Below are positions 1 to 64,000 of a DNA stretch of 64,000 bases, piece after piece. The notes below the pieces were generated by a model. The model was not told the DNA's origin and searched no databases. It saw nothing but the letters and a program-made list of their open reading frames with translations. A program made the translations under genes and the position numbers. Position 1 is the first letter of the stretch, and each line of letters begins with the position of its first letter. Source of the stretch: Parasaccharibacter apium (GTDB lineage: Bacteria > Pseudomonadota > Alphaproteobacteria > Acetobacterales > Acetobacteraceae); assembly GCF_002592045.1 (NCBI RefSeq), contig NZ_MEJG01000006.1, positions 1-64,000 of the forward strand, written 5' to 3'.

Positions 1-38
1 GATTCTTTAAACTTTCTACTCTCTCTCTCACAAAAATA

Positions 39-65
39 AAAAACCGCCCAAAACGGGCGGTTTTT
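39..65 (-). terminator. Rho-independent terminator of clpB
   Basis: A perfect 6-bp GC stem (44-49 with 55-60) closes a 5-nt loop and is flanked by A residues before and T residues after, so it can be extended by A-T pairs to 11 bp. Read on the minus strand it lies about 20 nt past the clpB stop codon. The symmetric A/T flanks mean it could also stop transcription on the plus strand. Confidence 0.85.
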
Positions 66-84
66 ATCAATTTACGTCCTCCTC

Positions 85-2685
85 TTAGCTCTGAGCGGTG
101 GCATGTCCATTTATGAGCAACCCTTGCTCATTAGCGGAGATTGCCACCTCATCCCCATCATGGATAGTCCCTTCTAACAGAAGGCCCGCAAGGGGGTTCT
201 GTAACTCACGCTGAATGACCCGCTTTAATGGGCGCGCGCCATAGACGGGGTCATACCCAGCCTCGGCCATCCACTCCCGTGCTTTATCATCCAGAGAGAG
301 GGTGATTTTGCGATCAGCCAGAAGATGCCGCAGGCGGCCAAGCTGAATCTCCACAATTTGCCCCATATCGGCCCGTTGGAGACGGGAGAACAGGATGATT
401 TCGTCCAGACGATTAAGGAACTCCGGCCGGAAATGCGCCCGGACAACCTCCATCACCTCATTACGGACGGACTCGGTGGATTCGCCATCCTTCTGATGCG
501 CTAGAATCTCAGAGCCGAGATTGCTCGTCAGCACGATGATGGTATTGCGGAAATCCACCACACGGCCTTGCCCGTCTGTCAGACGGCCATCATCAAGCAC
601 CTGAAGTAAGATGTTAAAGACATCCTCATGCGCTTTCTCCACCTCATCAAAGAGGATGACCTGATAAGGACGACGCCGTACGGCCTCGGTCAACACACCG
701 CCTTCATCATAACCGACATAGCCCGGAGGGGCCCCGATGAGACGAGAGACGGAGTGCTTCTCCATAAACTCGCTCATATCAATCCGCAGCAAGGCGCGTT
801 CATCATCAAAGAGGAACTGCGCGAGCGTCTTGGCAAGCTCGGTTTTACCCACACCGGTAGGGCCGAGGAACAAGAAGGAACCAATCGGGCGGTTAGGGTC
901 CTGCAAGCCCGCACGCGCACGACGCACAGCATTAGAGACAGCGACCAAGGCTGATTCCTGCCCTACGACACGCTCCCGCAAGACGGATTCCATACGCATG
1001 AGTTTGGACCGCTCACCTTCTAGCATCCGGTCCACGGGCACACCTGTCCAACGGGAGACAACCGCAGCGATGCCCTGGTCTGTCACCGTATCGGCAAAAA
1101 GGCCGGTTTCATCCGCTTGTGCTTCAGCCTGCTGGGCTTGCTCAATCTGACGCTCTAGCTCAGGGATGCGGCTATACATCAACTCAGAGGCCCGTTGGAG
1201 ATTCCCCTGACGTTGCGCGACCTCAACCTCTGAGCGTGCATGGTCGAGTTCTTCCTTATATTTTTGCACAGCATTCATGCGGTCTTTCTCCGCGTGCCAC
1301 GCTGCACTCATCGCATCGGACTTCTCTTGTAGGTCGGCAAGCTCCGCCTCCAACGCTTCGAGCCGCTCACGAGAGGCTGTGTCATCCTCTTTGCGAATCG
1401 CCTCACGCTCAATCTTGAGCTGGATGATGCGGCGGTCTAGCTCGTCCAAAGCCTCGGGCTTGCTGTCGATCTGCATCCGCAGGCGGCTCGCGGCCTCGTC
1501 AATCAGGTCGATGGCTTTATCGGGGAGGAAGCGGTCCGTGATGTAGCGGTTGGACAGCGTGGCAGCTGAGACCAAAGCGTTATCGGTAATCCGCACCCCA
1601 TGATGCAGCTCGTACTTCTCCTTAATCCCGCGCAGGATAGAGATTGTATCCGCCACAGAGGGCTCACCCACAAAAACCGGCTGGAAGCGGCGTGCGAGGG
1701 CGGCATCCTTCTCGATATATTTGCGGTATTCATCCAGCGTTGTGGCCCCAAGGCAGTGCAACACACCGCGGGCGAGTTCTGGCTTGATGAGGTTGGAAGC
1801 ATCCATCGCCCCGCTAGAGCGACCGGCCCCAACAAGGGTGTGCATCTCATCAATAAAGAGGATGATTTGCCCCTCGGCACTTTCAATTTCTTTGAGGACG
1901 GCCTTCAGACGTTCTTCAAACTCACCTTGATATTTCGCACCGGCAATCAATGCGCCCATATCGAGGGAAAGCAGCTTCTTATTGCGCAAAGCCTCTGGCA
2001 CATCGCCATTGACGATGCGTAGAGCCAGCCCCTCCACAATGGCGGTCTTACCAACGCCGGGTTCGCCAATCAGTACCGGGTTGTTCTTGCTGCGGCGTGC
2101 CAGCACTTGGATAGCACGGCGAATCTCCTCATCACGCCCGATGACGGGGTCCAGCTTACCTTCCTGCGCTTGGGCTGTGACATCGCGCGCATATTTCTTC
2201 AACGCATCGAAGTTATTTTCAGCCGAAGCTGAATCAACTGTACGGCCTTTGCGTACAGCGGCAATGGCCCCTTCCAACGCTTGAGCGGACGCTTTGCCCT
2301 GCCGCAGAGCCTCCCCGGCGGGGGTTTTGCTCGCAGCAATGCCCGCTAAAAGACGGTCCTGCGCGACATAGCTATCACCGGCGGCTTTGGCAGCAGCCTC
2401 TGCACCATCTAAGACACGTACAAAATCCGGTGTTGGTTGAGGTTGTGACGCCCCACTGCCTTGCACGGTTGGCAATTTCGCCAACGCGGCATCATTAGCG
2501 TGTTGAACAGATTTAGGGTCACCCCCTGCTGCACGAATCAGGCCCGCAGCGGCCCCTTGCTCATCATCCAACAGGGCCTTAAGCAAATGCTCTGGCGTTA
2601 ATTGCTGGTGATAATCACGCAGAGCAATGGTCTGAGCCGCTTGAATGAAGCCTTGGCTCCGCTCTGTAAACTTCTGAATATCCAT
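85..2685 (-). CDS. clpB: ATP-dependent chaperone ClpB
   Basis: Hsp100-family disaggregase that threads aggregated proteins through a hexameric ring and works with DnaK in the cytoplasm. The 866-residue product has the full architecture: an N-terminal Clp repeat domain (about 1-145), a first AAA+ module with Walker A GEPGVGKT near residue 208, a long coiled-coil middle domain (about 410-525), and a second AAA+ module with GPTGVGKT near 610 and the sensor region NRLDEIILF. Length matches the family (about 860). The ATG start is preceded by a purine-rich ribosome site (GGAGAG). It is alone on its strand, with yqgE upstream in the same direction. A 17-bp palindrome sits about 75 bp upstream. I saw no clear heat-shock sigma-factor promoter. 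Confidence 0.97.
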
Positions 2686-2759
2686 AATCTTGCCTCTCCG
2701 TCTCGCCCCATTTTTGGCAGCGATGAATGTCCAGCCTGCCCCATTATGGCGACATGCTT

Positions 2760-2776
2760 TGCCTAAAATTTAGGCA
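2760..2776. promoter_or_regulatory. 17-bp palindrome upstream of clpB (candidate operator)
   Basis: TGCCTAAA and its exact reverse complement TTTAGGCA flank a single A. The site is 75 bp upstream of the clpB start and about 105 bp beyond the yqgE stop. No T-run follows on the minus strand, so a terminator for yqgE is unlikely. It resembles an operator, but I do not recognise its regulator and it does not match the CIRCE consensus. Confidence 0.4.
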
Positions 2777-2880
2777 CGATGACGCCTATTTCAAGAGGGC
2801 GTTCCGAGATTATCCCCACATCAATTATGTGAGCCGAAATGAGGCTTATGGCAATGGAAGGGCAGCTTTGCGTGTTACGC

Positions 2881-3483
2881 TTAGGCCTCCCCTACAGATG
2901 CAGAGAGTGAAGCGGGCTCCAGCCCTACGCTGGCTAAAGCGCGTTGCCATTTTGAGGAAGGGTCCACGTCAAAGATAATATCGGCCTGTGCCGGGGCGAC
3001 ATACCACGCATTGCCGTGGAGAATCTCCTCCTCCAACTGTCCGGCCGCCCATGCTGCATGACCAAGAAGGAGCATAGCTTGCTCTGGCCCCCGCCCTGCG
3101 GCGAGCTCTTTAATCATCTCAAGGCTTGCGCTGACCTCTGCCACGGGGCCTTCTTCCGCCAGAACGGAGAGACGACGCTTAGCCCCTTGCTCGCCCAAAG
3201 AGGTGGGCGTGTGGAGGACAAAGCCACGTCCTGGCTCTACCGGCCCACCAACACCGACACCAAATAAGCGTTGTGGTGGGTTGGGTGAGACATCAAGCTG
3301 TCTGAGCAGCTCGCCAATATCTGGGTGGGTGAGACGGCGATTAACAATCATCCCCATCGCCCCAGCCTCCGCAGAGTGCGCGCAGAGATAAATGACGGTT
3401 TGAGCAAACTCCGTCCCCGCCAAAACAGGGCTGGCAATGAGCAAACGGTCCGTCAATATCTCATGAGGGGCAAGAATCGGCAT
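2881..3483 (-). CDS. yqgE: YqgE/AlgH family protein (UPF0301)
   Basis: A 200-residue member of the YqgE/AlgH family, conserved in Gram-negative bacteria with no firmly established biochemical role (AlgH has been linked to alginate regulation in Pseudomonas). Recognised by the N-terminal pattern ending in LLIASP, the segment GMIVNRRL and the later GHAAWAAGQLEEEI. I chose the ATG at 3483 because AAGAGG lies 5 nt upstream; an upstream GTG at 3489 would add two residues but sits inside that ribosome site. It is transcribed toward clpB with a gap of about 195 bp that contains no other gene, so co-transcription is uncertain. Confidence 0.9.
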   Translation of the reverse strand: MPILAPHEILTDRLLIASPVLAGTEFAQTVIYLCAHSAEAGAMGMIVNRRLTHPDIGELLRQLDVSPNPPQRLFGVGVGGPVEPGRGFVLHTPTSLGEQGAKRRLSVLAEEGPVAEVSASLEMIKELAAGRGPEQAMLLLGHAAWAAGQLEEEILHGNAWYVAPAQADIIFDVDPSSKWQRALASVGLEPASLSASVGEA

Positions 3484-3566
3484 GAACACCTCTTACAAAC
3501 AATATGAGCAGCCATCATAACAAGATATAGTGCTGTTTTTACACATCATAGAGCGGAGTGCGCACT

Positions 3567-4328
3567 ATGTCGCCATCACAGATTATTCTCGTCACAGGGG
3601 CTACGGCAGGCTTTGGCCGTACAATAGCCACGCGCCTTGTTAAAGAAGGGCATCGTGTCATCGGGACAGGCCGCCGGGGTGAGCGACTCGCTGCTCTCCA
3701 TAAAGAATTGGGCGCGCACTTTCTCCCCCTCACATTAGATATGCAGGACCATGCCGCCCTGCGCGCACTGCCAGACAGCTTGCCAGAGGAATGGCGGGCT
3801 ATTGATGTCCTCATCAATAATGCCGGTCTTGCTTTGGGTGTAACCCCTGCCCAAGAGTCCTCCATTGAGGATTGGGAGACCATGATTGGCACCAACATCT
3901 CCGGCCTTGTGGAAATTACCCACGCAATCTTGCCGGGTATGGTGGCGCGTAACCGTGGTTATATTATCTCCATCGGCAGTACGGCAGGGCATTACGCATA
4001 TCGCGGGGGGAATGTTTATGGGGCGACAAAAGCCTTCGTTGCCCAATTTATGAAGAATCTACGCACAGACCTGCTCGGCACGGCTTTACGCAGCACAACT
4101 ATTGAGCCCGGTCTTGTGGGCGGTAGTGAGTTTAGCAATGTACGTTTGCGTGACGATGCCAAAGCCCGCGCTGTTTATGAAAATGCAACGCCTCTCATAC
4201 CTGCTGATATTGCCGAGACCGTCTCATGGCTGATTAACCTCCCCGCCCATATGAATGTGAATCATTTAGAGATTATGCCTGTCTGCCAAGCATCGGGTGG
4301 TTTAGCGGTCATCAAAAAGGAGGGGTAA
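3567..4328 (+). CDS. SDR-family NADP-dependent oxidoreductase, YdfG-like
   Basis: Classical short-chain dehydrogenase of 253 residues. It has the N-terminal nucleotide-binding motif TGATAGFG, the NNAG motif, the catalytic Ser in SIGSTAGHYAYRGGNVYGATKAF together with the YxxxK pair (Y..ATK), and a PG motif after the active site. Overall it resembles YdfG, which oxidises L-allo-threonine, serine and 3-hydroxy acids; the actual substrate cannot be read from the sequence. The start at 3567 follows GGAG by 8 nt; an in-frame GTG at 3558 overlaps that site. It stands alone between yqgE (divergent) and the helicase gene (convergent, 18 bp away). Confidence 0.9.
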   Translation: MSPSQIILVTGATAGFGRTIATRLVKEGHRVIGTGRRGERLAALHKELGAHFLPLTLDMQDHAALRALPDSLPEEWRAIDVLINNAGLALGVTPAQESSIEDWETMIGTNISGLVEITHAILPGMVARNRGYIISIGSTAGHYAYRGGNVYGATKAFVAQFMKNLRTDLLGTALRSTTIEPGLVGGSEFSNVRLRDDAKARAVYENATPLIPADIAETVSWLINLPAHMNVNHLEIMPVCQASGGLAVIKKEG

Positions 4329-4337
4329 GCCCCCTCC
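4319..4337. terminator. Hairpin between convergent genes
   Basis: GGAGGGG (4319-4325) pairs with CCCCTCC (4331-4337) across a 5-nt loop that contains the SDR stop codon. There is no T-run, but a GC stem in an 18-bp gap between converging genes is a plausible weak bidirectional terminator. Confidence 0.4.
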
Positions 4338-4346
4338 CTTATGGCA

Positions 4347-6173
4347 TCAGCTACGGCGGCGGGAGGATTTCTCCCCATTACGCGCGGGACCAGAGCGGCG
4401 TTTTGAAGACGGGGGACCGCCGCGGCCCTCTCGTCCTTCCCGCCCCTCACGACGCCCCCCACCGCCGGGGCCACCAAAACGCCCTTTCGAAAGGCCAAAA
4501 CGGCGGCCCGGCGGGCCACCACGCCCACGGCGCGGGCCTGCCCCACCAGCGGGGGCCTCGGCAGGCTCGATAGTGACTTCGTCCTTATCCGCCCCAGCGC
4601 GACAGGCATTAAACCGCGCGACTTTTTCATCAGAAATCTGGAACAACGTATCCTCTTGCTGGATGCGGATGCTGCCAATATCGCGCTTCTGCACCCCACC
4701 GAGGCGGCAAATGAGAGGGATCAACCATTTAGGGTCAGCCTTCTCGCTACGGCCCACACCAAGGCGGAACCACGAACCGGACATATCATGCCCACGGCCC
4801 GTGCCCTCGCGCACCGCCCCACGAGTTGGGGGCTCCACCGAGACAGGACGAATATGCTCCACGCGCGGTAGATGCGCTTTATGAAAGCCCACTAACGCAC
4901 GGGCTAAATGAGCGGCATCAAACTGCTCAACTAACTTTGCCACAATCTCCTCTGGGACAGAGGCATCAACCTCGCCTGTCAAGATCGGGTCTTCTAACAA
5001 ACGTTGAGCGTCTTTCTCGGCAATGGCTTCTGCTGTAGGGACAGGCTCCCACTCTGCTTTAACGCGAGCTTGGGCGAGCACGCGCTCCGCTTTGCGCCGT
5101 TGGTTAAACGGCACCATCAACACGCTCACCCCCTTACGCCCTGCACGGCCTGTCCGACCAGAGCGATGCAAGAAGGTATCGGAGGATGAAGGCACGCTCG
5201 CATGTACAACAAGCCCCAAAGCGGGGACATCAATCCCACGCGCTGCGACATCCGTTGCCACGCATACACGCGCTGCCCCAGAGCGTAGGCTCTCAATCGC
5301 GCGGGAACGCTCATTCTGACCCATTTCGCCAGAAATGGCGACCGAGGCAAAGCCACGCTCTAGCAAGGCGGCTTGCACCTGATTCACCAAAAGCCGCGTA
5401 TTGCAGAACACCATAGCGGTTTGGCTCTCATAATAACGCAGCACATTAACGAGCGACCGCTCCACCTCTTGCGGGGCTGTAACCACGCAACGATGGGTGA
5501 TATCGGCATGTTGCTTTTGGCCGGAGACGGTATCAATCCGCTTAGCCTCTTTTTGATAACGCCGTGCCAGAGAGGCGATTTCCCGCGCGATGGTGGCGGA
5601 GAATAAAAGGGTACGGCGGTCCTTAGGGGAGGCGTCCAGAAGTTGTTCTAACTCCTCCCGGAAGCCCATATCCAACATCTCATCAGCTTCATCCAGCACG
5701 ACAACGCGCAAAGCTGCGAGATTGAGCTTACCACGGGAGAGATGGTCACAAAGCCGCCCCGGTGTGCCAACAACAATATGCGCCCCACTGGTAAGGGCGC
5801 GGGCTTCCCGGCGGGCATCTGTCCCGCCGATGCAGCTCGCAATACGCGCGCCTGTCTCACCATATAGCCAAGAAAGCTCTGCCTGCACTTGCATAGCAAG
5901 CTCCCGCGTAGGGGCGATGACTAAAGCAAGCGGTGCTTTTGTAGGGGCCATCTGGTCCCCCTCACCCAATAAATCGGAGGAGAAGGCTAGACCAAAAGCA
6001 ACCGTCTTGCCGGAGCCTGTTTGTGCGGAGACGAGCAGGTCCCGCCCCTCCAACGCTGGCTCTAATACGGCCTCTTGCACGGGCGTTGGCTGCTCATAGC
6101 CACGCGTTGCGAGGGCGCGAGTTAAGGCGGGATGGGTATCGGGAAAAGGCATCGTCAAAGAACACTCGGTCAT
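4347..6173 (-). CDS. DEAD-box ATP-dependent RNA helicase with DbpA-type RNA-binding domain
   Basis: RNA helicase of about 608 residues that probably remodels structured RNA in ribosome assembly or cold adaptation (DeaD/CsdA-like). Visible motifs are the Q motif, AQTGSGKT (Walker A), PTRELAMQ, TPGR, DEAD, SAT, ARGID and HRSGRTGRAGR. Residues about 460-540 resemble the DbpA/CsdA C-terminal RNA-binding domain (FRLGVGRSEKADP). The tail of about 70 residues is extremely Gly/Arg-rich (RGRGG, GGPGGGGRR), like RGG-type RNA-binding tails. The start is uncertain: ATG at 6173 is used here; ATG at 6152 and TTG at 6194 are alternatives, none with a strong ribosome site. The methyltransferase gene lies 111 bp upstream in the same direction. 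Confidence 0.93.
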   Translation of the reverse strand: MTECSLTMPFPDTHPALTRALATRGYEQPTPVQEAVLEPALEGRDLLVSAQTGSGKTVAFGLAFSSDLLGEGDQMAPTKAPLALVIAPTRELAMQVQAELSWLYGETGARIASCIGGTDARREARALTSGAHIVVGTPGRLCDHLSRGKLNLAALRVVVLDEADEMLDMGFREELEQLLDASPKDRRTLLFSATIAREIASLARRYQKEAKRIDTVSGQKQHADITHRCVVTAPQEVERSLVNVLRYYESQTAMVFCNTRLLVNQVQAALLERGFASVAISGEMGQNERSRAIESLRSGAARVCVATDVAARGIDVPALGLVVHASVPSSSDTFLHRSGRTGRAGRKGVSVLMVPFNQRRKAERVLAQARVKAEWEPVPTAEAIAEKDAQRLLEDPILTGEVDASVPEEIVAKLVEQFDAAHLARALVGFHKAHLPRVEHIRPVSVEPPTRGAVREGTGRGHDMSGSWFRLGVGRSEKADPKWLIPLICRLGGVQKRDIGSIRIQQEDTLFQISDEKVARFNACRAGADKDEVTIEPAEAPAGGAGPRRGRGGPPGRRFGLSKGRFGGPGGGGRREGREGREGRGGPPSSKRRSGPARNGEKSSRRRS

Positions 6174-6284
6174 ACACGGGCTGTTACGAACCAAAATATA
6201 ACAGCTAGAAAAGCGGTAAATACTCCTTTACCTGCCACAAAGCCAGAGAAGATCACCACCAAATTAAAAAGCAGCGCGTCCGCT

Positions 6285-6920
6285 TCAACTTCCAGCGGGG
6301 CAGCGGCCTATCACAGCATGTACAGTATCTTGCCATGCAGTAAGGTCTTCTGGGGGGACAACCTCGCCTGTATCAAGCTCCACAAAGCCTGCACGCTGCA
6401 TTAATGCGCTGGTGAGGCGTACGCGGTCCTCTGGCTCCAACGCTTGCCAAATGGCCACGGCTTTGGCAGGGACGAATCTGTCGGAAAAACTGATAATCAG
6501 CGGGGCACCGGGGCGGAGGATGCGGCGTATCTCCTCCAAAACCTGTTGTGGCTTAGTGAGATACGCCATGCCATCACATAGCAACGCCCCATCAAAACTC
6601 GCATCATCAAATGGTAGGGATGTATCTTGGTTGAGGTCCTGCTCCTTAAAGGACGTTAATGCAGGATTCGCCTGCAAGGCGGCTTTATGAACATCAATCC
6701 CGATAAACTCTCGGAAGGTCGCATCCTCTGGCAAATGGCTCATCGCCCCGCACATAAGGTCTAAACTACGCCCCCCTACTGGTAGAGCTGTACGATACAG
6801 GGCTGTAATGGCTGTACGCGCGCCCATATCCATTAATGAATCTAAATCCTGCCGGGCCCAGAAGCTTTTATCTGGCTCGGCTGAGGCTTGTGTAAATGCT
6901 TTCTCGTGTAAGCCTTGCAC
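6285..6920 (-). CDS. Class I SAM-dependent methyltransferase
   Basis: A 211-residue protein of the methyltransferase-11 type. The SAM-binding motif I region is LDLMCGAMSHLP (the usual GxGxG is degenerate, CGAMS), the acidic motif II residue is in GIDVH, and motif IV is DGALLCDGMAYL, followed by IRRILRPGAPLIISFSD. The substrate is unknown; the sequence resembles enzymes annotated only as methyltransferase domain proteins. GTG start at 6920 with GGGAG five nt upstream. It precedes the helicase gene on the same strand, which suggests but does not prove an RNA-related role. Confidence 0.75.
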   Translation of the reverse strand: MQGLHEKAFTQASAEPDKSFWARQDLDSLMDMGARTAITALYRTALPVGGRSLDLMCGAMSHLPEDATFREFIGIDVHKAALQANPALTSFKEQDLNQDTSLPFDDASFDGALLCDGMAYLTKPQQVLEEIRRILRPGAPLIISFSDRFVPAKAVAIWQALEPEDRVRLTSALMQRAGFVELDTGEVVPPEDLTAWQDTVHAVIGRCPAGS

Positions 6921-7057
6921 GGTGCTCCCTTCCTTTACTCGCTAGGTCGGTCTTTATCATAGATAAAGAAAAAATGCGCTCTCTATAACGGGGCATTTTA
7001 CCCCAGCCCCACAAGCTTATAAAAGGGAGCCATCTCATCCATCTCTAGGAGGGCCTT

Positions 7058-7867
7058 ATGGGCATGTCCTTTACGAAAATGCACGGATTAGGGAATGATT
7101 TTGTCATTCTTGATGGCAGAAGGACCCCCCTTACCCTGCCCTCCACCTTGATAAGCCGTTTATGTGACCGCCAACGCGGCATTGGCTGTGACCAGCTCGT
7201 CACGCTCTCCCCGCCCACACGCGCCGGGGCGGATGTGTTGGTCCGCTTCTTCAACCCTGATGGGTCAGAGGCGGGGGCGTGTGGTAATGCCTCCCGCTGT
7301 GTTGCCGCCTTATTAGGGGGGAGCCCTACATTACAAACCCAAAATGGCCTCCTCCCCACATCACAAACAGATGGTCTTGTTTCTGTCCTCATGGGTAAGC
7401 CTCATCTGGACTGGCAAAGCATCCCCCTCGCCAATGCGTGTGATACAGCCCATCTCCCCCTTTATGATGGGGCTGCATGCTCTATGGGCAATCCCCATCT
7501 CACGCTTTTTCGTTCTATCGAAGATGCCGCCACACTTGGCCCTGTTTTGGAGACGGACCCGCTCTTTCCCGAGCGTGCCAATATCGGCTTTGCGGACATA
7601 CAATCCCCCACCCATCTGCGCTTGCGTGTGTGGGAGCGCGGAGCGGGGCTGACCCTTGCTTGTGGCTCTGGTGCCTGTGCGGCTGTTGTCAATGCTGCTC
7701 GGCGCGGCCTTGTGGAACGGACCTGCCTTGTCAGTATGGAATGTGGCTCTCTTACCATCACATGGCAGGATGATGACTATGTGCTCATGACAGGCCCCGC
7801 CCAACATGTGTTCACCGGTACGTTAGATGAGACATGGCTGGCAGAGGGCCAGGCCCCCGCCCTATGA
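7058..7867 (+). CDS. dapF: Diaminopimelate epimerase
   Basis: Converts LL- to meso-diaminopimelate, the last step before peptidoglycan cross-linking residue and lysine supply. The product (269 residues) begins with the family signature FTKMHGLGNDFV and has both catalytic cysteines, in GACGNASR (Cys75) and ACGSGACA near residue 205. AGGAGGG ends 4 nt before the first ATG and 10 nt before a second ATG at 7064, so either could be used. Its stop codon overlaps the mtaB start (ATGA), and ftsY follows: a three-gene block common in alphaproteobacteria. Confidence 0.96.
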   Translation: MGMSFTKMHGLGNDFVILDGRRTPLTLPSTLISRLCDRQRGIGCDQLVTLSPPTRAGADVLVRFFNPDGSEAGACGNASRCVAALLGGSPTLQTQNGLLPTSQTDGLVSVLMGKPHLDWQSIPLANACDTAHLPLYDGAACSMGNPHLTLFRSIEDAATLGPVLETDPLFPERANIGFADIQSPTHLRLRVWERGAGLTLACGSGACAAVVNAARRGLVERTCLVSMECGSLTITWQDDDYVLMTGPAQHVFTGTLDETWLAEGQAPAL

Positions 7868-9090
7868 GTATTACACTTCTCACCTTTGGCTGCCGCCTAA
7901 ATGCGCATGAAAGTGACGCGATGGAACATCTTGCCCGACAGGGGTTAGGGCAAGAGGGGCACACCATCATCGTCAATAGCTGCACTGTTACAGCCGAGGC
8001 CGAACGGCAAGCCCGGCAGGCTATTCGCCGCGCTCATCGGGAGAATCCCTCAGCGCGCATCATTGTAACTGGATGTGCCTCCGAGCGTGCAGCAGAGGCG
8101 TGGGCCGCTTTACCCGGTGTTACGAAGGTTATCCCCAATACGGAAAAGACACATCCCTCCACATGGGGTTTGCCGGAGGAGGCAGGTCGCACCCCACCGC
8201 CTTCCCGCTATATTCGGGCGTTACTGCAAGTACAGCAAGGCTGCGATAATGATTGCACCTTCTGCGTGATTCCAGCTGGGCGGGGGCAATCGACCTCTAT
8301 GCCCTTAGCGGACATCATCCCCAAAGCGCGTGCCCTGACAGAGGCAGGGCATTGTGAGATTGTCCTTACAGGGGTGGATATTGCCTCATGGCAGCATGGG
8401 GGACAGGGGTTGGGGCAGCTCTGCCGTCATCTTTTGGATGAAGTGCCAGAGATTGCCCGTTTGCGGCTTTCCTCCATCGACCCTATGATTCTTACCCCTA
8501 AAGAAGGCGACCATGCTTTATGGCAGCTCATCGCTGATGAGCCACGCTTTATGCCGCATCTGCATTTATCGCTCCAAGCGGGGTCGGACCTCATCCTCAA
8601 ACGCATGAAACGCCGCCATAATACGCAGGATGTCGCAAAGTTAGTGCAGCATGTGCGCCGCTTGCGGCCTGATGCAGGCTTTGGGGCGGATGTGATTGCG
8701 GGCTTCCCAACGGAGACGGAGGCGTTATTCCAAGAGACATATGAGTTCCTCGCCGAGCAGGCTATCCCTTTCCTCCATGTCTTTCCCTATAGCGAACGAC
8801 CTGGCACGCCAGCAGCACGCATGCCCTCTATTCCGCGTGCCATTCGCCAAGAACGTGCAGCGAAACTTCGCCACTTAGGCCATGAGGTGAGAGAGCAGTT
8901 CCTCCGCCGCTTTATTGGGCAGGAAAAAACAGTCCTTATGGAAAGCCCCACAAGCGGCCATACGCCAGAATTCGCCGCCTTTACCCTCACCTCTGCCCCA
9001 CAAAACATGCCCCCTACTCAACGCGGGCGGTTAGAGCGCATCCGCATCCTAAAGGTGCAGGATGGTCTTTTATTGGCAGAAATCCTCTAG
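7864..9090 (+). CDS. mtaB: tRNA t6A37 methylthiotransferase MtaB
   Basis: Radical-SAM enzyme that adds a methylthio group to N6-threonylcarbamoyladenosine at tRNA position 37. The N-terminal UPF0004 domain carries the three cluster cysteines Cys10, Cys40 and Cys71; the radical-SAM motif CxxxCxxC is at Cys127, Cys131 and Cys134 (GCDNDCTFC). The C-terminal part is a short TRAM-like region. The start at 7864 overlaps the dapF stop by four bases (ATGA), which implies translational coupling; an in-frame upstream ATG at 7834 lies inside dapF and is less likely. The tsaB gene for the precursor modification is also in this window. Confidence 0.94.
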   Translation: MSITLLTFGCRLNAHESDAMEHLARQGLGQEGHTIIVNSCTVTAEAERQARQAIRRAHRENPSARIIVTGCASERAAEAWAALPGVTKVIPNTEKTHPSTWGLPEEAGRTPPPSRYIRALLQVQQGCDNDCTFCVIPAGRGQSTSMPLADIIPKARALTEAGHCEIVLTGVDIASWQHGGQGLGQLCRHLLDEVPEIARLRLSSIDPMILTPKEGDHALWQLIADEPRFMPHLHLSLQAGSDLILKRMKRRHNTQDVAKLVQHVRRLRPDAGFGADVIAGFPTETEALFQETYEFLAEQAIPFLHVFPYSERPGTPAARMPSIPRAIRQERAAKLRHLGHEVREQFLRRFIGQEKTVLMESPTSGHTPEFAAFTLTSAPQNMPPTQRGRLERIRILKVQDGLLLAEIL

Positions 9091-9134
9091 AGAGGGCTTG
9101 ACGGCTCCCCCTTTCTCACACCAAGTCGTCTGCT

Positions 9135-10049
9135 ATGGTTGGATTTTTCTCACGACTCAAACAGGGTCTCTCCCGTTCAAGCGCGCGCCTTAATGCGGTG
9201 TTTGTAAAACGGCAACTTGATGATGCCACTCTTGAAGAATTGGAAGATGAGCTGATTGCGGCTGATCTGGGCCCGGCAGTTGCGGAGCGGATTATAGAAC
9301 AGTTCCGCCAGAAAAGCTTTGGGGAGGATATTACCCCAGAGGAAATCCGCCAGACCCTCGCCGCAGAAATCTCTCGAGTGTTGGAGCCTGTGGCCCGCCC
9401 CTTTGCGCTAGATACCACAAAAAAGCCCCATGTTGTGCTGGTAGTGGGTGTTAATGGTGTGGGCAAGACGACAACCATTGGCAAAATCGCACATCATTAT
9501 CATCAAGAGGGGAAATCCGTGATGATGGTGGCCGGCGATACCTTCCGCGCGGCGGCGGTAGAGCAGCTCCAAATCTGGGGGGAGCGCACGCACTCACCCG
9601 TTATAGCGGGCAAGGCGGGGGGGGATGCCGCAGGCCTTGCTTATGATGGACTAAAGCGCGCAACGGAGGAGCAAGCCGACCTTCTCCTTGTTGATACAGC
9701 CGGACGATTGCATAACCGCCAAGCTTTAATGGATGAACTGGCCAAAATCATCCGCGTGATGCAGAAGTTTGACCCCACAGCCCCCCATAGTGTGTTGCTT
9801 GTCCTAGATGCCACAACAGGCCAAAACGCCCTAGAGCAAGTGCGCGTCTTTCGCGACCTCGTCAATGTCAGTGGGTTAGTCGTCACTAAGCTGGATGGCT
9901 CTGCCCGTGGGGGTATTGTGGTCGCCTTGGCCGAGCAATTTAAGTTGCCGGTTCATCTCGTTGGTGTTGGCGAACAGGCAGAGGACCTCCGCCCCTTCTC
10001 CGCTACTGATTATGCCCGTGGCTTAGTGGGTGACGTACCAACGCAATAG
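9135..10049 (+). CDS. ftsY: Signal recognition particle receptor FtsY
   Basis: SRP-family GTPase that docks ribosome-nascent chain complexes at the inner membrane. At 304 residues it is the short form without the long acidic A domain: an N helical domain (about 1-90) then the G domain with GVNGVGKTT (G1), DTFRAAA (insertion box), DTAGRLHN (G3) and TKLDGSARGG (G4/closing region). Forty-four bp separate it from mtaB with no evident promoter, so it is likely the last gene of the dapF operon, which ends at the terminator at 10079. Confidence 0.97.
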   Translation: MVGFFSRLKQGLSRSSARLNAVFVKRQLDDATLEELEDELIAADLGPAVAERIIEQFRQKSFGEDITPEEIRQTLAAEISRVLEPVARPFALDTTKKPHVVLVVGVNGVGKTTTIGKIAHHYHQEGKSVMMVAGDTFRAAAVEQLQIWGERTHSPVIAGKAGGDAAGLAYDGLKRATEEQADLLLVDTAGRLHNRQALMDELAKIIRVMQKFDPTAPHSVLLVLDATTGQNALEQVRVFRDLVNVSGLVVTKLDGSARGGIVVALAEQFKLPVHLVGVGEQAEDLRPFSATDYARGLVGDVPTQ

Positions 10050-10078
10050 CCGCCCCTACCGATAAAAGGATATGACCT

Positions 10079-10116
10079 TAAAAAAGGAGCGCCTCCATGA
10101 CGGGCACTCCTTTTTT
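10079..10116. terminator. Bidirectional terminator between ftsY and a convergent lipoprotein gene
   Basis: AAAAAGGAG near 10081 pairs with CTCCTTTTTT near 10108, with extra internal GCC/GGC pairing. Flanking A-run and T-run make it usable in both directions, closing the dapF-mtaB-ftsY operon and the gene that ends at 10142. Confidence 0.8.
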
Positions 10117-10141
10117 CATCCTACTCTCTTAAAGAGAAGGA

Positions 10142-10525
10142 TTAGTCGGCTACGCCGCTATGGGTAGCAATCTTGGATTCCGCAAATGTATGGTGCCAAA
10201 CATGCCCTTTATCATCAAAAATAAGCAGCACTGTTTTGGCCTTCCCATGCCTACCATTAGAGAAAGCTGAGTAATAGGGAATGTAATTCTCCCCATTCTC
10301 GTGCAGGGTTTTAAACTCGTACTTCCAGACCTCACGACCGCCATCAGTGTAATTAATCTCCAGCGGGTCACCAAACATGGCCTTAACCTGATCCTTGGTT
10401 GTCACACCATCTTGGATTTTTTGATCAACTGTTGCAGCCGTCTCATTCTTAATGGCCCGATTGCCGTAGGATGAACAGCCTGCCAGCACAAGAGCCATCG
10501 CCCCTGCACATAATAATTTCCGCAT
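10142..10525 (-). CDS. Small lipoprotein, SmpA/OmlA-like fold
   Basis: A 127-residue predicted lipoprotein. With the start at 10525 the signal peptide is MRKLLCAGAMALVLAGC, ending in a lipobox with the acylated Cys at position 17. The mature part contains the pattern GVTTKDQVKAMFGDP followed by WKYEF, typical of SmpA/OmlA (BamE-like) domains that recur in outer-membrane-associated lipoproteins. An upstream ATG at 10558 would place 11 residues ahead of the signal peptide and lacks a ribosome site; GAGAGG stands 13 nt before 10525, a loose fit. It follows purA on the same strand, with a GC hairpin (10565-10589) between. Confidence 0.75.
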   Translation of the reverse strand: MRKLLCAGAMALVLAGCSSYGNRAIKNETAATVDQKIQDGVTTKDQVKAMFGDPLEINYTDGGREVWKYEFKTLHENGENYIPYYSAFSNGRHGKAKTVLLIFDDKGHVWHHTFAESKIATHSGVAD

Positions 10526-10564
10526 CGAACTTACAATTCCTCTCAATAGGAGATTCATGCCATA

Positions 10565-10589
10565 CCAGCCCAGTTATGCAACGGGCTGG
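10565..10589. terminator. GC hairpin downstream of purA
   Basis: CCAGCCC (10565-10571) and GGGCTGG (10583-10589) form a perfect 7-bp stem with an 11-nt loop, 27 bp past the purA stop. No T-run follows on the minus strand, so it may be a weak terminator or an mRNA-end structure between purA and the lipoprotein gene. Confidence 0.4.
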
Positions 10590-10615
10590 CACTCACATAA
10601 CACAATCCCGGCCAT

Positions 10616-11905
10616 TCAACCCTCAAATGGGTCTGTTACCAGAATTGTATCCTCACGTTCCGGGCTTGTGGAAAGCAGCGTAACAGGCGCGCCAATCAAT
10701 TCCTCAATCCGGCGCACATATTTAATCGCCTGAGCGGGGAGTTCTGCCCAAGAGCGCGCACCACCCGTTGTTTCATCCCAGCCCGGCATGGTCTCCAAAA
10801 CTGGCTTCACACGGGCCTGCGCCCCCGGTGCAGAGGGGAAATGCTCTATCCTCTGCCCATCTAGCTCATACCCAACGCAAATGGAGACCTCTTTCATACC
10901 ATCAAGGATGTCCAGCTTTGTCAGCGCAACACCACTCACGCCCCCAACGCGCACGGCCCGGCGGACCATGGCCGCATCAAACCAACCACAACGGCGCGGG
11001 CGGCCTGTCACGGTACCAAACTCATGCCCGCGCTCGGCCATGCCTTTGCCGACATCATCAAATAATTCAGACGGGAATGGCCCCTCCCCCACGCGGGTTG
11101 TATAAGCCTTAGCAATCCCCAACACAAAACCGACCGATTTCGGGCTCATCCCGCTCCCAGAAGCAGCAATCGCCGCCACTGTGTTGGAGCTGGTCACGAA
11201 AGGGTAAGTCCCGTGGTCCACATCCAGCATGACAGCTTGTGCGCCCTCAAACAGGATGCGCTTCCCAGCGCGGTCGGCCTCGGCAAGACGGTCCCACGCA
11301 CGGCAGGCATAAGGCAGTAAACGCGGGGTAATTTCTTTAAGGAAGGCGAGGATCGCCTCCTTTGTGAAGGTCTCTGCCCCCAAGCCGGCTAAAAGCGTAT
11401 TGTGATGGAGCAGCAGCTCATCAATCTTCCAATCCAGCGTGTCAGGCTCGGTCAAGTCACAAATGCGGATGGCACGGCGAGCTACTTTATCCTCATAAGC
11501 AGGGCCAATGCCGCGACCTGTCGTGCCGATTTTATGGGTACCACGAGCCTGCTCACGCGCGCGATCCAACGCCCCATGCACAGGAAGAATCAAAGGAGCT
11601 GTCTCGGCTATCCAGAGTGTTTCTGGCGTGACGGTTAGGCCTTGCTCTGTCACGCGGTCAATCTCGCTCATCAAAGCTTTGGGGTCCACCACGACACCAT
11701 TGCCGATGACGCCAATCTTCCCCCCGACTAAACCAGACGGCAGCAATGATAATTTATACACCTGATCATTAACAACCAGCGTATGGCCGGCATTATGCCC
11801 ACCCTGAAAACGCACAACAATATCGGCACGGCTGGACAGCCAGTCCACAATCTTGCCTTTACCCTCATCGCCCCACTGGGTCCCGATTACGGTAACATTG
11901 GCCAT
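10616..11905 (-). CDS. purA: Adenylosuccinate synthetase
   Basis: Condenses IMP and aspartate with GTP hydrolysis, the first committed step from IMP to AMP. The 429-residue product starts with [18 protein letters not shown], the GTP-binding and catalytic segment with the catalytic Asp (GDEGKG), then GGHNAGHT, and has the IMP-binding segment [14 protein letters not shown]. Length matches the family (about 430). GGAAG lies a suitable distance before the ATG. It follows hisZ after 49 bp, so a serC-hisZ-purA transcript is likely. Confidence 0.97.
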
Positions 11906-11954
11906 AAGAATGCTCTTCCTTCAACGTCTCATAATGACGATCCCTACCCGCTTA

Positions 11955-13100
11955 TCAGCGTGGCAGGGGGGTGGGTTGTTCATCTTTCCAGATATGGCTG
12001 CACCGTAAATGATGCGCCTCCTGCTCCATCGCACTTGATTCCCCAAGCGATGCGATGGTGGCATAGCCTGCCTCATGCAGGCTGGACAAGTCCTTCTGTG
12101 CCATATGGGGGGGAACAAGGCAGCGTTTACGCCGTGGTGGTGGCTCTGCCACCCTTAAAAAAGCATGGGGATGAAGTGTCAACCCACATGCTGGCTCATC
12201 CCCTGCGAGATAACGCCCCCCACGTCCCAATTCCTCACGAGAATGTAGAGCAAAGACCGTTACACATACCCCAGTATGATACCGCCAACCTCGGAAATCG
12301 ACCGGGTCCACCGTCAAACGAGCCGTAGGTAGGCGTGCTAAAATCGCTGCCACATCTGCCCGTAAACGCGCCACAAAAGGGCGTAATTTATCAGGGAATG
12401 TCAGCGTCTCTAACTTCTGCAGCGCAATATGAGCCGGGCCAACAGCATCCATCATCCCTAAAAGCAACTCCGCCCATGCCCCACCATGCTCCCGCACGGC
12501 GGCGGCATCACGCCGGTCTAACGCATGGATAATCGCCTCACGCTCAGCCCCGCTAAAGCCATCCTCTATCAAGCTCCAAACCATAACAGGCATGGAAAGG
12601 TCAAAAGAGACATGAGCAATCCCCAATTTTGCAAGGGCCTCCGCCCCTAGAGCGATGACCTCGGCATCGGCCTCGGCTTTATCAGGGCCGATAAGCTCTA
12701 TCCCCGCTTGGGAGATTTGACGCTGCCCCTCACGCCCCGGCGTGCCGATAACCACACAATCCCCCGCATAAGAAAGACGGAGCGGGCGCGGGCAATCCTG
12801 CATCCGCACCGCTGCAATACGGGCGATCTGCGTTGTCATATCCGGCCGCAATGCCATCATCCGATGCGAGGATGGATCTAACAAACGGAAGCTCTGCTCC
12901 GCCAAAGCCGCCCCGGACCCACTCAACAATGAGGCCTCAAACTCTAACAAAGGGGGACGGACGCGCTCATAGCCATGGCAGGAGAATACATCCATCACCG
13001 CTGCAAGGCCGCGGGCCTCTGCCTCGGCCTCGGCGGGGAGGAGGTCCACAAACCCCATAGGCAACAAAGCCGGGTTTGATAAATCTGGTGTCTCCATCAT
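11955..13100 (-). CDS. hisZ: ATP phosphoribosyltransferase regulatory subunit
   Basis: HisRS-like protein without tRNA-charging function that activates the short form of HisG in histidine biosynthesis. The 381-residue product carries class II synthetase-like elements: GFVDLLP near the N-terminus, the motif-2-like RPDMTTQIARI, and GGRYLAGD near residue 310. The start at 13100 overlaps the serC stop (ATGA); a second ATG follows directly at 13097. A longer reading frame to 13148 lies inside serC and is not needed. The last about 60 residues (after HAFLRVAEPPPRRKR) resemble other alphaproteobacterial HisZ tails. Its presence predicts a short-form HisG elsewhere in the genome. Confidence 0.9.
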   Translation of the reverse strand: MMETPDLSNPALLPMGFVDLLPAEAEAEARGLAAVMDVFSCHGYERVRPPLLEFEASLLSGSGAALAEQSFRLLDPSSHRMMALRPDMTTQIARIAAVRMQDCPRPLRLSYAGDCVVIGTPGREGQRQISQAGIELIGPDKAEADAEVIALGAEALAKLGIAHVSFDLSMPVMVWSLIEDGFSGAEREAIIHALDRRDAAAVREHGGAWAELLLGMMDAVGPAHIALQKLETLTFPDKLRPFVARLRADVAAILARLPTARLTVDPVDFRGWRYHTGVCVTVFALHSREELGRGGRYLAGDEPACGLTLHPHAFLRVAEPPPRRKRCLVPPHMAQKDLSSLHEAGYATIASLGESSAMEQEAHHLRCSHIWKDEQPTPLPR

Positions 13101-14284
13101 GCCCGCACGGCCTCTTCTGCAACGCACCCATAAGCCCAATCTAACCACGGTAAGAGGGCCTCTATATCCTCTGCCTCAACCGTGGCCCCACCCCAAATCC
13201 GTAATCCGGCAGGGGCATCACGATAACCAGCAAGGTCATAACCCGCTTGCTCGGCCTCTAAAAGGCTGGTCATCTTCTTAATCGCCGCAGAACGTTGGGC
13301 ATCATCTAGAGCCTCAAACCACGGTGCGGTAATCTTTAAGCAAATAGAGGTGCAAGAGCGTGTCTCTTTTGTCGCGCTGAGGAAGGCCACCCAATCACGC
13401 TGAGCCACCCATGCCTCCACAAGGGCGAGATTCTTCCGCGCCCGTGCTTTCAGAGCCTCCAAACCACCAATGGATTCCGCCCAACGTAAGCTATCCAACG
13501 CATCTTCCACACATAACATGGAGGGGGTGTTGATTGTATCGCCGCGGAAGATAGCCTCATTCAGCCCTTTTTTATTCGTAAGGCGGAAAATCTTAGGCAA
13601 AGGCCGCTGGCTGCCCTCCTCCAACCGTTGTACAGCACGAGGGCTGAGTGCCACCATGCCATGCGCTGCCTCCCCCCCAAGGGCCTTCTGCCACGACCAT
13701 GTCACAACGTCCAACCGTTCCCATGGCAGGTCCATCGCAAACGCAGCCGAGGTCGCATCGCAAATCACCAACCCTTCATGCTGGGCTGGCACCGCCTCAA
13801 CCGAAGGAATGCACACGCCTGAGGTTGTGCCATTCCATGTCAGTACAACATCACGCGACCAATCAATCTGCGTCATATCGGGCAGGGAGCCATAGGGGGC
13901 TTCCAACACGCGGAGGTCATCTAATGCGAGGACATCGCGTAAATCCTGCGCCCATGTGCCAGAGAAGCTCTCAAAAGAGAGGACATCCACACCGCGTTGC
14001 CCTGCTATGGCCCACAAAATCATCTCCACTGCCCCCGTGTCAGAGGCTGGGACAATGCCAAGTTGCCAACCCTCTGGCATACCAAGCAAAGAGGCTGAGC
14101 GCGTTATCACCTCATGCAGCCGTGCGCGCCCTTCTGCCGCACGGTGAGACCGCCCAAGAAAAGCCCCTTTAAGGGCCTCAGGCGTCCAGCCGGGGCGTTT
14201 GACGCATGGGCCAGATGAGAAATACGGGCGTTGCGGACGGCGGGAAGGCTTAGCGGGGGGCATAACGGGTTGGTCATCCATCAT
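13097..14284 (-). CDS. serC: Phosphoserine aminotransferase
   Basis: PLP enzyme that converts 3-phosphohydroxypyruvate and glutamate to phosphoserine in serine synthesis (also used in pyridoxal phosphate synthesis). The 395-residue product shows YFSSGPCVKRPGW at the N-terminus, the family's GRSHR region and the PLP-lysine in WSWQKALGGE. It belongs to the alphaproteobacterial SerC type rather than the shorter E. coli type. Its stop overlaps hisZ by four bases. In several related genomes serA follows serC; here hisZ follows directly. Confidence 0.93.
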   Translation of the reverse strand: MMDDQPVMPPAKPSRRPQRPYFSSGPCVKRPGWTPEALKGAFLGRSHRAAEGRARLHEVITRSASLLGMPEGWQLGIVPASDTGAVEMILWAIAGQRGVDVLSFESFSGTWAQDLRDVLALDDLRVLEAPYGSLPDMTQIDWSRDVVLTWNGTTSGVCIPSVEAVPAQHEGLVICDATSAAFAMDLPWERLDVVTWSWQKALGGEAAHGMVALSPRAVQRLEEGSQRPLPKIFRLTNKKGLNEAIFRGDTINTPSMLCVEDALDSLRWAESIGGLEALKARARKNLALVEAWVAQRDWVAFLSATKETRSCTSICLKITAPWFEALDDAQRSAAIKKMTSLLEAEQAGYDLAGYRDAPAGLRIWGGATVEAEDIEALLPWLDWAYGCVAEEAVRA

Positions 14285-14388
14285 TACGGTAAAGGATTAT
14301 ATTTTCTTTAGGTGTCACACGCATCATAAGGGGTCAAGCCAAACAGAGCATGATTGGCAGAACAACGCCGATTGCGTAAGACAAAACC

Positions 14389-16059
14389 ATGACACAACGA
14401 CCACACGCCAAAACAAGGCATTTTATCACCACAGCGTGGTTAGGGATTTATCTCCTCCTTAACCTCTTCGTCGCGAATAATTGTGAACTGGCACAACATA
14501 GGCTGGCTTTCAGCCTAGCCAGCCTTTCTTTGCCATTTTTTTTCTTATCCTGTGGGCGTTTTGTAGCCTGCTTATTTAGCCTGCCCCTCACGGCTATTGT
14601 GGTCGTTAACCTCTATATCATCATCCATTATCACAAAATCACTTATGATATTTGTATGGCCATCGCCGGGACAGATAGTGCCGACGCTGCCAATATGCTG
14701 CGGACGATCCCCATCACGTCCTTTTTACTCGCCGGATTACTCCTCGGAGGCATGCTATACGCCACAGCACGAGCTGCGCGTTTTCGCCCTCTTTATGCCT
14801 TGTTTGGCCTTATAGGATGCGCTCTTACCTTCACGATTGCTTTACATCGCCCTTTAAACCGCGATATTGCTGGGCATTATAATGTCGCCATTACATATGA
14901 CAGCGTACATCGCCATTATATCAACAGCCCTTATTTTGCGAAAAATCTCGCTTTTTACGTCAACCTTCCCGGCTTTATTGGCACTAGCTTAGCAACTTTG
15001 GCCCTTAATCAAGGGTATCAACAAGCAAAAGCATACCGCCATAGCCTCACCTTCACCCCGCATGAGCACATAAACTCAGCTCTTCTACCAGGGCGTGTTG
15101 TGGGGGAGAAAAACATCATCCTCATCATCGGGGAATCAGACGCAGCACGCCATCACGGCCTTTATGGCTATACAGAGCAGGACACGACCCCACACCTGCG
15201 CACCCTCGCCGCACGAGGTGCACTCTGCGCCATTAGCAACGCCCATTCCGCTGCCAGCATGACACATAATGCTGTGCCGATGATGGTCTCCTTCCTCACC
15301 CCGCAAAACCGCCGCGCTATCCTGACTGAGAAAAACCTCATCGAGCTCGCCCGCGCCCATGGCTATAAAACCTTATGGGTAGGAAGCCATGAGGGAACAT
15401 CCCTCTATAACAGCCCGATTGGCTATCTCTCTAACTTTAGTGAACAGGTCGTCCGGCCCGATTACAGCACCCTCCCCCTCAGCGTGCGCGAACATGATGA
15501 TGAGAGCCTCCTCCCTGTTCTCCAACATCAATTAGAAATTTATCGGCAGGAGCCGGCGGGGCATTTTATTATTATCCATCTCATTGGTAGTCACGTCTCA
15601 TACCAGGAGAAAACAACCCCAGAGGACCGGCGCGCCCTACCCCATGCTGGGAGCTATGACCAAGCCATCCATCATGTGGACCATCTCATCGCAACGATTC
15701 TTCACATGGTGGAACAGACATTACCCCATAGCACGCTCCTCTACAGCGCAGATCATGGGGAAATCCTCACCTCACCTGATAATGGTATGCATGGGGTTTA
15801 TGATGGCGGCCAAGAGCAATATCGTATCCCTATCTATTTCGCAGGCCTACATCATGCCGCTTATTGCCAGCAGGCCGAGGCACTCCGCCAAACCGATGGG
15901 ACATTCTCCCAACTTATGGAGAAATACATCCTCTTAACGATGATGGGTTATCAACTCGCCCCAGAGGCTCTACACGCAGCCCGGCAACAAGACCTCATCT
16001 TACATTCTGATGGGGAGACTTACGATTATAACCGGCTTCCCGGCCCCAAAGCCCCGTAA
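14389..16059 (+). CDS. Phosphoethanolamine transferase-like membrane protein (sulfatase fold)
   Basis: A 556-residue inner-membrane enzyme of the EptA/CptA/MCR superfamily, which transfers phosphoethanolamine from phosphatidylethanolamine to lipid A, LPS core or other envelope glycolipids. About five hydrophobic segments occupy residues 12-205, then a periplasmic sulfatase-fold domain. The metal/nucleophile motif reads IIGESDAARHHGLYGY, giving Ser250 where EptA and MCR enzymes have Thr; the later metal motif SADHGE and the MHGVYDGG histidine are present. The start is the ATG at 14389 with no strong ribosome site. It is divergent from serC with a 104-bp gap and stands alone. The substrate cannot be read; phosphoglycerol transfer is an alternative. 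Confidence 0.82.
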   Translation: MTQRPHAKTRHFITTAWLGIYLLLNLFVANNCELAQHRLAFSLASLSLPFFFLSCGRFVACLFSLPLTAIVVVNLYIIIHYHKITYDICMAIAGTDSADAANMLRTIPITSFLLAGLLLGGMLYATARAARFRPLYALFGLIGCALTFTIALHRPLNRDIAGHYNVAITYDSVHRHYINSPYFAKNLAFYVNLPGFIGTSLATLALNQGYQQAKAYRHSLTFTPHEHINSALLPGRVVGEKNIILIIGESDAARHHGLYGYTEQDTTPHLRTLAARGALCAISNAHSAASMTHNAVPMMVSFLTPQNRRAILTEKNLIELARAHGYKTLWVGSHEGTSLYNSPIGYLSNFSEQVVRPDYSTLPLSVREHDDESLLPVLQHQLEIYRQEPAGHFIIIHLIGSHVSYQEKTTPEDRRALPHAGSYDQAIHHVDHLIATILHMVEQTLPHSTLLYSADHGEILTSPDNGMHGVYDGGQEQYRIPIYFAGLHHAAYCQQAEALRQTDGTFSQLMEKYILLTMMGYQLAPEALHAARQQDLILHSDGETYDYNRLPGPKAP

Positions 16060-16075
16060 CGGCTTTGGGAAATGA

Positions 16076-16160
16076 TGGTGCGAAAGAGGGGACTCGAACC
16101 CCTATGCCTTGCGGCGGTCGATTTTGAGCCGACTGCGTCTACCAGTTCCGCCACTCTCGC
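16076..16160 (-). tRNA. tRNA-Leu (anticodon CAA)
   Basis: An 85-nt sequence including an encoded 3' CCA folds as a class II tRNA: acceptor stem GCGAGAG with CTTTCGC, a D arm, an anticodon stem GTCGG/TCGAC closing the loop CTCAAAA (anticodon CAA), a long variable arm and the TTCGAGT T-loop. It lies 16 bp past the end of the convergent phosphoethanolamine transferase gene. Confidence 0.95.
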
Positions 16161-16252
16161 CCATAATGCCCTACGCTCTCTACGAGGGATGGCCCGCTTA
16201 TAAAAGATTCCGCCCTAAAGGACTAGAGGTGAAGAGAAAAAATCTTACCGGG

Positions 16253-17158
16253 TCACTCTTTCCCGCTCATCAACAAGATATTACGCATCGCCGCACCTGA
16301 TGCTCCCTTGCCCAAATTATCTAACCGCGCTGTCAACAATGCCTGCCCGCTATGGCCGCTCACCCGCAGCTCCATATCATCACGTCCAGCAAGAGCATCG
16401 GCAGTTAATTTTGGCTCGGACTCTACAACGCGGATTGTTTGTGCATCCTTATAGAAAGCCTGCAAAGCCGCTGTAACATCCTCAATCATCGGGACACCGG
16501 GGAGAGAGACGAGATGCAAAGGAATGGACACTATCATCCCTTGGGGGAAATGCCCCACTGATGGCACAAAGAGCGGATTGCGCGTCAACCCGCTATAATG
16601 CGTCATCTCCGGTAAATGTTTGTGCTGTAGATTTAGGCCATATAAAAAGAAAGGCGGGCCACCTTCCGCCTCTTGCTGCTCAATCAACGCCTTACCACCG
16701 CCGCTATAACCTGAGACAGCATTGATGGAGATATGAGCATCCATCGGGATAATCCCCGCCTGCACAAGCGGGCGTAACAACGCGATCGCCCCCGTAGCAT
16801 AACAGCCGGGGTTACTCACAAACCGCGCTTTACGGATACGCTCTGGTTGAGTCGAATCCAGCTCTGGCAAGCCATACACCCAATCCGGGTCCACACGATG
16901 AGCCGTACTCGCATCCAAAAAGCGCGTCTTGGTCCCGTGCCCTAAAGCCACAGCCTCACGCGCGGCATCATCAGGTAAACACAGCACGGTAATATCAGCC
17001 TGCGCCATAAGCTCTTGGCGGGCTTGAGGGTCCTTCCGGCGGGCAGGGTCGATGCTTAACAAGGTCAGGCCGTAACGCTCTGCCACAGCCTCGATGCGGC
17101 GGCGAATCCCAAGCCCTGTTGTTCCTGCCTCGCCATCAATAAATATGCGCGTCGTCAT
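16253..17158 (-). CDS. argC: N-acetyl-gamma-glutamyl-phosphate reductase (type 2)
   Basis: NADPH-dependent reduction of N-acetylglutamyl phosphate to the semialdehyde, third step of arginine synthesis. The 301-residue product is the shorter type 2 ArgC: it opens with IFIDGEAGTTGLGIRRR, and the catalytic Cys is in SNPGCYATG. The start at 17158 follows AAGGGG; a longer frame to 17185 overlaps the GNAT gene. It ends a same-strand series ettA-GNAT-argC with gaps of about 20 bp, so it is probably co-transcribed with them. argD and argF are elsewhere in the window. Confidence 0.95.
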   Translation of the reverse strand: MTTRIFIDGEAGTTGLGIRRRIEAVAERYGLTLLSIDPARRKDPQARQELMAQADITVLCLPDDAAREAVALGHGTKTRFLDASTAHRVDPDWVYGLPELDSTQPERIRKARFVSNPGCYATGAIALLRPLVQAGIIPMDAHISINAVSGYSGGGKALIEQQEAEGGPPFFLYGLNLQHKHLPEMTHYSGLTRNPLFVPSVGHFPQGMIVSIPLHLVSLPGVPMIEDVTAALQAFYKDAQTIRVVESEPKLTADALAGRDDMELRVSGHSGQALLTARLDNLGKGASGAAMRNILLMSGKE

Positions 17159-17178
17159 CCGGCTTGCCCCCCTTAGCC

Positions 17179-17688
17179 TCACCAATAGAACGGCGTCTGT
17201 CTTCTTTCATACACCAACATGGTGTGCCCGTCCCGCTCGAACTGGTCAAGAAGGCTCATACCAATACTGCCCAAGACAAGGCGTGAGGCACGATTATCTT
17301 CCCGCGCAACCGCCACGACACGCTCTATCCCCGTATCCAACACAAAATTGAGAGCAATAGCTGCGGCCTCTCGTGCGATTCCCCGCCCTGATGCCCATGG
17401 GAACAACGCAAAGCGCAGGCCCAGCCCGCGCCCATCGGGCCGCTCATGCACGCCCGTCATCCCGACAAAGCGATTCTGCTCAATGATGGAGAAAATACCA
17501 ACGCCACGCTCGGCCCAAAAGGCGACATCCTCAGCCATCTCAGCCTCAGCTTGAGCACGACTCCGCACCCCGCCCAGCATAGAGCCAAAGGCCGCACCAT
17601 CAGCCTTTAAGCGGGCCATATCCTCCATATCCGGCCAATTTACAGGCCGGAGGAGGAGGCGCGCCGTCCGCAGCTCACTGCCTGCCAC
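17179..17688 (-). CDS. GNAT N-acetyltransferase, RimJ/RimL-like
   Basis: A 169-residue acetyltransferase of the family that includes RimJ/RimL/SpeG-like enzymes. It shows the typical N-terminal LRTARLLLRPV, the G-x-x-G-H region as GMTGVHE, the acetyl-CoA loop in ASGRGIAREAA and the closing ENRASRLVLGSIGM. GTG start at 17688; AAGGCGG lies about 7 nt upstream. It is located 21 bp after ettA and 20 bp before argC. The ribosomal N-terminal acetylation role of the best-known relatives fits the neighbouring ribosome factor EttA, but the substrate is not identifiable. Confidence 0.82.
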   Translation of the reverse strand: MAGSELRTARLLLRPVNWPDMEDMARLKADGAAFGSMLGGVRSRAQAEAEMAEDVAFWAERGVGIFSIIEQNRFVGMTGVHERPDGRGLGLRFALFPWASGRGIAREAAAIALNFVLDTGIERVVAVAREDNRASRLVLGSIGMSLLDQFERDGHTMLVYERRQTPFYW

Positions 17689-17709
17689 AATGCGCCGCCT
17701 TATAACGCA

Positions 17710-19389
17710 TTAGCGCGCGATAGGACGATAACGAATCCGGCTCGGCTCCGTTGAATCCGGGCCTAAGCGGCGGCGTTTATCTTCCTCATATTGCTGGAAG
17801 TTACCCTCAAACCATTCCACATGGCTATCGCCCTCAAAAGCGAGGATATGCGTGGCCAGACGGTCCAAAAACCAACGATCATGGCTGATGACCACAGCAC
17901 AACCAGCAAAGGATTCCAACGCCTCTTCCAACGCGCGAAGGGTATCAACATCTAGGTCGTTTGTTGGCTCATCCAGCAGGAGGACGTTGTTATCCTCTTT
18001 AAGCATCTTTGCCAGATGCACGCGGTTACGCTCACCACCAGAGAGGACGCCAAGACGCTTTTGCTGGTCTGGCCCCTTAAAGTTAAACGCCCCAACATAA
18101 GCACGGGAAGGTACAGCCCGCTTGCCAAGATGGATAACATCCGTCCCGCCGGAGATTTCCTCCCACACGGTTTTGCTATCATCAAGGTCGTTACGGGATT
18201 GGTCAACATACCCCAACTTGACGGTATCACCGATTTTCAGCGAGCCAGAATCAGGCTGCTCTTGGCCGGTAATCATCTTAAAGAGGGTCGATTTTCCCGC
18301 CCCATTAGGCCCAATCACCCCAACAATGCCCCCCGGGGGCAGCTTAAAGTTAAGGTTATCAATCAACTGCCGGTCACCAAAGCCTTTGCAGAGATTCTCA
18401 GCCTCAATAACCGTCTGGCCTAGACGAGGGCCGGGTGTGATGACAATCTCCGCCGTGCTGCCAGCGGCATCCTGCCCTGCGGCCAGCATCTCCTCATAGC
18501 GCGTAATACGGGCTTTGCTCTTGGCCTGACGGGCTTTAGGCGAGCTGGAAATCCATTGTTGCTCGGCAGCGAGGGCACGCTGGCGGGCACTTTCTTCTTT
18601 TTCTTCCTGCGCGAGGCGTTTGCGTTTTTGCTCCAACCATGAGGAATAATTACCCTCGAATGGATAGCCACGCCCGCGCTCAATCTCCAAAATCCAGTTC
18701 GTGACATTGTCAAGGAAGTAACGGTCATGGGTGATGACCATCACCGTGCCTTTATACTCGCGCAATGTCTTTTCCAGCCACGCAACACTCTCGGCATCTA
18801 AATGGTTGGTCGGCTCGTCCAACAGGAGAATATCGGGTTTCTCCAACAACAAACGGCATAGAGCCACGCGGCGTTTCTCACCGCCGGAGAGCTTATCAAC
18901 AGGGCTATCAGCTGGGGGGCAACGCAGCGCATCAAGAGCAATCTCTAAATGACGGTCCAGCTCCCAGCCATCTTCTGCATCAATCTTCTCTTGGAGCTCG
19001 GCCTGTTCTGCCAAAAGAGCCGTCATCTCATCATCAGACATCGGCTCAGCAAACTTCATGGAAATCTCATTGAACCGCTCAACAGCCTTCTTCAACTCAC
19101 CAAAGCCTTGAGCGGCGTTCTCACCAACGGTCAAGTTCGGGTCGAGCTGCGGCTCTTGCTCCAAATAGCCGATGCGCACACCTTCAGCCGCCCAAGCCTC
19201 ACCGCCGAACTCTTTCTCAATCCCTGCCATCACTTTAAGCAGGGTAGACTTACCCGCACCATTCACACCGAGGACACCAATCTTCACCCCCGGCAGGAAG
19301 GAGAGCGTAATCCCCTTAAATACCTCGCGGCCGCCCGGATAGGACTTTGTGACGTCCTTCATGACATAAACATACTGATAGGCGGCCAT
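17710..19389 (-). CDS. ettA: Energy-dependent translational throttle protein EttA (ABC-F)
   Basis: Cytoplasmic ABC-F ATPase that binds the ribosomal E site and gates the first peptide bond according to energy state. The 559-residue product has two ABC domains without membrane segments: Walker A GVNGAGKST and LSGGEKRRVA signature in the first, the linker (P-site tRNA interaction motif region) around 245-305, then GPNGAGKST and LSGGERNRVHLAK in the second. Both DEPTNHLD and DEPTNDLD Walker B motifs are intact. Length matches E. coli EttA (555). A GGGAGA site precedes the ATG. It appears to lead an operon with a GNAT gene and argC. Confidence 0.97.
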   Translation of the reverse strand: MAAYQYVYVMKDVTKSYPGGREVFKGITLSFLPGVKIGVLGVNGAGKSTLLKVMAGIEKEFGGEAWAAEGVRIGYLEQEPQLDPNLTVGENAAQGFGELKKAVERFNEISMKFAEPMSDDEMTALLAEQAELQEKIDAEDGWELDRHLEIALDALRCPPADSPVDKLSGGEKRRVALCRLLLEKPDILLLDEPTNHLDAESVAWLEKTLREYKGTVMVITHDRYFLDNVTNWILEIERGRGYPFEGNYSSWLEQKRKRLAQEEKEESARQRALAAEQQWISSSPKARQAKSKARITRYEEMLAAGQDAAGSTAEIVITPGPRLGQTVIEAENLCKGFGDRQLIDNLNFKLPPGGIVGVIGPNGAGKSTLFKMITGQEQPDSGSLKIGDTVKLGYVDQSRNDLDDSKTVWEEISGGTDVIHLGKRAVPSRAYVGAFNFKGPDQQKRLGVLSGGERNRVHLAKMLKEDNNVLLLDEPTNDLDVDTLRALEEALESFAGCAVVISHDRWFLDRLATHILAFEGDSHVEWFEGNFQQYEEDKRRRLGPDSTEPSRIRYRPIAR

Positions 19390-19505
19390 GGTAGCGGTCT
19401 CCCTCTTAAACGCGCGACAAGAATACAGAAAGCAGGGCCCTGCCCCCTGTTACCTTGGGGCGTTCTCCCAAAAATACAAATACGCCCCCTTATGGAAGCA
19501 CCATC

Positions 19506-19579
19506 TGCGCCCGGCAGGACTCGAACCCGCAACCTAGCCGTTATGAGCGGCCAGCTCTAACCAATTGAGCTACAGGCGC
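19506..19579 (-). tRNA. tRNA with anticodon CAU (Met elongator or Ile2), CCA not encoded
   Basis: Acceptor stem GCGCCTG with CGGGCGC, D arm, anticodon stem GGCCG/CGGCT with loop CTCATAA (anticodon CAT), and T arm GCGGG TTCGAGT CCTGC. The discriminator A is followed by GATGG, so the CCA end is not in the gene, unlike the other tRNA genes here. Whether this is elongator tRNA-Met or the tRNA-Ile2 whose C34 becomes lysidine cannot be decided by eye. Confidence 0.9.
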
Positions 19580-19758
19580 ATAGACATTCCGTCACATCGC
19601 CCAGACGCACTTTTTTTGCAACCCCTTCCGCATGAAAAACGTTCTTTCTTCCCTCTCCCACCCCCTCATAATGGCTCTGTAATACACATATACAAAGCTG
19701 AATGTATCCTTTATGGATACGCTTATCCGCCTACATAATCAGATCAATGGAGCATGGC

Positions 19759-20283
19759 ATGGACGTTAGCAAAATTTCCCCCGGCAAAGATGTCCCTAAT
19801 GACATCAATGTCGTTATTGAGATTCCTCAGGGCTCTCAAGTAAAGTACGAAGTTGATAAAGAGAGCGGGGCTGTTTTTGTGGATCGCTTCCTCTTTACCC
19901 CCATGGCTTATCCTGCCGCTTATGGCTTCATCCCCAACACACTCGCCGCTGATGGCGACCCGGTGGATGCCCTTGTTCTCACCCCGGCTGATGTCCTCCC
20001 CGGTAGTGTTATCCGTGCCCGGCCTATTGGCGTGCTGAAAATGGAAGATGAAAGCGGGCAAGATGAGAAGCTCATCTGCGTACCGCATGATAAAATCCAC
20101 CCGCAATTCAGCACCGTGCAGTCTTTGGACCAACTGCCAGAGATTACCCTTAAAGCCATCGCCCATTTCTTTGAGCGTTATAAGGACTTAGAGCCTAATA
20201 AATGGGTAAAAGTCGCTGGATGGGGCGATAAAGCAGAAGCCGGCAAGGTGATTGAAGCAGCCCTCGCCGCAGCGAAGAAGTAA
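19759..20283 (+). CDS. ppa: Inorganic pyrophosphatase
   Basis: Family I soluble pyrophosphatase (174 residues) that hydrolyses the pyrophosphate released in biosynthesis. Diagnostic segments are [17 protein letters not shown], the [11 protein letters not shown] region and [10 protein letters not shown], which holds the metal-binding aspartates, plus the later KWVKV. I chose the ATG at 19759 because GGAG stands 6 nt upstream and the product then begins [18 protein letters not shown] as in other bacterial enzymes; the frame extends to 19702 but that extension looks non-coding. It is monocistronic and ends at a strong terminator. Confidence 0.96.
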
Positions 20284-20310
20284 GTTCTAAGCACATTCTT
20301 CTTATAAAAG

Positions 20311-20343
20311 CGGGCTGTCTCTAAAAGGGGCGGCCCGTTTTTT
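20311..20343 (+). terminator. Rho-independent terminator of ppa
   Basis: An 11-bp stem (20311-20321 with 20327-20337, two or three G-T pairs) closes the loop TAAAA and is followed by six T residues. Confidence 0.88.
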
Positions 20344-20378
20344 ATAAAGGCGTGCTACGCGCAGCGCAGCATAGCCAT

Positions 20379-20411
20379 AAAAAAAACACCTTGCCCTAAA
20401 AGGCAACGTGG
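20379..20411 (-). terminator. Rho-independent terminator of the tRNA-Gly pair
   Basis: On the minus strand CAC-G-TTGCC pairs with GGCAA-G-GTG (one mismatch) around a short loop and is followed by eight T residues. It lies about 15 bp past the second tRNA-Gly gene transcribed. Confidence 0.8.
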
Positions 20412-20425
20412 TTCTTCTACCGGTC

Positions 20426-20500
20426 TGGAGCGGGCGAAGGGATTCGAACCCTCGACCCCAACCTTGGCAAGGTTGTGCTCTACCCCTGAGCTACGCCCGC
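20426..20500 (-). tRNA. tRNA-Gly (anticodon GCC), copy nearer the terminator
   Basis: A 75-nt sequence including CCA with acceptor stem GCGGGCG/CGCCCGC, anticodon stem AACCT/AGGTT region, loop TTGCCAA (anticodon GCC) and T loop TTCGAAT. It is identical base for base to the copy at 20538. Confidence 0.97.
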
Positions 20501-20537
20501 ATCAGATTCTCTACCAACAACCCAAACTTTTATCACT

Positions 20538-20612
20538 TGGAGCGGGCGAAGGGATTCGAACCCTCGACCCCAACCTTGGCAAGGTTGTGCTCTACCCCTG
20601 AGCTACGCCCGC
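20538..20612 (-). tRNA. tRNA-Gly (anticodon GCC), promoter-proximal copy
   Basis: Identical to the copy at 20426-20500, with encoded CCA; the two are 37 bp apart and read in the same direction, so they form a tandem duplicate that is probably one transcript. Confidence 0.97.
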
Positions 20613-20627
20613 ATCGTTGGTGGGAGG

Positions 20628-20656
20628 CTTATGCCCCAAAGCCATCCTTGATGCAA
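20628..20656 (-). promoter_or_regulatory. Possible promoter of the tRNA-Gly pair
   Basis: On the minus strand TTGCAT (at 20656-20651) and CATAAG (20633-20628) are spaced by 17 bp and lie 16 bp upstream of the first tRNA-Gly. The -35 is a fair match and the -10 is a weak match to the housekeeping consensus. Confidence 0.4.
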
Positions 20657-20786
20657 TCCCTTACTAACATTTTATTTTCCCTCCAACAGTGCCATCCCCT
20701 TGCCACATGGCTCCTTTGCCTGTGCAAAGAGGCACAATAATTCTATCATCAAGGTCAGTTTTCTACACTACAAAGTCCTACCCATC

Positions 20787-21713
20787 ATGCCAGAGTCTCT
20801 CTTTCCCCCTAAAGTGCCCATGGCCTCTCACGCGATAGAGGTGGATCATGCCAACTTCATGCAAGACGTAATTGAGGCCAGCACGACCACACCCGTCATG
20901 GTAGAGTTCTGGTCCTCTGCTTCAGCATTATGCCAAAAGCTCTCCCCTCGCTTAGCAAATGCTGTTCAGGCCCTAGAAGGGCGTATCACGCTCGCACGGT
21001 TAAACATCGACACAAATCGTCCGCTCGTCACCCAATTGGCGCAAATGGGCCTGCCATTACAATCTGTCCCGCTTGTTGTCGCCTTCTGGCAGGGGCAGGT
21101 GTGTGATCTCTTCCAAGGCACTCCCACCGACCCTCAGCTTAAAACATTCCTTGAGACACTCCTTAAAAACAGTGGACAAAGCCTACCGGCAGCACATTTA
21201 TTGGAAAAAGCCAAAGAGGCCCTCCAAACGGGTGCATGGGCTGAGGCCACGAATCACTATACCAGCCTCTTAGAGACAGACCCCAACCACCCTGCCGCTT
21301 GGGCCGGTCTCATCCGCTGCATGATGGGCTTAGATGACCCAGACAGCGCAGAAGAAGCCGCACGCCAAATCCCCGAATCTTTGCTAACTGACCCGCTCAT
21401 CTGCGAGGTAAAAACCGCCCTACACACTTTTCTTGAAGGCAAAAAAGCAGCCGGTAAACTCTCTCTATTACGCCAAGCTGTTGCCCAATCCCCCAAAGAT
21501 ACGACACTGCTCGCAGAGCTTGCCACCGCCCTCAATGGTGCAGGACAACGAGAAGAGGCAGCCCAACTCTTGCTCGACATCATCGCTCACGACAAGGAAG
21601 AAGCCAGACAGACGGCAAAGGCGCAATTGCTCACATTCTTTGAAAGTTGGGGCATGACTCATCCCGACACATTAACGGCACGACGTAAGCTCTCCTCGCT
21701 CCTTTTCTCATGA
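20787..21713 (+). CDS. ybbN: Thioredoxin-fold TPR protein, YbbN/CnoX-like chaperone
   Basis: A 308-residue protein with an N-terminal thioredoxin domain (about 15-120) and a C-terminal TPR-like region. The active-site position reads WSSASALC, giving SxxC instead of CxxC, the same pattern as E. coli YbbN (CnoX), a holdase that protects proteins from chlorine stress and passes them to GroEL or DnaK. It therefore should not act as a reducing thioredoxin. The ATG at 20787 gives the natural N-terminus; the frame extends 29 codons further upstream. A LON-domain gene and a Trm112-like gene follow on the same strand, an order found in other alphaproteobacteria. Confidence 0.9.
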   Translation: MPESLFPPKVPMASHAIEVDHANFMQDVIEASTTTPVMVEFWSSASALCQKLSPRLANAVQALEGRITLARLNIDTNRPLVTQLAQMGLPLQSVPLVVAFWQGQVCDLFQGTPTDPQLKTFLETLLKNSGQSLPAAHLLEKAKEALQTGAWAEATNHYTSLLETDPNHPAAWAGLIRCMMGLDDPDSAEEAARQIPESLLTDPLICEVKTALHTFLEGKKAAGKLSLLRQAVAQSPKDTTLLAELATALNGAGQREEAAQLLLDIIAHDKEEARQTAKAQLLTFFESWGMTHPDTLTARRKLSSLLFS

Positions 21714-21720
21714 CAAAGCA

Positions 21721-21743
21721 CCCCTCATGACACCATGAAGGGG
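21721..21743. other. Intergenic hairpin between ybbN and the LON-domain gene
   Basis: CCCCT-CATG (21721-21729) pairs with CATG-A-AGGGG (21734-21743) with one bulged A and the 4-nt loop ACAC. There is no T-run, so it may tune expression or mRNA stability between the two genes rather than terminate fully. Confidence 0.4.
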
Positions 21744-21788
21744 GGATAAAATGCGCTTTAATATTTGCCCCCCTTTATGGAGGATACT

Positions 21789-22451
21789 ATGCCAACAACA
21801 CACACACATCCTACAATAAAGCGGCGTGTCCCGGCCCTTGTGGACATAACATTAGCAGACCTTCCCCCCCGCGTCGGCTTGTTTCCTTTAACGGAGACTA
21901 TCCTCCTACCCCAAGGGCAGCTTCCCCTTACCGTTTTTGAGCCACGTTATCTTGCTCTCTTAGAGGCTTCTCTCACACAACATCGTATGATTGGCATCAT
22001 CCAACCAAATGCTGAGGCTCGCTTTGGCGATACCACCCCACCGCTAGAGCATGTTGGCACATTAGGCCGCGTTACTTCATTTATGGAACAAGAAAGCGGC
22101 CAATTCTTCATCACACTCACTGGAGTATGCCGCTTTCGCTTGCTCCAAGACCAACTTACAGAGGACGGTTGGCGGGAAGGCCGCATCAATGCCATGCCAT
22201 TCTCTCACGACCTCTTAGAACCCCCCTCCCTCAATCTGGACAGAGAGGCACTTGCTACAGCCTTAAAAAGCTATAGCCAGCGTCATTCTCTTTCCATCAA
22301 ATGGCAGAATCTAAACAAACTTAATAACAGCATTCTCCTTACAATGTTACCGATGCTGCTACCCTTTTCAGCCCGTACAAAACAAACCTTATTGGAGTGT
22401 GACTGCTTAAACACGCGCGCCCATCAACTTATGGAAGAACTCTCACACTAG
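21789..22451 (+). CDS. LON substrate-binding domain protein (stand-alone)
   Basis: A 220-residue protein that consists of the N-terminal LON (peptidase S16) substrate-binding domain without ATPase or protease domains. The characteristic sequence is LPLFPL-like VGLFPLTETILLPQG and LTVFEPRYLALLE. Such proteins are common in alphaproteobacteria and have no established activity. The ATG at 21789 is preceded by GGAGGA at 4-5 nt, which fixes the start over the upstream ATG at 21765. It sits between ybbN and the Trm112-like gene, so a protein-quality role is a reasonable guess. Confidence 0.88.
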   Translation: MPTTHTHPTIKRRVPALVDITLADLPPRVGLFPLTETILLPQGQLPLTVFEPRYLALLEASLTQHRMIGIIQPNAEARFGDTTPPLEHVGTLGRVTSFMEQESGQFFITLTGVCRFRLLQDQLTEDGWREGRINAMPFSHDLLEPPSLNLDREALATALKSYSQRHSLSIKWQNLNKLNNSILLTMLPMLLPFSARTKQTLLECDCLNTRAHQLMEELSH

Positions 22452-22517
22452 GGCTGGCCCCCCAACCGCAAAAATCATACCATGTCTTACATTCAAACAA
22501 ATAATGGATGATTCATC

Positions 22518-22703
22518 ATGACCACCACTCCCCCCGCACCAGAACTTGTAGCGCGCCTTGTCTGCCCCCTTACAAAAGGGCCTGTCCATTATGATGCTGC
22601 GCGCAACTGCATCATCAGCCCCAAAGCGAAATTGGCCTTCCCCGTACGTGATGGCATCCCCGTCATGCTGCCAGAACACGCAACCCCCCTTGAGGAAAAC
22701 TAA
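22518..22703 (+). CDS. Trm112 family protein (YcaR-like)
   Basis: A 61-residue protein with the short signature [11 protein letters not shown], and the central [18 protein letters not shown] typical of the UPF0434/Trm112 family. In eukaryotes and archaea Trm112 activates several methyltransferases; the bacterial short form is less understood. Only one of the cysteines of a full zinc ribbon is present. It is the last gene of the ybbN-LON-Trm112 series; the next gene is convergent, 6 bp away. Confidence 0.9.
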
Positions 22704-22709
22704 GCGCTT

Positions 22710-23099
22710 CTAAGGCGTCTGCTTGGTTGAGGGCGCGCCATACATCACGTCTGTTCGTGTCTCTGGTGGGGCCATAGGCACACCAGGCACACCCCCTGTA
22801 TTAGCCCGTAACGCTCGGCCTGAAATCTCATCAGGTGTGGGTTGGATCGTCTGTACAATAGGGACCATGCCCCCCCAATAAACCGGTGGGGGGTGGTGCA
22901 CCTCCCGAAATGGTTTTTTAGGGTAGGCCTCTGTCATATCTGCTTTTGGTAAATGACGATGGCTCCGCTCATCATCATTGCCCTCTCCAGCACACCCCAT
23001 AACCATAACACACCCTAATAAACATAGCCCAAGCCGGCAGTACTTGGCCCACCGCCCTTGAAGAGGGATAAATGCAGAAGGGTGAAAAAACCGTGTCAT
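22710..23099 (-). CDS. Lipoprotein of unknown function
   Basis: A 129-residue protein not recognised as any family. Its N-terminus has a long signal region ending in the lipobox VMVMGC, so it should be anchored in the envelope after processing by LspA. The mature part is Pro-rich (HHPPPVYWGGMVP, PGVPMAPPETRTDVMYG) and probably poorly folded. AAGG lies 9 nt before the ATG at 23099; a GTG at 23105 is possible. It is convergent with the Trm112-like gene and divergent from the phosphatase gene. Confidence 0.65.
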   Translation of the reverse strand: MTRFFHPSAFIPLQGRWAKYCRLGLCLLGCVMVMGCAGEGNDDERSHRHLPKADMTEAYPKKPFREVHHPPPVYWGGMVPIVQTIQPTPDEISGRALRANTGGVPGVPMAPPETRTDVMYGAPSTKQTP

Positions 23100-23144
23100 T
23101 TCCACCTTATAGCATGTCTATGTGATTGACGAAGGCCCGCGAGC

Positions 23145-23810
23145 ATGAAAAGACAAGACATGTTTAAAGGCACTATTTCATCCCCACGACAATGGCTTCA
23201 TGCCTGGTTTGATGGGCTTTTTAAAGACCACGCTATCTTCCGCTTAGTGTGGACTAACCTTGCTCCTGTCATACCGGGACGCGTATGGCGGAGCAACCAT
23301 CCCACACCAGCTCGCCTTAAACGATGGCACAAAACACTTGGCTTAAAAATGGTCTTTAATTTACGCGGACACCGCCAATGTGGGGCAGACGCGTTAGGAC
23401 GAGAGATGTGCCAGCATATTGGCTTGCCTTATCTTGATATGGCGTTTGAGAGCCGTAATGCACCGCATAAAGACCGTATTTTACGCTTTTACGCCCTTTA
23501 TACTCAGGCACAATTTCCCCTACTTTTACATTGTAAATCCGGCGCAGATAGAACAGGCCTCGCCAGCGGTCTTATCATTCTTTTTGAAGGCGGCACGGCA
23601 GAGGACGCTCTTAAACAACTCCATTGGCGTTTTCTGCACTTTCATCATTCCCGTACAGGGATATTGGATGCCTTTTTCTTACTTTACCAAAAAACAGCCG
23701 AAGGAAGACGGCCTTTTTTAGACTGGGTTCGCTACGATTATAATGAAGACGACCTACGTCATGCTTATCATGCAGGACAATTTAAGCATTTACTGACCTA
23801 CAGACGATAA
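23145..23810 (+). CDS. Tyrosine/dual-specificity protein phosphatase-like protein
   Basis: A 221-residue protein with the phosphatase signature HCKSGADRTG (catalytic Cys130, Arg136) and an upstream VFNLRG segment, as in the Siw14/DSP-like family of bacterial tyrosine phosphatases. Substrates may be phosphotyrosine proteins or phosphoinositide-like or lipid phosphates. It lacks a signal peptide and clear membrane segments. It stands alone, divergent from the lipoprotein gene with a 45-bp gap, and convergent with the XRE regulator 8 bp downstream. Confidence 0.83.
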   Translation: MKRQDMFKGTISSPRQWLHAWFDGLFKDHAIFRLVWTNLAPVIPGRVWRSNHPTPARLKRWHKTLGLKMVFNLRGHRQCGADALGREMCQHIGLPYLDMAFESRNAPHKDRILRFYALYTQAQFPLLLHCKSGADRTGLASGLIILFEGGTAEDALKQLHWRFLHFHHSRTGILDAFFLLYQKTAEGRRPFLDWVRYDYNEDDLRHAYHAGQFKHLLTYRR

Positions 23811-23818
23811 ACACTCCT

Positions 23819-24274
23819 TTATGGACTACGCGCTATATCTCGGATGAAGTCAAGAAGCTTCTGGCGGTGACGCTCGTCCTTGATACTGTAATAGGCCTTC
23901 GCGAGTTCCAATGTCTCGGGCATCATGAGCAACTCAATCTCACTACCCTCTTTTGCTTTTAAGGATACATCGCTCGTTTTCGATGCTTCCCCTTTTTGGA
24001 AAGGGGCTTGCTCCTCCTGTAACCCAACCTCTAGAGGAAGCGTAAAACTGTCCAACTCATCGAAAAAGAAACCAACTGGCACACCTAAGATTTTTGCCAT
24101 CTCATATAAGCGACCTGCACCGATACGATTTGTCCCGCGCTCATATTTTTGCACCTGCTGGAATGTAATGCCGAGTGCCTTCGCTAACTTCTCCTGCGAG
24201 AATTTCCGCAAGCCTCGTAAAAGGCGGATGCGTCTCCCAACATGCACATCAACAGATGAAGCCATACCAGCCAT
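23819..24274 (-). CDS. XRE-family transcriptional regulator
   Basis: A 151-residue DNA-binding protein whose helix-turn-helix (about 12-68) reads RLLRGLRKFSQEKLAKALG, ITFQQVQKYERG, NRIGAGRLYEMAKIL. The family is widespread in alphaproteobacteria and in many genomes lies beside lnt and metK; here lnt is upstream (toward 25916). The remaining C-terminal portion carries no recognised sensor domain. The start may be ATG 24274 or ATG 24265; neither has a good ribosome site. A short palindrome in its upstream region might be an autoregulatory site. Confidence 0.88.
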   Translation of the reverse strand: MAGMASSVDVHVGRRIRLLRGLRKFSQEKLAKALGITFQQVQKYERGTNRIGAGRLYEMAKILGVPVGFFFDELDSFTLPLEVGLQEEQAPFQKGEASKTSDVSLKAKEGSEIELLMMPETLELAKAYYSIKDERHRQKLLDFIRDIARSP

Positions 24275-24329
24275 CTCAACAACCCCGACAATAACAGGTA
24301 AACCAATTCCTTTTCGCGTAGTGGTTAGT

Positions 24330-24341
24330 AATTAGTTAATT
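24330..24341. promoter_or_regulatory. Palindrome upstream of the XRE gene
   Basis: AATTA-GT-TAATT is a perfect palindrome within an AT-rich patch (24324-24344) that also repeats TTAGT, 56 bp upstream of the XRE start. XRE regulators often bind such sites near their own promoters, but the match is short and could be chance in AT-rich DNA. Confidence 0.3.
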
Positions 24342-24389
24342 GTCAGGCTACGTCAATCTATTCCCCGAGTCGAAGGCTCGTTAATACCG

Positions 24390-25916
24390 TTATTCTGCCC
24401 ATTTTCGTCTATAATGCTCCACTATAGCGACCATACTCGCCATAAGAGCCAACATATAAGGGACTGAACGCCCCATTATAGAGAACAATGTCCATCCCTC
24501 TGCCGCTGGTAGAGGGCGGATCAATAATTGCTCTTTTCCCCAACGTGTATGGCCTACATCTCGGCCTCGTGCATCATAAAGAGCCGATATGCCACGGTTA
24601 TTAACAAATACCACAGGTAGCCCTTCTTCTACGGCCCTCATTCTTCCAGTAGCAAGGTGCTGCCGTGGCCCGGCACTATTACCATACCAAGCATCATTAG
24701 AGATCGTTAATAACCAATCTGGCCGCTGCCCGCGTGCAACAACACTGCCAGAAAATACGATCTCATAGCACACCATAGGGCCGACACGCCCCACAAGAGG
24801 TAGGTCCCATGTTTTTAATCCTGGTCCCGGCACAATAACTGCCGGTAATAGATGAAATGGTAGAACCCATGGTTCATATTCACCAAATGGAACGAGACGA
24901 CTTTTATCGTACATCGCCTCAATGTGCCCATCAACGGCCAGAGCTATCAAACTATTATACCAACGCCCTTTTCCCGCACGTCGGTCAGATCCTAATAAAA
25001 CTGGGGCACCTGCTGCTGCCACAGCAATAAGACGCCGCGCTTCCTCATCCTCATCTAACAAACCAGGGAATGCCGACTCAGGCCATACCACAACAGGCCT
25101 ATGTCCTGGCAAAATCGCCCGCGCCTCTGCCACACCTTTTGTCGTCAATTGTAAATACGACTCGAATTGCGCGTATGCCCCATCACGCTCCAGCACATCA
25201 TCTTCAGCAACATTGCCCTGCACAATAACAATGGCAGGATTAGAATGATCTGCTCGTACGATATTATGGTCGAGCCGCCATAGCCCCCACCCACACCATA
25301 ACCCCGCACAAACACAAACACTCGTGACAGCCCCTCGCCCTTGCCATAACGCCAAAGACGCCAGCACCACCATAAATGTAAGTCCATCTACCCCTATTAG
25401 AGCGGCGGGCTGAATCAACACATCTCCCACACGACCAGGTAGCTCCAATACGCTCCCTAAAGGATTCCACGGGAAACCAGAAAAATAGAATACACGGGCC
25501 ATATCAGCCAATGTCCAGCTCCCCGCAAACAGCAACATGCGCGGCCACCCCTCAGGGACCAACCGACATAAAAGAGCAGGAACCATAATCAAAGGGGCAA
25601 TCAACAACGCAACGCCGGGGGCGGCAAAAGGCACAACCCACCAAAACTCATGCACACGCGTCAACACGGCATTGGTCAGCCAATATAACCCTGCCGTGTG
25701 AAACCCCATCCCCAATAAAAAGCCCCACAAAGCAGCACGCCGCCATGTAGGGGCTACACAAACAGCCCGATAAAATAAGCCTAACGCCACAGGAAGAGCA
25801 GGAATAAAACAAAGTGGCGGCAAAGCTAATGCCGCTACACAGCCCATCCCCACCATAAATAGGGCACCGCGCCACCCTCCCTGTTGCGGTAGGGAACACA
25901 ATGCCTTCATCCTCAT
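24390..25916 (-). CDS. lnt: Apolipoprotein N-acyltransferase
   Basis: Inner-membrane enzyme that adds the third acyl chain to the N-terminal Cys of lipoproteins. The 508-residue product has an N-terminal multi-pass region (about 1-215) and a periplasmic nitrilase domain with the catalytic triad visible as Glu in VVWPESAFPG, Lys in YDKSRLVPFGEY and Cys in GPMVCYEIVFSG, then a final hydrophobic segment near the C-terminus. Length is usual. It lies in the same-strand series fur-olsB-lnt-XRE. Several lipoproteins and lspA elsewhere in the window are its expected substrates and partner. Confidence 0.96.
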   Translation of the reverse strand: MRMKALCSLPQQGGWRGALFMVGMGCVAALALPPLCFIPALPVALGLFYRAVCVAPTWRRAALWGFLLGMGFHTAGLYWLTNAVLTRVHEFWWVVPFAAPGVALLIAPLIMVPALLCRLVPEGWPRMLLFAGSWTLADMARVFYFSGFPWNPLGSVLELPGRVGDVLIQPAALIGVDGLTFMVVLASLALWQGRGAVTSVCVCAGLWCGWGLWRLDHNIVRADHSNPAIVIVQGNVAEDDVLERDGAYAQFESYLQLTTKGVAEARAILPGHRPVVVWPESAFPGLLDEDEEARRLIAVAAAGAPVLLGSDRRAGKGRWYNSLIALAVDGHIEAMYDKSRLVPFGEYEPWVLPFHLLPAVIVPGPGLKTWDLPLVGRVGPMVCYEIVFSGSVVARGQRPDWLLTISNDAWYGNSAGPRQHLATGRMRAVEEGLPVVFVNNRGISALYDARGRDVGHTRWGKEQLLIRPLPAAEGWTLFSIMGRSVPYMLALMASMVAIVEHYRRKWAE

Positions 25917-25941
25917 GATGGGGAACCCCTATTAACTGCTC

Positions 25942-26886
25942 TTAATCTAACGCGTCCCGCAGACGACGCTCATAATGCCGATAATATTTATCAGCCAATA
26001 ACTCGCTCTTTACCAAAATAGCAACGTCGGTCGTATTAAATTGCTCATCAACAACAGCACCATCCCCGACATAACCACCCAGGCGTAAATACCCCTTAAT
26101 AAGGGGAGGAAGCTTGCTTAAACAACGACGACGATCCAACGTTGTAGGGTCCGTCCGTAACATAGTTACGTAACGCTCTGGCAATGCCTTTACCCGTAAT
26201 ACGGGGGGAGCCAGATGATTATGATACAGCCATGTTAATTCCTCATCCATGCTCTCTGGAGCGGTACCGGGCAAACTGGCACAGCCAAAAAGAACATCAA
26301 TCCGATGGAGGAAGATATAAGACGCAATACCGCGCCACAGCAGTTGCATCGCTGCCCGACTACGATATTCACGCGCAACACAGGAGCGTCCCACCTCCAA
26401 TAGACGCCCTGGGAAGTCCGTCAAACATGAAATATCGTATTCATCTGCTGTGTAGAACCGATCCTTCGGGCCGAGCAGATCAGAGCGCAATAAGCGATAC
26501 GTCCCCACAACAGCCGGCGCACGATCACTCCGCGCGTGATCGACCACAAGGAGATGATCAGCAATTTCATCAAACTTATCGGCATCCAAGCGAGTCTTTA
26601 ACGCTTGTTCACTGGGATGTGCGCCCATTTCCTCAAAGAAAACACGGTAACGTAAGGCTTGTGCGGCGCGAATTTCCTCTTCACTCGTCGCTAAACGAAC
26701 CCCTAAATTCCCGCCTCGTAATTCCTGAAAGCCACCATCACGATTTAACGCCAGCGTCGCCAACGTATCCATCTGTCGCCGCGTTCTCTCACTGCTGACA
26801 AAACCGCTAACGCGTCCCCCTACTGCACGAGCAGGAGAGATGGCTTCCACAGCTATATCACGATCAAGCACACTCTTTCCGGTCAT
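25942..26886 (-). CDS. olsB: L-ornithine N-acyltransferase (OlsB-like)
   Basis: Transfers a 3-hydroxyacyl group from acyl carrier protein to ornithine, the first step to ornithine membrane lipids. The 314-residue product is of the hemolysin/OlsB acyltransferase type: YRVFFEEMGA, the catalytic-region HLLVVD, GTYRLLR, LEVGRSCVAREYR and the late FGCASLPGT. OlsB is usually about 290 residues; the N-terminal about 40 residues may be partly non-essential. It starts 7 bp after the Fur-family gene ends, so they are probably co-transcribed. Acetic acid bacteria often make ornithine lipids. An olsA partner is not in the window. Confidence 0.85.
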   Translation of the reverse strand: MTGKSVLDRDIAVEAISPARAVGGRVSGFVSSERTRRQMDTLATLALNRDGGFQELRGGNLGVRLATSEEEIRAAQALRYRVFFEEMGAHPSEQALKTRLDADKFDEIADHLLVVDHARSDRAPAVVGTYRLLRSDLLGPKDRFYTADEYDISCLTDFPGRLLEVGRSCVAREYRSRAAMQLLWRGIASYIFLHRIDVLFGCASLPGTAPESMDEELTWLYHNHLAPPVLRVKALPERYVTMLRTDPTTLDRRRCLSKLPPLIKGYLRLGGYVGDGAVVDEQFNTTDVAILVKSELLADKYYRHYERRLRDALD

Positions 26887-26892
26887 ACGAAA

Positions 26893-27408
26893 CTACTTAC
26901 CCCTATGCCCGGTCTGAGTAACATTGGAAGGTGCAGATGCCTTTTTATCACCATTAATGCGCCGTCCAAACAACTCAGCGCGATGGGACATAAGGTCAAA
27001 ACCCAACTCAGCGGCAATCCTTGCCAGCAACCCTACCAGCTCATCATTCTCAAATTCGATCACATTACCACTATCAACATCTATAAGATGGTAATGGTGC
27101 CCGTTTTCACTTGCCTCGTAGCGCGCGCGGCCTCCACCAAAATCCCGCCGCTCTAAAATCCCTTTCTCTTCTAACAAGCGTACTGTCCGATACACAGTCG
27201 CTACAGAGATGCGACTATCTAATGCAGATGCACGGCGGTACAGTTCCTCCACATCAGGATGGTCCTCCGCCTCCGACAAAACGCGCGCAATTACGCGCCG
27301 CTGGCCTGTCATTTTTAAGCCATGCTTGACGCAAAGACGCGCAATGGGGGAATCCCCCACTACGCCATCGGGCGTTTCAGTCTCACGCCCCATCTTTTTT
27401 GTGCTCAT
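26893..27408 (-). CDS. Fur-family transcriptional regulator
   Basis: Metal-dependent repressor of about 171 residues. The winged-helix region includes LKMTGQRRVIARVL and ISVATVYRTVRLLEEKG; the metal segment reads ENGHHYHLIDVDSGNVIEF. The usual HHDH of Fur is HHYH here and the zinc CxxC pair is absent, as in many alphaproteobacterial Fur/Mur proteins. It may respond to iron, manganese or haem (Irr); the sequence does not say which. Start ATG 27408 (or 27414). Immediately followed by olsB and then lnt on the same strand. Confidence 0.88.
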   Translation of the reverse strand: MSTKKMGRETETPDGVVGDSPIARLCVKHGLKMTGQRRVIARVLSEAEDHPDVEELYRRASALDSRISVATVYRTVRLLEEKGILERRDFGGGRARYEASENGHHYHLIDVDSGNVIEFENDELVGLLARIAAELGFDLMSHRAELFGRRINGDKKASAPSNVTQTGHRGK

Positions 27409-27532
27409 CACCATACTGATGATCTACCCGATTATGATACGGTTTGTCCAACATACATCACAACCGGGACCGGCACCCTCCTTTTATTTCTCAACCAGCT
27501 TAAATTTCCTACAGGAATAACCCGGTAAGTTT

Positions 27533-27952
27533 TTACTGGCTGCTGCTCTCATCACGACGACGCCCTAAACCAATACGCCGTGCCAAAGATGAACGATGGT
27601 TAGCATAATTTGGAGCAACCATTGGGTATTCCGCTGGTAAACCCCACCGCTCCCGATATTCCTGAGGGGTCATGTTATACGCTGTTTTAAGATGGCGGCG
27701 CAGTAACTTCAGCTTTTTACCATCCTCAAGACAAATAATGTAATCTGGGAATACCGACTTCCGCGGCGGTACTGCCGGTACAGGTTTTTCTGGCTCTACT
27801 TCAGTCGGAAGCCCTGCACTAGCTAATGCACCATGAACGGACCGAACAAGATCGGGCAATGCCTCAGAGGCGACATCATGACTACTTACATAAGCGGTAA
27901 TGATCTGTGCTGTAAGCTGGCGCAGATCCTGCATTTCTGTCTCAGACGACAT
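27533..27952 (-). CDS. MucR/Ros-family transcriptional regulator with degenerate zinc site
   Basis: A 139-residue global regulator of the MucR/Ros family, which binds AT-rich DNA and controls exopolysaccharide, motility and virulence genes in alphaproteobacteria. The DNA-binding domain runs from about 68 to 130: ICLEDGKKLKLLRRHLKTAYNM then TPQEYRERWGLP and YPMVAPNY. Relative to Ros (Cys79, Cys82, His92, His97), Cys74 and His87 are kept but Asp77 and Tyr92 replace the other two ligands, as in some Mesorhizobium homologues shown to fold without zinc. The ATG at 27952 follows TAGGAG by 10 nt. A long AT-rich leader lies upstream. Confidence 0.9.
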   Translation of the reverse strand: MSSETEMQDLRQLTAQIITAYVSSHDVASEALPDLVRSVHGALASAGLPTEVEPEKPVPAVPPRKSVFPDYIICLEDGKKLKLLRRHLKTAYNMTPQEYRERWGLPAEYPMVAPNYANHRSSLARRIGLGRRRDESSSQ

Positions 27953-28390
27953 AAATAGTTGACTCCTAAGAAATTTATTCACGTTTATACCTTACTATAG
28001 GAAAAATACAACAAGGAAAAATTCCTTTTCCCTAATAGTTACAGCCTATTGCTAACATAGACCTGCTAACCCGTTTATAAAATGCTCAACATCAATAAAA
28101 ATTACATTGTAAAGCTGTTATATTCCCCCTTATATATCATACCACGACACTCTATCGGGGAATGTTTTACGCTTTCTATTTGTTAATTATTTATTAACCT
28201 ATATATTATTTCCTATTCCCTGCTTTTATATAATAAACATTCGCCCTATGCACCTATGATACATAGGGAAACTCTCCAACTTATGGCTGTTAACGCAAGG
28301 AGGACGTATAGTTCTTTAATTCTTATTAACTACGCACAAAGAAACCTTATAACCCTCAAAGAATTTATCGAGTCATCTTACAGAAAATTA
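27953..28390. promoter_or_regulatory. AT-rich 438-bp intergenic region upstream of the MucR-like gene
   Basis: No convincing gene is present. Base composition is strongly AT-rich with many TA steps (for example TTAATTATTTATTAA near 28180-28197 and TATATTATTT near 28201), unlike the flanking coding DNA. It includes the inverted repeat CCCTATG (28244-28250) / CATAGGG (28262-28268). MucR proteins are known to bind AT-rich, TA-step-rich DNA and to control their own genes, so this is the natural candidate for its promoter and autoregulatory region. A 41-codon ORF at 28283 was considered and rejected. Confidence 0.55.
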
Positions 28391-28918
28391 CTATTTTGTA
28401 TCGGGTAAAAACCTTAAAAGGCGAGCGTCCTCACCATCATCATAATAGCATGATCGTATCGCTACCTGTTGAAACCCTGTCTGTTCGTACAAAAGACGCG
28501 CTTTATGATTCCCGCGCCTTACTTCTAAGAACAGAGTTATTCCTTCATCGTGCGCTCTTTGAACGAGGTGTCCTAACAAATGTCGTGCTACCCCACGTCG
28601 CCGCCAATGAGGATGAACGCCAAGGCTTAAAATCTCCCCTTCATCCAACACAAAGCGGCACACTATAAAACCTACCGGTAATGCCTCTGCTGGCTCTTCC
28701 TCAGCTATTTGATAAGCCTTAATGCAAACAAGCCAGGCTTCCACACCCGGCATTGTTAAAACCTGCTCAAACGCTGTTTGCGTCCAAGGCTCATGCCCCG
28801 CAAAAGCAGCATGATGTAAGCTTGATAAAAGGGGCGCGGCCTCCACACTTACTTGTGTGAGTGTAAAGATCGCTTCCTCTTTGCCAGCATAATTCAACAC
28901 AGTGTCTTTTTGTCGCAC
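28391..28918 (-). CDS. rimI: Ribosomal protein bS18-alanine N-acetyltransferase RimI-like
   Basis: A 175-residue GNAT acetyltransferase with the acetyl-CoA signature RRRGVARHLL, the LFLEVRRGNHKARLLYEQTGF segment and a final LRFLPD, which together match the RimI group that acetylates N-terminal Ala of ribosomal protein S18. GTG start at 28918, two bases after the tsaB stop. The tsaB-rimI adjacency is common in alphaproteobacteria and supports the call. It is the last gene of the nfu-rutE-tsaB-rimI run before the AT-rich region. Confidence 0.85.
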   Translation of the reverse strand: MRQKDTVLNYAGKEEAIFTLTQVSVEAAPLLSSLHHAAFAGHEPWTQTAFEQVLTMPGVEAWLVCIKAYQIAEEEPAEALPVGFIVCRFVLDEGEILSLGVHPHWRRRGVARHLLGHLVQRAHDEGITLFLEVRRGNHKARLLYEQTGFQQVAIRSCYYDDGEDARLLRFLPDTK

Positions 28919-28920
28919 TA

Positions 28921-29604
28921 TCAGCGCGGGGCTAGACGAAGGCCACCAGCAGGGGGCCGTGCTTCGGGCGGGTCGATATAAAGGGGCTCTAACGCATAAA
29001 ATTGCGGCGTTTGTAGGCCCTCAATCGCTGCTTGGAAAATACCTTCCGCCGTGGGGGCGGCTAATGGCAACCGCTCACTTTCACCCCCTAAGCGTGCCTC
29101 TCCCATCGCGCCTGTTAGCTCCGGCAACGCATCCTCCCCATACACAGCATCACCAGCAATGGCGGACCATAAGCCAGGGGATATCTCTTCCACCGGCAAG
29201 GCATAAGCCGCATTACCGGGAGGGTCCACAAAAACACGTCCGCGCCGTGCGAGGCAGAGAATCGTTGCATCATCCCGTTGCAGACTCGCTCGCATGGCAT
29301 CACCCAGACGAACCCCAACACCCTGACATGACCAGCCCCGTGCCAGTCCGGCGGCTAAAGAGAGAGAGGCGCGTAAACCAGTAAAAGACCCCGGCCCGAT
29401 AATCGCTGCAAGCAAATCGGGCGGGTGAGACCAACCCGCTTGTGCTAGTAAAGCCTGCACTGTAGGAGCAAAACGCTCTGATGCGCCACGCCCTGCTAAG
29501 CTCTGCTGGGCGATAACCGTACCGCCCTCCAACAAAGCGATAAGATTACTCAAGCCCCGACCGGCCCCAGCCCCATTTAAAACCAAGCACCGCTCGGGCT
29601 TCAT
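28921..29604 (-). CDS. tsaB: tRNA threonylcarbamoyladenosine biosynthesis protein TsaB
   Basis: Non-catalytic partner of TsaD in forming t6A37 on ANN-decoding tRNAs. The 227-residue product has the ASKHA-fold start LVLNGAG and the characteristic IIGPGSFTGLRASLSLAAGLARG. I use the ATG at 29604, whose last bases overlap the upstream stop codon (ATGA), indicating translational coupling to the RutE-like gene; the frame would extend 6 bases to a GTG. With mtaB in the window, two steps in t6A/ms2t6A modification are present. Confidence 0.93.
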   Translation of the reverse strand: MKPERCLVLNGAGAGRGLSNLIALLEGGTVIAQQSLAGRGASERFAPTVQALLAQAGWSHPPDLLAAIIGPGSFTGLRASLSLAAGLARGWSCQGVGVRLGDAMRASLQRDDATILCLARRGRVFVDPPGNAAYALPVEEISPGLWSAIAGDAVYGEDALPELTGAMGEARLGGESERLPLAAPTAEGIFQAAIEGLQTPQFYALEPLYIDPPEARPPAGGLRLAPR

Positions 29605-30239
29605 AACCACAAGCAGGCCTCATCCATCGGTAAGCGAGGAGCGCGAGGGCGGGGTTCTATAGCCTCATCAGGATAGCCCAAAGCGACTAGAAAATTCGCC
29701 CGCCATCCTTTTTTACGGAAGCATTGCTCCTCCACCATCATGGCATCAAAACCCGACATTGGCCGCACTGCCAGCCCTAAAGCACGGGCTGCCATGATGA
29801 GATACGCCCCTTGCAACGTCCCATTGCGAAAAGCCGTCTCATCACTCAACCCTACATCGGCAGCAAACCAATCACGCAGACCCGGCAATGGGTTGAGTGT
29901 TTTAAGCTGCTCGAAGAATAAAGGATCATACCCCACAACCACCAATACGGGGGCGGCCATGGCACGCTCTACATTGCCAAGGGACAAAGCGGGACGAATC
30001 GCCTCGCGCGCCTCTTGGGTTTGTAGAAACGCAAAACGTGCGGGAGAACAATTACCAGAGGTTGGACCGAGTTTGAGCAGATCATAAAGCTGATGCAACA
30101 CATCATCCCCCACGGCCTTAGTGGAGAACCCCTCCGCCGTGCGGCAATGGGTAAAAAGCGCCTCCGCAAGGAGGGGGCTTTTAGGCTGTTCTGGCCGTTG
30201 TTCGTCAGGCGACTCGCCTGCTGGGGAGGATGTTGTCAT
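29601..30239 (-). CDS. Nitroreductase family protein, RutE-like (malonic semialdehyde reductase type)
   Basis: A 212-residue flavoprotein of the nitroreductase fold. It shows SGNCSPARFAFL (FMN phosphate region), AAPVLVVVGYD, the FAADVGLSDET segment and GLAVRPMSGFDAM, matching the RutE/YdfN group, which reduces malonic semialdehyde (to 3-hydroxypropionate) in pyrimidine degradation or detoxification. No rut operon genes are adjacent, so the in vivo substrate is open. GAGGAG precedes the ATG; the gene begins 6 bp after nfu ends and overlaps tsaB by four bases. Confidence 0.87.
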   Translation of the reverse strand: MTTSSPAGESPDEQRPEQPKSPLLAEALFTHCRTAEGFSTKAVGDDVLHQLYDLLKLGPTSGNCSPARFAFLQTQEAREAIRPALSLGNVERAMAAPVLVVVGYDPLFFEQLKTLNPLPGLRDWFAADVGLSDETAFRNGTLQGAYLIMAARALGLAVRPMSGFDAMMVEEQCFRKKGWRANFLVALGYPDEAIEPRPRAPRLPMDEACLWL

Positions 30240-30245
30240 GAGCGT

Positions 30246-30827
30246 TTACTCCTCTACCGGTTCCACCGCTGTCACCTCTGGCACATAATGGCGTAACATA
30301 TTCTCTACCCCGTGGCGCAATGTCGCACGAGAGGACGGGCAGCCAGAGCAAGCCCCCTGCATACTAAGATACACCACCCCTTCACGATACCCACGAAAGA
30401 CAATATCCCCCCCATCACTGGCTACGGCGGGGCGCACCCGTGTATCCAAAAGCTCCTTCACTTGGGCAACAATCTCGGCATCTTCGGGTGAAATATCCGC
30501 TTCTGGAGCGGCAATCTCCCCTGTAAGAGCAGGTTGCCCCTCTTTAAAGAAATCCGTCAAAGTAACGAGAATACGAGGACGTAACGCAGACCAATCCGCC
30601 GCATCATCCTTTGTAACAGAGACAAAGTCACGTCCCAGAAAAACGCGTTTCACATCCCCCATACCAAACAATGCATCAGCCAATGCGGAGCGACCTGCTA
30701 CGAGGCCTGCCTCTGCAAAATCAACCGAAGGACGCGTCCCCGTCACATCGCGACCTGGCAGAAATTTCAACGTTGCAGGGTTAGGGGTATCTTCAGTCTC
30801 AATCATCATAAGGGTATCTTGTGTCAT
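30246..30827 (-). CDS. NifU-family Fe-S scaffold/carrier protein (Nfu)
   Basis: A 193-residue Fe-S cluster carrier. The N-terminal Nfu domain (EDTPNPATLKFLPGR) precedes a C-terminal NifU-like domain with the cluster-binding pair in GACSGCPSS. In alphaproteobacteria such proteins deliver clusters to target apo-enzymes. A clear AGAGAGG ribosome site stands before ATG 30827. It begins the minus-strand series nfu-rutE-tsaB-rimI. Its upstream region, shared with the divergent fba gene, contains an inverted repeat that might be an iron- or cluster-responsive operator. Confidence 0.93.
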   Translation of the reverse strand: MTQDTLMMIETEDTPNPATLKFLPGRDVTGTRPSVDFAEAGLVAGRSALADALFGMGDVKRVFLGRDFVSVTKDDAADWSALRPRILVTLTDFFKEGQPALTGEIAAPEADISPEDAEIVAQVKELLDTRVRPAVASDGGDIVFRGYREGVVYLSMQGACSGCPSSRATLRHGVENMLRHYVPEVTAVEPVEE

Positions 30828-30901
30828 AATAGCCTCTCTTATCAGATACTCAGCACGATGAGCACCTTTTTATGCAAGCCGATGCTGCTACAATGGACCT
30901 T

Positions 30902-30926
30902 TATAGTCCTATTTTTCTAGACTATA
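30902..30926. promoter_or_regulatory. Inverted repeat between nfu and fba (candidate operator)
   Basis: TATAGTC (30902-30908) and GACTATA (30920-30926) are exact reverse complements with an 11-nt T-rich spacer, in the 168-bp gap between two divergent genes. It could also be a promoter-overlapping site. The regulator is unknown; iron or cluster regulators (Irr, IscR, Fur) are the obvious guesses because one gene encodes an Fe-S carrier. Confidence 0.35.
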
Positions 30927-30995
30927 TATCCTGCTAACAAAACAGGCTATGCTTGTCAGCGTCGGCTTTTGCCCTCCTCTATGAAGAATCCTTAG

Positions 30996-32105
30996 ATGTC
31001 TGCGTCTATATCTCCCCCCTCTGCGACAACACCCATCACACCCGGCGTTGTTACTGGGGCAGCGTATAAAGCCCTTATACAACGCTGCCGTTTGGGCCGT
31101 TATGCTCTCCCTGCGGTGAATGTTAGTAGCTCGACCACGGCCAATATGGCCCTAGAGGCAGCACGGCGGAATCGTGCGGACATCATCATCCAAATTTCTG
31201 CCGGTGGGGCGCAATTTTATGCCGGGCGCGGCTTGCCGGATAAGCAACAGGCTCACATCCTTGGTGCTGTTGCTTTAGCACGACATGTTCATCTTCTAGC
31301 GCGTCATTATGGTGTAGCGGTCATCCTCCATACAGACCATGCAAACCGGCCTTTATTGGGCTGGTTGGAGGGGCTGATTGAGGAAAATCGTCAGCATTAT
31401 GGGCAAACAGGCCAGCCGCTTTTCTCCTCCCATATGCTAGACCTCTCTACGGAACCATTGGAGCAGAACATCGCCACCGCCGCCACGCTTTTGCAAAAAC
31501 TCACCCCTCTCGGCATAGGGTTGGAAATTGAGCTTGGCATCACCGGTGGGGAAGAAGATGGCATCGGTACAGAGCTTACCGGCCATCATGCCGCAAAAAA
31601 CCCAGAGCTTTATACAGAGCCGGAAGATGTTCTCACCGCATGGAAGGCTCTCTCCCCTTTAGGGATGCTCTCCATCGCGGCCTCTTTTGGTAATGTGCAT
31701 GGCGTCTATAAACCCGGCAATGTGTGCCTCCGCCCCTCTATTTTGCGCGATTCACAGGCTCTTATCGCTACGACATTTCAAACCGAGCCTAACCCGGTCC
31801 CGCTCGTTTTTCATGGTGGGTCAGGCTCGGATGAGCAGGATATCCGCCACGCTGTGGATTATGGTGTCTTTAAACTCAATATCGATACTGATACGCAATT
31901 TGCCTATGCCCAGGGTGTTGCGACCTATATTGATGCTCATAAAGAAGCTTTTCGCCGCCAAGTGGCACCTGACACGGGACGGCCGCTCAAACATGAATAT
32001 GATATTCGTAACTGGATGCGCGCAGGAGAAGAACACTGCATCGCCCGCCTCACACGCGCCTTTGATGTCCTCGGCAGCCGTGGGAAAAGCGTTGTCGCCC
32101 CTTAG
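30996..32105 (+). CDS. fba: Fructose-bisphosphate aldolase, class II (type A)
   Basis: Zinc aldolase interconverting fructose-1,6-bisphosphate and triose phosphates. The 369-residue product shows PAVNVSSS, zinc ligands in ILHTDHAN, LEIELGITGGEEDG, SFGNVHGVYKPGNV and the phosphate loop FHGGSGS. In acetic acid bacteria, which often lack phosphofructokinase, this enzyme would act mainly in gluconeogenesis or pentose-phosphate recycling; that is inference. The ATG has only a weak ribosome site. A GC hairpin (32096-32123) overlaps the stop codon and may slow transcription, but there is no T-run. Confidence 0.96.
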   Translation: MSASISPPSATTPITPGVVTGAAYKALIQRCRLGRYALPAVNVSSSTTANMALEAARRNRADIIIQISAGGAQFYAGRGLPDKQQAHILGAVALARHVHLLARHYGVAVILHTDHANRPLLGWLEGLIEENRQHYGQTGQPLFSSHMLDLSTEPLEQNIATAATLLQKLTPLGIGLEIELGITGGEEDGIGTELTGHHAAKNPELYTEPEDVLTAWKALSPLGMLSIAASFGNVHGVYKPGNVCLRPSILRDSQALIATTFQTEPNPVPLVFHGGSGSDEQDIRHAVDYGVFKLNIDTDTQFAYAQGVATYIDAHKEAFRRQVAPDTGRPLKHEYDIRNWMRAGEEHCIARLTRAFDVLGSRGKSVVAP

Positions 32106-32134
32106 ATGCTAAAACTAGGGGCGCATCATGGCCC

Positions 32135-32443
32135 TCAATGCGCCATAAGAGGCGGTGTTTGTGGGACACGCTGGCAAGAGGCCGTCCCCACTGTAACATG
32201 CTCGCATGAAGGTAAGGGACCATGCCGCCCCGGCAAGGGCCAGAAAAGTTCTATCCCTAATGAAATAGCCACTAAAAGGCCCGCTAATAAAGCCCACGGC
32301 CAAAAGCGCGGCTCTCGACCTAAAAGAGGCGGAATCCCCTGCTCATATTGAAAACGCCGCCCCTCTGCCAACAAGGATTCAGAATCCTGCACAGGCCCGG
32401 TGGGGCGGTCCTCATCATCAAAAGGGGCGGGGGAGGAAGGCAC
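32135..32443 (-). CDS. Small single-pass membrane protein of unknown function
   Basis: A 102-residue protein not assigned to any family. A hydrophilic N-terminus (about 45 residues) precedes one probable membrane helix (about 48-69, WALLAGLLVAISLGIELFW) and a short periplasmic tail with two Cys. GTG start at 32443, seven bp after the thyX stop, with GAAGGA close upstream; the tight spacing argues it is a real gene expressed with thyX. A shorter overlapping frame (32115-32303) on the same strand was not preferred. Confidence 0.6.
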   Translation of the reverse strand: MPSSPAPFDDEDRPTGPVQDSESLLAEGRRFQYEQGIPPLLGREPRFWPWALLAGLLVAISLGIELFWPLPGRHGPLPSCEHVTVGTASCQRVPQTPPLMAH

Positions 32444-32450
32444 TATTCCT

Positions 32451-33356
32451 TCAACCTTCCAACACGGCTTGCATTTCTGTCCATTCCCGCTTTGTCAGGC
32501 CAGAGCTTTCCTGCGTGACGACCTCACCAGCAAGACGGCGGCGTAAGACCTTCAACATCCCAGCGGAGAAGCTATAAGCCCCTAGGCGATATTCCTCAAA
32601 CGCCTGAGCGGTATGAGGCACCCATGCCTTGAGAATCTCGATCATCTTTTGGGCATAAACGCGAATCTCATATTGCGCGTGGGAATCAGCCCGCAAGGCG
32701 AGAAAATGCATCAAATTATGCAAATCAATCTTCCAATACCATTGTGTATAGGTATTGAGGGTGAGGTTAATACGAGCAAGCTCCCGCGCTACACCCATCC
32801 CTTCTGGGTCCAGCATCTCTTCATAATCGCCATAACATTGCAGCGCATCACGTTGGAGAATAGCGAGGACCTGTTGTGCTGTCTCCGCGCTTAAGCTCTC
32901 ACCACGGCCTTGATGATTCACCGTACTTTGCGCGGCAATATGAGCAGCCTCTGGGAGATAGAACTCTTTATCCAACACAGAGTAACGCGCAGAATATTCA
33001 TTCACGCTAGCCATGCGATGGCGAATCCACTGCCGTGCGACAAAGAGCGGGAGTTTCACATGGAACTTAATCTCACACATCTCAAAAGGTGTGGAGTGGC
33101 GATGCCGCATGAGATAACGAATCAGCCCCGCATCCTCAGATGTTTTACGCGTCCCCTTCCCATAAGACACACGCGCAGCCTGCACGACGGCAGAATCACC
33201 GCCCATATAATCCACAACCCGGATGAACCCATGATCCAGCAACGGGAAAGGCTCAAACAAAATCTCCTCCATCGCAGGGACGGTAGGACGAACCGTTTTA
33301 TGCGGGGAGGCACGCAACGCCGTAATTTCGGATTGTTGCTCGTCTGTTAGGGCCAT
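32451..33356 (-). CDS. thyX: Flavin-dependent thymidylate synthase
   Basis: Makes dTMP from dUMP with FAD and methylene-tetrahydrofolate, an alternative to ThyA. The 301-residue product carries the diagnostic motif [14 protein letters not shown] (residues 112-125). AGGAG about 7 nt upstream supports the ATG at 33356; an earlier in-frame start at 33374 lacks support. thyX-type organisms usually lack thyA. It is divergent from ssrA and followed 7 bp downstream by a small membrane protein gene. Confidence 0.96.
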
Positions 33357-33479
33357 GATGTCTCTCCTGCTCACCTGACTTAGCGGAAGCCTTGATGTAG
33401 CCTTACAACTGCCCCTCCTGCAAGCCTAACCAGTAGGCTACTCTCTTATCCTTGATATCGGTGTTAAGAGAGCGTATAT

Positions 33480-33771
33480 CTTTCCTCGCTGGAGGCTTCG
33501 GCCTTAGCTATGGCGATAAACGGTAGATGAAATAAGTGTTGTGGACCCGGGGGCAGTGCCCGGCGTCTCCACCATCAACCTTTTAGGTTGGCTTAGGGGG
33601 ACGAAACAGGCTCGACACGCATGGTAAAGATCTACTTTTTGCCCGGCATTGTACCGCCGTTATCGGGCTAATTTTACAAGTGCCAACGATAACTCTGAGG
33701 TGCTCGCTGTTGCTGCATAAGCGATAAGCGCGGTCCGGGGGGCACCGGGCAACAGAAGCCCCCCACCTTTT
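33480..33771 (+). ncRNA. ssrA: Transfer-messenger RNA (tmRNA), circularly permuted two-piece gene
   Basis: Rescues stalled ribosomes and tags the incomplete protein for proteolysis. The order is permuted, as in alphaproteobacteria: the acceptor piece with T-arm-like CGGGGGCAGTGCCCGG and 3' CCA ends at 33574; an excised spacer with a hairpin (33575-33596) follows; the coding piece starts at 33597 with GGGGACG, whose pairing partner is the CGTCTCC before the CCA. The tag frame at 33682-33720 encodes ANDNSEVLAVAA and a TAA stop. A 3' stem-loop (33732-33767) followed by TTTT may be the terminator. The 5' boundary is approximate. Confidence 0.93.
33732..33771 (+). terminator. Likely ssrA 3' stem-loop/terminator
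   Basis: GGT-CC-GGGGGGC pairs with GCCCCCC-ACC (the CC bulged), followed by TTTTA. It lies just past the tag stop codon at the end of the coding piece, so it may be part of the mature RNA as well as a terminator. Confidence 0.6.
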
Positions 33772-33889
33772 ACCTTTTCTTCCCCAGATATTAGTAAATC
33801 CGAAAAGAATATGCTGCTCAGCCCTTGCGATTTTGTTACAGCTGTCGCACACCTAAAGGGCTTTTGATAAAACAGGTGAGGGTCCCGCC

Positions 33890-34480
33890 ATGAGTGATGA
33901 TACCAAAGACCCAGATGGGTTCGAGCCACCCCCTCCCGCCAGTCTCCTCCCTTATGACGCATGGCTTGAAGAAGCGCATCGCGAGGTTATGCTCAAAGCC
34001 CTAGAGCATGTTAGCGAACACGGCCTACCGGGGGAGCATCATTTCTATATGACCTTCCTCACCACATCTCCCGGTGTTGTCATCCCCGCCGCGTTGAAAG
34101 AACGCTACCCGGAGGAGATGACCATCGTGCTGCAACATCAGTTCCAAAACCTCACGGTGGATCGTGATGCGCGCTCTTTCTCTGTAGGGCTTTCTTTTGG
34201 GGGCGTGCCCAGTACGCTGCATATCCCCTTTGCTGCCATTACGGCCTTTGCCGACCCGCATATTCATCTCGTCTTACGCTTCATCCCTCATCGTGAGATG
34301 GGCCCCCCAGCGGAGGTGCATGACTTCCGCCCCACATCACATGAGCAGAGGTCGGACCATTCCACCAAAACAGATGGTCAATCCACCGCCTCTACCGAAG
34401 GCGCGGAAGTTGTCAGTTTAGCCGCATTCCGTAAAAAACCCGCCCATCAGCCAGACGATACTGATGATTCTGACCGCTAA
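33890..34480 (+). CDS. sspB: ClpXP adaptor SspB (alphaproteobacterial type)
   Basis: Delivers ssrA-tagged proteins to ClpXP. The 196-residue product has the SspB alpha core: PYDAWLEEAHREVMLKALEHV, GEHHFYMTFLTTSPGV, MTIVLQHQFQNLTV and FGGVPSTLHIPF. A disordered acidic/polar linker leads to a C-terminal VVSLAAFRKKP, which resembles the ClpX-docking tail of other alpha SspB proteins. It begins about 120 bp after the tmRNA gene on the same strand. The tag encoded next door (ANDNSEVLAVAA) is its expected ligand. Confidence 0.94.
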   Translation: MSDDTKDPDGFEPPPPASLLPYDAWLEEAHREVMLKALEHVSEHGLPGEHHFYMTFLTTSPGVVIPAALKERYPEEMTIVLQHQFQNLTVDRDARSFSVGLSFGGVPSTLHIPFAAITAFADPHIHLVLRFIPHREMGPPAEVHDFRPTSHEQRSDHSTKTDGQSTASTEGAEVVSLAAFRKKPAHQPDDTDDSDR

Positions 34481-34495
34481 GCAAAGGCTGAGCGT

Positions 34496-35593
34496 GTGAT
34501 CCGTTTTTCCTTCCCATGGAGATCTTACTGCCTTAGATGGGCGGGGCTTGTCGGCCTCTCTGCGCTCATCTCTGGCTTTTTTTTGCTGCTCCATCTCACA
34601 GCGGGGATGATGTTAGGGCCGATGATCGCGGGCATTATTATGTCGCTCAAAGGCCGTGCGGTCACTGTAAAGCCTGTGTTCTTTACAATGGCCCAAGCGA
34701 TTCTTGCTTGTGTGGTGGTCAATAGCGTTACACTCTCTGTATTACATCACATCTTCTCACACTGGGCGTTAGTCCTCTTCAGTGTATTATCGGTTATCTT
34801 AGTCAGCTTTGCGACCGGTGCAGGCCTCGCATGGTTTGGCGTTATGCCAGGGACAACAGCCCTATGGGGCACCTCCCCTGGGGCAGCCTCTACCATGGTG
34901 ATGTTATGCAGCTCTTTTGGGGCTGATGCGCGACTAACAGCTTTTATGCTCTATTTCCGCGTCATCATGGTTGCTGTGGCCACATCGCTTGTTTCATGGA
35001 TTGTCGTTCGTACGCATCACGATATTGGAATCCCACCTCTCACGCAGGGTGACCTCCTCCCCACCCTTGGCCTCATCGCTGTTAGTACGCTCATCAGCCT
35101 TAAATTACGGATGCCTGCTTTGGCCCTTTTGCTGACCATCCTCATCGGCACGGGGCTCCAACTGGCTGGCATTTTACAAATCAGCGCGCCATTTTGGTTA
35201 CGTATTCCCGCTTATCTTATCATCGGTTGGTCTATAGGTTTACGTTTTACCGCCCCAGTATTGCGCTATGCGTTACGCTCCATCCCCGCAGTTCTGCTCT
35301 CATCGCTTACGCTGATTATCGTCTGTGCTTTACTAGCCTTTCCCGTTGCCTATTTTGCAAAGATTGACCTGCTCAGTGCCTATCTTGCCACCAGCCCCGG
35401 CGGGCTTGATACCATCATCGTCATCAGTGCGAACATCCCCATTGCCTTGCCATTTATCATTGCCATGCAGACGGCACGTATGATCGCTGTCGTAACACTT
35501 GGCCCTACCATTGCACGCCCATTAGGCCGCTGGCTAGAGCGCCATGCACGCACCCCTTTGAGCGAAAAACTCATCCCTCAACCTAAAGAGTAA
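34496..35593 (+). CDS. AbrB family membrane protein/transporter
   Basis: A 365-residue integral membrane protein of the AbrB family (formerly ammonia monooxygenase-like), with the duplicated AbrB repeat: GPMIAGIIMSL, GMPGTTALWGTSPGAASTMVML and, in the second half, a matching ATSPGGLDTIIVISAN segment. About ten hydrophobic segments. The transported compound is unknown; relatives are annotated as putative permeases. GTG start at 34496, 15 bp after sspB, so possible co-transcription. A terminator-like hairpin is found downstream on the opposite strand. Confidence 0.85.
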   Translation: MIRFSFPWRSYCLRWAGLVGLSALISGFFLLLHLTAGMMLGPMIAGIIMSLKGRAVTVKPVFFTMAQAILACVVVNSVTLSVLHHIFSHWALVLFSVLSVILVSFATGAGLAWFGVMPGTTALWGTSPGAASTMVMLCSSFGADARLTAFMLYFRVIMVAVATSLVSWIVVRTHHDIGIPPLTQGDLLPTLGLIAVSTLISLKLRMPALALLLTILIGTGLQLAGILQISAPFWLRIPAYLIIGWSIGLRFTAPVLRYALRSIPAVLLSSLTLIIVCALLAFPVAYFAKIDLLSAYLATSPGGLDTIIVISANIPIALPFIIAMQTARMIAVVTLGPTIARPLGRWLERHARTPLSEKLIPQPKE

Positions 35594-35597
35594 GCAT

Positions 35598-35627
35598 AAA
35601 AAAAGGGCCTGCCATGTGGCAGACCCT
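35598..35627 (-). terminator. Terminator of the GT8-like gene
   Basis: On the minus strand, AGGGTCTGCCA pairs with TGGCAGGCCCT (one mismatch) and is followed by seven T residues. It lies 24 bp past the glycosyltransferase stop. Confidence 0.75.
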
Positions 35628-35650
35628 CTCTCATTCTTTGCTCTGCAAGG

Positions 35651-36517
35651 TTAGTTCTCAACCCGCAATGCATCAAACTCATTAACCATATCGAGGCTGT
35701 AATCCGCCTTCGCTTTTTCCAAATGAGACTCCCAAAGCGGGACGTAATAACCATACCCGGCAGGATTTTGGAAGAACCAATGACGCCATGCATGAAAGAC
35801 ATGGTCATGTTCACGATAGGCGGGGTCGTCCAACAAATGACGCGCCGCCGGAGGCTTGGCAGCGTGGAAATGCACAATTGTTGCCCGCTCATCAACGCCC
35901 CAATAGGGCTTCCAATTAAACCGAGCGGAAAGCGGGCTCCAATGGGCATTATAGAAAATGCGCAATAATTCCTGATCGTACCCTGCAATATAATCCAAGT
36001 TATCGCACAGGAAGTCCACCATAGCGGGGAGATCTTTACGCATACGCTCAAGATTCATCACCATGACCCCTGAGTTCATATCAGCGTAATAATCTTGCTT
36101 ACCAAATTGGCCACAAGCCGCAAAAATCTCAGGTTTGCAAAACTCAACCTGAGGGTCCTTCATAAACATCACATCACAATCAGTATAAAGGACATACTGA
36201 TCTTCCGTCTCAAGCAAAGGGAGCTCTAGGCGCATAAAAGCACCAGCGGCGGTGAGAATGTAATTAGGCCATTCCGGCTTGAGGCGACGCTGAGCATCAA
36301 GGAGGCGATCATAAAAATGCAGACGGTGGAAAATAACCGTCACACCAGCAGCCCGCATCTCCCGCGTAAAGTCACATTCATTACCATCAAAAACCATATG
36401 CGGGATCAAGTTTGTATTCTCACGCGCAGAACGCACAGCAACGCGAATACAATCAATAAAACCATGATCTGGGTCGTTAGAGAGTGTCTCTTCTGTAATT
36501 GCAAAAAACCACTTCAT
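35651..36517 (-). CDS. Glycosyltransferase, GT8-like
   Basis: A 288-residue protein with a GT-A type DxD motif in VLYTDCDVMF (Asp113 and Asp115), the NSGVMVMNLERM segment, YDQELLR and the C-terminal IVHFHAAKPP, all consistent with glycosyltransferase family 8 (for example lipopolysaccharide glucosyl- or galactosyltransferases). The donor and acceptor sugars are not identifiable. No envelope-polysaccharide cluster surrounds it, so it is isolated. ATG at 36517. A terminator follows. Confidence 0.8.
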   Translation of the reverse strand: MKWFFAITEETLSNDPDHGFIDCIRVAVRSARENTNLIPHMVFDGNECDFTREMRAAGVTVIFHRLHFYDRLLDAQRRLKPEWPNYILTAAGAFMRLELPLLETEDQYVLYTDCDVMFMKDPQVEFCKPEIFAACGQFGKQDYYADMNSGVMVMNLERMRKDLPAMVDFLCDNLDYIAGYDQELLRIFYNAHWSPLSARFNWKPYWGVDERATIVHFHAAKPPAARHLLDDPAYREHDHVFHAWRHWFFQNPAGYGYYVPLWESHLEKAKADYSLDMVNEFDALRVEN

Positions 36518-36601
36518 TACTTCACACTCCTTAACATATCAGATCCATCAAAATATTTTGACCGTTCGCTCATCTATAGTCCGGATCTATTTAACAGATG
36601 A

Positions 36602-36820
36602 TTACCAATTTCTAGAAATCAACCAGAACTCTTCTGAAGTCAGCGTCACAGTTCCTTGATTTACTGTTTCCGATGCTGCCTTAGCCAGTGCGTGAATCCG
36701 CTCTATCAGAATCGTCTTTCGTTGGGTTACCTCAGACGCTTCAGCCTCCGCTGCTAAAGTTTGCAATGCTAACGCGGCTGCTTTCGCAACACGGCCTGCA
36801 TCCAACGCAGCATAAGACAT
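36602..36820 (-). CDS. Small hypothetical protein, alanine-rich helical
   Basis: A 72-residue frame rich in Ala and Glu (AAALALQTLAAEAEASEV), probably one or two helices. No known domain or signal. It has an ATG start but only a weak ribosome site. Gap and strand are compatible with a short transcript leading to the GT8-like gene, 84 bp away. It may be a spurious ORF. Confidence 0.45.
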   Translation of the reverse strand: MSYAALDAGRVAKAAALALQTLAAEAEASEVTQRKTILIERIHALAKAASETVNQGTVTLTSEEFWLISRNW

Positions 36821-37094
36821 GTCTCAGCACCCCTATTCCTAGTTCCACCACATCCCCCTATGATGGGGAGAAAAGACCACTTTACGGTATAGCTACTGCC
36901 CTTATAAAACAATTTAGCTATACAAACCAGACCGTGATCTTTCGTAATCCTCGGTTACTATATGTACTTACCACAAAAAAGCCAGATTACCTTATCAATT
37001 AACACAATATTTACAAAAAGTTCCTTCCTCTCTCCCTCCGACACTTTTCATGATAATAAGAAATCCCATTCTCGCCTTTGCATAGGACGTCCAC
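36821..37094. other. 274-bp intergenic region without recognised feature
   Basis: Divergent promoter region between the small hypothetical gene and the lytic transglycosylase gene. It is AT-rich over 36910-37060. I found no convincing operator, RNA or reading frame. Confidence 0.5.
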
Positions 37095-38267
37095 ATGATC
37101 TGCACTGCTGCCACTCCTGCCCCTGCACCTATAGGCCGTTTCCTTTTTGCTTTATTTCTCCCCATCCTACTGGCTGCTTGTGCCACCCGCCCAACCACAC
37201 CCACCATGCCCGTGATGGAGGAGCAAGCTGATTACCGCGCTCATGCGCGCTCACATTACACCCCTCCCGGTCCCCCTGATGACCCATGGGGGCCTTATAT
37301 TGAGGAAGCCTCCAACCGTTTTGATGTCCCCACTGAATGGATTCGTGCTGTTATGCACCAGGAATCAGGCGGCCATCTTTACGATAGCTCTGGCAATTTT
37401 ATTACCTCTACGCCCGGCGCAATGGGGCTAATGCAGATTATGCCCCCCTCTTATGATGACCTCCGCGCCCAATATAATCTTGGCCCCGACCCTTACGACC
37501 CGCATGATAACATTTTGGCCGGCACGGCTTATCTCCGCCAAATGTATGATATTTATGGCTCCCCAGGCTTTTTAGCGGCCTATAATTATGGCCCCGGAAG
37601 TTTGGATCACTATCTCCGCCAAAATCGTGCCCTCCCACGCGAGACACGCAATTACGTTGCTGCCATTGCGCCTAAAATCGTTGGGATTTGGCCACGTCAA
37701 CGCTCGCAAAATGACCTCATCGTAGCCCGTCATGATCGCACCGCTAGGATGAACCGCCATTATAACCCTGAGGACTCTCTACCTGCTGATGCAGCCCCGG
37801 TAGCAGAGCAAGCCGTCCAAACAGCTGAGACGCAAGATATACGCTCCGCTTGGGCCTCGCGCGGTTTTACCCCCACCCCTGTACAGCCTGTCGCGCCCCC
37901 TCCTCAACGCGCAGAACCACGACCAGAGCCCAATACGCTCCGCATCCGCTCCATCCCGCTAGCTGATGCCCCCACAAGCCATACACGCGCTACGGATATG
38001 ATGGCGGAATCCACCCATGATTGGGCCATCCAGCTTGGTAGCTATGCAGGGCAAAAACAGGCCCATATGACAGCCACAAAATTACGCCCTCGCATCACTC
38101 CTATTGCTGGTGGAGCGATGATCCATATCATGCAGACCCATACCAACCACGGCACACTCTACCGCGCCCGTTTGACAAACCTTACCCATAGTCAGGCTGT
38201 CGATGCGTGCAGACGCCTCCATGGCATCTCCCCTTGTGTAACAGTCCCCCCCGGGGCCCATTTTTAA
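37095..38267 (+). CDS. Lytic transglycosylase lipoprotein with C-terminal SPOR domain
   Basis: A 390-residue cell-wall enzyme of the SLT/goose-lysozyme fold that cleaves peptidoglycan glycans with anhydromuramic acid formation. The signal peptide ends in the lipobox LLAAC (Cys29). The catalytic Glu is in MHQESGG (about 98), followed by GAMGLMQIMP, ILAGTAYLRQM and AAYNYGPGSL. A Pro-rich linker leads to a SPOR domain (about 308-390, WAIQLGSY), which binds denuded septal glycans. This suggests a role in division or daughter-cell separation. The DUF1643 gene follows 26 bp later. Confidence 0.9.
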   Translation: MICTAATPAPAPIGRFLFALFLPILLAACATRPTTPTMPVMEEQADYRAHARSHYTPPGPPDDPWGPYIEEASNRFDVPTEWIRAVMHQESGGHLYDSSGNFITSTPGAMGLMQIMPPSYDDLRAQYNLGPDPYDPHDNILAGTAYLRQMYDIYGSPGFLAAYNYGPGSLDHYLRQNRALPRETRNYVAAIAPKIVGIWPRQRSQNDLIVARHDRTARMNRHYNPEDSLPADAAPVAEQAVQTAETQDIRSAWASRGFTPTPVQPVAPPPQRAEPRPEPNTLRIRSIPLADAPTSHTRATDMMAESTHDWAIQLGSYAGQKQAHMTATKLRPRITPIAGGAMIHIMQTHTNHGTLYRARLTNLTHSQAVDACRRLHGISPCVTVPPGAHF

Positions 38268-38293
38268 GCCTTCCCCACCTTTGGAGATGATTT

Positions 38294-38854
38294 ATGACTA
38301 AATCAATGCATCATGTCGGGACGGCTAAACCGCTGCGTTTGGCAGATGATGTCACCAGCACAGCCCGTTATGACGGACCGGGGGAATGCTACCGTTACAC
38401 CCTACGCCGTGTGTGGGATGAGACAAAACCTCTCATTATGTGGGTGATGATGAACCCCTCTGTCGCCACAGAATATGGAGATGATCGCTCCGTTGCAAAA
38501 TGCCAGCGTTATAGTCGCAAATGGGGCTATGGCGGGATGTTTGTAGGCAATAGCTTTGCATATCGCTGCACAGACCAAAAACGCCTTTTGGAAGTCCCAG
38601 ACCCTATTGGGCCTGAAACAAATCATTATCTTTTAGAGATGGCCGCCCATGCAGAGCGCATCGTGCTGGCCTATGGCACGCCACAAGCCAAAGCACTCCG
38701 TGCCCGTGGGCCTGAGGTTGCTTTGCTCCTACTGCGCGCGGGGTACGAGGTCACAGCCCTCAGGCTTAGCCGCAAGGGCCACCGGCCAGAACATCCGCTC
38801 TATCTGCCAGAAACCCTCACCCCCATCCCCCTTAGGGAAGACGATTTTCTCTAA
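38294..38854 (+). CDS. DUF1643 domain protein
   Basis: A 186-residue cytoplasmic protein with the DUF1643 pattern: W-x-MMNPSVATEYGDDRSVAKCQRYSRKWGYGGMFVGNSFAY, then VLAYGTPQAKALR. The family has no experimentally defined function; it appears in phages and bacteria. It follows the lytic transglycosylase by 26 bp, so the two may be co-transcribed although no functional link is evident. It is convergent with dld, 14 bp away. Confidence 0.85.
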   Translation: MTKSMHHVGTAKPLRLADDVTSTARYDGPGECYRYTLRRVWDETKPLIMWVMMNPSVATEYGDDRSVAKCQRYSRKWGYGGMFVGNSFAYRCTDQKRLLEVPDPIGPETNHYLLEMAAHAERIVLAYGTPQAKALRARGPEVALLLLRAGYEVTALRLSRKGHRPEHPLYLPETLTPIPLREDDFL

Positions 38855-38868
38855 AGGCTTTTCTTCCC

Positions 38869-40584
38869 TTAGACGCTCTCAGCGACCCAATTCTTTTGCT
38901 TAGTCTGGCGACCAATGCCGGGATTTAGGCAATTACAGGGGTCCAATTTGCGGTAATGCTCCACCATGCTTTGCGGGGCTTGGTAAAGATGGCCAACATT
39001 ATGCTCAGCAGGATAACGAGCACCGCGTTTATCGAGCAGAGGCCACATCATAGTTTTTTCCACCTCCATCGGGTCCACACCGGCTTTAACCACATAATCC
39101 TGATGCATGACATGGCAGAGGAAGTGCCCGTAATAGAGCTTCATGACTAATTTATCGTCTATCTCTAGGGGGAGTTGCTCAAACCAATCCCAGTCATTAC
39201 GGCGGAGGGCAATATCCAAAGCCATCATACCGCCCGTCATGTGGGCGTGGACGACATTATAACGATTAGCCGCCCCGGCTGCGGCAAAACGATGCAAAAA
39301 GGCTAATTTGCCTTCCTCTGCAGTACAGGTAAAGAAGGCCCCTTCATCCTCCCCACCCTCAGCAAAAAAGCGGTCTAACCATGGCTGCACCTGCTGCGCC
39401 AAACGGCCTGACACCCGTAGCATGAGGTGATGCTCATAGCGTTTATGATAAGCCATTAAACGCGCGGGGACTTGCGAGGGCAAAAGACGACTTACAGACT
39501 GCATCACCCGGTCGCTCAACCCACCAGGCACCCACTGAAACCGGCGAGATAGCGAATCCACCCACGCTTTCGCACGAAATAGCGCAGGTAGATGCTTCGT
39601 CCCCAAATAGCGAATCATCGCCACAGTATCCCGCCCGTAATGGTCGGTGACCTCAAAAGCATCACGATGCATATATTCGCCAGCGATGGGGAGTTCCTCA
39701 AACTCTGTCAACAAGGCACGGCGCACAGTTTCCAGTGTTTTGGTCTGGTTTGTCCCAAGGTAAAATACGGCTGTCTCCTGCGCGGCGGGGAATGTATCTA
39801 ACCGCACCGCAAAGACAATCAACTTCCCCGCATTGCCAGAGGCCTCAAATAAACGGCCAGGGTCTGCATTATACCGGCCCGGCGTCTCTGCATCGACCTG
39901 CCGAATCCGCGTTACATAATCATCATCATGGGCTTTTTGCTGACCCGACCAATCAACATCCTCTGGATGATATTGGCCATGCTCTAAGGCTTCTAAAACC
40001 TCCTCGGCCGTTTGCGCATTGGGGAAGCGTATGCCTAGATGATTGACCAGATGCAGCTTACCGTGTGCATCTACCTGACCATAAAGGGCCATCTCCGTAT
40101 AGGCCGGCCCCCGCTGGACGAGTGCGCCGCCGGAATTATTACTCACCCCACCCAAGACAGAAGCCCCAATACAAGATGAGCCAATCACTGAATGAGGCTC
40201 CCGCCCAAGAGGCGCAAGCCGGTCCTCCAGCTCGTAGAGGTCTGCCCCGGGGAGGCAGACAACTTGCTTACCCTCCCCAAGAAGCTGAATCCCTTTTAAT
40301 CGCCTTGTGCTGATGAGAATGATGGGGCGGTCATAATCATCCCCATCGGGGGTGGAACCACCTGTCAGGCCAGTATTAGAGGCCTGCATTAAAATGATAC
40401 GCCCTGCTGCTACCGCAAGCGTTGCGACATGCCATAGCTCGACCAACGAACGTGGAATCACGACCGCTTCCACCTTGCCATCACCAAAGCGAAAGCCCTT
40501 ACGATACCCATAAGTGGCTCCCTCCGTTGTTAGGACGTTACGTTTCCCAACAACGGTTTTTAGGTCATCAACAATCGTGGTCAT
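38869..40584 (-). CDS. dld: Quinone-dependent D-lactate dehydrogenase
   Basis: Peripheral inner-membrane FAD enzyme that oxidises D-lactate to pyruvate and passes electrons to ubiquinone. The FAD-binding region includes ASNTGLTGGSTP and SSCIGASVLGGVSNNSGGALVQRG; C-terminal features include the cap domain and the final PAEHNVGHLY. The ATG at 40584 has AAGAGG five nt upstream and gives 571 residues, equal to E. coli Dld; an in-frame extension to 40680 is therefore unlikely to be translated. Single gene, convergent with DUF1643. In acetic acid bacteria it would feed the respiratory chain. Confidence 0.95.
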   Translation of the reverse strand: MTTIVDDLKTVVGKRNVLTTEGATYGYRKGFRFGDGKVEAVVIPRSLVELWHVATLAVAAGRIILMQASNTGLTGGSTPDGDDYDRPIILISTRRLKGIQLLGEGKQVVCLPGADLYELEDRLAPLGREPHSVIGSSCIGASVLGGVSNNSGGALVQRGPAYTEMALYGQVDAHGKLHLVNHLGIRFPNAQTAEEVLEALEHGQYHPEDVDWSGQQKAHDDDYVTRIRQVDAETPGRYNADPGRLFEASGNAGKLIVFAVRLDTFPAAQETAVFYLGTNQTKTLETVRRALLTEFEELPIAGEYMHRDAFEVTDHYGRDTVAMIRYLGTKHLPALFRAKAWVDSLSRRFQWVPGGLSDRVMQSVSRLLPSQVPARLMAYHKRYEHHLMLRVSGRLAQQVQPWLDRFFAEGGEDEGAFFTCTAEEGKLAFLHRFAAAGAANRYNVVHAHMTGGMMALDIALRRNDWDWFEQLPLEIDDKLVMKLYYGHFLCHVMHQDYVVKAGVDPMEVEKTMMWPLLDKRGARYPAEHNVGHLYQAPQSMVEHYRKLDPCNCLNPGIGRQTKQKNWVAESV

Positions 40585-40752
40585 GTCATCCTCTTCTAGC
40601 GCATGCTTCAAGGAGGGCTCCCCTCCTGGGCCAAAGGCCTTATATATCGCAGGCATGATCTTACCGCTCTTTTTGCCCACAGCACCACGGGGGCAATAAC
40701 CTAACTGCCTGAAAATATGTCAAAAGACTGTGAGGGGCCTATTGATGGGACG

Positions 40753-42642
40753 TTATTTCACTCGGCCGAATAATGTCTCTAACCCCGCGCGGTCTAGCCG
40801 TAACCATGTAGGACGACCATGAGGGCAGGTATTAGCGCGCGGGTGCTGCTCCATCCCCCGCAAGAGGGCCTCCATCTCCTCCTGCTTGAGAATACGCCCG
40901 GCCCGAATACTGCCATGGCACGCCATCCGCGCCATAATGGCCTCAAACCGGGACTCCAAACTATCCGTCTGCCGTGCTGCTAAATCGGGCATTTGAGCAA
41001 GTTCTTCGGCCACATCGCGCAGTAACCCGGCAACATCACCACCGCTTAACGGGGCAGGAAGGCTACGGACAAGGATGCTCCCATTACCAAAGGCCTCAAT
41101 CTCTAGCCCTAAACCGGCAAGCTCCTCCGCGCACTGCAAAAGGGCTATGCTTTCATCATGAGGGAGGTCCACAACCTCCGGCATGAGGAGGGCCTGTGCG
41201 GTTATAGCCCCCTCTGCAAAACGCGCACGCAAACGCTCATGCGTTAAGCGTTCATGCGCGGCATGTTGGTCGGTGAGGATTAAATCCCCATTCGGCGCGA
41301 TGGAGAGAATATAAGTGGCGTGAATCTGCCCAATCGGCACACCGAGAGGATAAGAAGGCGGTACAGTTTGCGGCTCTGATGAATCCGGCTGCACGGCCAT
41401 CGCACGCTCATCCAACCCAGCAAATGCCGTAGTGTAAGAACGCTGCCCCTCTGCTACGCCCTCACCATGCTGGCTACGCCCCCCTTGCGGAGGCGTTAGA
41501 CGCCGTATGGAAGGGCCAAACCCAAAATCCCGCGCAGGAATAGTGTCTAACCGTTGTTGGGAAGCGGAGGCGTGGCTTTGGCTTAACTGGGCTGCCTCTT
41601 GCCCTGCATGGCGACCAATGACGCTAAGGTCTGCCTGAATCCCACCGCCTTCACCTGCCCCACGCGCAAGGGCACGGCCTACCGCCCCAATCACAAAGCC
41701 ACGTACCTCGGCCTCATCAGCAAAGCGCAGTTCCGTTTTAGCGGGATGAACATTCACATCCACACGCTCTAACGGTACTTGAAGATGCAATAAGAAAATG
41801 GGAAAACGCCCACGCTCTATCACAGGCCGATAAGCAACACGCACCGCTGTTCTTAAAACGGGGTCCACCACGGGACGATGATTGACGAGCATGAATTGCC
41901 CTGCCCCCGTGCGCCGGCTCTCCCCCGGCCCGCACAGATAACCGCTTAACCGCATAGCCCCGCGTTGCTCATCCAGATGCAGCAAGTTATCCTCAGGTAC
42001 CGCTAAAATAGAAGCAACACGGCCCGGCATATCTTGCGGCGGTAGATTCATAATCTCCCGCCCATCAAAGGTAACGCGAAAGGCACATTCTGGCGCGCTA
42101 AGGGCAATCCGGCGCATGACGCTCTCAGCATGGCCGCTTTCAACCCGCACGGTTTTAAGAAACTTCCGCCGCGCTGGTGTGGCGAAAAACAAATCCCGCA
42201 CCACAACGCGCGTCCCCACGCTGCCTGCCGCGGGGAAGGGGCCTTTCATCACCCCGCCTTCCACCGATAACTCCCATGCGGACTCTGCCTCTGCCGTACG
42301 GGATACTAAAGATAAGCGAGCACTCGCCCCAATGGAGGGCAAAGCCTCCCCACGGAAGCCTAAAGTTTGAATGGCTGTTAAATTATCATCAGGTAACTTG
42401 GAGGTACAATGACGCTGCACCGCGAGGGGGAGCTCCTCCGCGTCCATCCCCCGACCATTATCGACAACCTCGATAACGTCACGACCACCACCGCGCAGAG
42501 CCACATCTATCCGTGTGGCCCCGGCATCTAACGCATTTTCGACAAGCTCTTTAAGGGCCGCAGCGGGCCGCTCCACCACCTCACCCGCTGCGATGAGGTC
42601 CACAACATGATCAGACAAACGGCGAATTACAGGCCGTGCCAT
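40753..42642 (-). CDS. mutL: DNA mismatch repair endonuclease MutL
   Basis: Couples MutS recognition to strand removal. The 629-residue product has the GHL ATPase motifs ELVENALDAGATRID, DNGRGM and GFRGEALPSI in the N-terminal domain. The C-terminal domain carries the endonuclease motif DQHAAHERLTHE and the related ACHGSIRAG and CPHGRPT elements, so this is the nicking form found where MutH is absent. The start at 42642 follows GAAGG by 4 nt; the frame continues to 42684 without support. It follows the DUF3035 lipoprotein gene (48 bp), all minus strand. Confidence 0.96.
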   Translation of the reverse strand: MARPVIRRLSDHVVDLIAAGEVVERPAAALKELVENALDAGATRIDVALRGGGRDVIEVVDNGRGMDAEELPLAVQRHCTSKLPDDNLTAIQTLGFRGEALPSIGASARLSLVSRTAEAESAWELSVEGGVMKGPFPAAGSVGTRVVVRDLFFATPARRKFLKTVRVESGHAESVMRRIALSAPECAFRVTFDGREIMNLPPQDMPGRVASILAVPEDNLLHLDEQRGAMRLSGYLCGPGESRRTGAGQFMLVNHRPVVDPVLRTAVRVAYRPVIERGRFPIFLLHLQVPLERVDVNVHPAKTELRFADEAEVRGFVIGAVGRALARGAGEGGGIQADLSVIGRHAGQEAAQLSQSHASASQQRLDTIPARDFGFGPSIRRLTPPQGGRSQHGEGVAEGQRSYTTAFAGLDERAMAVQPDSSEPQTVPPSYPLGVPIGQIHATYILSIAPNGDLILTDQHAAHERLTHERLRARFAEGAITAQALLMPEVVDLPHDESIALLQCAEELAGLGLEIEAFGNGSILVRSLPAPLSGGDVAGLLRDVAEELAQMPDLAARQTDSLESRFEAIMARMACHGSIRAGRILKQEEMEALLRGMEQHPRANTCPHGRPTWLRLDRAGLETLFGRVK

Positions 42643-42690
42643 ATACCCTTCCCCGTAAGAAGGCCTCGTAAGAGAGGAGGTCAAACCTCC

Positions 42691-43227
42691 TTACTTCTTA
42701 CTGCTTTTCTTTAAAGTAGGCGTAGCCCCTTCTGTAAAGCTCTGCCCCAAAGCCTCTGCCTTTTGGATGCGGCGATTTTCGGCCTCACCATCAACCACAC
42801 TCCCCGCACGGCCCCCGCGCCAGAAGAGCAGACTATCCACAAAGCCTGCATCAGCATCACCTAACTCGGCATTAGCTGGCGCGTGTGAGGCAGACGCCGC
42901 ATCCTTTACAAGGGCCTCTTGGCCTGCACTATCCGCCCCAGCATTGGGATGCAAGGCCGCATCAGGGTCCAATGTCTCAAGAGCCTGCATACGCGGGCTT
43001 TCATCAGGGCGGTTGGCACTGGCAGAGCCTGGTAGAGCCAGTTGCTCCGATGGTGGCATGGAGAGAGGCGCACGCGTCGTCACTGTATATTCATCCGGCA
43101 GGCTGCGTTTGAGGCCAAAGCCACGCGCAACATCGCTACCAGAACAGCCCGCCAGCGCAAGCCCGACTGAGGCCGTAATCCCCAACCGAACCCCATAACG
43201 CATAATTGAAGGAGCAAAACGCCGCAT
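42691..43227 (-). CDS. DUF3035-family lipoprotein
   Basis: A 178-residue predicted lipoprotein (signal MRRFAPSIMRYGVRL..., lipobox LALAGC with Cys28). The mature N-terminal stretch LKRSLPDEYTVTTRAPLSMPP is the DUF3035 signature; the rest is Ala/Ser-rich and probably flexible. Function unknown. The start at 43227 is chosen because it gives a normal signal peptide; longer frames to 43317 overlap lspA. It lies after lspA and is likely co-transcribed with ileS-lspA, an order seen in other alphaproteobacteria. Confidence 0.75.
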   Translation of the reverse strand: MRRFAPSIMRYGVRLGITASVGLALAGCSGSDVARGFGLKRSLPDEYTVTTRAPLSMPPSEQLALPGSASANRPDESPRMQALETLDPDAALHPNAGADSAGQEALVKDAASASHAPANAELGDADAGFVDSLLFWRGGRAGSVVDGEAENRRIQKAEALGQSFTEGATPTLKKSSKK

Positions 43228-43309
43228 GACAGGTTCCCGCATTGCACTGACAAAAAGATGGCTCAATCCTATAGCCGTCCTACCCTTAATGAGCAAGCCG
43301 CTTGTCATG

Positions 43310-43855
43310 TTATCCATGATGTGACCGCCTCTCTACCAAGAAAGAATCAAGCAGCCACAGCCCAACACCACACACAATGGCCGAATCTGCAATATTAAAA
43401 ACATACCAAGACCATTGCCCAATATGGAAATGGAGAAAATCCACCACAGCCCCGTAACGTAGGCGGTCAATCACATTCCCAATCGCCCCGCCAATAATCC
43501 CACCACAGGCAACACTTACCAACCGGCGGCGCGAACGTGCCAGCACACATAACAGCCCCAGTACAGCTAAAGCCGAAATGATGATAAACACCCATCGCCC
43601 ATGCCCCCCAAACATGCCGAAGGTCACAGCGTGGTTCCACACCATCGTAAAATTAAGCCAGGGGAAGATCACAACACTCCGTTTTGCAGGGAGGTCTAAT
43701 CCCTGTAAAATCCATGCCTTACTGATTTGATCCACCAATAAGACGAGCAAAGCGACCACCACCCCAACACGCCGCCAACGCGGCGTAGGTTGAGACGTCA
43801 CAGGCGAGGAAGCCTTCGCCTCATTCTGAGGCTCCGGCCCGGTTGGGGACATCAT
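43310..43855 (-). CDS. lspA: Lipoprotein signal peptidase (signal peptidase II)
   Basis: Inner-membrane aspartyl protease that cleaves prolipoproteins after diacylglyceryl addition. The 181-residue product has four membrane segments and the conserved elements LVDQISKAWI, WNHAVTFGMF, GGAIGNVIDRLRYGAVVDF (first catalytic Asp) and FNIADSAIVCG (second catalytic Asp). A 25-residue hydrophilic N-terminal extension precedes the first helix. The start overlaps the ileS stop by four bases (ATGA). It is followed by a DUF3035 lipoprotein gene. Confidence 0.97.
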   Translation of the reverse strand: MMSPTGPEPQNEAKASSPVTSQPTPRWRRVGVVVALLVLLVDQISKAWILQGLDLPAKRSVVIFPWLNFTMVWNHAVTFGMFGGHGRWVFIIISALAVLGLLCVLARSRRRLVSVACGGIIGGAIGNVIDRLRYGAVVDFLHFHIGQWSWYVFNIADSAIVCGVGLWLLDSFLVERRSHHG

Positions 43856-46821
43856 GCGCTTACCGCCTCCACACAGCGCAAGCAGAGATGCGTATGCTCC
43901 TCATTCTGCCCCACATCAGGTAGGACACGCCAACAGCGCGCGCATTTCTGCCCATCTGCACGGCGCACCTGTACGGGGTCTGCATCACTACCCTCTTGTA
44001 GATGCACTTCCGAAGCCAAGCACAGCGTCGCCCAATCCACATCCTCCGAAGCCGCTTGCTCCTCCGGCGTGAGAGAAAGGATCACTTGTGCTTCCAGCGA
44101 GGAGCCAATAAGCCCTTCCCGCCGTGCAGCCTCTAACGCTGTATTCACCCGACGACGTACCTGACGTACCAGCTCCCAATGTTCGATTAAAACCGGGTTA
44201 TGCCAGCCATCTTCAGGCACGAAGAAGCGCTCTGCATGTACGCTGCTTTCCGTCCCAAAACGCGCCTGCCATGATTCTTCTGCCGTAAAGACCAAAGCCG
44301 GGGCGAGCCATGTCGTTAAAGCACGATGGAGAATATCCAGCACGGTGCGTGCTGCACGGCGTTTAGGCGAATCCTTCGGGTCGCAATAGAGGCAATCTTT
44401 GCGGATGTCGAAGTAAAAGGCTGAAAGCTCATTATTGCAGAAATTATGCAGCAGCGGGTAAACGCCATTCCATTGATGAGTCTGCACCGCTTCTTGAATA
44501 CGCTGATACAGCTCGTAAAGGCGATGGAGGATATATTGCTCCAAAAGCGGCAGGGCCTTACGCGCTTTCTCGGTCGTTTTATAGCGTAATGCGCGCGCGG
44601 CATCCTCTGGGAACAGCTTATGCAACACCTTATCGGCTGGGGCAGAAACATCCTCCCACCCAAGGGGGATAGCTTCCTCTGCCTCAAACCCCTCAAGCGC
44701 GCCAAGCAACCAACGCAGCGTATTACGCACGCGGCGATACAGCTCGCCTTGTTGTTTGAGAATCTCCTTACTAATGCGGAGGTCCTCATTTGTATCGGAG
44801 TTCAACACCCATAGGCGCAATACATCCGCCCCTAGGGTCTCTGTAACATCCTTTGGCCCGATTGTATTGCCGAGGGATTTGGACATTTTCCGCCCTTGGC
44901 CATCCAGCACAAAGCCATTGGTCACAACCGCCTTATAGGAGGCCTCACCTTCTGCCCCAACACTCTCCAACAAAGAGGATTGGAACCAACCGCGATGCTG
45001 GTCTGAGCCCTCCAAATACAAATCAGCAGGGTAATTCACCCCTTCCTGATGCAGAACAAAGCGATGGCTGCATCCACTCTCAAACCAGACATCGACAATA
45101 TCAAAGACTTGGTCATAATCGTCCGGGTTGCGGCCTTCACCAAGATAAATGGCAGGGTCCGTATCGTACCATGCATCTGCCCCACGCTCTTGGAAGCTTT
45201 GCACCACGCGGGCCATGACCTCCGCATCACGCAGCACCTCACCGGTGCGCTTCTCCACAAATACGGCAATCGGCACGCCCCAAGAGCGTTGGCGAGAAAT
45301 ACACCAATCGGGCCGTTGCTCAATCATGCTGGTTAAGCGGCGGCGCGCGCTTGCAGGAACGAAGGTAATATCCTCCAACGCGTTAAGAGCTTTCTCCCGC
45401 AGGCCGGGGCCGCCCTCATCACCCTCACGCGGCTCCATCGCGATGAACCATTGCGGCGTTGCCCGGAAAATCACCGGCTTTTTAGACCGCCAAGAATGAG
45501 GGTAAGAGTGGATAATCTCTGCCTGGGCCATCAAGCCACAAGCGGGCTGGCCTGCCTTTTGCGCGGCCTCGCGTACCTCGGTCAGCAAGCTGCATACAGG
45601 CTGCGTAGCCTTAAAGACATGCACACCACCAAGCTCCGGCATCCACTCCACATAGGTGCCGTTATCGCGGACCTCCTCCGTGACCTCCACCCCATGAGCG
45701 CGACAGAGCATAAAGTCATCATGACCATGGGCCGGGGCCATATGAACCAACCCCGTACCGGCATCAGTCGTGACAAACTCTCCCAGCAAGAGCGGCACGT
45801 CATAATCAAACCCACGCCCCCGCAAAGGGTGCGCAAAAACAGCCCCCTCTAAGGCTTGGCCGGGCAAGCTATGCAGCACATTATAGGCGCTAAGGCCCGC
45901 TTCCTCCACAAAAGCTGTAAGACGATCCTCAGCGATGAGCAGCTTGGCCCCCACAGGCACGAGGCTGCCCTCCTTCACGCTGGTAACCTGAATGACGCTA
46001 TAGAGAATCTCCGGCCCTGCCGCGAGGGCACGATTGACGGGGATGGTCCATGGCGTTGTCGTCCAGATAACTGCGGAGACACCCTCTAGCTTATGGCCCT
46101 CTGTCGGGTCCTTCACATTCGGGAAAGCCACAAAAAGCGTTGTGGAGGTGATATCGTGATACTCGACCTCCGCTTCGGCAAGGGCTGTCTTTTCTACAGG
46201 GCTCCACATTACAGGGCGTAACCCACGATAAAGCCGCCCATTAAGCAAAAACTTGCCAATTTCTTCTACAATCTGGGCCTCGGAGGAGAAATCCATCGTC
46301 ACATAGCGATGATCCCACTCTGCCTGAATGCCTAACCGCTTAAAATCCTCCCGCTGGGCCTCGACCCATTTTGCCGCATACTCACGACATTCCGCACGGA
46401 ATTGGAGGACAGGCACAGCGTCCTTATCCTTGCCTTTTTTGCGATATTCTTCCTCAACTTTCCATTCAATCGGCAGGCCGTGGCAATCCCACCCCGGCAT
46501 ATAGCGGACCTCCGCCCCATCCATCCGATGCGCCCGGTTGATGACATCCTTCATCACCTTATTAAGCGCATGGCCGATATGGATATGCCCATTCGCATAA
46601 GGCGGACCATCATGAAGGGTGAAAATACGCTCCGCCTTACGTCCTGCCTCGCGAATCTGCTCATCTAGCCCTGTCTCGGCCCATTGAGCCAAAATCTCCG
46701 GCTCCCGCTTAGGGAGGTTCCCCCGCATAGGAAAAGAGGTTTTGGGGAGGAACACCGTACCGCGATAACGGTCTTGTTGTTCACGAAAGAGGGTATCGGT
46801 CTTTTCGACAGACTCAGACAT
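43852..46821 (-). CDS. ileS: Isoleucyl-tRNA synthetase
   Basis: Charges tRNA-Ile. The 989-residue class I synthetase has HIGH at residues 81-84 (GHIHIGH), an editing CP1 domain with the TTTPWT region, the KMSKS loop (GRKMSKSLGN), and a C-terminal zinc domain CARCWRVLPDVGQ...CLRC. Length is slightly above E. coli IleS (938). Its stop overlaps lspA. Upstream is ribF on the same strand, 67 bp away. Confidence 0.98.
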   Translation of the reverse strand: MSESVEKTDTLFREQQDRYRGTVFLPKTSFPMRGNLPKREPEILAQWAETGLDEQIREAGRKAERIFTLHDGPPYANGHIHIGHALNKVMKDVINRAHRMDGAEVRYMPGWDCHGLPIEWKVEEEYRKKGKDKDAVPVLQFRAECREYAAKWVEAQREDFKRLGIQAEWDHRYVTMDFSSEAQIVEEIGKFLLNGRLYRGLRPVMWSPVEKTALAEAEVEYHDITSTTLFVAFPNVKDPTEGHKLEGVSAVIWTTTPWTIPVNRALAAGPEILYSVIQVTSVKEGSLVPVGAKLLIAEDRLTAFVEEAGLSAYNVLHSLPGQALEGAVFAHPLRGRGFDYDVPLLLGEFVTTDAGTGLVHMAPAHGHDDFMLCRAHGVEVTEEVRDNGTYVEWMPELGGVHVFKATQPVCSLLTEVREAAQKAGQPACGLMAQAEIIHSYPHSWRSKKPVIFRATPQWFIAMEPREGDEGGPGLREKALNALEDITFVPASARRRLTSMIEQRPDWCISRQRSWGVPIAVFVEKRTGEVLRDAEVMARVVQSFQERGADAWYDTDPAIYLGEGRNPDDYDQVFDIVDVWFESGCSHRFVLHQEGVNYPADLYLEGSDQHRGWFQSSLLESVGAEGEASYKAVVTNGFVLDGQGRKMSKSLGNTIGPKDVTETLGADVLRLWVLNSDTNEDLRISKEILKQQGELYRRVRNTLRWLLGALEGFEAEEAIPLGWEDVSAPADKVLHKLFPEDAARALRYKTTEKARKALPLLEQYILHRLYELYQRIQEAVQTHQWNGVYPLLHNFCNNELSAFYFDIRKDCLYCDPKDSPKRRAARTVLDILHRALTTWLAPALVFTAEESWQARFGTESSVHAERFFVPEDGWHNPVLIEHWELVRQVRRRVNTALEAARREGLIGSSLEAQVILSLTPEEQAASEDVDWATLCLASEVHLQEGSDADPVQVRRADGQKCARCWRVLPDVGQNEEHTHLCLRCVEAVSA

Positions 46822-46888
46822 GGAATAAGCGCGCCTGCTTAATAGCTAAGAAAATACCCCTATTTATGGAGAGATGCGGCCTCTTTGG

Positions 46889-47818
46889 TCAAGCCCTTGC
46901 GGCAAGAACCTCCCGCGCTTGGGCGGCATCAAGAGCGATTTGCCTTTTGAGGTCATCCAAAGAGGCAAAGCGTTTCTCTTCTCGCAAAAGAGCAAAAAGC
47001 TCTACTTTTAATATCTGACCGTATAGGTCCCCATCAAAATCAAAAAGATGCGCCTCTAGGCGACTTTCCTGCCCATCATCAATCGTTGGGCGGCGGCCAA
47101 TATTCGCCACACCTGGGAAAACGCGCCCACCAGGAAGATGCACCTGCACCGCATAAACACCCCGTGCAGGCTCAATATGATCGCCTAACGCAATATTAGC
47201 TGTTGGGAAGCCCAGCGTCCGTCCACGCTGGTCCCCTTTAACAACTTCCCCCGTAATGGCCCAATTACGCCCTAACAATTCTGCCGCTTTCTCTGGATAA
47301 CCCTCTTGCAACAAACGACGAATACGACTGGAAGAAATTGGCCCCGCTGCATCAGCCAGAGGGGGAACGATACTCACACCAACGCCATGAGCCACCAACA
47401 ACCGCTCCAACAATACCACATCGCCTTCTCGCCTATGGCCAAAAGCGAAGTCTGCCCCACACGCCACATGAGCCACATGTAGCCCGTCAATCAACACGTC
47501 ACGGACAAAAGCTTCCGCCCCTAAATGGGAGAACGCATTATCAAAACGTGCTTGTACAACGCAACTTACCCCTTGCTCTTCTAACGCACGGGCACGTACC
47601 TCCGGGCGCATAAGCCTAAAGGAGGGGTCCTGCGGACGAAACAAAGAACGCGGGTGTGGCTCAAATGTTAAAACCCCAACCCGATACCCCGGCCGAGCCA
47701 TCTTCAAACTCTGCATCAGATGGACATGGCCACGATGCACGCCATCAAAGTTACCCAGAGCAACCGCGGCTCGCCAGCAGGAGCGCGGCACAGCTCGCCA
47801 GTTTTTGCAGAAGATCAT
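46889..47818 (-). CDS. ribF: Bifunctional riboflavin kinase/FAD synthetase
   Basis: Converts riboflavin to FMN and FAD. The 309-residue product has an N-terminal nucleotidyltransferase domain with GNFDGVHRGHVHL and SSSRIRRLL-type ISSSRIRRLLQEG, and a C-terminal kinase domain with RGRTLGFPTANI and GVYAV. Length matches the family. ribF-ileS-lspA is a conserved order in proteobacteria. The flavins produced serve the many flavoproteins in the window (Dld, ThyX, the GMC subunit, the nitroreductase). Confidence 0.96.
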   Translation of the reverse strand: MIFCKNWRAVPRSCWRAAVALGNFDGVHRGHVHLMQSLKMARPGYRVGVLTFEPHPRSLFRPQDPSFRLMRPEVRARALEEQGVSCVVQARFDNAFSHLGAEAFVRDVLIDGLHVAHVACGADFAFGHRREGDVVLLERLLVAHGVGVSIVPPLADAAGPISSSRIRRLLQEGYPEKAAELLGRNWAITGEVVKGDQRGRTLGFPTANIALGDHIEPARGVYAVQVHLPGGRVFPGVANIGRRPTIDDGQESRLEAHLFDFDGDLYGQILKVELFALLREEKRFASLDDLKRQIALDAAQAREVLAARA

Positions 47819-47850
47819 AAAGGCTTTACCGAAGTATCAAATACCGCTTT

Positions 47851-48147
47851 TCAGCGTGGATGATGGGACTCATCATCAGCCATACGCACATCAACTTGTT
47901 GAGATGACTGATCTTGATGAGGGGCGTTCTGTTGGCCTGATTGAGAGGCCTGCGGCGGGGGGGATAAACGTTGGTCACCCTGTTGAGAGGCAGACCCCTC
48001 TTTATCATCCTCCGCCATACCTTTCTTGAAGGATTTGATCCCTTTCGCAAAGTCCCCCATCAAGCTGCTAATCTTGCCCCCACCGCCGAACAAGACAAGT
48101 ACAATGACGGCAAGGATCACCCAATGAATCGGACTCATGCTACCCAT
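47851..48147 (-). CDS. tatA: Twin-arginine translocase subunit TatA
   Basis: A 98-residue TatA: an N-terminal membrane helix ([18 protein letters not shown]), the hinge and an amphipathic helix ([16 protein letters not shown]), then a Ser/Gln-rich polar tail. It polymerises to form the folded-protein export pore with TatBC. GGGAG stands 8 nt before the ATG at 48147. No tatB or tatC is adjacent, unlike the usual operon. It lies between the CHAP lipoprotein gene and ribF. The dehydrogenase small subunit at 56449 carries a Tat signal and is an expected substrate. Confidence 0.93.
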
Positions 48148-48250
48148 AGGATCTACTCCCTAATAAGGTTAATGCTTTATTACTGTGGCAGGGGTGATAG
48201 AATTGTGCAACCCCTCCCCGTTATTTGCACCATAATGGTGTAACTACATC

Positions 48251-48727
48251 CTAACGCATCGGCAAAATAAAGCCATAGGTTGCATAAACACGCCGCCCCA
48301 TTCGCCCGGAGGGGGCCCACCATACGCGCACATGCGACCAATCCCCCCGTACAGAGACATCCTCTACTAGCGCATGACGCTCTATCCGCCCGCCAACCCA
48401 GTTGGCATGGTCAACCTCAATTTGCCGCTGCGTGCGGATACGCCGCACGACAGAGACATGCCCATCCGGGATGCGTGAACTCGCTTTAAAGACTAACACA
48501 CTCCCCACAACCGGCTTATGACTGCGCGGATAATGACCACGAGCCTCCCACCACCATGCTGCCGCCCGACCACGCAGTTGAACCGCACTCACCTGCCGTG
48601 CATAAGGTGCGCATTGTACCGGGCCATGATAAGAGCCCACCGAGGAACTGCTACAGGCCCCAAGGGCGAGACATAACGACACGGCAAAAAGAGCCATAAC
48701 CCGCCATGTTATCCCACGCATCACCAT
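48251..48727 (-). CDS. CHAP-domain lipoprotein (probable peptidoglycan amidase/peptidase)
   Basis: A 158-residue lipoprotein with the signal peptide lipobox LALGAC (Cys25). The CHAP-type NlpC/P60 papain fold is indicated by a Cys in VQCAPYARQVS (Cys39), the aromatic-rich AAAWWWEARG, a His in DGHVSVVRRI and VDHANW as the third polar residue. Such enzymes hydrolyse peptidoglycan cross-bridges. GGGGAG precedes ATG 48727 by 5 nt. recX ends 27 bp upstream. Confidence 0.85.
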   Translation of the reverse strand: MVMRGITWRVMALFAVSLCLALGACSSSSVGSYHGPVQCAPYARQVSAVQLRGRAAAWWWEARGHYPRSHKPVVGSVLVFKASSRIPDGHVSVVRRIRTQRQIEVDHANWVGGRIERHALVEDVSVRGDWSHVRVWWAPSGRMGRRVYATYGFILPMR

Positions 48728-48753
48728 GATACTCCCCCTCCCTCAAGGCCGGT

Positions 48754-49359
48754 TTATAAAGACCGAAACGCAATAATCATATCCTCAGCCTCCTCGCGCT
48801 CCATCGTCAAAGCCGCTTCGGCAATATCATGTGAAAATCCATTACGTGCAAAAATGGCTAGGAGTTTAAGCCGTTCCTTCTCCGGCCTATCAGGCCGTCG
48901 AAACGGCCCAATAGCACGCTTACGGGCCAAAATAAGAGCCGCTGTTAATTCTGCCTGGCGGGCCTGCTCATCCCCAACCTCACCCAAACTTTCATCCAAT
49001 GCCTGTTGGATGGTCTCTCGCTCCACCCCTTTCGCTTGAAGCTGCGCTTGTACGCCCCGGCGTGACCGACCCGACCGCGCCAGATAACGCGCTTTTGAAC
49101 GCGAAAATACGGCATCATCCACCGCCCCCAAACGCTGCATATCTTCTATAATCTGCTCAATCCACGGTTGGCAGTCTTGCTCCTTTATAGCGACATCTTC
49201 AGCGAACATACCGGTCCGTAAAGCCCGCATGCCCCAGCGTTTTACACGCCGTTGCAACATCTGCCGCAAGCTTTGCCGCGTGGTGGCAAAGCGGGCCAGA
49301 TGCGCCAAAGCCGCCTCGCGTAGCTTTTGATAGTCCGGTGCTGGTGGAAGGTCAGACAT
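48754..49359 (-). CDS. recX: Regulatory protein RecX
   Basis: A 201-residue modulator of the RecA filament. It is recognised by helical tandem repeats: LREAALAHLARFATTRQSLRQMLQRR, followed by DDAVFSRSKARYLARSGRSRRGVQAQLQAKGV and a third repeat with LLAIFARNGFSHDIAEAAL. recA is not adjacent in the window, unlike many species. It is divergent from the D-aminopeptidase gene, 93 bp upstream. Confidence 0.88.
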   Translation of the reverse strand: MSDLPPAPDYQKLREAALAHLARFATTRQSLRQMLQRRVKRWGMRALRTGMFAEDVAIKEQDCQPWIEQIIEDMQRLGAVDDAVFSRSKARYLARSGRSRRGVQAQLQAKGVERETIQQALDESLGEVGDEQARQAELTAALILARKRAIGPFRRPDRPEKERLKLLAIFARNGFSHDIAEAALTMEREEAEDMIIAFRSL

Positions 49360-49452
49360 GCTTTCAGCCTATAGCCTGTCTTGCTCTTGGCGTCCAAACT
49401 CTTCATCTCTGAAAAACCGAGTTTGCTTCCATTCTCACCATTAAGGCCGCCC

Positions 49453-51132
49453 ATGCCACGACATTCTCACACCTCCCAGCTTGAGCGTATAAAAACAGCC
49501 ATTACGACCATTCAACACCGTTATCCCGGCCCGGGTGGGGCCGTGGCGGTCCTCCATGAGGGGGAGGTTATTGCGTGCCAGACATGGGGCTATGCGTCAC
49601 TTGAACGCCGAATCCCTTTCACACCAACAAGTTTGTTTCGTATTTGCTCCATCACCAAACAATTTACCTGCGCGACTATGCTCGCCCGTTATAACGACCC
49701 CGAAATCCTCGCCCCTTATATTCGTAAACGCCTCCCCCATCTCCTCTCTGACCCACCAAGCATTGCCCAGTTAGCCCATAATCAATCGGGCTTGCGCGAT
49801 TATTGGGCTGTAGCGATGCTCCATGGTGCAGCGATTGAAGGGCATTTCAGCCCTGCCGATTCTGAGAGAGTGATAGCGGGGACGCGCTCGCTCCATTTTA
49901 TACCGGGAACATCCTATTCCTACGTAAATCAGAACTTCCGCCTCATTTCCGAAGCGATGGAGGAAGAAAGCGGGCTAAGCTTTGCCTCATTACTCCAAGA
50001 GCATATCTTTAAGCCTGTAGGCATGGACCATGCCATCCTCGCCGCCGAGACAACCGCCCTCCCAGACGGGACAACCGGTTATGAAGGCACAAAGGAGGGG
50101 GGCTATTGGCCTGCCCGTAATCATATTTATTGGACAGGTGATGCCGGGATGGCAGCCTCTCTTGAAGATATGATCGCATGGGAGCAGTTTATCGACCAAC
50201 AGCGTGATGACCCTCAAGGCCTCTATAACCGTCTCTGCCCTATTGTACAGTTTGATAACGGCCATAAGGCCCCCTATAGCTACGGCCTCCAGCATGGTAA
50301 AATCGCAGGCTACGACATCACCTCACACGGGGGAGCCTTACGCGGTTGGCGGTCTAATCGGCTGCATTGTGCTAAGCAGCGTTTATCCGTGGTTGTGCTT
50401 TTCAATCATATGGCCCCAGCCCAACAGGCCGCGGCGGATCTGGCTCATGCCTTCTTAGGTGACGAAGCCGCTAAACCCACCCCCAGCCCTGCACGCTCCT
50501 GCCCTACATCCCCCCATATATTAGAAGGCCTCTGGCTGGATGAAGAAACAGGGCTCTCCGCCCGCATCAGCGCAGCAGAACCGGGGAAATTGCAGCTCCG
50601 CTACCTTATGCTGCCGGAACAGCTTGATATTGTTAATACGCACCTGGCTGAGAGCGGGTCTGTCACACTGCGGCATATCCACGATAAAACCATGCATACA
50701 ACGCCGCCTAATAGAGCGGAAGGCGCGCATATCCTTATGGTTCGCCCAGGGGAAAATCGTCACGCCCTCCTCCGCCCCTACCCCACAACGCCTCAACCCT
50801 CCCTAGAGGACCTCACCGGCCTTTATGACTGTGAGGAGCTTGATAACGCCCGCATTACCATTACAAACCAAGGGGGCTTATTATATGGAGGTTTCTCTGG
50901 CTTTTTAGGCACTGGACGGATGGAACGGCTAGAACATTTAGGCCCGGATTTATGGGTTCTCCCCTGCCCGCGCGCTTTAGACCATACCGCCCCTGGTGAT
51001 TGGACACTCCATTTTGAACGCCGCCAGGGAACAATCCATCAACTCCGCATTAGCTGTTGGCTAGCCCGGAACCTGATTTATCAACGCGTTCCTAAAAGTG
51101 AGGCAGACAGCGCAGCGAGAACACATACTTAA
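49453..51132 (+). CDS. Serine beta-lactamase-family hydrolase, D-aminopeptidase-like
   Basis: A 559-residue penicillin-recognising enzyme similar to the D-aminopeptidase (DAP) of Ochrobactrum, which releases N-terminal D-amino acids. The catalytic core (about 1-335) contains SITK (Ser66, Lys69), YVN in SYSYVNQNF and HGG in SHGGALRG; two C-terminal beta-barrel domains (about 345-550, with LEGLWLDEETG and LTGLYDCEEL starts) complete the DAP architecture. No signal peptide is evident, so it is probably cytoplasmic. The start at 49453 has TAAGG upstream; the frame extends 24 codons further. Peptidoglycan-derived D-peptides are likely substrates; this is inference. Confidence 0.8.
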   Translation: MPRHSHTSQLERIKTAITTIQHRYPGPGGAVAVLHEGEVIACQTWGYASLERRIPFTPTSLFRICSITKQFTCATMLARYNDPEILAPYIRKRLPHLLSDPPSIAQLAHNQSGLRDYWAVAMLHGAAIEGHFSPADSERVIAGTRSLHFIPGTSYSYVNQNFRLISEAMEEESGLSFASLLQEHIFKPVGMDHAILAAETTALPDGTTGYEGTKEGGYWPARNHIYWTGDAGMAASLEDMIAWEQFIDQQRDDPQGLYNRLCPIVQFDNGHKAPYSYGLQHGKIAGYDITSHGGALRGWRSNRLHCAKQRLSVVVLFNHMAPAQQAAADLAHAFLGDEAAKPTPSPARSCPTSPHILEGLWLDEETGLSARISAAEPGKLQLRYLMLPEQLDIVNTHLAESGSVTLRHIHDKTMHTTPPNRAEGAHILMVRPGENRHALLRPYPTTPQPSLEDLTGLYDCEELDNARITITNQGGLLYGGFSGFLGTGRMERLEHLGPDLWVLPCPRALDHTAPGDWTLHFERRQGTIHQLRISCWLARNLIYQRVPKSEADSAARTHT

Positions 51133-51196
51133 AGACCCGTTTTCCCACCTATAGGAATTGACGACGGCTCTTTCTCCACGCAGTATAGCAGCATAG

Positions 51197-51233
51197 CCCC
51201 CCTGATCTGCTCCTTCAGACAGGGGTGTTTTCC
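51197..51233 (+). terminator. Hairpin with T-run upstream of argD
   Basis: CCCCTG-A-TCTG pairs with CAGA-CAGGGG around the loop CTCCTT (one bulged A), followed by TGTTTTCC. It lies 65 bp after the hydrolase stop codon and 61 bp before the argD start, so it may terminate the hydrolase transcript or act as an attenuator for the arg genes. Confidence 0.55.
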
Positions 51234-51293
51234 GTTGGATTAACGGAGAATACGCTATGTGGTGTTATATCTAAGTCGGGGAACGCGTCCATC

Positions 51294-52469
51294 ATGATCG
51301 CCTCCATCATGCCGAATTATAAACGCTTCGACCTTGCTTTTAAGCATGGCGAAGGCCTCTGGCTTACAAGCACAAATGGACGACGTTATCTTGATTTCGG
51401 CGCGGGGATTGCCGTCTCCTCCCTCGGCCATAGCCACCCTGCCCTTGTCGAAGCGATTACCGCACAAGCAAAGAAGCTCATCCATGTCTCCAACCTCTAT
51501 CAGGTGCTGCAAGCAAAAGCCTTAGCGGACCTGCTCGTAGCCCATAGCTTTGCGGATTCCGTCCTCTTTTGTAACTCTGGGGCGGAAGCGAATGAGGGGC
51601 TGATCAAGCTTATCCGCCGGGCGCAATATAAAAACGGCCATCCTGAACGCACGCGGATTATCTGCTTTCATCACGCCTTCCATGGTCGGACATTAGCGAC
51701 CATCTCCGCCACGGGAAATCCCGCTTATTTGGAAGGTTTCGGCTCCCCCGTAGAAGGGTTTGACCATGTCCCCTTTAACGATATTGACGCCGTCCGTGCA
51801 GCGATCACAGACAAGACCGCTGGCATCCTCATAGAGCCTGTCCAAGGGGAAAGTGGCATCCGTGCTGCAGAGCCTGCGTTCTTACGCGCTTTACGCGCTC
51901 TTTGTGATGAAAAAGGGCTGTATTTAGGGATTGATGAGGTCCAAAGTGGGATGGGCCGTACCGGTACATTCTTTGCTTTTGAACATGCTGGCATTACGCC
52001 AGATGTCGTCTCCTCTGCCAAAGGGATTGGCGGGGGCTTCCCCCTTGGGGCTGTTTTAGCCCGTGCAGATTTAGCCCAGCATCTCACCCCCGGCACGCAT
52101 GGCACAACCTATGGGGGGAACCCGCTGGCCTGTGCAGCGGGCTTTGCTGTCGTCAGCGAAATCCTCCGCCCCGGCTTCCTAGAGCATGTCCGCACAACAG
52201 GCGCAGCTTTTGGGAAAATGCTCGAGGCTTGTGTTACAGACCATCCCTCCATTTTTGAGGAAGTACGCGGCATTGGGCTGATGCGGGGTTTGCGGTGCCG
52301 CATCCCTGTAGGGGAGGTGCTTGAGGCTGTTATGGCAGAAGGGCTCCTCGCCATCGGGGCGGGCGATAATGTATTGCGCCTCGTCCCCCCCCTCATCGCC
52401 ACAGAAGCAGATTGCGCGGAGGCTTGCACCCGCATCGGGCGTGCAGCTCACGCCCTAAGCAACCAATAA
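51294..52469 (+). CDS. argD: Acetylornithine aminotransferase
   Basis: PLP enzyme that aminates N-acetylglutamate semialdehyde to N-acetylornithine. The 391-residue product shows NSGAEANEGLIKL, HHAFHGRTLATIS, GIDEVQSGMGRTG and the PLP lysine in SSAKGIGGGFPLGA, all typical class III aminotransferase features of ArgD. I chose ATG 51294 from family alignment; an upstream frame to 51225 overlaps the leader. argF follows by 13 bp. Confidence 0.95.
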   Translation: MIASIMPNYKRFDLAFKHGEGLWLTSTNGRRYLDFGAGIAVSSLGHSHPALVEAITAQAKKLIHVSNLYQVLQAKALADLLVAHSFADSVLFCNSGAEANEGLIKLIRRAQYKNGHPERTRIICFHHAFHGRTLATISATGNPAYLEGFGSPVEGFDHVPFNDIDAVRAAITDKTAGILIEPVQGESGIRAAEPAFLRALRALCDEKGLYLGIDEVQSGMGRTGTFFAFEHAGITPDVVSSAKGIGGGFPLGAVLARADLAQHLTPGTHGTTYGGNPLACAAGFAVVSEILRPGFLEHVRTTGAAFGKMLEACVTDHPSIFEEVRGIGLMRGLRCRIPVGEVLEAVMAEGLLAIGAGDNVLRLVPPLIATEADCAEACTRIGRAAHALSNQ

Positions 52470-52482
52470 GGAGAGCAGTAGC

Positions 52483-53451
52483 GTGAGCAACGATTATACC
52501 TCATCCCCTCGGCACTTCCTGGATATTAAGGACCATTCCACCGAGACATTGCGCCATATTCTGGACCTTGCGGCCCATATCAAAGCTCTACAGCAAGAGC
52601 GCAAACGCCCTCTCTGCCCTGGTCTGCCATTAGCCGGACGTGCTTTGGGGCTGATGATGTCCCGCCCCTCCACCCGCACGCGTGTCTCTTTTGAGGTGGG
52701 GATGAAGCAGCTTGGCGGGACGGTTAATGTCCTCTCCCCTGCGGATATGCAGCTTGGCCGGGGCGAGAGCATTGCCGATACGGCGCGTGTCCTCTCCCGT
52801 TTTTTGGATGTTATCACCCTCCGCACGGGGACAGATGCTAACCTTCGGGAGCTTGCCCGCTGGAGTGATGTGCCCGTCATTAACGGGCTAACGCCAGTCT
52901 CCCATCCTGTGCAGATTTTGGCCGATATTCTCACTTTTGAGGAACATCGCGGCTCCATTACCGGCAAAAAACTAGCTTGGATTGGCGATGGCAATAACGT
53001 CGCCACCTCCATGATTGAGGCCGCCGCACGGCTAGGCTTCTCCCTGCATCTCGCCACACCAGAAGGGGAATTTATGCCCTCTGAGACGGCTGTAAACTGG
53101 GCGCGTGCGCAGGGCGGTGATATTCAACTCACTCACGACCCGCGCGAGGCTGCCGCGGGGGCTGATGCCATCATCACCGATACATGGGTCAGCATGGGGG
53201 ATAAAGATGCTGAAAAACGCCATCAAATCTTCCGCCCTTATCATGTTGATGAAGCCCTCATGGCTCTTGCCGCGCCGGAGGCCCTGTTTATGCACTGCTT
53301 GCCTGCCCATATAGGGGAGGAAGTCAGCAAGGCCGTGTTTGAAGGCCCGGCCTCTGTTGTGTTTGATGAGGCAGAAAACCGCCTACATGCCCAAAAGGGA
53401 TTGCTGCTCTGGTGCTTGGGGGAAGATGACCTCTCCGCTTATCAGGGCTGA
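52483..53451 (+). CDS. argF: Ornithine carbamoyltransferase
   Basis: Forms citrulline from ornithine and carbamoyl phosphate. The 322-residue product has the carbamoyl-phosphate motif SRPSTRTRVSFE, the HPVQILAD region and the ornithine-binding HCLPAHIGEEV. GTG start at 52483 preceded by AAGGAG. It is coupled to argD and probably the same transcript; a double hairpin separates it from hslO. Confidence 0.97.
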   Translation: MSNDYTSSPRHFLDIKDHSTETLRHILDLAAHIKALQQERKRPLCPGLPLAGRALGLMMSRPSTRTRVSFEVGMKQLGGTVNVLSPADMQLGRGESIADTARVLSRFLDVITLRTGTDANLRELARWSDVPVINGLTPVSHPVQILADILTFEEHRGSITGKKLAWIGDGNNVATSMIEAAARLGFSLHLATPEGEFMPSETAVNWARAQGGDIQLTHDPREAAAGADAIITDTWVSMGDKDAEKRHQIFRPYHVDEALMALAAPEALFMHCLPAHIGEEVSKAVFEGPASVVFDEAENRLHAQKGLLLWCLGEDDLSAYQG

Positions 53452-53481
53452 GAGGGCACACCCCTCTCCCCTCTATCGGGG
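53450..53481. other. Tandem hairpins between argF and hslO
   Basis: GAGAGGG (53450-53456) pairs perfectly with CCCTCTC (53462-53468), then CCCC (53468-53471) with GGGG (53478-53481). No long T-run follows, so they may be an mRNA-processing or partial termination structure inside an argDF-hslO transcript. Confidence 0.45.
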
Positions 53482-53501
53482 CAAAAAGGGAGGATAGGAC
53501 C

Positions 53502-54488
53502 ATGACAAACCCGGTGACAGAAACCACCCCTACAGCCACGACCCGCCCGCAGGATGTACCAGACCTAACGGTTGCCCATGCGATTACGCCCTTCCATCTC
53601 GGCCATGTGCCTGTTCGAGGGCGATTAATTACGCTTGGGCCGTTGGCTGATGCCATCCTCTCCCGCCATGATGAACTTCCAGAGCCTGTGCGCGCCCTTG
53701 GAGGCCAAGCCCTTGCCTTGGTAGCGGCTATGGCAACGGCTTTAAAGTTTAAAGGCTCCTTCTCCCTACAAGTTAAAGGCGATGGACCGGTCTCGCTCTT
53801 TCTGGCCGATTGCACCGATACAGGGGCGTTGCGCTTTACCGCCCGCATGGCAGAGGACTACACCACCCCCCTGCCTGAAACCGCTCCGGGCTTGCTTGGC
53901 AAGGGGTATCTGGCCTTTACAGTGGACCAAGGGCCAGAGACGGAGCGTTACCAAGGGATTGTTGGGCTAGAGGGTAAAGACCTCGCCGACATGGCGACGC
54001 ACTACTTTCAAACCAGTGAGCAACATGATTGTGCCATCCAACTTTTCTCCCGCTTAACAGAGAGCGGGTGGCAAGCGGGGGCGTTGGTGTTAGAGCGTCT
54101 GCCCGATAGCGACCCCGTTGCCGGTAATGATGACCAGCAACATTCCGAGGCGACCATCCAAGACCTCTGGGAGACGGCTTGCACCTTTGCTCATACCCTA
54201 AAAGCGGATGAATTATTTGACCCTGCTCTTTCAGCCTCTACCCTTATCACAAGGCTCTTTGGCACATTGGGGGTAGAGCTTGCCCCGGCGAGGCCGCTCT
54301 CCTTTGGGTGCCGCTGTAGCCGTGCCCGCCTGCAAGGGGTGTTAGAGCGTTTCAGCACGGATGACCTTGACCATATGGCCCAAGATGGGGTGATTTCTAT
54401 GGAATGTCATTTCTGCAACACGGCCTTCACCTTCCCTCGTGATAGCCTTACGCATCATACAAACACACTCTCTGCCGAGACGCCATGA
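53502..54488 (+). CDS. hslO: Redox-regulated chaperone Hsp33
   Basis: Holdase activated by oxidative unfolding. The 328-residue product has the N-terminal core (VAAMATALKFKGSFSLQVKGDGPV) and the C-terminal zinc switch CRC...CHFC (FGCRCSRAR and MECHFCNTAF). All four cysteines of the CxC-X27-32-CxxC pattern are present. Preceded by argF and followed, with a 4-base overlap (ATGA), by an unrecognised gene. Confidence 0.96.
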   Translation: MTNPVTETTPTATTRPQDVPDLTVAHAITPFHLGHVPVRGRLITLGPLADAILSRHDELPEPVRALGGQALALVAAMATALKFKGSFSLQVKGDGPVSLFLADCTDTGALRFTARMAEDYTTPLPETAPGLLGKGYLAFTVDQGPETERYQGIVGLEGKDLADMATHYFQTSEQHDCAIQLFSRLTESGWQAGALVLERLPDSDPVAGNDDQQHSEATIQDLWETACTFAHTLKADELFDPALSASTLITRLFGTLGVELAPARPLSFGCRCSRARLQGVLERFSTDDLDHMAQDGVISMECHFCNTAFTFPRDSLTHHTNTLSAETP

Positions 54489-55567
54489 CGGCAGCACACC
54501 CCGCAGAACTCCACCGCAGAGGCCAACCTCTTACAGGGCTTTATCCCGGCTGGGAAATGGGCCAGCGTATTTCTGGCCCTGCGGGTATGGACATCCTAAT
54601 CCTTCAGCATCCCCGCACCAAAGAAGAGGCCTATTGGTGGCTCTCCCCCGATGGCGAGATTTTAGCCTGCCATGCTCTCGCCCTAAGGGGGACATGGCAA
54701 GAGGCCCTCGTCAAAACATTAGACCCTGTCCTCCAACCCCTTAGTGCAAGCCTGCTTGATGGGGCTGCTCCCCTTCCCTCTGAAGATGATCTTTTAAACG
54801 AACCTCTTCCCCTTCTACGCGCTCTTCCTGCACCCGCACGTTTGCAACTGGTGACGTTATGGTTCCAAACCGCGCGAGCGGCGATGCATGTTATCTCTCT
54901 TACAGCCCTCTTAGAGCATGAAAATGAAAGCCCTTTTCCCCCCGCCTTCATCCAAAAGCTATTCCGCACACGTCTAGCCGGGCCGCATAGTCTGGCCTGC
55001 TCCCCCTTTAATGGGGACATTATCCGTACAGAGCTGACAATCACTTTAGAGCAAGGCATAGCATGTCGCTTTACTGACCCACAGGAAGAACTCACCTTTT
55101 ATCTCTTCTGGCCACATGGGGATGAAGGCAACACCTCTCCCGAGACCATTCCACCCATTTTCTACCTTCCCAAAGCCTCACTATTAGTCGGGGAGGGACT
55201 CTTTACCCCGTTAGTACCTACTTTTCTTCTCTCATGGTTTATAGGGACACCACATTGTGTTGAAGAGCTCAAACAAGCCCGCCCCTTCACGCTAGAGGAT
55301 TACGGCGTTGGCCATGCCTCTGCCTTATGGGACAATCTTTCCTCCCCGAAAAAAACAACCGAACGCGGGAAGGCTGGACAAATACTCTCTTCTTTCCCAT
55401 TCTCCTCTCTATTATGGGGACAGGCCGCTTTTCTGCGACCTCTAGGAGAGACGCCCTTTACCCCTTTAGAGGATGAGATACACAACAAACCAACGCAGAA
55501 ACGGGCCCAAAAGCCCTATCAACCTCGTAAGAAGAAACGTAAAAAAGGACGGAAACGCCGCTCATGA
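54485..55567 (+). CDS. Protein of unknown function, basic C-terminal tail
   Basis: A 360-residue protein that I do not recognise. It has no signal peptide, and no clear membrane helix. It has a mid-protein region of Trp/Phe-containing segments (AYWWLSPDGEIL, LTFYLFWPHGD, PTFLLSWFIGTPH) and ends in an extremely basic tail (RKKKRKKGRKRRS). Cysteines are few and scattered. Its start overlaps the hslO stop by four bases (ATGA) and its stop overlaps the next gene by four bases (ATGA), so all three are translationally coupled. Codon use is not obviously foreign. Function could relate to the chaperone or to the lipoprotein; nothing in the sequence decides. Confidence 0.75.
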   Translation: MTAAHPAELHRRGQPLTGLYPGWEMGQRISGPAGMDILILQHPRTKEEAYWWLSPDGEILACHALALRGTWQEALVKTLDPVLQPLSASLLDGAAPLPSEDDLLNEPLPLLRALPAPARLQLVTLWFQTARAAMHVISLTALLEHENESPFPPAFIQKLFRTRLAGPHSLACSPFNGDIIRTELTITLEQGIACRFTDPQEELTFYLFWPHGDEGNTSPETIPPIFYLPKASLLVGEGLFTPLVPTFLLSWFIGTPHCVEELKQARPFTLEDYGVGHASALWDNLSSPKKTTERGKAGQILSSFPFSSLLWGQAAFLRPLGETPFTPLEDEIHNKPTQKRAQKPYQPRKKKRKKGRKRRS

Positions 55568-56328
55568 CCATTACACGCTTTGCCCCCCTCTCGCGCTTAT
55601 GGCCTTGTTTGGCTCTCCTCTTCGGGCTGGCTCTCTTAACAGGCTGTGCGCATGATGAAGGTAATGAGACCTTCCCAAAAGCTGATTATAGCTATCTGCC
55701 ACCACTAAATCTAAATGTCAGCCAGATCACAATCACTAGTCAAATCCAACCGAATTATGACGATTTAACCGCACGAAGCCCCAACAACCCCGAGAGTGAC
55801 CTCCAGCTCATGGCGCGTCAGAGATTACACACAACGGGAACGTCCGGCTCAGCGCAATTTATCGTCACGCAAATCGAGATGACAAAACTCTCTCATCATA
55901 GTTTTAGCGGGACTTATGGCGTAAAGCTCACACTGGATGACCCAACCCATCAACGCCATGGCTTTATCACCGCACGCGTCCATCGCACCATTGAGGCCCC
56001 CGGCTCTTATAGTCTGGAGCGTGACCTCCACACGCTAAACACGGCCCTCATGGATGATATGAATGTCGAGCTGGAATATCAGGTCCGCAATCATCTTGCC
56101 TCTTGGTTGACTGACGCCACCGGTACGCCGCTAAATGCCACTACCGTCCAAAGCCAAGACCTCTCTAGTACAGAACTCCCCGCGTTGGAGGGCAGCGCAC
56201 AACAACATGCCCCCCTCAACACCACGGCTCCTGCTGCCCCTCACCCCACTTCCACAACATATGAGAGCACAACACCGACAAAGTTCCATTCCCCACCGCC
56301 GGGTGTTCTCTCCCTACCACAACATTAA
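55564..56328 (+). CDS. Lipoprotein of unknown function
   Basis: A 254-residue predicted lipoprotein: signal LALLFGLALLTGC (lipobox TGC at about Cys28), then a mature domain with a repeated beta-rich character (AQFIVTQIEMTKLSHHSFSGTYGVKLTLDD) and a Pro/Thr-rich low-complexity C-terminus. I recognise no family; similar proteins appear only as hypothetical in related bacteria as far as I can judge. Its start overlaps the preceding gene (ATGA), linking it to hslO and the unknown gene. Confidence 0.72.
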   Translation: MTITRFAPLSRLWPCLALLFGLALLTGCAHDEGNETFPKADYSYLPPLNLNVSQITITSQIQPNYDDLTARSPNNPESDLQLMARQRLHTTGTSGSAQFIVTQIEMTKLSHHSFSGTYGVKLTLDDPTHQRHGFITARVHRTIEAPGSYSLERDLHTLNTALMDDMNVELEYQVRNHLASWLTDATGTPLNATTVQSQDLSSTELPALEGSAQQHAPLNTTAPAAPHPTSTTYESTTPTKFHSPPPGVLSLPQH

Positions 56329-56344
56329 ACCTACCTCCTCGCTA

Positions 56345-56402
56345 TAAGGTGAGTATATGACAGCAGATTCACTTGTATTCTGCGAAGATTTTGCTCACCT
56401 TA
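56345..56402 (+). promoter_or_regulatory. Large imperfect hairpin in the leader of the membrane dehydrogenase operon
   Basis: TAAGGTGAG (56345-56353) and CTCACCTTA (56394-56402) are perfect 9-base reverse complements. The 40-nt interior has a second inner stem, GCAGA with TCTGC. No T-run follows, so it is not a standard terminator, and it sits 47 bp before the start of a gene with almost no ribosome site. It may be a regulatory leader or the end of the lipoprotein transcript. Confidence 0.45.
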
Positions 56403-56448
56403 CCGCATCTTTAACCATCTCTTCATCTCCTCAGGCCCACCCCACACG

Positions 56449-57231
56449 ATGACGTCATCCCCCTCTCACCCCACTGCTCCATCCCGTACTGCGTTATCGC
56501 GGCGGGGATTTATAAGGGGGACTGGTGCGCTTTCTGGCTCATCATTACTAAGCCATGCAGCCCAAGCCCGTGCTGACTTAAAGACCCAGCAGGCCAGAAA
56601 AGCAGAGAATGATCCCGCCCGTTATGTGCCGCGTTTCTTCACAGCGGAGGAATATCGCTTCCTCTGCCATGCCTGTGAGCGGATTTTCCCAGAAGATGAA
56701 AATGGGCCCGGTGCATTAGCCTTAGCTGTACCGCGTTTTATTGATAAACAAATGCAAACCCCTTACGGGCAAGGGGACCTCTGGTACCTTCACCCCCCAT
56801 TTGGCAATGGTCCACCAGAACTCGGCTACCAACTTCCCTACGGCCCGCAAGAGCTGTATCGCCGTACGATCGAACCTATTAATACCCATTGTTTGATGAC
56901 CTATAACGCCCTCTTTGCAGACCTCACCACCACACAGCAAGATGAGGTTCTTCATAAACTTGAGGACGGCGTCTTACAGTTTAATGATATTCCCGGGGCT
57001 GTCTTTTTTGAGCAATTACGCACCAATACGTTAGAAGGTGCCTTTGCCGACCCCCTCTATGGCGGTAATGACGCTATGGGGGGATGGAAGATGATGGGCT
57101 TCCCCGGTGCGCGGGCCGATTTTATGGATTGGGTCAACCAGCAAGGGGCCCCTTATCCGCTTGGCCCTGTTGGTATGCCCCCTAATGTTGCCCCCTATGG
57201 CCCTGATGCGCTTCATGATGAGGAAGATTAA
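56449..57231 (+). CDS. Membrane dehydrogenase small subunit (gluconate 2-dehydrogenase subunit 3 family)
   Basis: A 260-residue periplasmic partner of a flavocytochrome dehydrogenase. It begins with a twin-arginine signal (SRRGFIRGTGALSG, residues about 18-31), so it is exported folded, probably carrying the GMC subunit along. The rest (FFTAEEYRFLCHACERIFPED, DPLYGGNDAMGGWKMMGFPG) is the typical gluconate 2-dehydrogenase subunit 3 family. First of three genes in the order small-large-cytochrome c, as in gndSLC and kgdSLC of acetic acid bacteria. The start has a poor ribosome site. Confidence 0.9.
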   Translation: MTSSPSHPTAPSRTALSRRGFIRGTGALSGSSLLSHAAQARADLKTQQARKAENDPARYVPRFFTAEEYRFLCHACERIFPEDENGPGALALAVPRFIDKQMQTPYGQGDLWYLHPPFGNGPPELGYQLPYGPQELYRRTIEPINTHCLMTYNALFADLTTTQQDEVLHKLEDGVLQFNDIPGAVFFEQLRTNTLEGAFADPLYGGNDAMGGWKMMGFPGARADFMDWVNQQGAPYPLGPVGMPPNVAPYGPDALHDEED

Positions 57232-57237
57232 CCACGC

Positions 57238-59031
57238 ATGACAGACCACGTTACACCACCTAAAAAGCCAGATGTTCTCATCATCGGGGCTGGCTGGGCT
57301 GGCAGCATCATGGCAAAAGAGCTAACCGAGGCTGGCCTGCATGTTACCATGCTAGAGCGCGGGCATGACCATAGCACGGCCGTAGAAGGTGCGTATCCTG
57401 AATCGATTGATGAATTACGCGGGGCGATACGCAAGCGTCTCTTCCAAAAACTCGCGCGCACTTCTCTGACCATTCGCAACCATCCCACCCAAACAGCCCT
57501 TCCCTACCGCCAACTTGCCGCCTTTCTTCCCGGCGAGGGCGTAGGCGGGGCCGGGCTGCATTGGTCAGGCTGTCACTTCCGCACCACAGAGGATGAACTG
57601 CGCCTCCGTAGCGTAACACAAGAGCGATATGGGCGTAACTTCATCCCAGATGGCATGTTCTTACAAGATTATGGGGTGAGCTATCAGGAGCTAGAACCCT
57701 TCTTCGATAAAGCCGAGAAAGTTTTCGGTACAGCAGGAGAGGCCTCCTCCGTACGAGGGCAAGCTACAGGCGGCGGAAATATTTTTGCGCCTGATCGTTC
57801 CGACCATTTCCCACTACCTCCACTGGCTGATACTTTCTCAGCCAGCCTGTTCCGCAAAGCCGCAACCGAGGTTGGGTTTCACCCTTACAGCATGCCTGCT
57901 GCTAATGCCTCCCAGCCTTACACCAACCCATATGGCTGCCAGATGGGGCCGTGCAATTTTTGCGGTTATTGCAGCGGTTATGATTGTTATCTCTATTCCA
58001 AAGCGTCCCCGAATGTGAACATCCTCCCCGCCCTGCGGCAGGATAAACGCTTCACCCTCATCACACAGGCGCAAGTGTTGGAAATCCTCTTAGATGATGA
58101 CCGCAAGACCGCCACAGGCGTACGGTATATTGACCTCACAACACAATCCGAACAGACAATGCAGGCTGACCTCGTCATACTGAGTGCCTTCCAGCTCCAT
58201 AATGTTCATCTCATGCTCACCTCAGGCATTGGCCAACCTTATGACCCAGTAACGCAAACGGGGGTGATTGGCCGTAACTTCACCTATCAAACCATTACCT
58301 CTTCCCGCGTTTGGCTGCCTAAAACGCACTTTACCAACCAATTTGTTGGCGCTGGCGGCGGGGGTGTTGCCATTGATGACATCAACCATCCCGGCCTAGA
58401 CCGTGGGAAAGCGGGCTTTATTGGTGGCTCACCCATTTGGGTAAACCAAGCAGGGACAAAACCCATCAATGCCGCCCTTAGCAGTGGTGGCAAGGGCGCA
58501 CCCCGCTGGGGACACGCTTATAAAACAGCCATGATTGACCAATATCGCCACTCTCTCAGTATTGATGCCCATGGCAGCAATATGGCTTATCGCGATGTGT
58601 ATTTGGACCTCGACCCCACATGGCGCAACGCTTATGGCCAACCCATGTTACGCATGACCTTCACATGGAAGGAGAACGACATCCGCATGAATCAATATGC
58701 CGTCCAGCATATTGGTCAGATCGCCAAAGCCATGGGGGCCACTAAGATTGCCCTCAATAGCCTCCAACATGGCCAGAACTTTGATAGCCGCCTCTACCAA
58801 ACCACGCACCTTAATGGCGGGGTTATCATGGGGGAAAACCCCAAAACCAGTGCGGTGAACCGTTATCTACAAAGTTGGGATGTCTCTAATCTCTTTGTCA
58901 TTGGCTCTAGCGCATTTCCCCAAGGGTTAGGCTATAACCCCACCGGGCTGGTGGCCGCGCTGGCTTATTGGTCGGCTTACCATATCCGCCATACTTACCT
59001 CCGTAACCCCGGCCCTATGGTAACCGCATGA
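57238..59031 (+). CDS. Membrane dehydrogenase flavoprotein subunit (GMC oxidoreductase)
   Basis: A 597-residue FAD subunit of a periplasmic sugar-acid/sugar-alcohol dehydrogenase. The Rossmann motif GAGWAGSIMAKELTEAG begins at about residue 18; GEGVGGAGLHWSGCHFRT, the GPCNFCGYCSGYDC cluster-type Cys segment and GYNPTGLVAALAYW at the C-terminus match the gluconate 2-dehydrogenase flavoprotein group. D-gluconate, 2-ketogluconate and sorbitol are all possible substrates; the sequence alone does not separate them. It follows the small subunit by 6 bp and overlaps the cytochrome gene by 4. Confidence 0.93.
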   Translation: MTDHVTPPKKPDVLIIGAGWAGSIMAKELTEAGLHVTMLERGHDHSTAVEGAYPESIDELRGAIRKRLFQKLARTSLTIRNHPTQTALPYRQLAAFLPGEGVGGAGLHWSGCHFRTTEDELRLRSVTQERYGRNFIPDGMFLQDYGVSYQELEPFFDKAEKVFGTAGEASSVRGQATGGGNIFAPDRSDHFPLPPLADTFSASLFRKAATEVGFHPYSMPAANASQPYTNPYGCQMGPCNFCGYCSGYDCYLYSKASPNVNILPALRQDKRFTLITQAQVLEILLDDDRKTATGVRYIDLTTQSEQTMQADLVILSAFQLHNVHLMLTSGIGQPYDPVTQTGVIGRNFTYQTITSSRVWLPKTHFTNQFVGAGGGGVAIDDINHPGLDRGKAGFIGGSPIWVNQAGTKPINAALSSGGKGAPRWGHAYKTAMIDQYRHSLSIDAHGSNMAYRDVYLDLDPTWRNAYGQPMLRMTFTWKENDIRMNQYAVQHIGQIAKAMGATKIALNSLQHGQNFDSRLYQTTHLNGGVIMGENPKTSAVNRYLQSWDVSNLFVIGSSAFPQGLGYNPTGLVAALAYWSAYHIRHTYLRNPGPMVTA

Positions 59032-60371
59032 CCCATATCTTCCGCACTCCCTTTTATGCGGCACTTTATGCAGCATTAGGGCTGCTTGCCATTTTTTCCT
59101 CCCCCCTCACCATAGCTCGAGCAGACACCTCCATACCGCCTGCTTTGCTAGAGGAAGGCCATTATCAAGCTATCCTCGGCGATTGCGCTGCCTGCCATAC
59201 AGCACCGGGCCGCCCTGATTATAGCGGGGGCTTACCCTTTGAGCTGCCCATCGGCACGATTTATTCAACCAATATTTCGCCAGATCCTGTTCATGGCATT
59301 GGCCGTTATAGCGAGGCAGAGTTTGCCCGCGCTGTCCGGCTTGGGGTGCGTAAAGATGACTCCACACTTTATCCCGCTATGCCGTACCCCTCCTATGCGC
59401 GGCTAAGTGATGCGGATATCCACGCGCTTTATGTTTATTTTCAACATGGTGTGGCCCCTCAAGCGATAGCACCACCAGAGAATAAAATTAAATGGCCGCT
59501 CTCTATGCGTTGGCCGCTACGCGTTTGGCGGTGGCTCTTTGCCCCTAGCATTCGCTATGCCCAGCAACGCACCAATAGCCAATTCACCGACCCAACCTTG
59601 GCACGAGGGGCCTATCTTGTCGAAGGGCCGGGCCATTGCGGGGCCTGCCATACACCACGCGGCATCGCACTGAATGAAAAGGCCCAAACAGCCCAAGATG
59701 GCCCGCTCTTTCTCTCCGGCGGTGGGGTTGTAGAACAATGGGTTGTCCCCTCCCTGCGGCAAGAAAATCGCACCGGCCTAGGCCGTTGGAGTGAGCAAGA
59801 TATTGTGGACTTCCTCCGTACTGGTCGCGCTCGCCCCGGTGCCAGCTTCGGAGGCATGACGCCTGTTGTCATCCACAGCACCTACGCATTTACAGATAAC
59901 GACCTCCACGCGATTGCGCGCTATTTACGCACACTAAGCCCCGCCCGCCCAGAAGCCCCTTGGGTTTATGACCCAAGCACGGCAGACGCCCTACGCCGGG
60001 GTGATATCACCCAACCCGGCGCACAAACTTATCTAGACCGCTGCGCAGCTTGCCATCGCAGCGATGGGGCTGGTTATGGCACGGTCTTTCCCCCTCTAGC
60101 AGGGAACCCTGTCGTGATGACGGATAATCCCACCTCGCTCATCCATATCATCCTCGCGGGCGAGACAATGCACCCCCTCCCTACCGCGCCCTCTGCCTTT
60201 ACAATGCCCGCTTTTGGCGATGCGCTCTCTGACAAAGAGGTCGCAGAGCTTGTAAGCTTCATCCGCCATAGTTGGGGCAATCACAGCAGCAGCGTTAGTG
60301 AGGATAAAGTCCGGCGGCTTCGCCAGCAGATTGCTCACCCCACCGTGCCCCCCATCTTACCGAAAAACTAA
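59028..60371 (+). CDS. Membrane dehydrogenase cytochrome c subunit (three haem c)
   Basis: A 447-residue triheme cytochrome. An N-terminal membrane signal segment (about 8-31) precedes three CxxCH sites: CAACH (residues 53-57), CGACH (204-208) and CAACH (339-343). This is the standard arrangement for the C subunits of gluconate, sorbitol, fructose and alcohol dehydrogenases, which pass electrons from FAD to ubiquinone at the outer face of the inner membrane. Overlaps the flavoprotein gene (ATGA). No cognate maturation genes are nearby. Confidence 0.95.
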   Translation: MTHIFRTPFYAALYAALGLLAIFSSPLTIARADTSIPPALLEEGHYQAILGDCAACHTAPGRPDYSGGLPFELPIGTIYSTNISPDPVHGIGRYSEAEFARAVRLGVRKDDSTLYPAMPYPSYARLSDADIHALYVYFQHGVAPQAIAPPENKIKWPLSMRWPLRVWRWLFAPSIRYAQQRTNSQFTDPTLARGAYLVEGPGHCGACHTPRGIALNEKAQTAQDGPLFLSGGGVVEQWVVPSLRQENRTGLGRWSEQDIVDFLRTGRARPGASFGGMTPVVIHSTYAFTDNDLHAIARYLRTLSPARPEAPWVYDPSTADALRRGDITQPGAQTYLDRCAACHRSDGAGYGTVFPPLAGNPVVMTDNPTSLIHIILAGETMHPLPTAPSAFTMPAFGDALSDKEVAELVSFIRHSWGNHSSSVSEDKVRRLRQQIAHPTVPPILPKN

Positions 60372-60570
60372 GATGAAACCGTCCTGCTATAAGTGACATT
60401 ATTGTAATATAAAATAACGCAAAGAGAGTGCTTCTTTTAAAGAGCATAAAATCAGGAAAAGCCGTCTCCTCTGGTTTTGGCTTGGATACGCTTTGTCTTA
60501 CAGCGATGTCATAAAGCTGACTAAAACCGTATTTAATACGCTAACCCCTCTTTTTTGCTTAAATTACGCC

Positions 60571-60576
60571 TATAAT
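60571..60576 (+). promoter_or_regulatory. Possible -10 box ahead of the RND operon
   Basis: A perfect TATAAT lies 37 bp before the RND permease start, within the 241-bp non-coding stretch 60372-60612. The sequence 17 bp upstream (CTCTTT) is a poor -35. I found nothing else clear in this gap. Confidence 0.35.
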
Positions 60577-60612
60577 TTTCTGCCTTTGCAATAACAGGAA
60601 ACCACCTGCGTC

Positions 60613-63600
60613 ATGAATGCCATTGTCATCACCGCGCTCAAGCGGCCTCTGACCTTTGTGGTCTTGTCGATCTTGATTGTGATGTTTGGGGTAATGTCTG
60701 TTTTTAAAACACCGACAGACGTCTTCCCTAATATCAAAATCCCGGTCGTCTCGGCGGTATGGACCTATGGTGGGATGCTGCCAGAAGAGTTTGCTGGCCG
60801 CATCATCTATAATTACGAACTCATGGTGACCTCTACCGTAGAGGGCATCGAGCATATGGAGTCCAACTCCTATTACGGGCGCGGGATTGTCACCATCTTC
60901 TTCCAACCCGGGACGGAGATTGGCGAAGCAGAGGCAGAAGTAACCGCAATCTCTCAAACAGTCATCAAGCAGCTGCCGGTGAATATCCCAGCCCCGATGA
61001 TTATGCGGCTGGATGCCTCCTCTGTCCCCGTGATTTCACTGCAAATTACCTCCGACAAGCAAACACCATCCGACCTTTATAAATTAGCGATGATTCGCGT
61101 CCGGCCCCTTCTCGTCACGGTAGAGGGCGCGGTGGTACCGCACCCTTATGGCGGGATGGATAGTTTTGTGATGGTCACGCTGAATCAAGACCAGCTCCGC
61201 GCTCATCACCTCTCAGCGATGGATGTGCAAAATGCCATGCATAATCAAAACATCGTCCTCCCCGCTGGTGACCAAAAGATTGATGCTGTGGATTGGATGG
61301 TCCAAACCAACGCCACCCCTAAGAGCATGAAGGCTATTGGCAATATCCCCGTCAAACGCGTAGGCAATGCCGTCATTTACGTGCGTGATGTAGCCGATGT
61401 GTATCGCGGCGGGCATCCACAAACCAACCTTGTGCTGGTCAAAGGCCGACAAGGCGTTGAGGTTGTCGTCATGAAAAGTGGTGAGGCTTCCACGCTAGAT
61501 GTCGTGGATGGTGTGAAAAAAGCCCTCCCCCGCCTACGGGCCGTCTTACCAGATGATGTCAATGTCAGCATCCTCACAGACGCCTCCATCTTCGTGAAAG
61601 ACGCGATTAAAGATGTGGTGCGGGAGATGGTCACAGCGGCCTTCCTGACCGGGATTGTGGTGCTGCTCTTCCTTGGCTCGTGGCGGTCCACCGTCATTAT
61701 TGCCACCTCTATCCCGCTGGCCATTCTCTGCTCTGTCATCGGGCTAAGCTGGGCTGGTGAATCCATCAATGTCATGACCCTTGGCGGGCTAGCTCTCGCT
61801 GTTGGTATCCTCGTTGATGATGCCACGGTGATGATTGAAAATATCGATACCCATCTTGAGATGGGTAAAGAGCTTGAGCCTGCTATTATTGATGCAGCGA
61901 ATCAAATTGTCACAGCGACCTTTGTTTCCACCACCTGCATCTGCATTGTGTGGCTCCCTCTCTTTGAGCTTGGAGGGGTAGCGGGGTATCTCTTCCGCCC
62001 CATGGCAGAAGCGATCATCTTTGCGATGATCGCCTCTTTTGTCCTCTCTCGGACACTCGTCCCCACTATGGCGAAATATCTGCTCGCTAATCATAACCAT
62101 GGCCATGATATTCCAGATAGAGAGCAGCATATTGCCGATAGCAACGCCGCTGCTGTAGCCGCAGGCCACCCTGCCCAGCGTGGAGATGGGACTAGCCATA
62201 ACCGTTCCGCCCCCCTACCAGCACGCAGCGGCTTTATGGGAGCTTGTATCCGCTTCCAACAAAGCTTTGAGGAAAAGTTCAATCTCTTTCGCGATAGCTA
62301 TTACGCTCTCCTCGTCCGCTGTGTGGAGCAACGTAAGCTCTTTGTCGGGGTGTTCTTAGGGCTTTCTGTCCTCTCTTTGGGGCTCTACCTCACTGCGGGA
62401 CGGGACTTCTTCCCGGAGACAAAATCCAACGCTCTACAAATGCATATGCGTGCCCCACTAGGCACACGTATTGAGGTTGCAGGGCGTATCGCTGCCCTCG
62501 TCTCTGACCGTATCGAGCGTGACCTCCCCGGCCAAGTGGAAGAAATTGTCAGTAATTGCGGCCTGCCAGAAGGGGCGCATAATCAGGCCTTTATCCCAAC
62601 ACCTACCATCGGCACGCAAGATTGCGACCTGACCATCGCCCTCAAAAATGAGGCCTCCCCGGTATGGGATTATCGTGCCCTACTGCGTAAAGACCTCTCC
62701 GCGCAATTCCCCGGTACGGTCTTTACCTTCCAACCAGCGGACCTGACAGCCAAAATCCTCAATTTTGGCTCCCCCGCGCCGATTGATATTCAAATTAACG
62801 GGCCAGATATTGCCGATAATTACGACTATGCGCGTAAAATCATCGCCCGCTTACGTCATATTCCCGGCACGGCGGATGTGGTCATCCAGCAAACGATGAA
62901 AACACCCACCTTGATGATTCGTGGTAACCGGACCTTCAGTATGGCCACCGGCCTCACCGAGGCCGACCTCGCCAATAACCAGCTTATGACACTCTCCGGC
63001 TCCAGCACGGTGGACCCGCAATTCTGGCTCGATCCCAGTAATGATGTCACCTTCCCGCTCAATACCTACGTCTCTCAAGACCAGCTCACCCATTTGAGCG
63101 ACCTGCTGACCATCCCCGTCGATAAAGGCGATGGCAACCCAACCGGGACGGGGGACCAGTTGCTCGGCAGCATCAGCACTGTTGTGCCAACAGGCACACC
63201 GGGCGAGGTCTCACATTTTAACTCCATGCCCGAAGTTGATATTTACGTCTCGACCGAAGGGCGCGACCTTGGGGCTGTGCTGGCAGATGTTAAGCAGGTC
63301 ATCGCCGATACCAAGCCCCTCCTGCCCAAAACAGCTGCAACAGACATCCACGGGGCAGCGGTGACGATGTATAGTGCTTATAGCCAACTCGTCCTCGGGC
63401 TGATGGTCTCCATCGTGCTGATTTATCTGCTCATTGTCGTGAACTTCCAATCTTGGACGGACCCTTTCATCATCATCACCGCCCTACCCGGCGCGTTAGC
63501 GGGGATTGCATGGGCCTTGTTCCTCACCGGGACACGCCTCTCCGTCCCGGCTCTGACGGGGGCCATTATGTGCATGGGGACAGCAACGGCGAACTCCATC

Positions 63601-63879
63601 CTCGTTGTATCCTTCGCAAGAGAGCGGATTGAGCTCCACGGCGATGCCCTACGCGCTGCAACAGAGGCCGGGCGAGAGCGTATCCGCCCCGTGCTGATGA
63701 CAGCCCTTGCTATGATTGTGGGGATGATCCCCATGGCGACCTCTAACTCCACCAATGCTCCCTTAGGCCGGGCTGTTATTGGTGGGTTGATTGTCGCCAC
63801 ACTCTCCACGCTCCTGTTTGTCCCCTGTGTTTACGCCATCATCCATAACCGTACTGCCTCTCATAAGGAGACCATCTAA
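60613..63879 (+). CDS. RND-family efflux transporter permease
   Basis: A 1088-residue inner-membrane resistance-nodulation-division pump of the HAE/AcrB-like type. It begins with the usual first helix and PTDVFPNIKIPVVSAVWTYGG; the conserved proton-relay motif VDDATVMIEN is in the fourth helix region (about 408-417). A hydrophilic, His-rich stretch (NHNHGHDI, about 495-502) forms part of a long cytoplasmic loop before helix 7. Substrate unknown. It overlaps the next, truncated adaptor gene by one base (TAATG). Unlike most RND operons, the permease precedes the adaptor. Confidence 0.93.
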   Translation: MNAIVITALKRPLTFVVLSILIVMFGVMSVFKTPTDVFPNIKIPVVSAVWTYGGMLPEEFAGRIIYNYELMVTSTVEGIEHMESNSYYGRGIVTIFFQPGTEIGEAEAEVTAISQTVIKQLPVNIPAPMIMRLDASSVPVISLQITSDKQTPSDLYKLAMIRVRPLLVTVEGAVVPHPYGGMDSFVMVTLNQDQLRAHHLSAMDVQNAMHNQNIVLPAGDQKIDAVDWMVQTNATPKSMKAIGNIPVKRVGNAVIYVRDVADVYRGGHPQTNLVLVKGRQGVEVVVMKSGEASTLDVVDGVKKALPRLRAVLPDDVNVSILTDASIFVKDAIKDVVREMVTAAFLTGIVVLLFLGSWRSTVIIATSIPLAILCSVIGLSWAGESINVMTLGGLALAVGILVDDATVMIENIDTHLEMGKELEPAIIDAANQIVTATFVSTTCICIVWLPLFELGGVAGYLFRPMAEAIIFAMIASFVLSRTLVPTMAKYLLANHNHGHDIPDREQHIADSNAAAVAAGHPAQRGDGTSHNRSAPLPARSGFMGACIRFQQSFEEKFNLFRDSYYALLVRCVEQRKLFVGVFLGLSVLSLGLYLTAGRDFFPETKSNALQMHMRAPLGTRIEVAGRIAALVSDRIERDLPGQVEEIVSNCGLPEGAHNQAFIPTPTIGTQDCDLTIALKNEASPVWDYRALLRKDLSAQFPGTVFTFQPADLTAKILNFGSPAPIDIQINGPDIADNYDYARKIIARLRHIPGTADVVIQQTMKTPTLMIRGNRTFSMATGLTEADLANNQLMTLSGSSTVDPQFWLDPSNDVTFPLNTYVSQDQLTHLSDLLTIPVDKGDGNPTGTGDQLLGSISTVVPTGTPGEVSHFNSMPEVDIYVSTEGRDLGAVLADVKQVIADTKPLLPKTAATDIHGAAVTMYSAYSQLVLGLMVSIVLIYLLIVVNFQSWTDPFIIITALPGALAGIAWALFLTGTRLSVPALTGAIMCMGTATANSILVVSFARERIELHGDALRAATEAGRERIRPVLMTALAMIVGMIPMATSNSTNAPLGRAVIGGLIVATLSTLLFVPCVYAIIHNRTASHKETI

Positions 63880-64000
63880 TGGCCAGCATGTCTCGCAACC
63901 GTAAATTACTGCTCGGCCTGATTGCCTTAGTGCTGGGCCTTTACATTGCCTCATTATTGATAGGCCGCATCGCCCATATGGCCCATCTCCATAACGTAGC
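63879..64000 (+). CDS. Start of a probable RND periplasmic adaptor (truncated by window end)
   Basis: Forty complete codons: MASMSRNRKLLLGLIALVLG, then YIASLLIGRIAHMAHLHNV. A basic N-terminus followed by one membrane helix fits an HlyD/MFP adaptor anchored in the inner membrane, although too little is seen for certainty. It starts within the TAATG of the permease stop with AAGGAG upstream, so it is translationally coupled. Confidence 0.6.
   Translation, partial: MASMSRNRKLLLGLIALVLGLYIASLLIGRIAHMAHLHNV

Follow-up and report, generated by a model that had tools for sequence, protein, structure and literature searches.

The described systems closest to the locus reported here are the LptE family (PF04390), the PqiC/ABC_trans_aux family (PF03886) and the redox chaperone Hsp33/HslO. 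PqiC is, like the lipoprotein under study, a small lipoprotein that faces the periplasm, while LptE shares with it a lipobox, a comparable size, a similar succession of strands and helices when judged by eye, and a weak resemblance in profile and fold. However, the lipoprotein has no PF04390 or HMMER match to LptE and lies in another gene neighbourhood, and it has neither a Pfam match nor, once signal peptides are removed, a convincing profile resemblance to PqiC. Hsp33 is encoded by the neighbouring gene, with its switch cysteines intact, and we found no evidence that it is homologous to, or interacts with, either of the proteins encoded behind it.

These genes lie in a window of 64,000 nucleotides (contig NZ_MEJG01000006.1 of Parasaccharibacter apium, positions 1 to 64,000), which is the whole stretch of DNA that was analysed (Table 1). 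An earlier note on this DNA had described a 360-residue protein (ORF360) and a 254-residue lipoprotein that follow hslO with ATGA overlaps on both sides, and the exact positions were confirmed. It had also called both genes unrecognised, and indeed neither has a credible domain in Pfam, NCBIfam, PDB sequence profiles, PHROGs or PADLOC; Pfam and NCBIfam matches near E 0.01-1 (OB_POT1A, RatA-like, SsuC) were taken as chance. In the literature outside subscription papers, we found nothing that appears to treat either family.

Table 1. Features of the hslO-ORF360-lipoprotein locus, in coordinates of the window.
Feature	Positions	Strand	Evidence or remark
hslO (Hsp33 redox chaperone)	53502..54488	+	PF01430 3e-60; switch cysteines C270, C272, C302, C305 all there
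ORF360, 360 aa, predicted cytoplasmic, free-standing and related to the N-terminal half of ~640-aa proteins	54485..55567	+	no credible family match
Lipoprotein, 254 aa, unnamed alphaproteobacterial family; mature domain of putatively LptE-like order	55564..56328	+	
ATGA overlap hslO/ORF360, 4 bases	54485..54488	+	
ATGA overlap ORF360/lipoprotein, 4 bases	55564..55567	+	
Lipobox L-T-G-C28 of lipoprotein	55636..55647	+	Cys kept in all 35 aligned rows
Polybasic C-terminal tail of ORF360	55511..55564	+	12 K/R in 18 residues; clade-specific
SPPPGVLSLP motif of lipoprotein C-terminus	56290..56319	+	closes Pro/Ala/Thr-rich linker
argD and argF	51225..53451	+	conserved neighbours upstream of hslO

Both open reading frames are real genes, being conserved and having dN/dS values of 0.05-0.34 (ORF360) and 0.10-0.22 (lipoprotein) over five pairs of relatives. 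The lipoprotein has the signal peptide and lipobox cysteine of a bacterial lipoprotein, the cysteine being absent from two divergent relatives (L147 and L150), and by eye no signal peptide is seen in ORF360. The double ATGA arrangement is not conserved within the genus. The spacing from hslO to ORF360 is -4 in eight of the nine genus members measured (window included); from ORF360 to the lipoprotein, however, a clear -4 is limited to the window and its nearest relative (L045). In the other seven members, the script placed the lipoprotein start 23 bases within ORF360, and there is another candidate start at 14. Overlaps of this kind are also not rare in the window, since its list of open reading frames holds further 4-base overlaps at 43852-43855 and 59028-59031. 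A scan for promoters and terminators gave results at the level of shuffled sequence.

The three genes belong to a conserved block, which opens with a D-aminopeptidase-like gene, continues with argD, argF, hslO, ORF360 and the lipoprotein and closes with a gluconate-dehydrogenase-like three-gene set; the block is complete in eight members of the genus and in a single genome from each of three other genera. A search of 60 genomes (the window's own and those of relatives) found the lipoprotein in 35 and ORF360 in 14. Of the 35 neighbourhoods of relatives that were fetched, three (L053, L057 and L068) are cut by contig ends. In all 32 uncut loci the lipoprotein lies downstream of hslO on the same strand (for L074, its position was taken from the genome search and not from the fetched neighbourhood). 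ORF360 stands between the two genes in 11 of the 32, and in the remaining 21 the gap from hslO to the lipoprotein is -17 to 230 bases. The two genes are not an equal pair, and ORF360 occupies its place only in part of the Acetobacteraceae. Because the conserved block spans unrelated metabolic genes on both sides, synteny alone is no proof of a functional pair.

A survey of hslO neighbourhoods established that the lipoprotein is a neighbour of hslO across the class. Its profile of 35 aligned rows found a match in 146 of 289 alphaproteobacterial genomes, and hslO is present in 197 of the same genomes. Both genes occur in 124, the lipoprotein only in 22, hslO only in 73 and neither in 70, which corresponds to an odds ratio of 5.4 (Fisher p 6.7e-10) in a comparison that ignores phylogeny and includes some incomplete genomes; co-occurrence is not obligate. 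Among the hslO matches listed, the pair could be placed in 101 of these 124 genomes: the lipoprotein is directly downstream of hslO in 84, within 2.1-2.9 kb in four and elsewhere in 13. For example, Azospirillum brasilense Sp 7 has the order argD-argF-hslO-lipoprotein. Away from the argDF-hslO block the neighbours of the lipoprotein are varied, as judged by eye. A sample of the phylum yielded the lipoprotein in 11 of 299 genomes, all from the same class, the share of genomes from outside the class in this sample not being given. A plasmid search for an annotated name gave no match with locus L060 and seven Azospirillum replicons with L085, the two inspected having no annotation. The family spans the Alphaproteobacteria, with argD-argF-hslO as its usual address, and the window's lipoprotein represents its form in the Acetobacteraceae. 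The class-wide consensus closes in a long helix-like stretch (RSRTVPEDATLNERE...LMKDLDAELE).

The earlier note had read the coupling to hslO as a sign of stoichiometric or functional linkage, possibly through a cytoplasm-to-envelope stress pair. A relay of this kind, in which ORF360 and the lipoprotein act with HslO in redox or stress signalling and are coupled for stoichiometry, could account for the tight spacing within the genus, and both the class-wide adjacency and the co-occurrence (with the same neglect of phylogeny) are in its favour. However, 22 of the 146 genomes with the lipoprotein lack hslO and 73 of the 197 with hslO lack the lipoprotein, the lipoprotein still lies behind argF in two genomes that have no hslO match (G037 and G132), and relatives have no ORF360 at 21 of their 32 uncut hslO-lipoprotein loci. 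Furthermore, the window's mature lipoprotein has no cysteine besides its lipid anchor and so offers no free cysteine, and the block also holds argD, argF and dehydrogenase genes that have no relation to such a pair. The stoichiometric or redox-stress link to hslO is therefore unsupported, as is the stress pair, and we regard the relay as highly unlikely.

The resemblances of the lipoprotein point weakly to LptE. PF04390 matched neither the window's lipoprotein nor any of the 35 aligned members, and a HMMER profile of the relatives' LptE scored the window's protein at E 0.69, which is no match. In HHalign comparisons that kept the signal peptides, LptE and PqiC both scored P near 5e-6; signal peptides were removed because the PqiC match lay only over them. 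The mature lipoprotein then aligned with the relatives' LptE at P 2.8e-4 (probability 41, 111 columns), or at 3.6e-4 with family rows added, as compared with 0.05 and 0.019 for PqiC and 0.12 and 0.29 for reversed LptE. The best decoy was the lipoprotein profile against its own reverse (P 2.5e-3). No other family or decoy among the few compared did as well as LptE: PqiC, HslO, ORF360 and the reversed profiles all gave 0.0025 or worse. The lipoprotein set kept 95 of 104 rows, eight having been dropped by a strict lipobox pattern and one by length, with some genomes represented twice; the class reference L177, which had been read in a wrong frame, was left out of the class-wide alignment.

Structure searches lean in a similar direction, but they provide only hints because the single-sequence models are poor (pLDDT 45.6 for the lipoprotein and 40.6 for ORF360, for which no fold is claimed). 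Foldseek on the lipoprotein model gave no match at E<=0.001. Among the matches listed, the top two probabilities belong to 3bf2 (0.60), which we take to be an LptE structure, and to chain 5iva_B of LptE (0.44), both at E>0.1. With VIA-align, actin capping protein fills rows 1-28 at Z 5.0-6.8, above LptE, and rows 29-50 include many LptE chains at Z 4.0-4.8 over residues about 50-189; scores in this range may reflect a common arrangement only. These signals are weak throughout, and together they are suggestive of an LptE-like mature domain. They do not imply an LptE role, as the genome has its own LptE, a separate lipoprotein (L231) beside holA that matches the relatives' LptE at 1.4e-38 and that the Pfam LptE model itself missed. 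The possibility that the window's lipoprotein is LptE, or a replacement for it, was therefore rejected.

ORF360 has a much narrower distribution, being found only in the Acetobacteraceae, where a family-wide search gave matches in 29 of 150 genomes. Among the strong matches (L113-L130), hslO is upstream in 18 of 18 re-scored loci and the lipoprotein is downstream in all but L119, which is cut by a contig end. The genes are thus not separated from hslO in close relatives, a separation that the earlier note had named as evidence against its reading, and the order is kept at every uncut strong-match locus. Two divergent copies (L135 and L136) are likewise flanked by hslO and the lipoprotein. What remains among the weak matches consists of proteins of ~640 residues, matched over their N-terminal halves, and of pieces of such proteins in broken or cut frames. 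The ORF360 profile matches five full-length relatives of this size (L131, L132, L133, L137 and L139) with hmmsearch values of 2e-14 to 2e-9, and the N-terminal ~270 residues of these Acetobacteraceae proteins are homologous to ORF360. An alignment of 21 rows, comprising ORF360 and its relatives, has invariant W51 and P229 and nearly invariant W23, S173, P174, R195, D198, F205 and Y206. A profile built from it found nothing outside the window's own genome in the 289 class genomes, only four of which are listed as Acetobacteraceae.

The ~640-residue proteins carry a conserved second domain (GLRxENRT, DGHN, SHGE, WGAxLAKYRW) that ORF360 does not have. This domain has no credible Pfam or PDB match, nothing in either database marks the ~640-residue proteins as enzymes, and neither ORF360 nor its relatives gave a credible match to a known glycosyltransferase family in Pfam or PDB; we infer that the domain is glycosyltransferase-like. 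Sugar-polymer genes are held by four of seven ~640-residue neighbourhoods (L239, L242, L243 and L244), with GT2, GT92, RmlD, GDP_Man_Dehyd, NTP_transferase or a xylose-isomerase-like protein encoded alongside. In the other three (L240, L241 and L245), none of the few proteins scanned pointed to a polysaccharide gene, and genome G026 supplied two of the seven neighbourhoods. There was no hslO match on the short stretches covered at the ~640-residue loci.

The C-terminal end of ORF360 varies considerably. The earlier note had stressed an extremely basic tail, which is real in the window's protein but is a clade oddity and not a feature of the family. Of the loci examined, only those of the window, its nearest relative and L080 (which encodes an identical ORF360) have the polybasic end. 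The ends are acidic and contain histidine in seven other genus members (L046-L052), and that of L053 is proline-rich. Among complete tails from other genera, 13 of 19 end in [FLVW][FLMIW]xR[LI], mostly with further basic residues (for example LLGRLRSLVRKK or WWQRLFGLGR), and six are unrelated. The helical moments of the motif-bearing tails, compared with composition shuffles, gave fractions of 0.06-0.42 in 12 of 13 cases and 0.89 in L122. As these moments are not clearly above those of the shuffles, membrane binding by ORF360 is a guess from the motif. A role for ORF360 in binding nucleic acid or the ribosome through its polybasic tail would suit the window's protein, with 12 K/R among its 18 C-terminal residues, but it fits poorly with the acidic ends and the [FLVW][FLMIW]xR[LI] ends just described and with the lack of any match of ORF360 to an RNA-binding family. 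We consider such a role very improbable, slightly more so than the relay with HslO.

The presence of ORF360 is accompanied by a distinct end of the lipoprotein. In much of the Acetobacteraceae, the lipoprotein domain is followed by a low-complexity linker, and the final 60 residues of the protein match the pattern S[PQ].?[PA][GH].L..P at 26 of 29 loci with ORF360 (the exceptions being L053, L135 and L136) and at one of 22 without it, as against a mean of 0.01 loci in each set for shuffled tails. L068 was counted as lacking ORF360 by genome search only, its hslO not being on the fetched stretch. A stricter pattern, which was defined first, occurs at 17 of 29 and one of 22 loci, and the broader patterns were written after the tails had been inspected. 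Clade membership explains this association as well as function does. One strict DNA pattern did not find the motif repeated elsewhere in the genome; of its two matches, the second lies in another frame of a channel-like gene.

Taken together, envelope functions are likely for ORF360 and the lipoprotein. We propose, as a tentative reading that we would not yet call probable, that the genes behind hslO are envelope genes and not redox partners, namely an LptE-like lipoprotein and a cytoplasmic glycan adaptor. The mature domain of the lipoprotein would have an LptE-like layout (a strand, a helix, three strands and a long helix), and the protein may face the periplasm and assist outer-membrane assembly or transport. 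The long flexible linker that it has in acetic acid bacteria would present a terminal SPxPGxLxLP peptide that probably docks on a partner. ORF360 would be an adaptor without catalytic activity that serves envelope glycan work from the cytoplasm; in many species its short C-terminal tail (polybasic here) would hold it at the inner membrane. Since ORF360 and the lipoprotein would reside in different compartments, simple binding of one to the other is excluded; close gene spacing would provide shared expression, with HslO a neighbour and not a subunit.

It is somewhat short of an even chance that the arrangement is only inherited position, with the lipoprotein and ORF360 as unrelated housekeeping genes and ORF360 having no link to glycans. 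The synteny does span unrelated genes, the neighbours of the lipoprotein are diverse (by eye) away from hslO, and the relatives of ORF360 have no assigned family; however, no uncut strong-match locus has ORF360 anywhere other than directly between hslO and the lipoprotein, and its presence is accompanied by that of the lipoprotein tail motif. A broader form of the envelope proposal is that the lipoprotein is a second outer-membrane assembly lipoprotein of the LptE fold throughout the Alphaproteobacteria, which in acetic acid bacteria is coupled to an ORF360 module of polysaccharide-locus proteins and to a tethered C-terminal docking peptide, making a two-sided system of envelope glycan assembly. 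This broader form is speculative and, in our judgement, unlikely.

The lipoprotein occurs in about half of the alphaproteobacterial genomes sampled, yet has no model in Pfam, NCBIfam, PHROGs or PADLOC. If it is an LptE-like envelope factor, it would add a component of outer-membrane biogenesis to a class whose members range from plant-associated bacteria such as Azospirillum to the acetic acid bacteria. The relation of ORF360 points to a family of large proteins that has no assigned role and has several members in polysaccharide loci.

Comparison of the window with its nearest species (G009) revealed that identity falls from 99.8% to 68% from the hslO/ORF360 gene border on, with a dS of 0.04 in hslO and 1.36 in ORF360. 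This jump looks like recombination. Such divergence could be expected if ORF360 were a fast-evolving defence or surface-variation gene swapped between species, but like mosaic stretches occur elsewhere in the window (20700-28918, 46889-47818 and more; median dS 0.09 over 53 ORFs), so the pattern is not special to ORF360. Its dN/dS and the absence of any PADLOC or credible PHROGs match also argue against such a gene, which we consider the least probable of these explanations, and a defence or phage origin is unsupported by both scans. A Bombella saccharophila record (NZ_JANIDW010000005.1) encodes an ORF360 that is 100% identical to that of the window, with 96-99.8% DNA identity across the block.

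The unannotated family of ~640-residue Acetobacteraceae proteins, whose N-terminal half is homologous to the 360-residue product encoded after hslO, conserves the motifs GLRxENRT, DGHN, SHGE and WGAxLAKYRW (L131-L133, L137 and L139; L239-L245). Polysaccharide genes adjoin the family genes in four of the seven neighbourhoods (L239-L245), and in one of these seven, L240, the family genes are arranged in tandem.

Within the class, L147 and L150, lipoprotein-family members that are related to each other, have lost the lipobox cysteine, and their products look secreted rather than lipid-anchored. The genome's own LptE (L231, C3 at about 160 kb) adjoins holA and carries a long C-terminal extension; it is not matched by the Pfam LptE model and is matched by a profile built from relatives.

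Downstream of the lipoprotein gene, the GMC oxidoreductase and cytochrome c genes overlap by 4 bases. Elsewhere in the window, two tabulated stretches and others are highly diverged from the nearest species and embedded in near-identical sequence, with many of their ORFs having dS >1 in that comparison, a mosaic that appears as if from recombination.

Features of the window
Feature	Position	Remark
Diverged stretch	20700-28918	
Diverged stretch	46889-47818	
Perfect 8-base inverted repeat, AAGGTGAG / CTCACCTT	56346-56401	40-base spacer; in the gap separating the lipoprotein gene from the dehydrogenase genes
Gluconate 2-dehydrogenase subunit 3, GMC oxidoreductase and cytochrome c genes	56449-60371	after the lipoprotein gene
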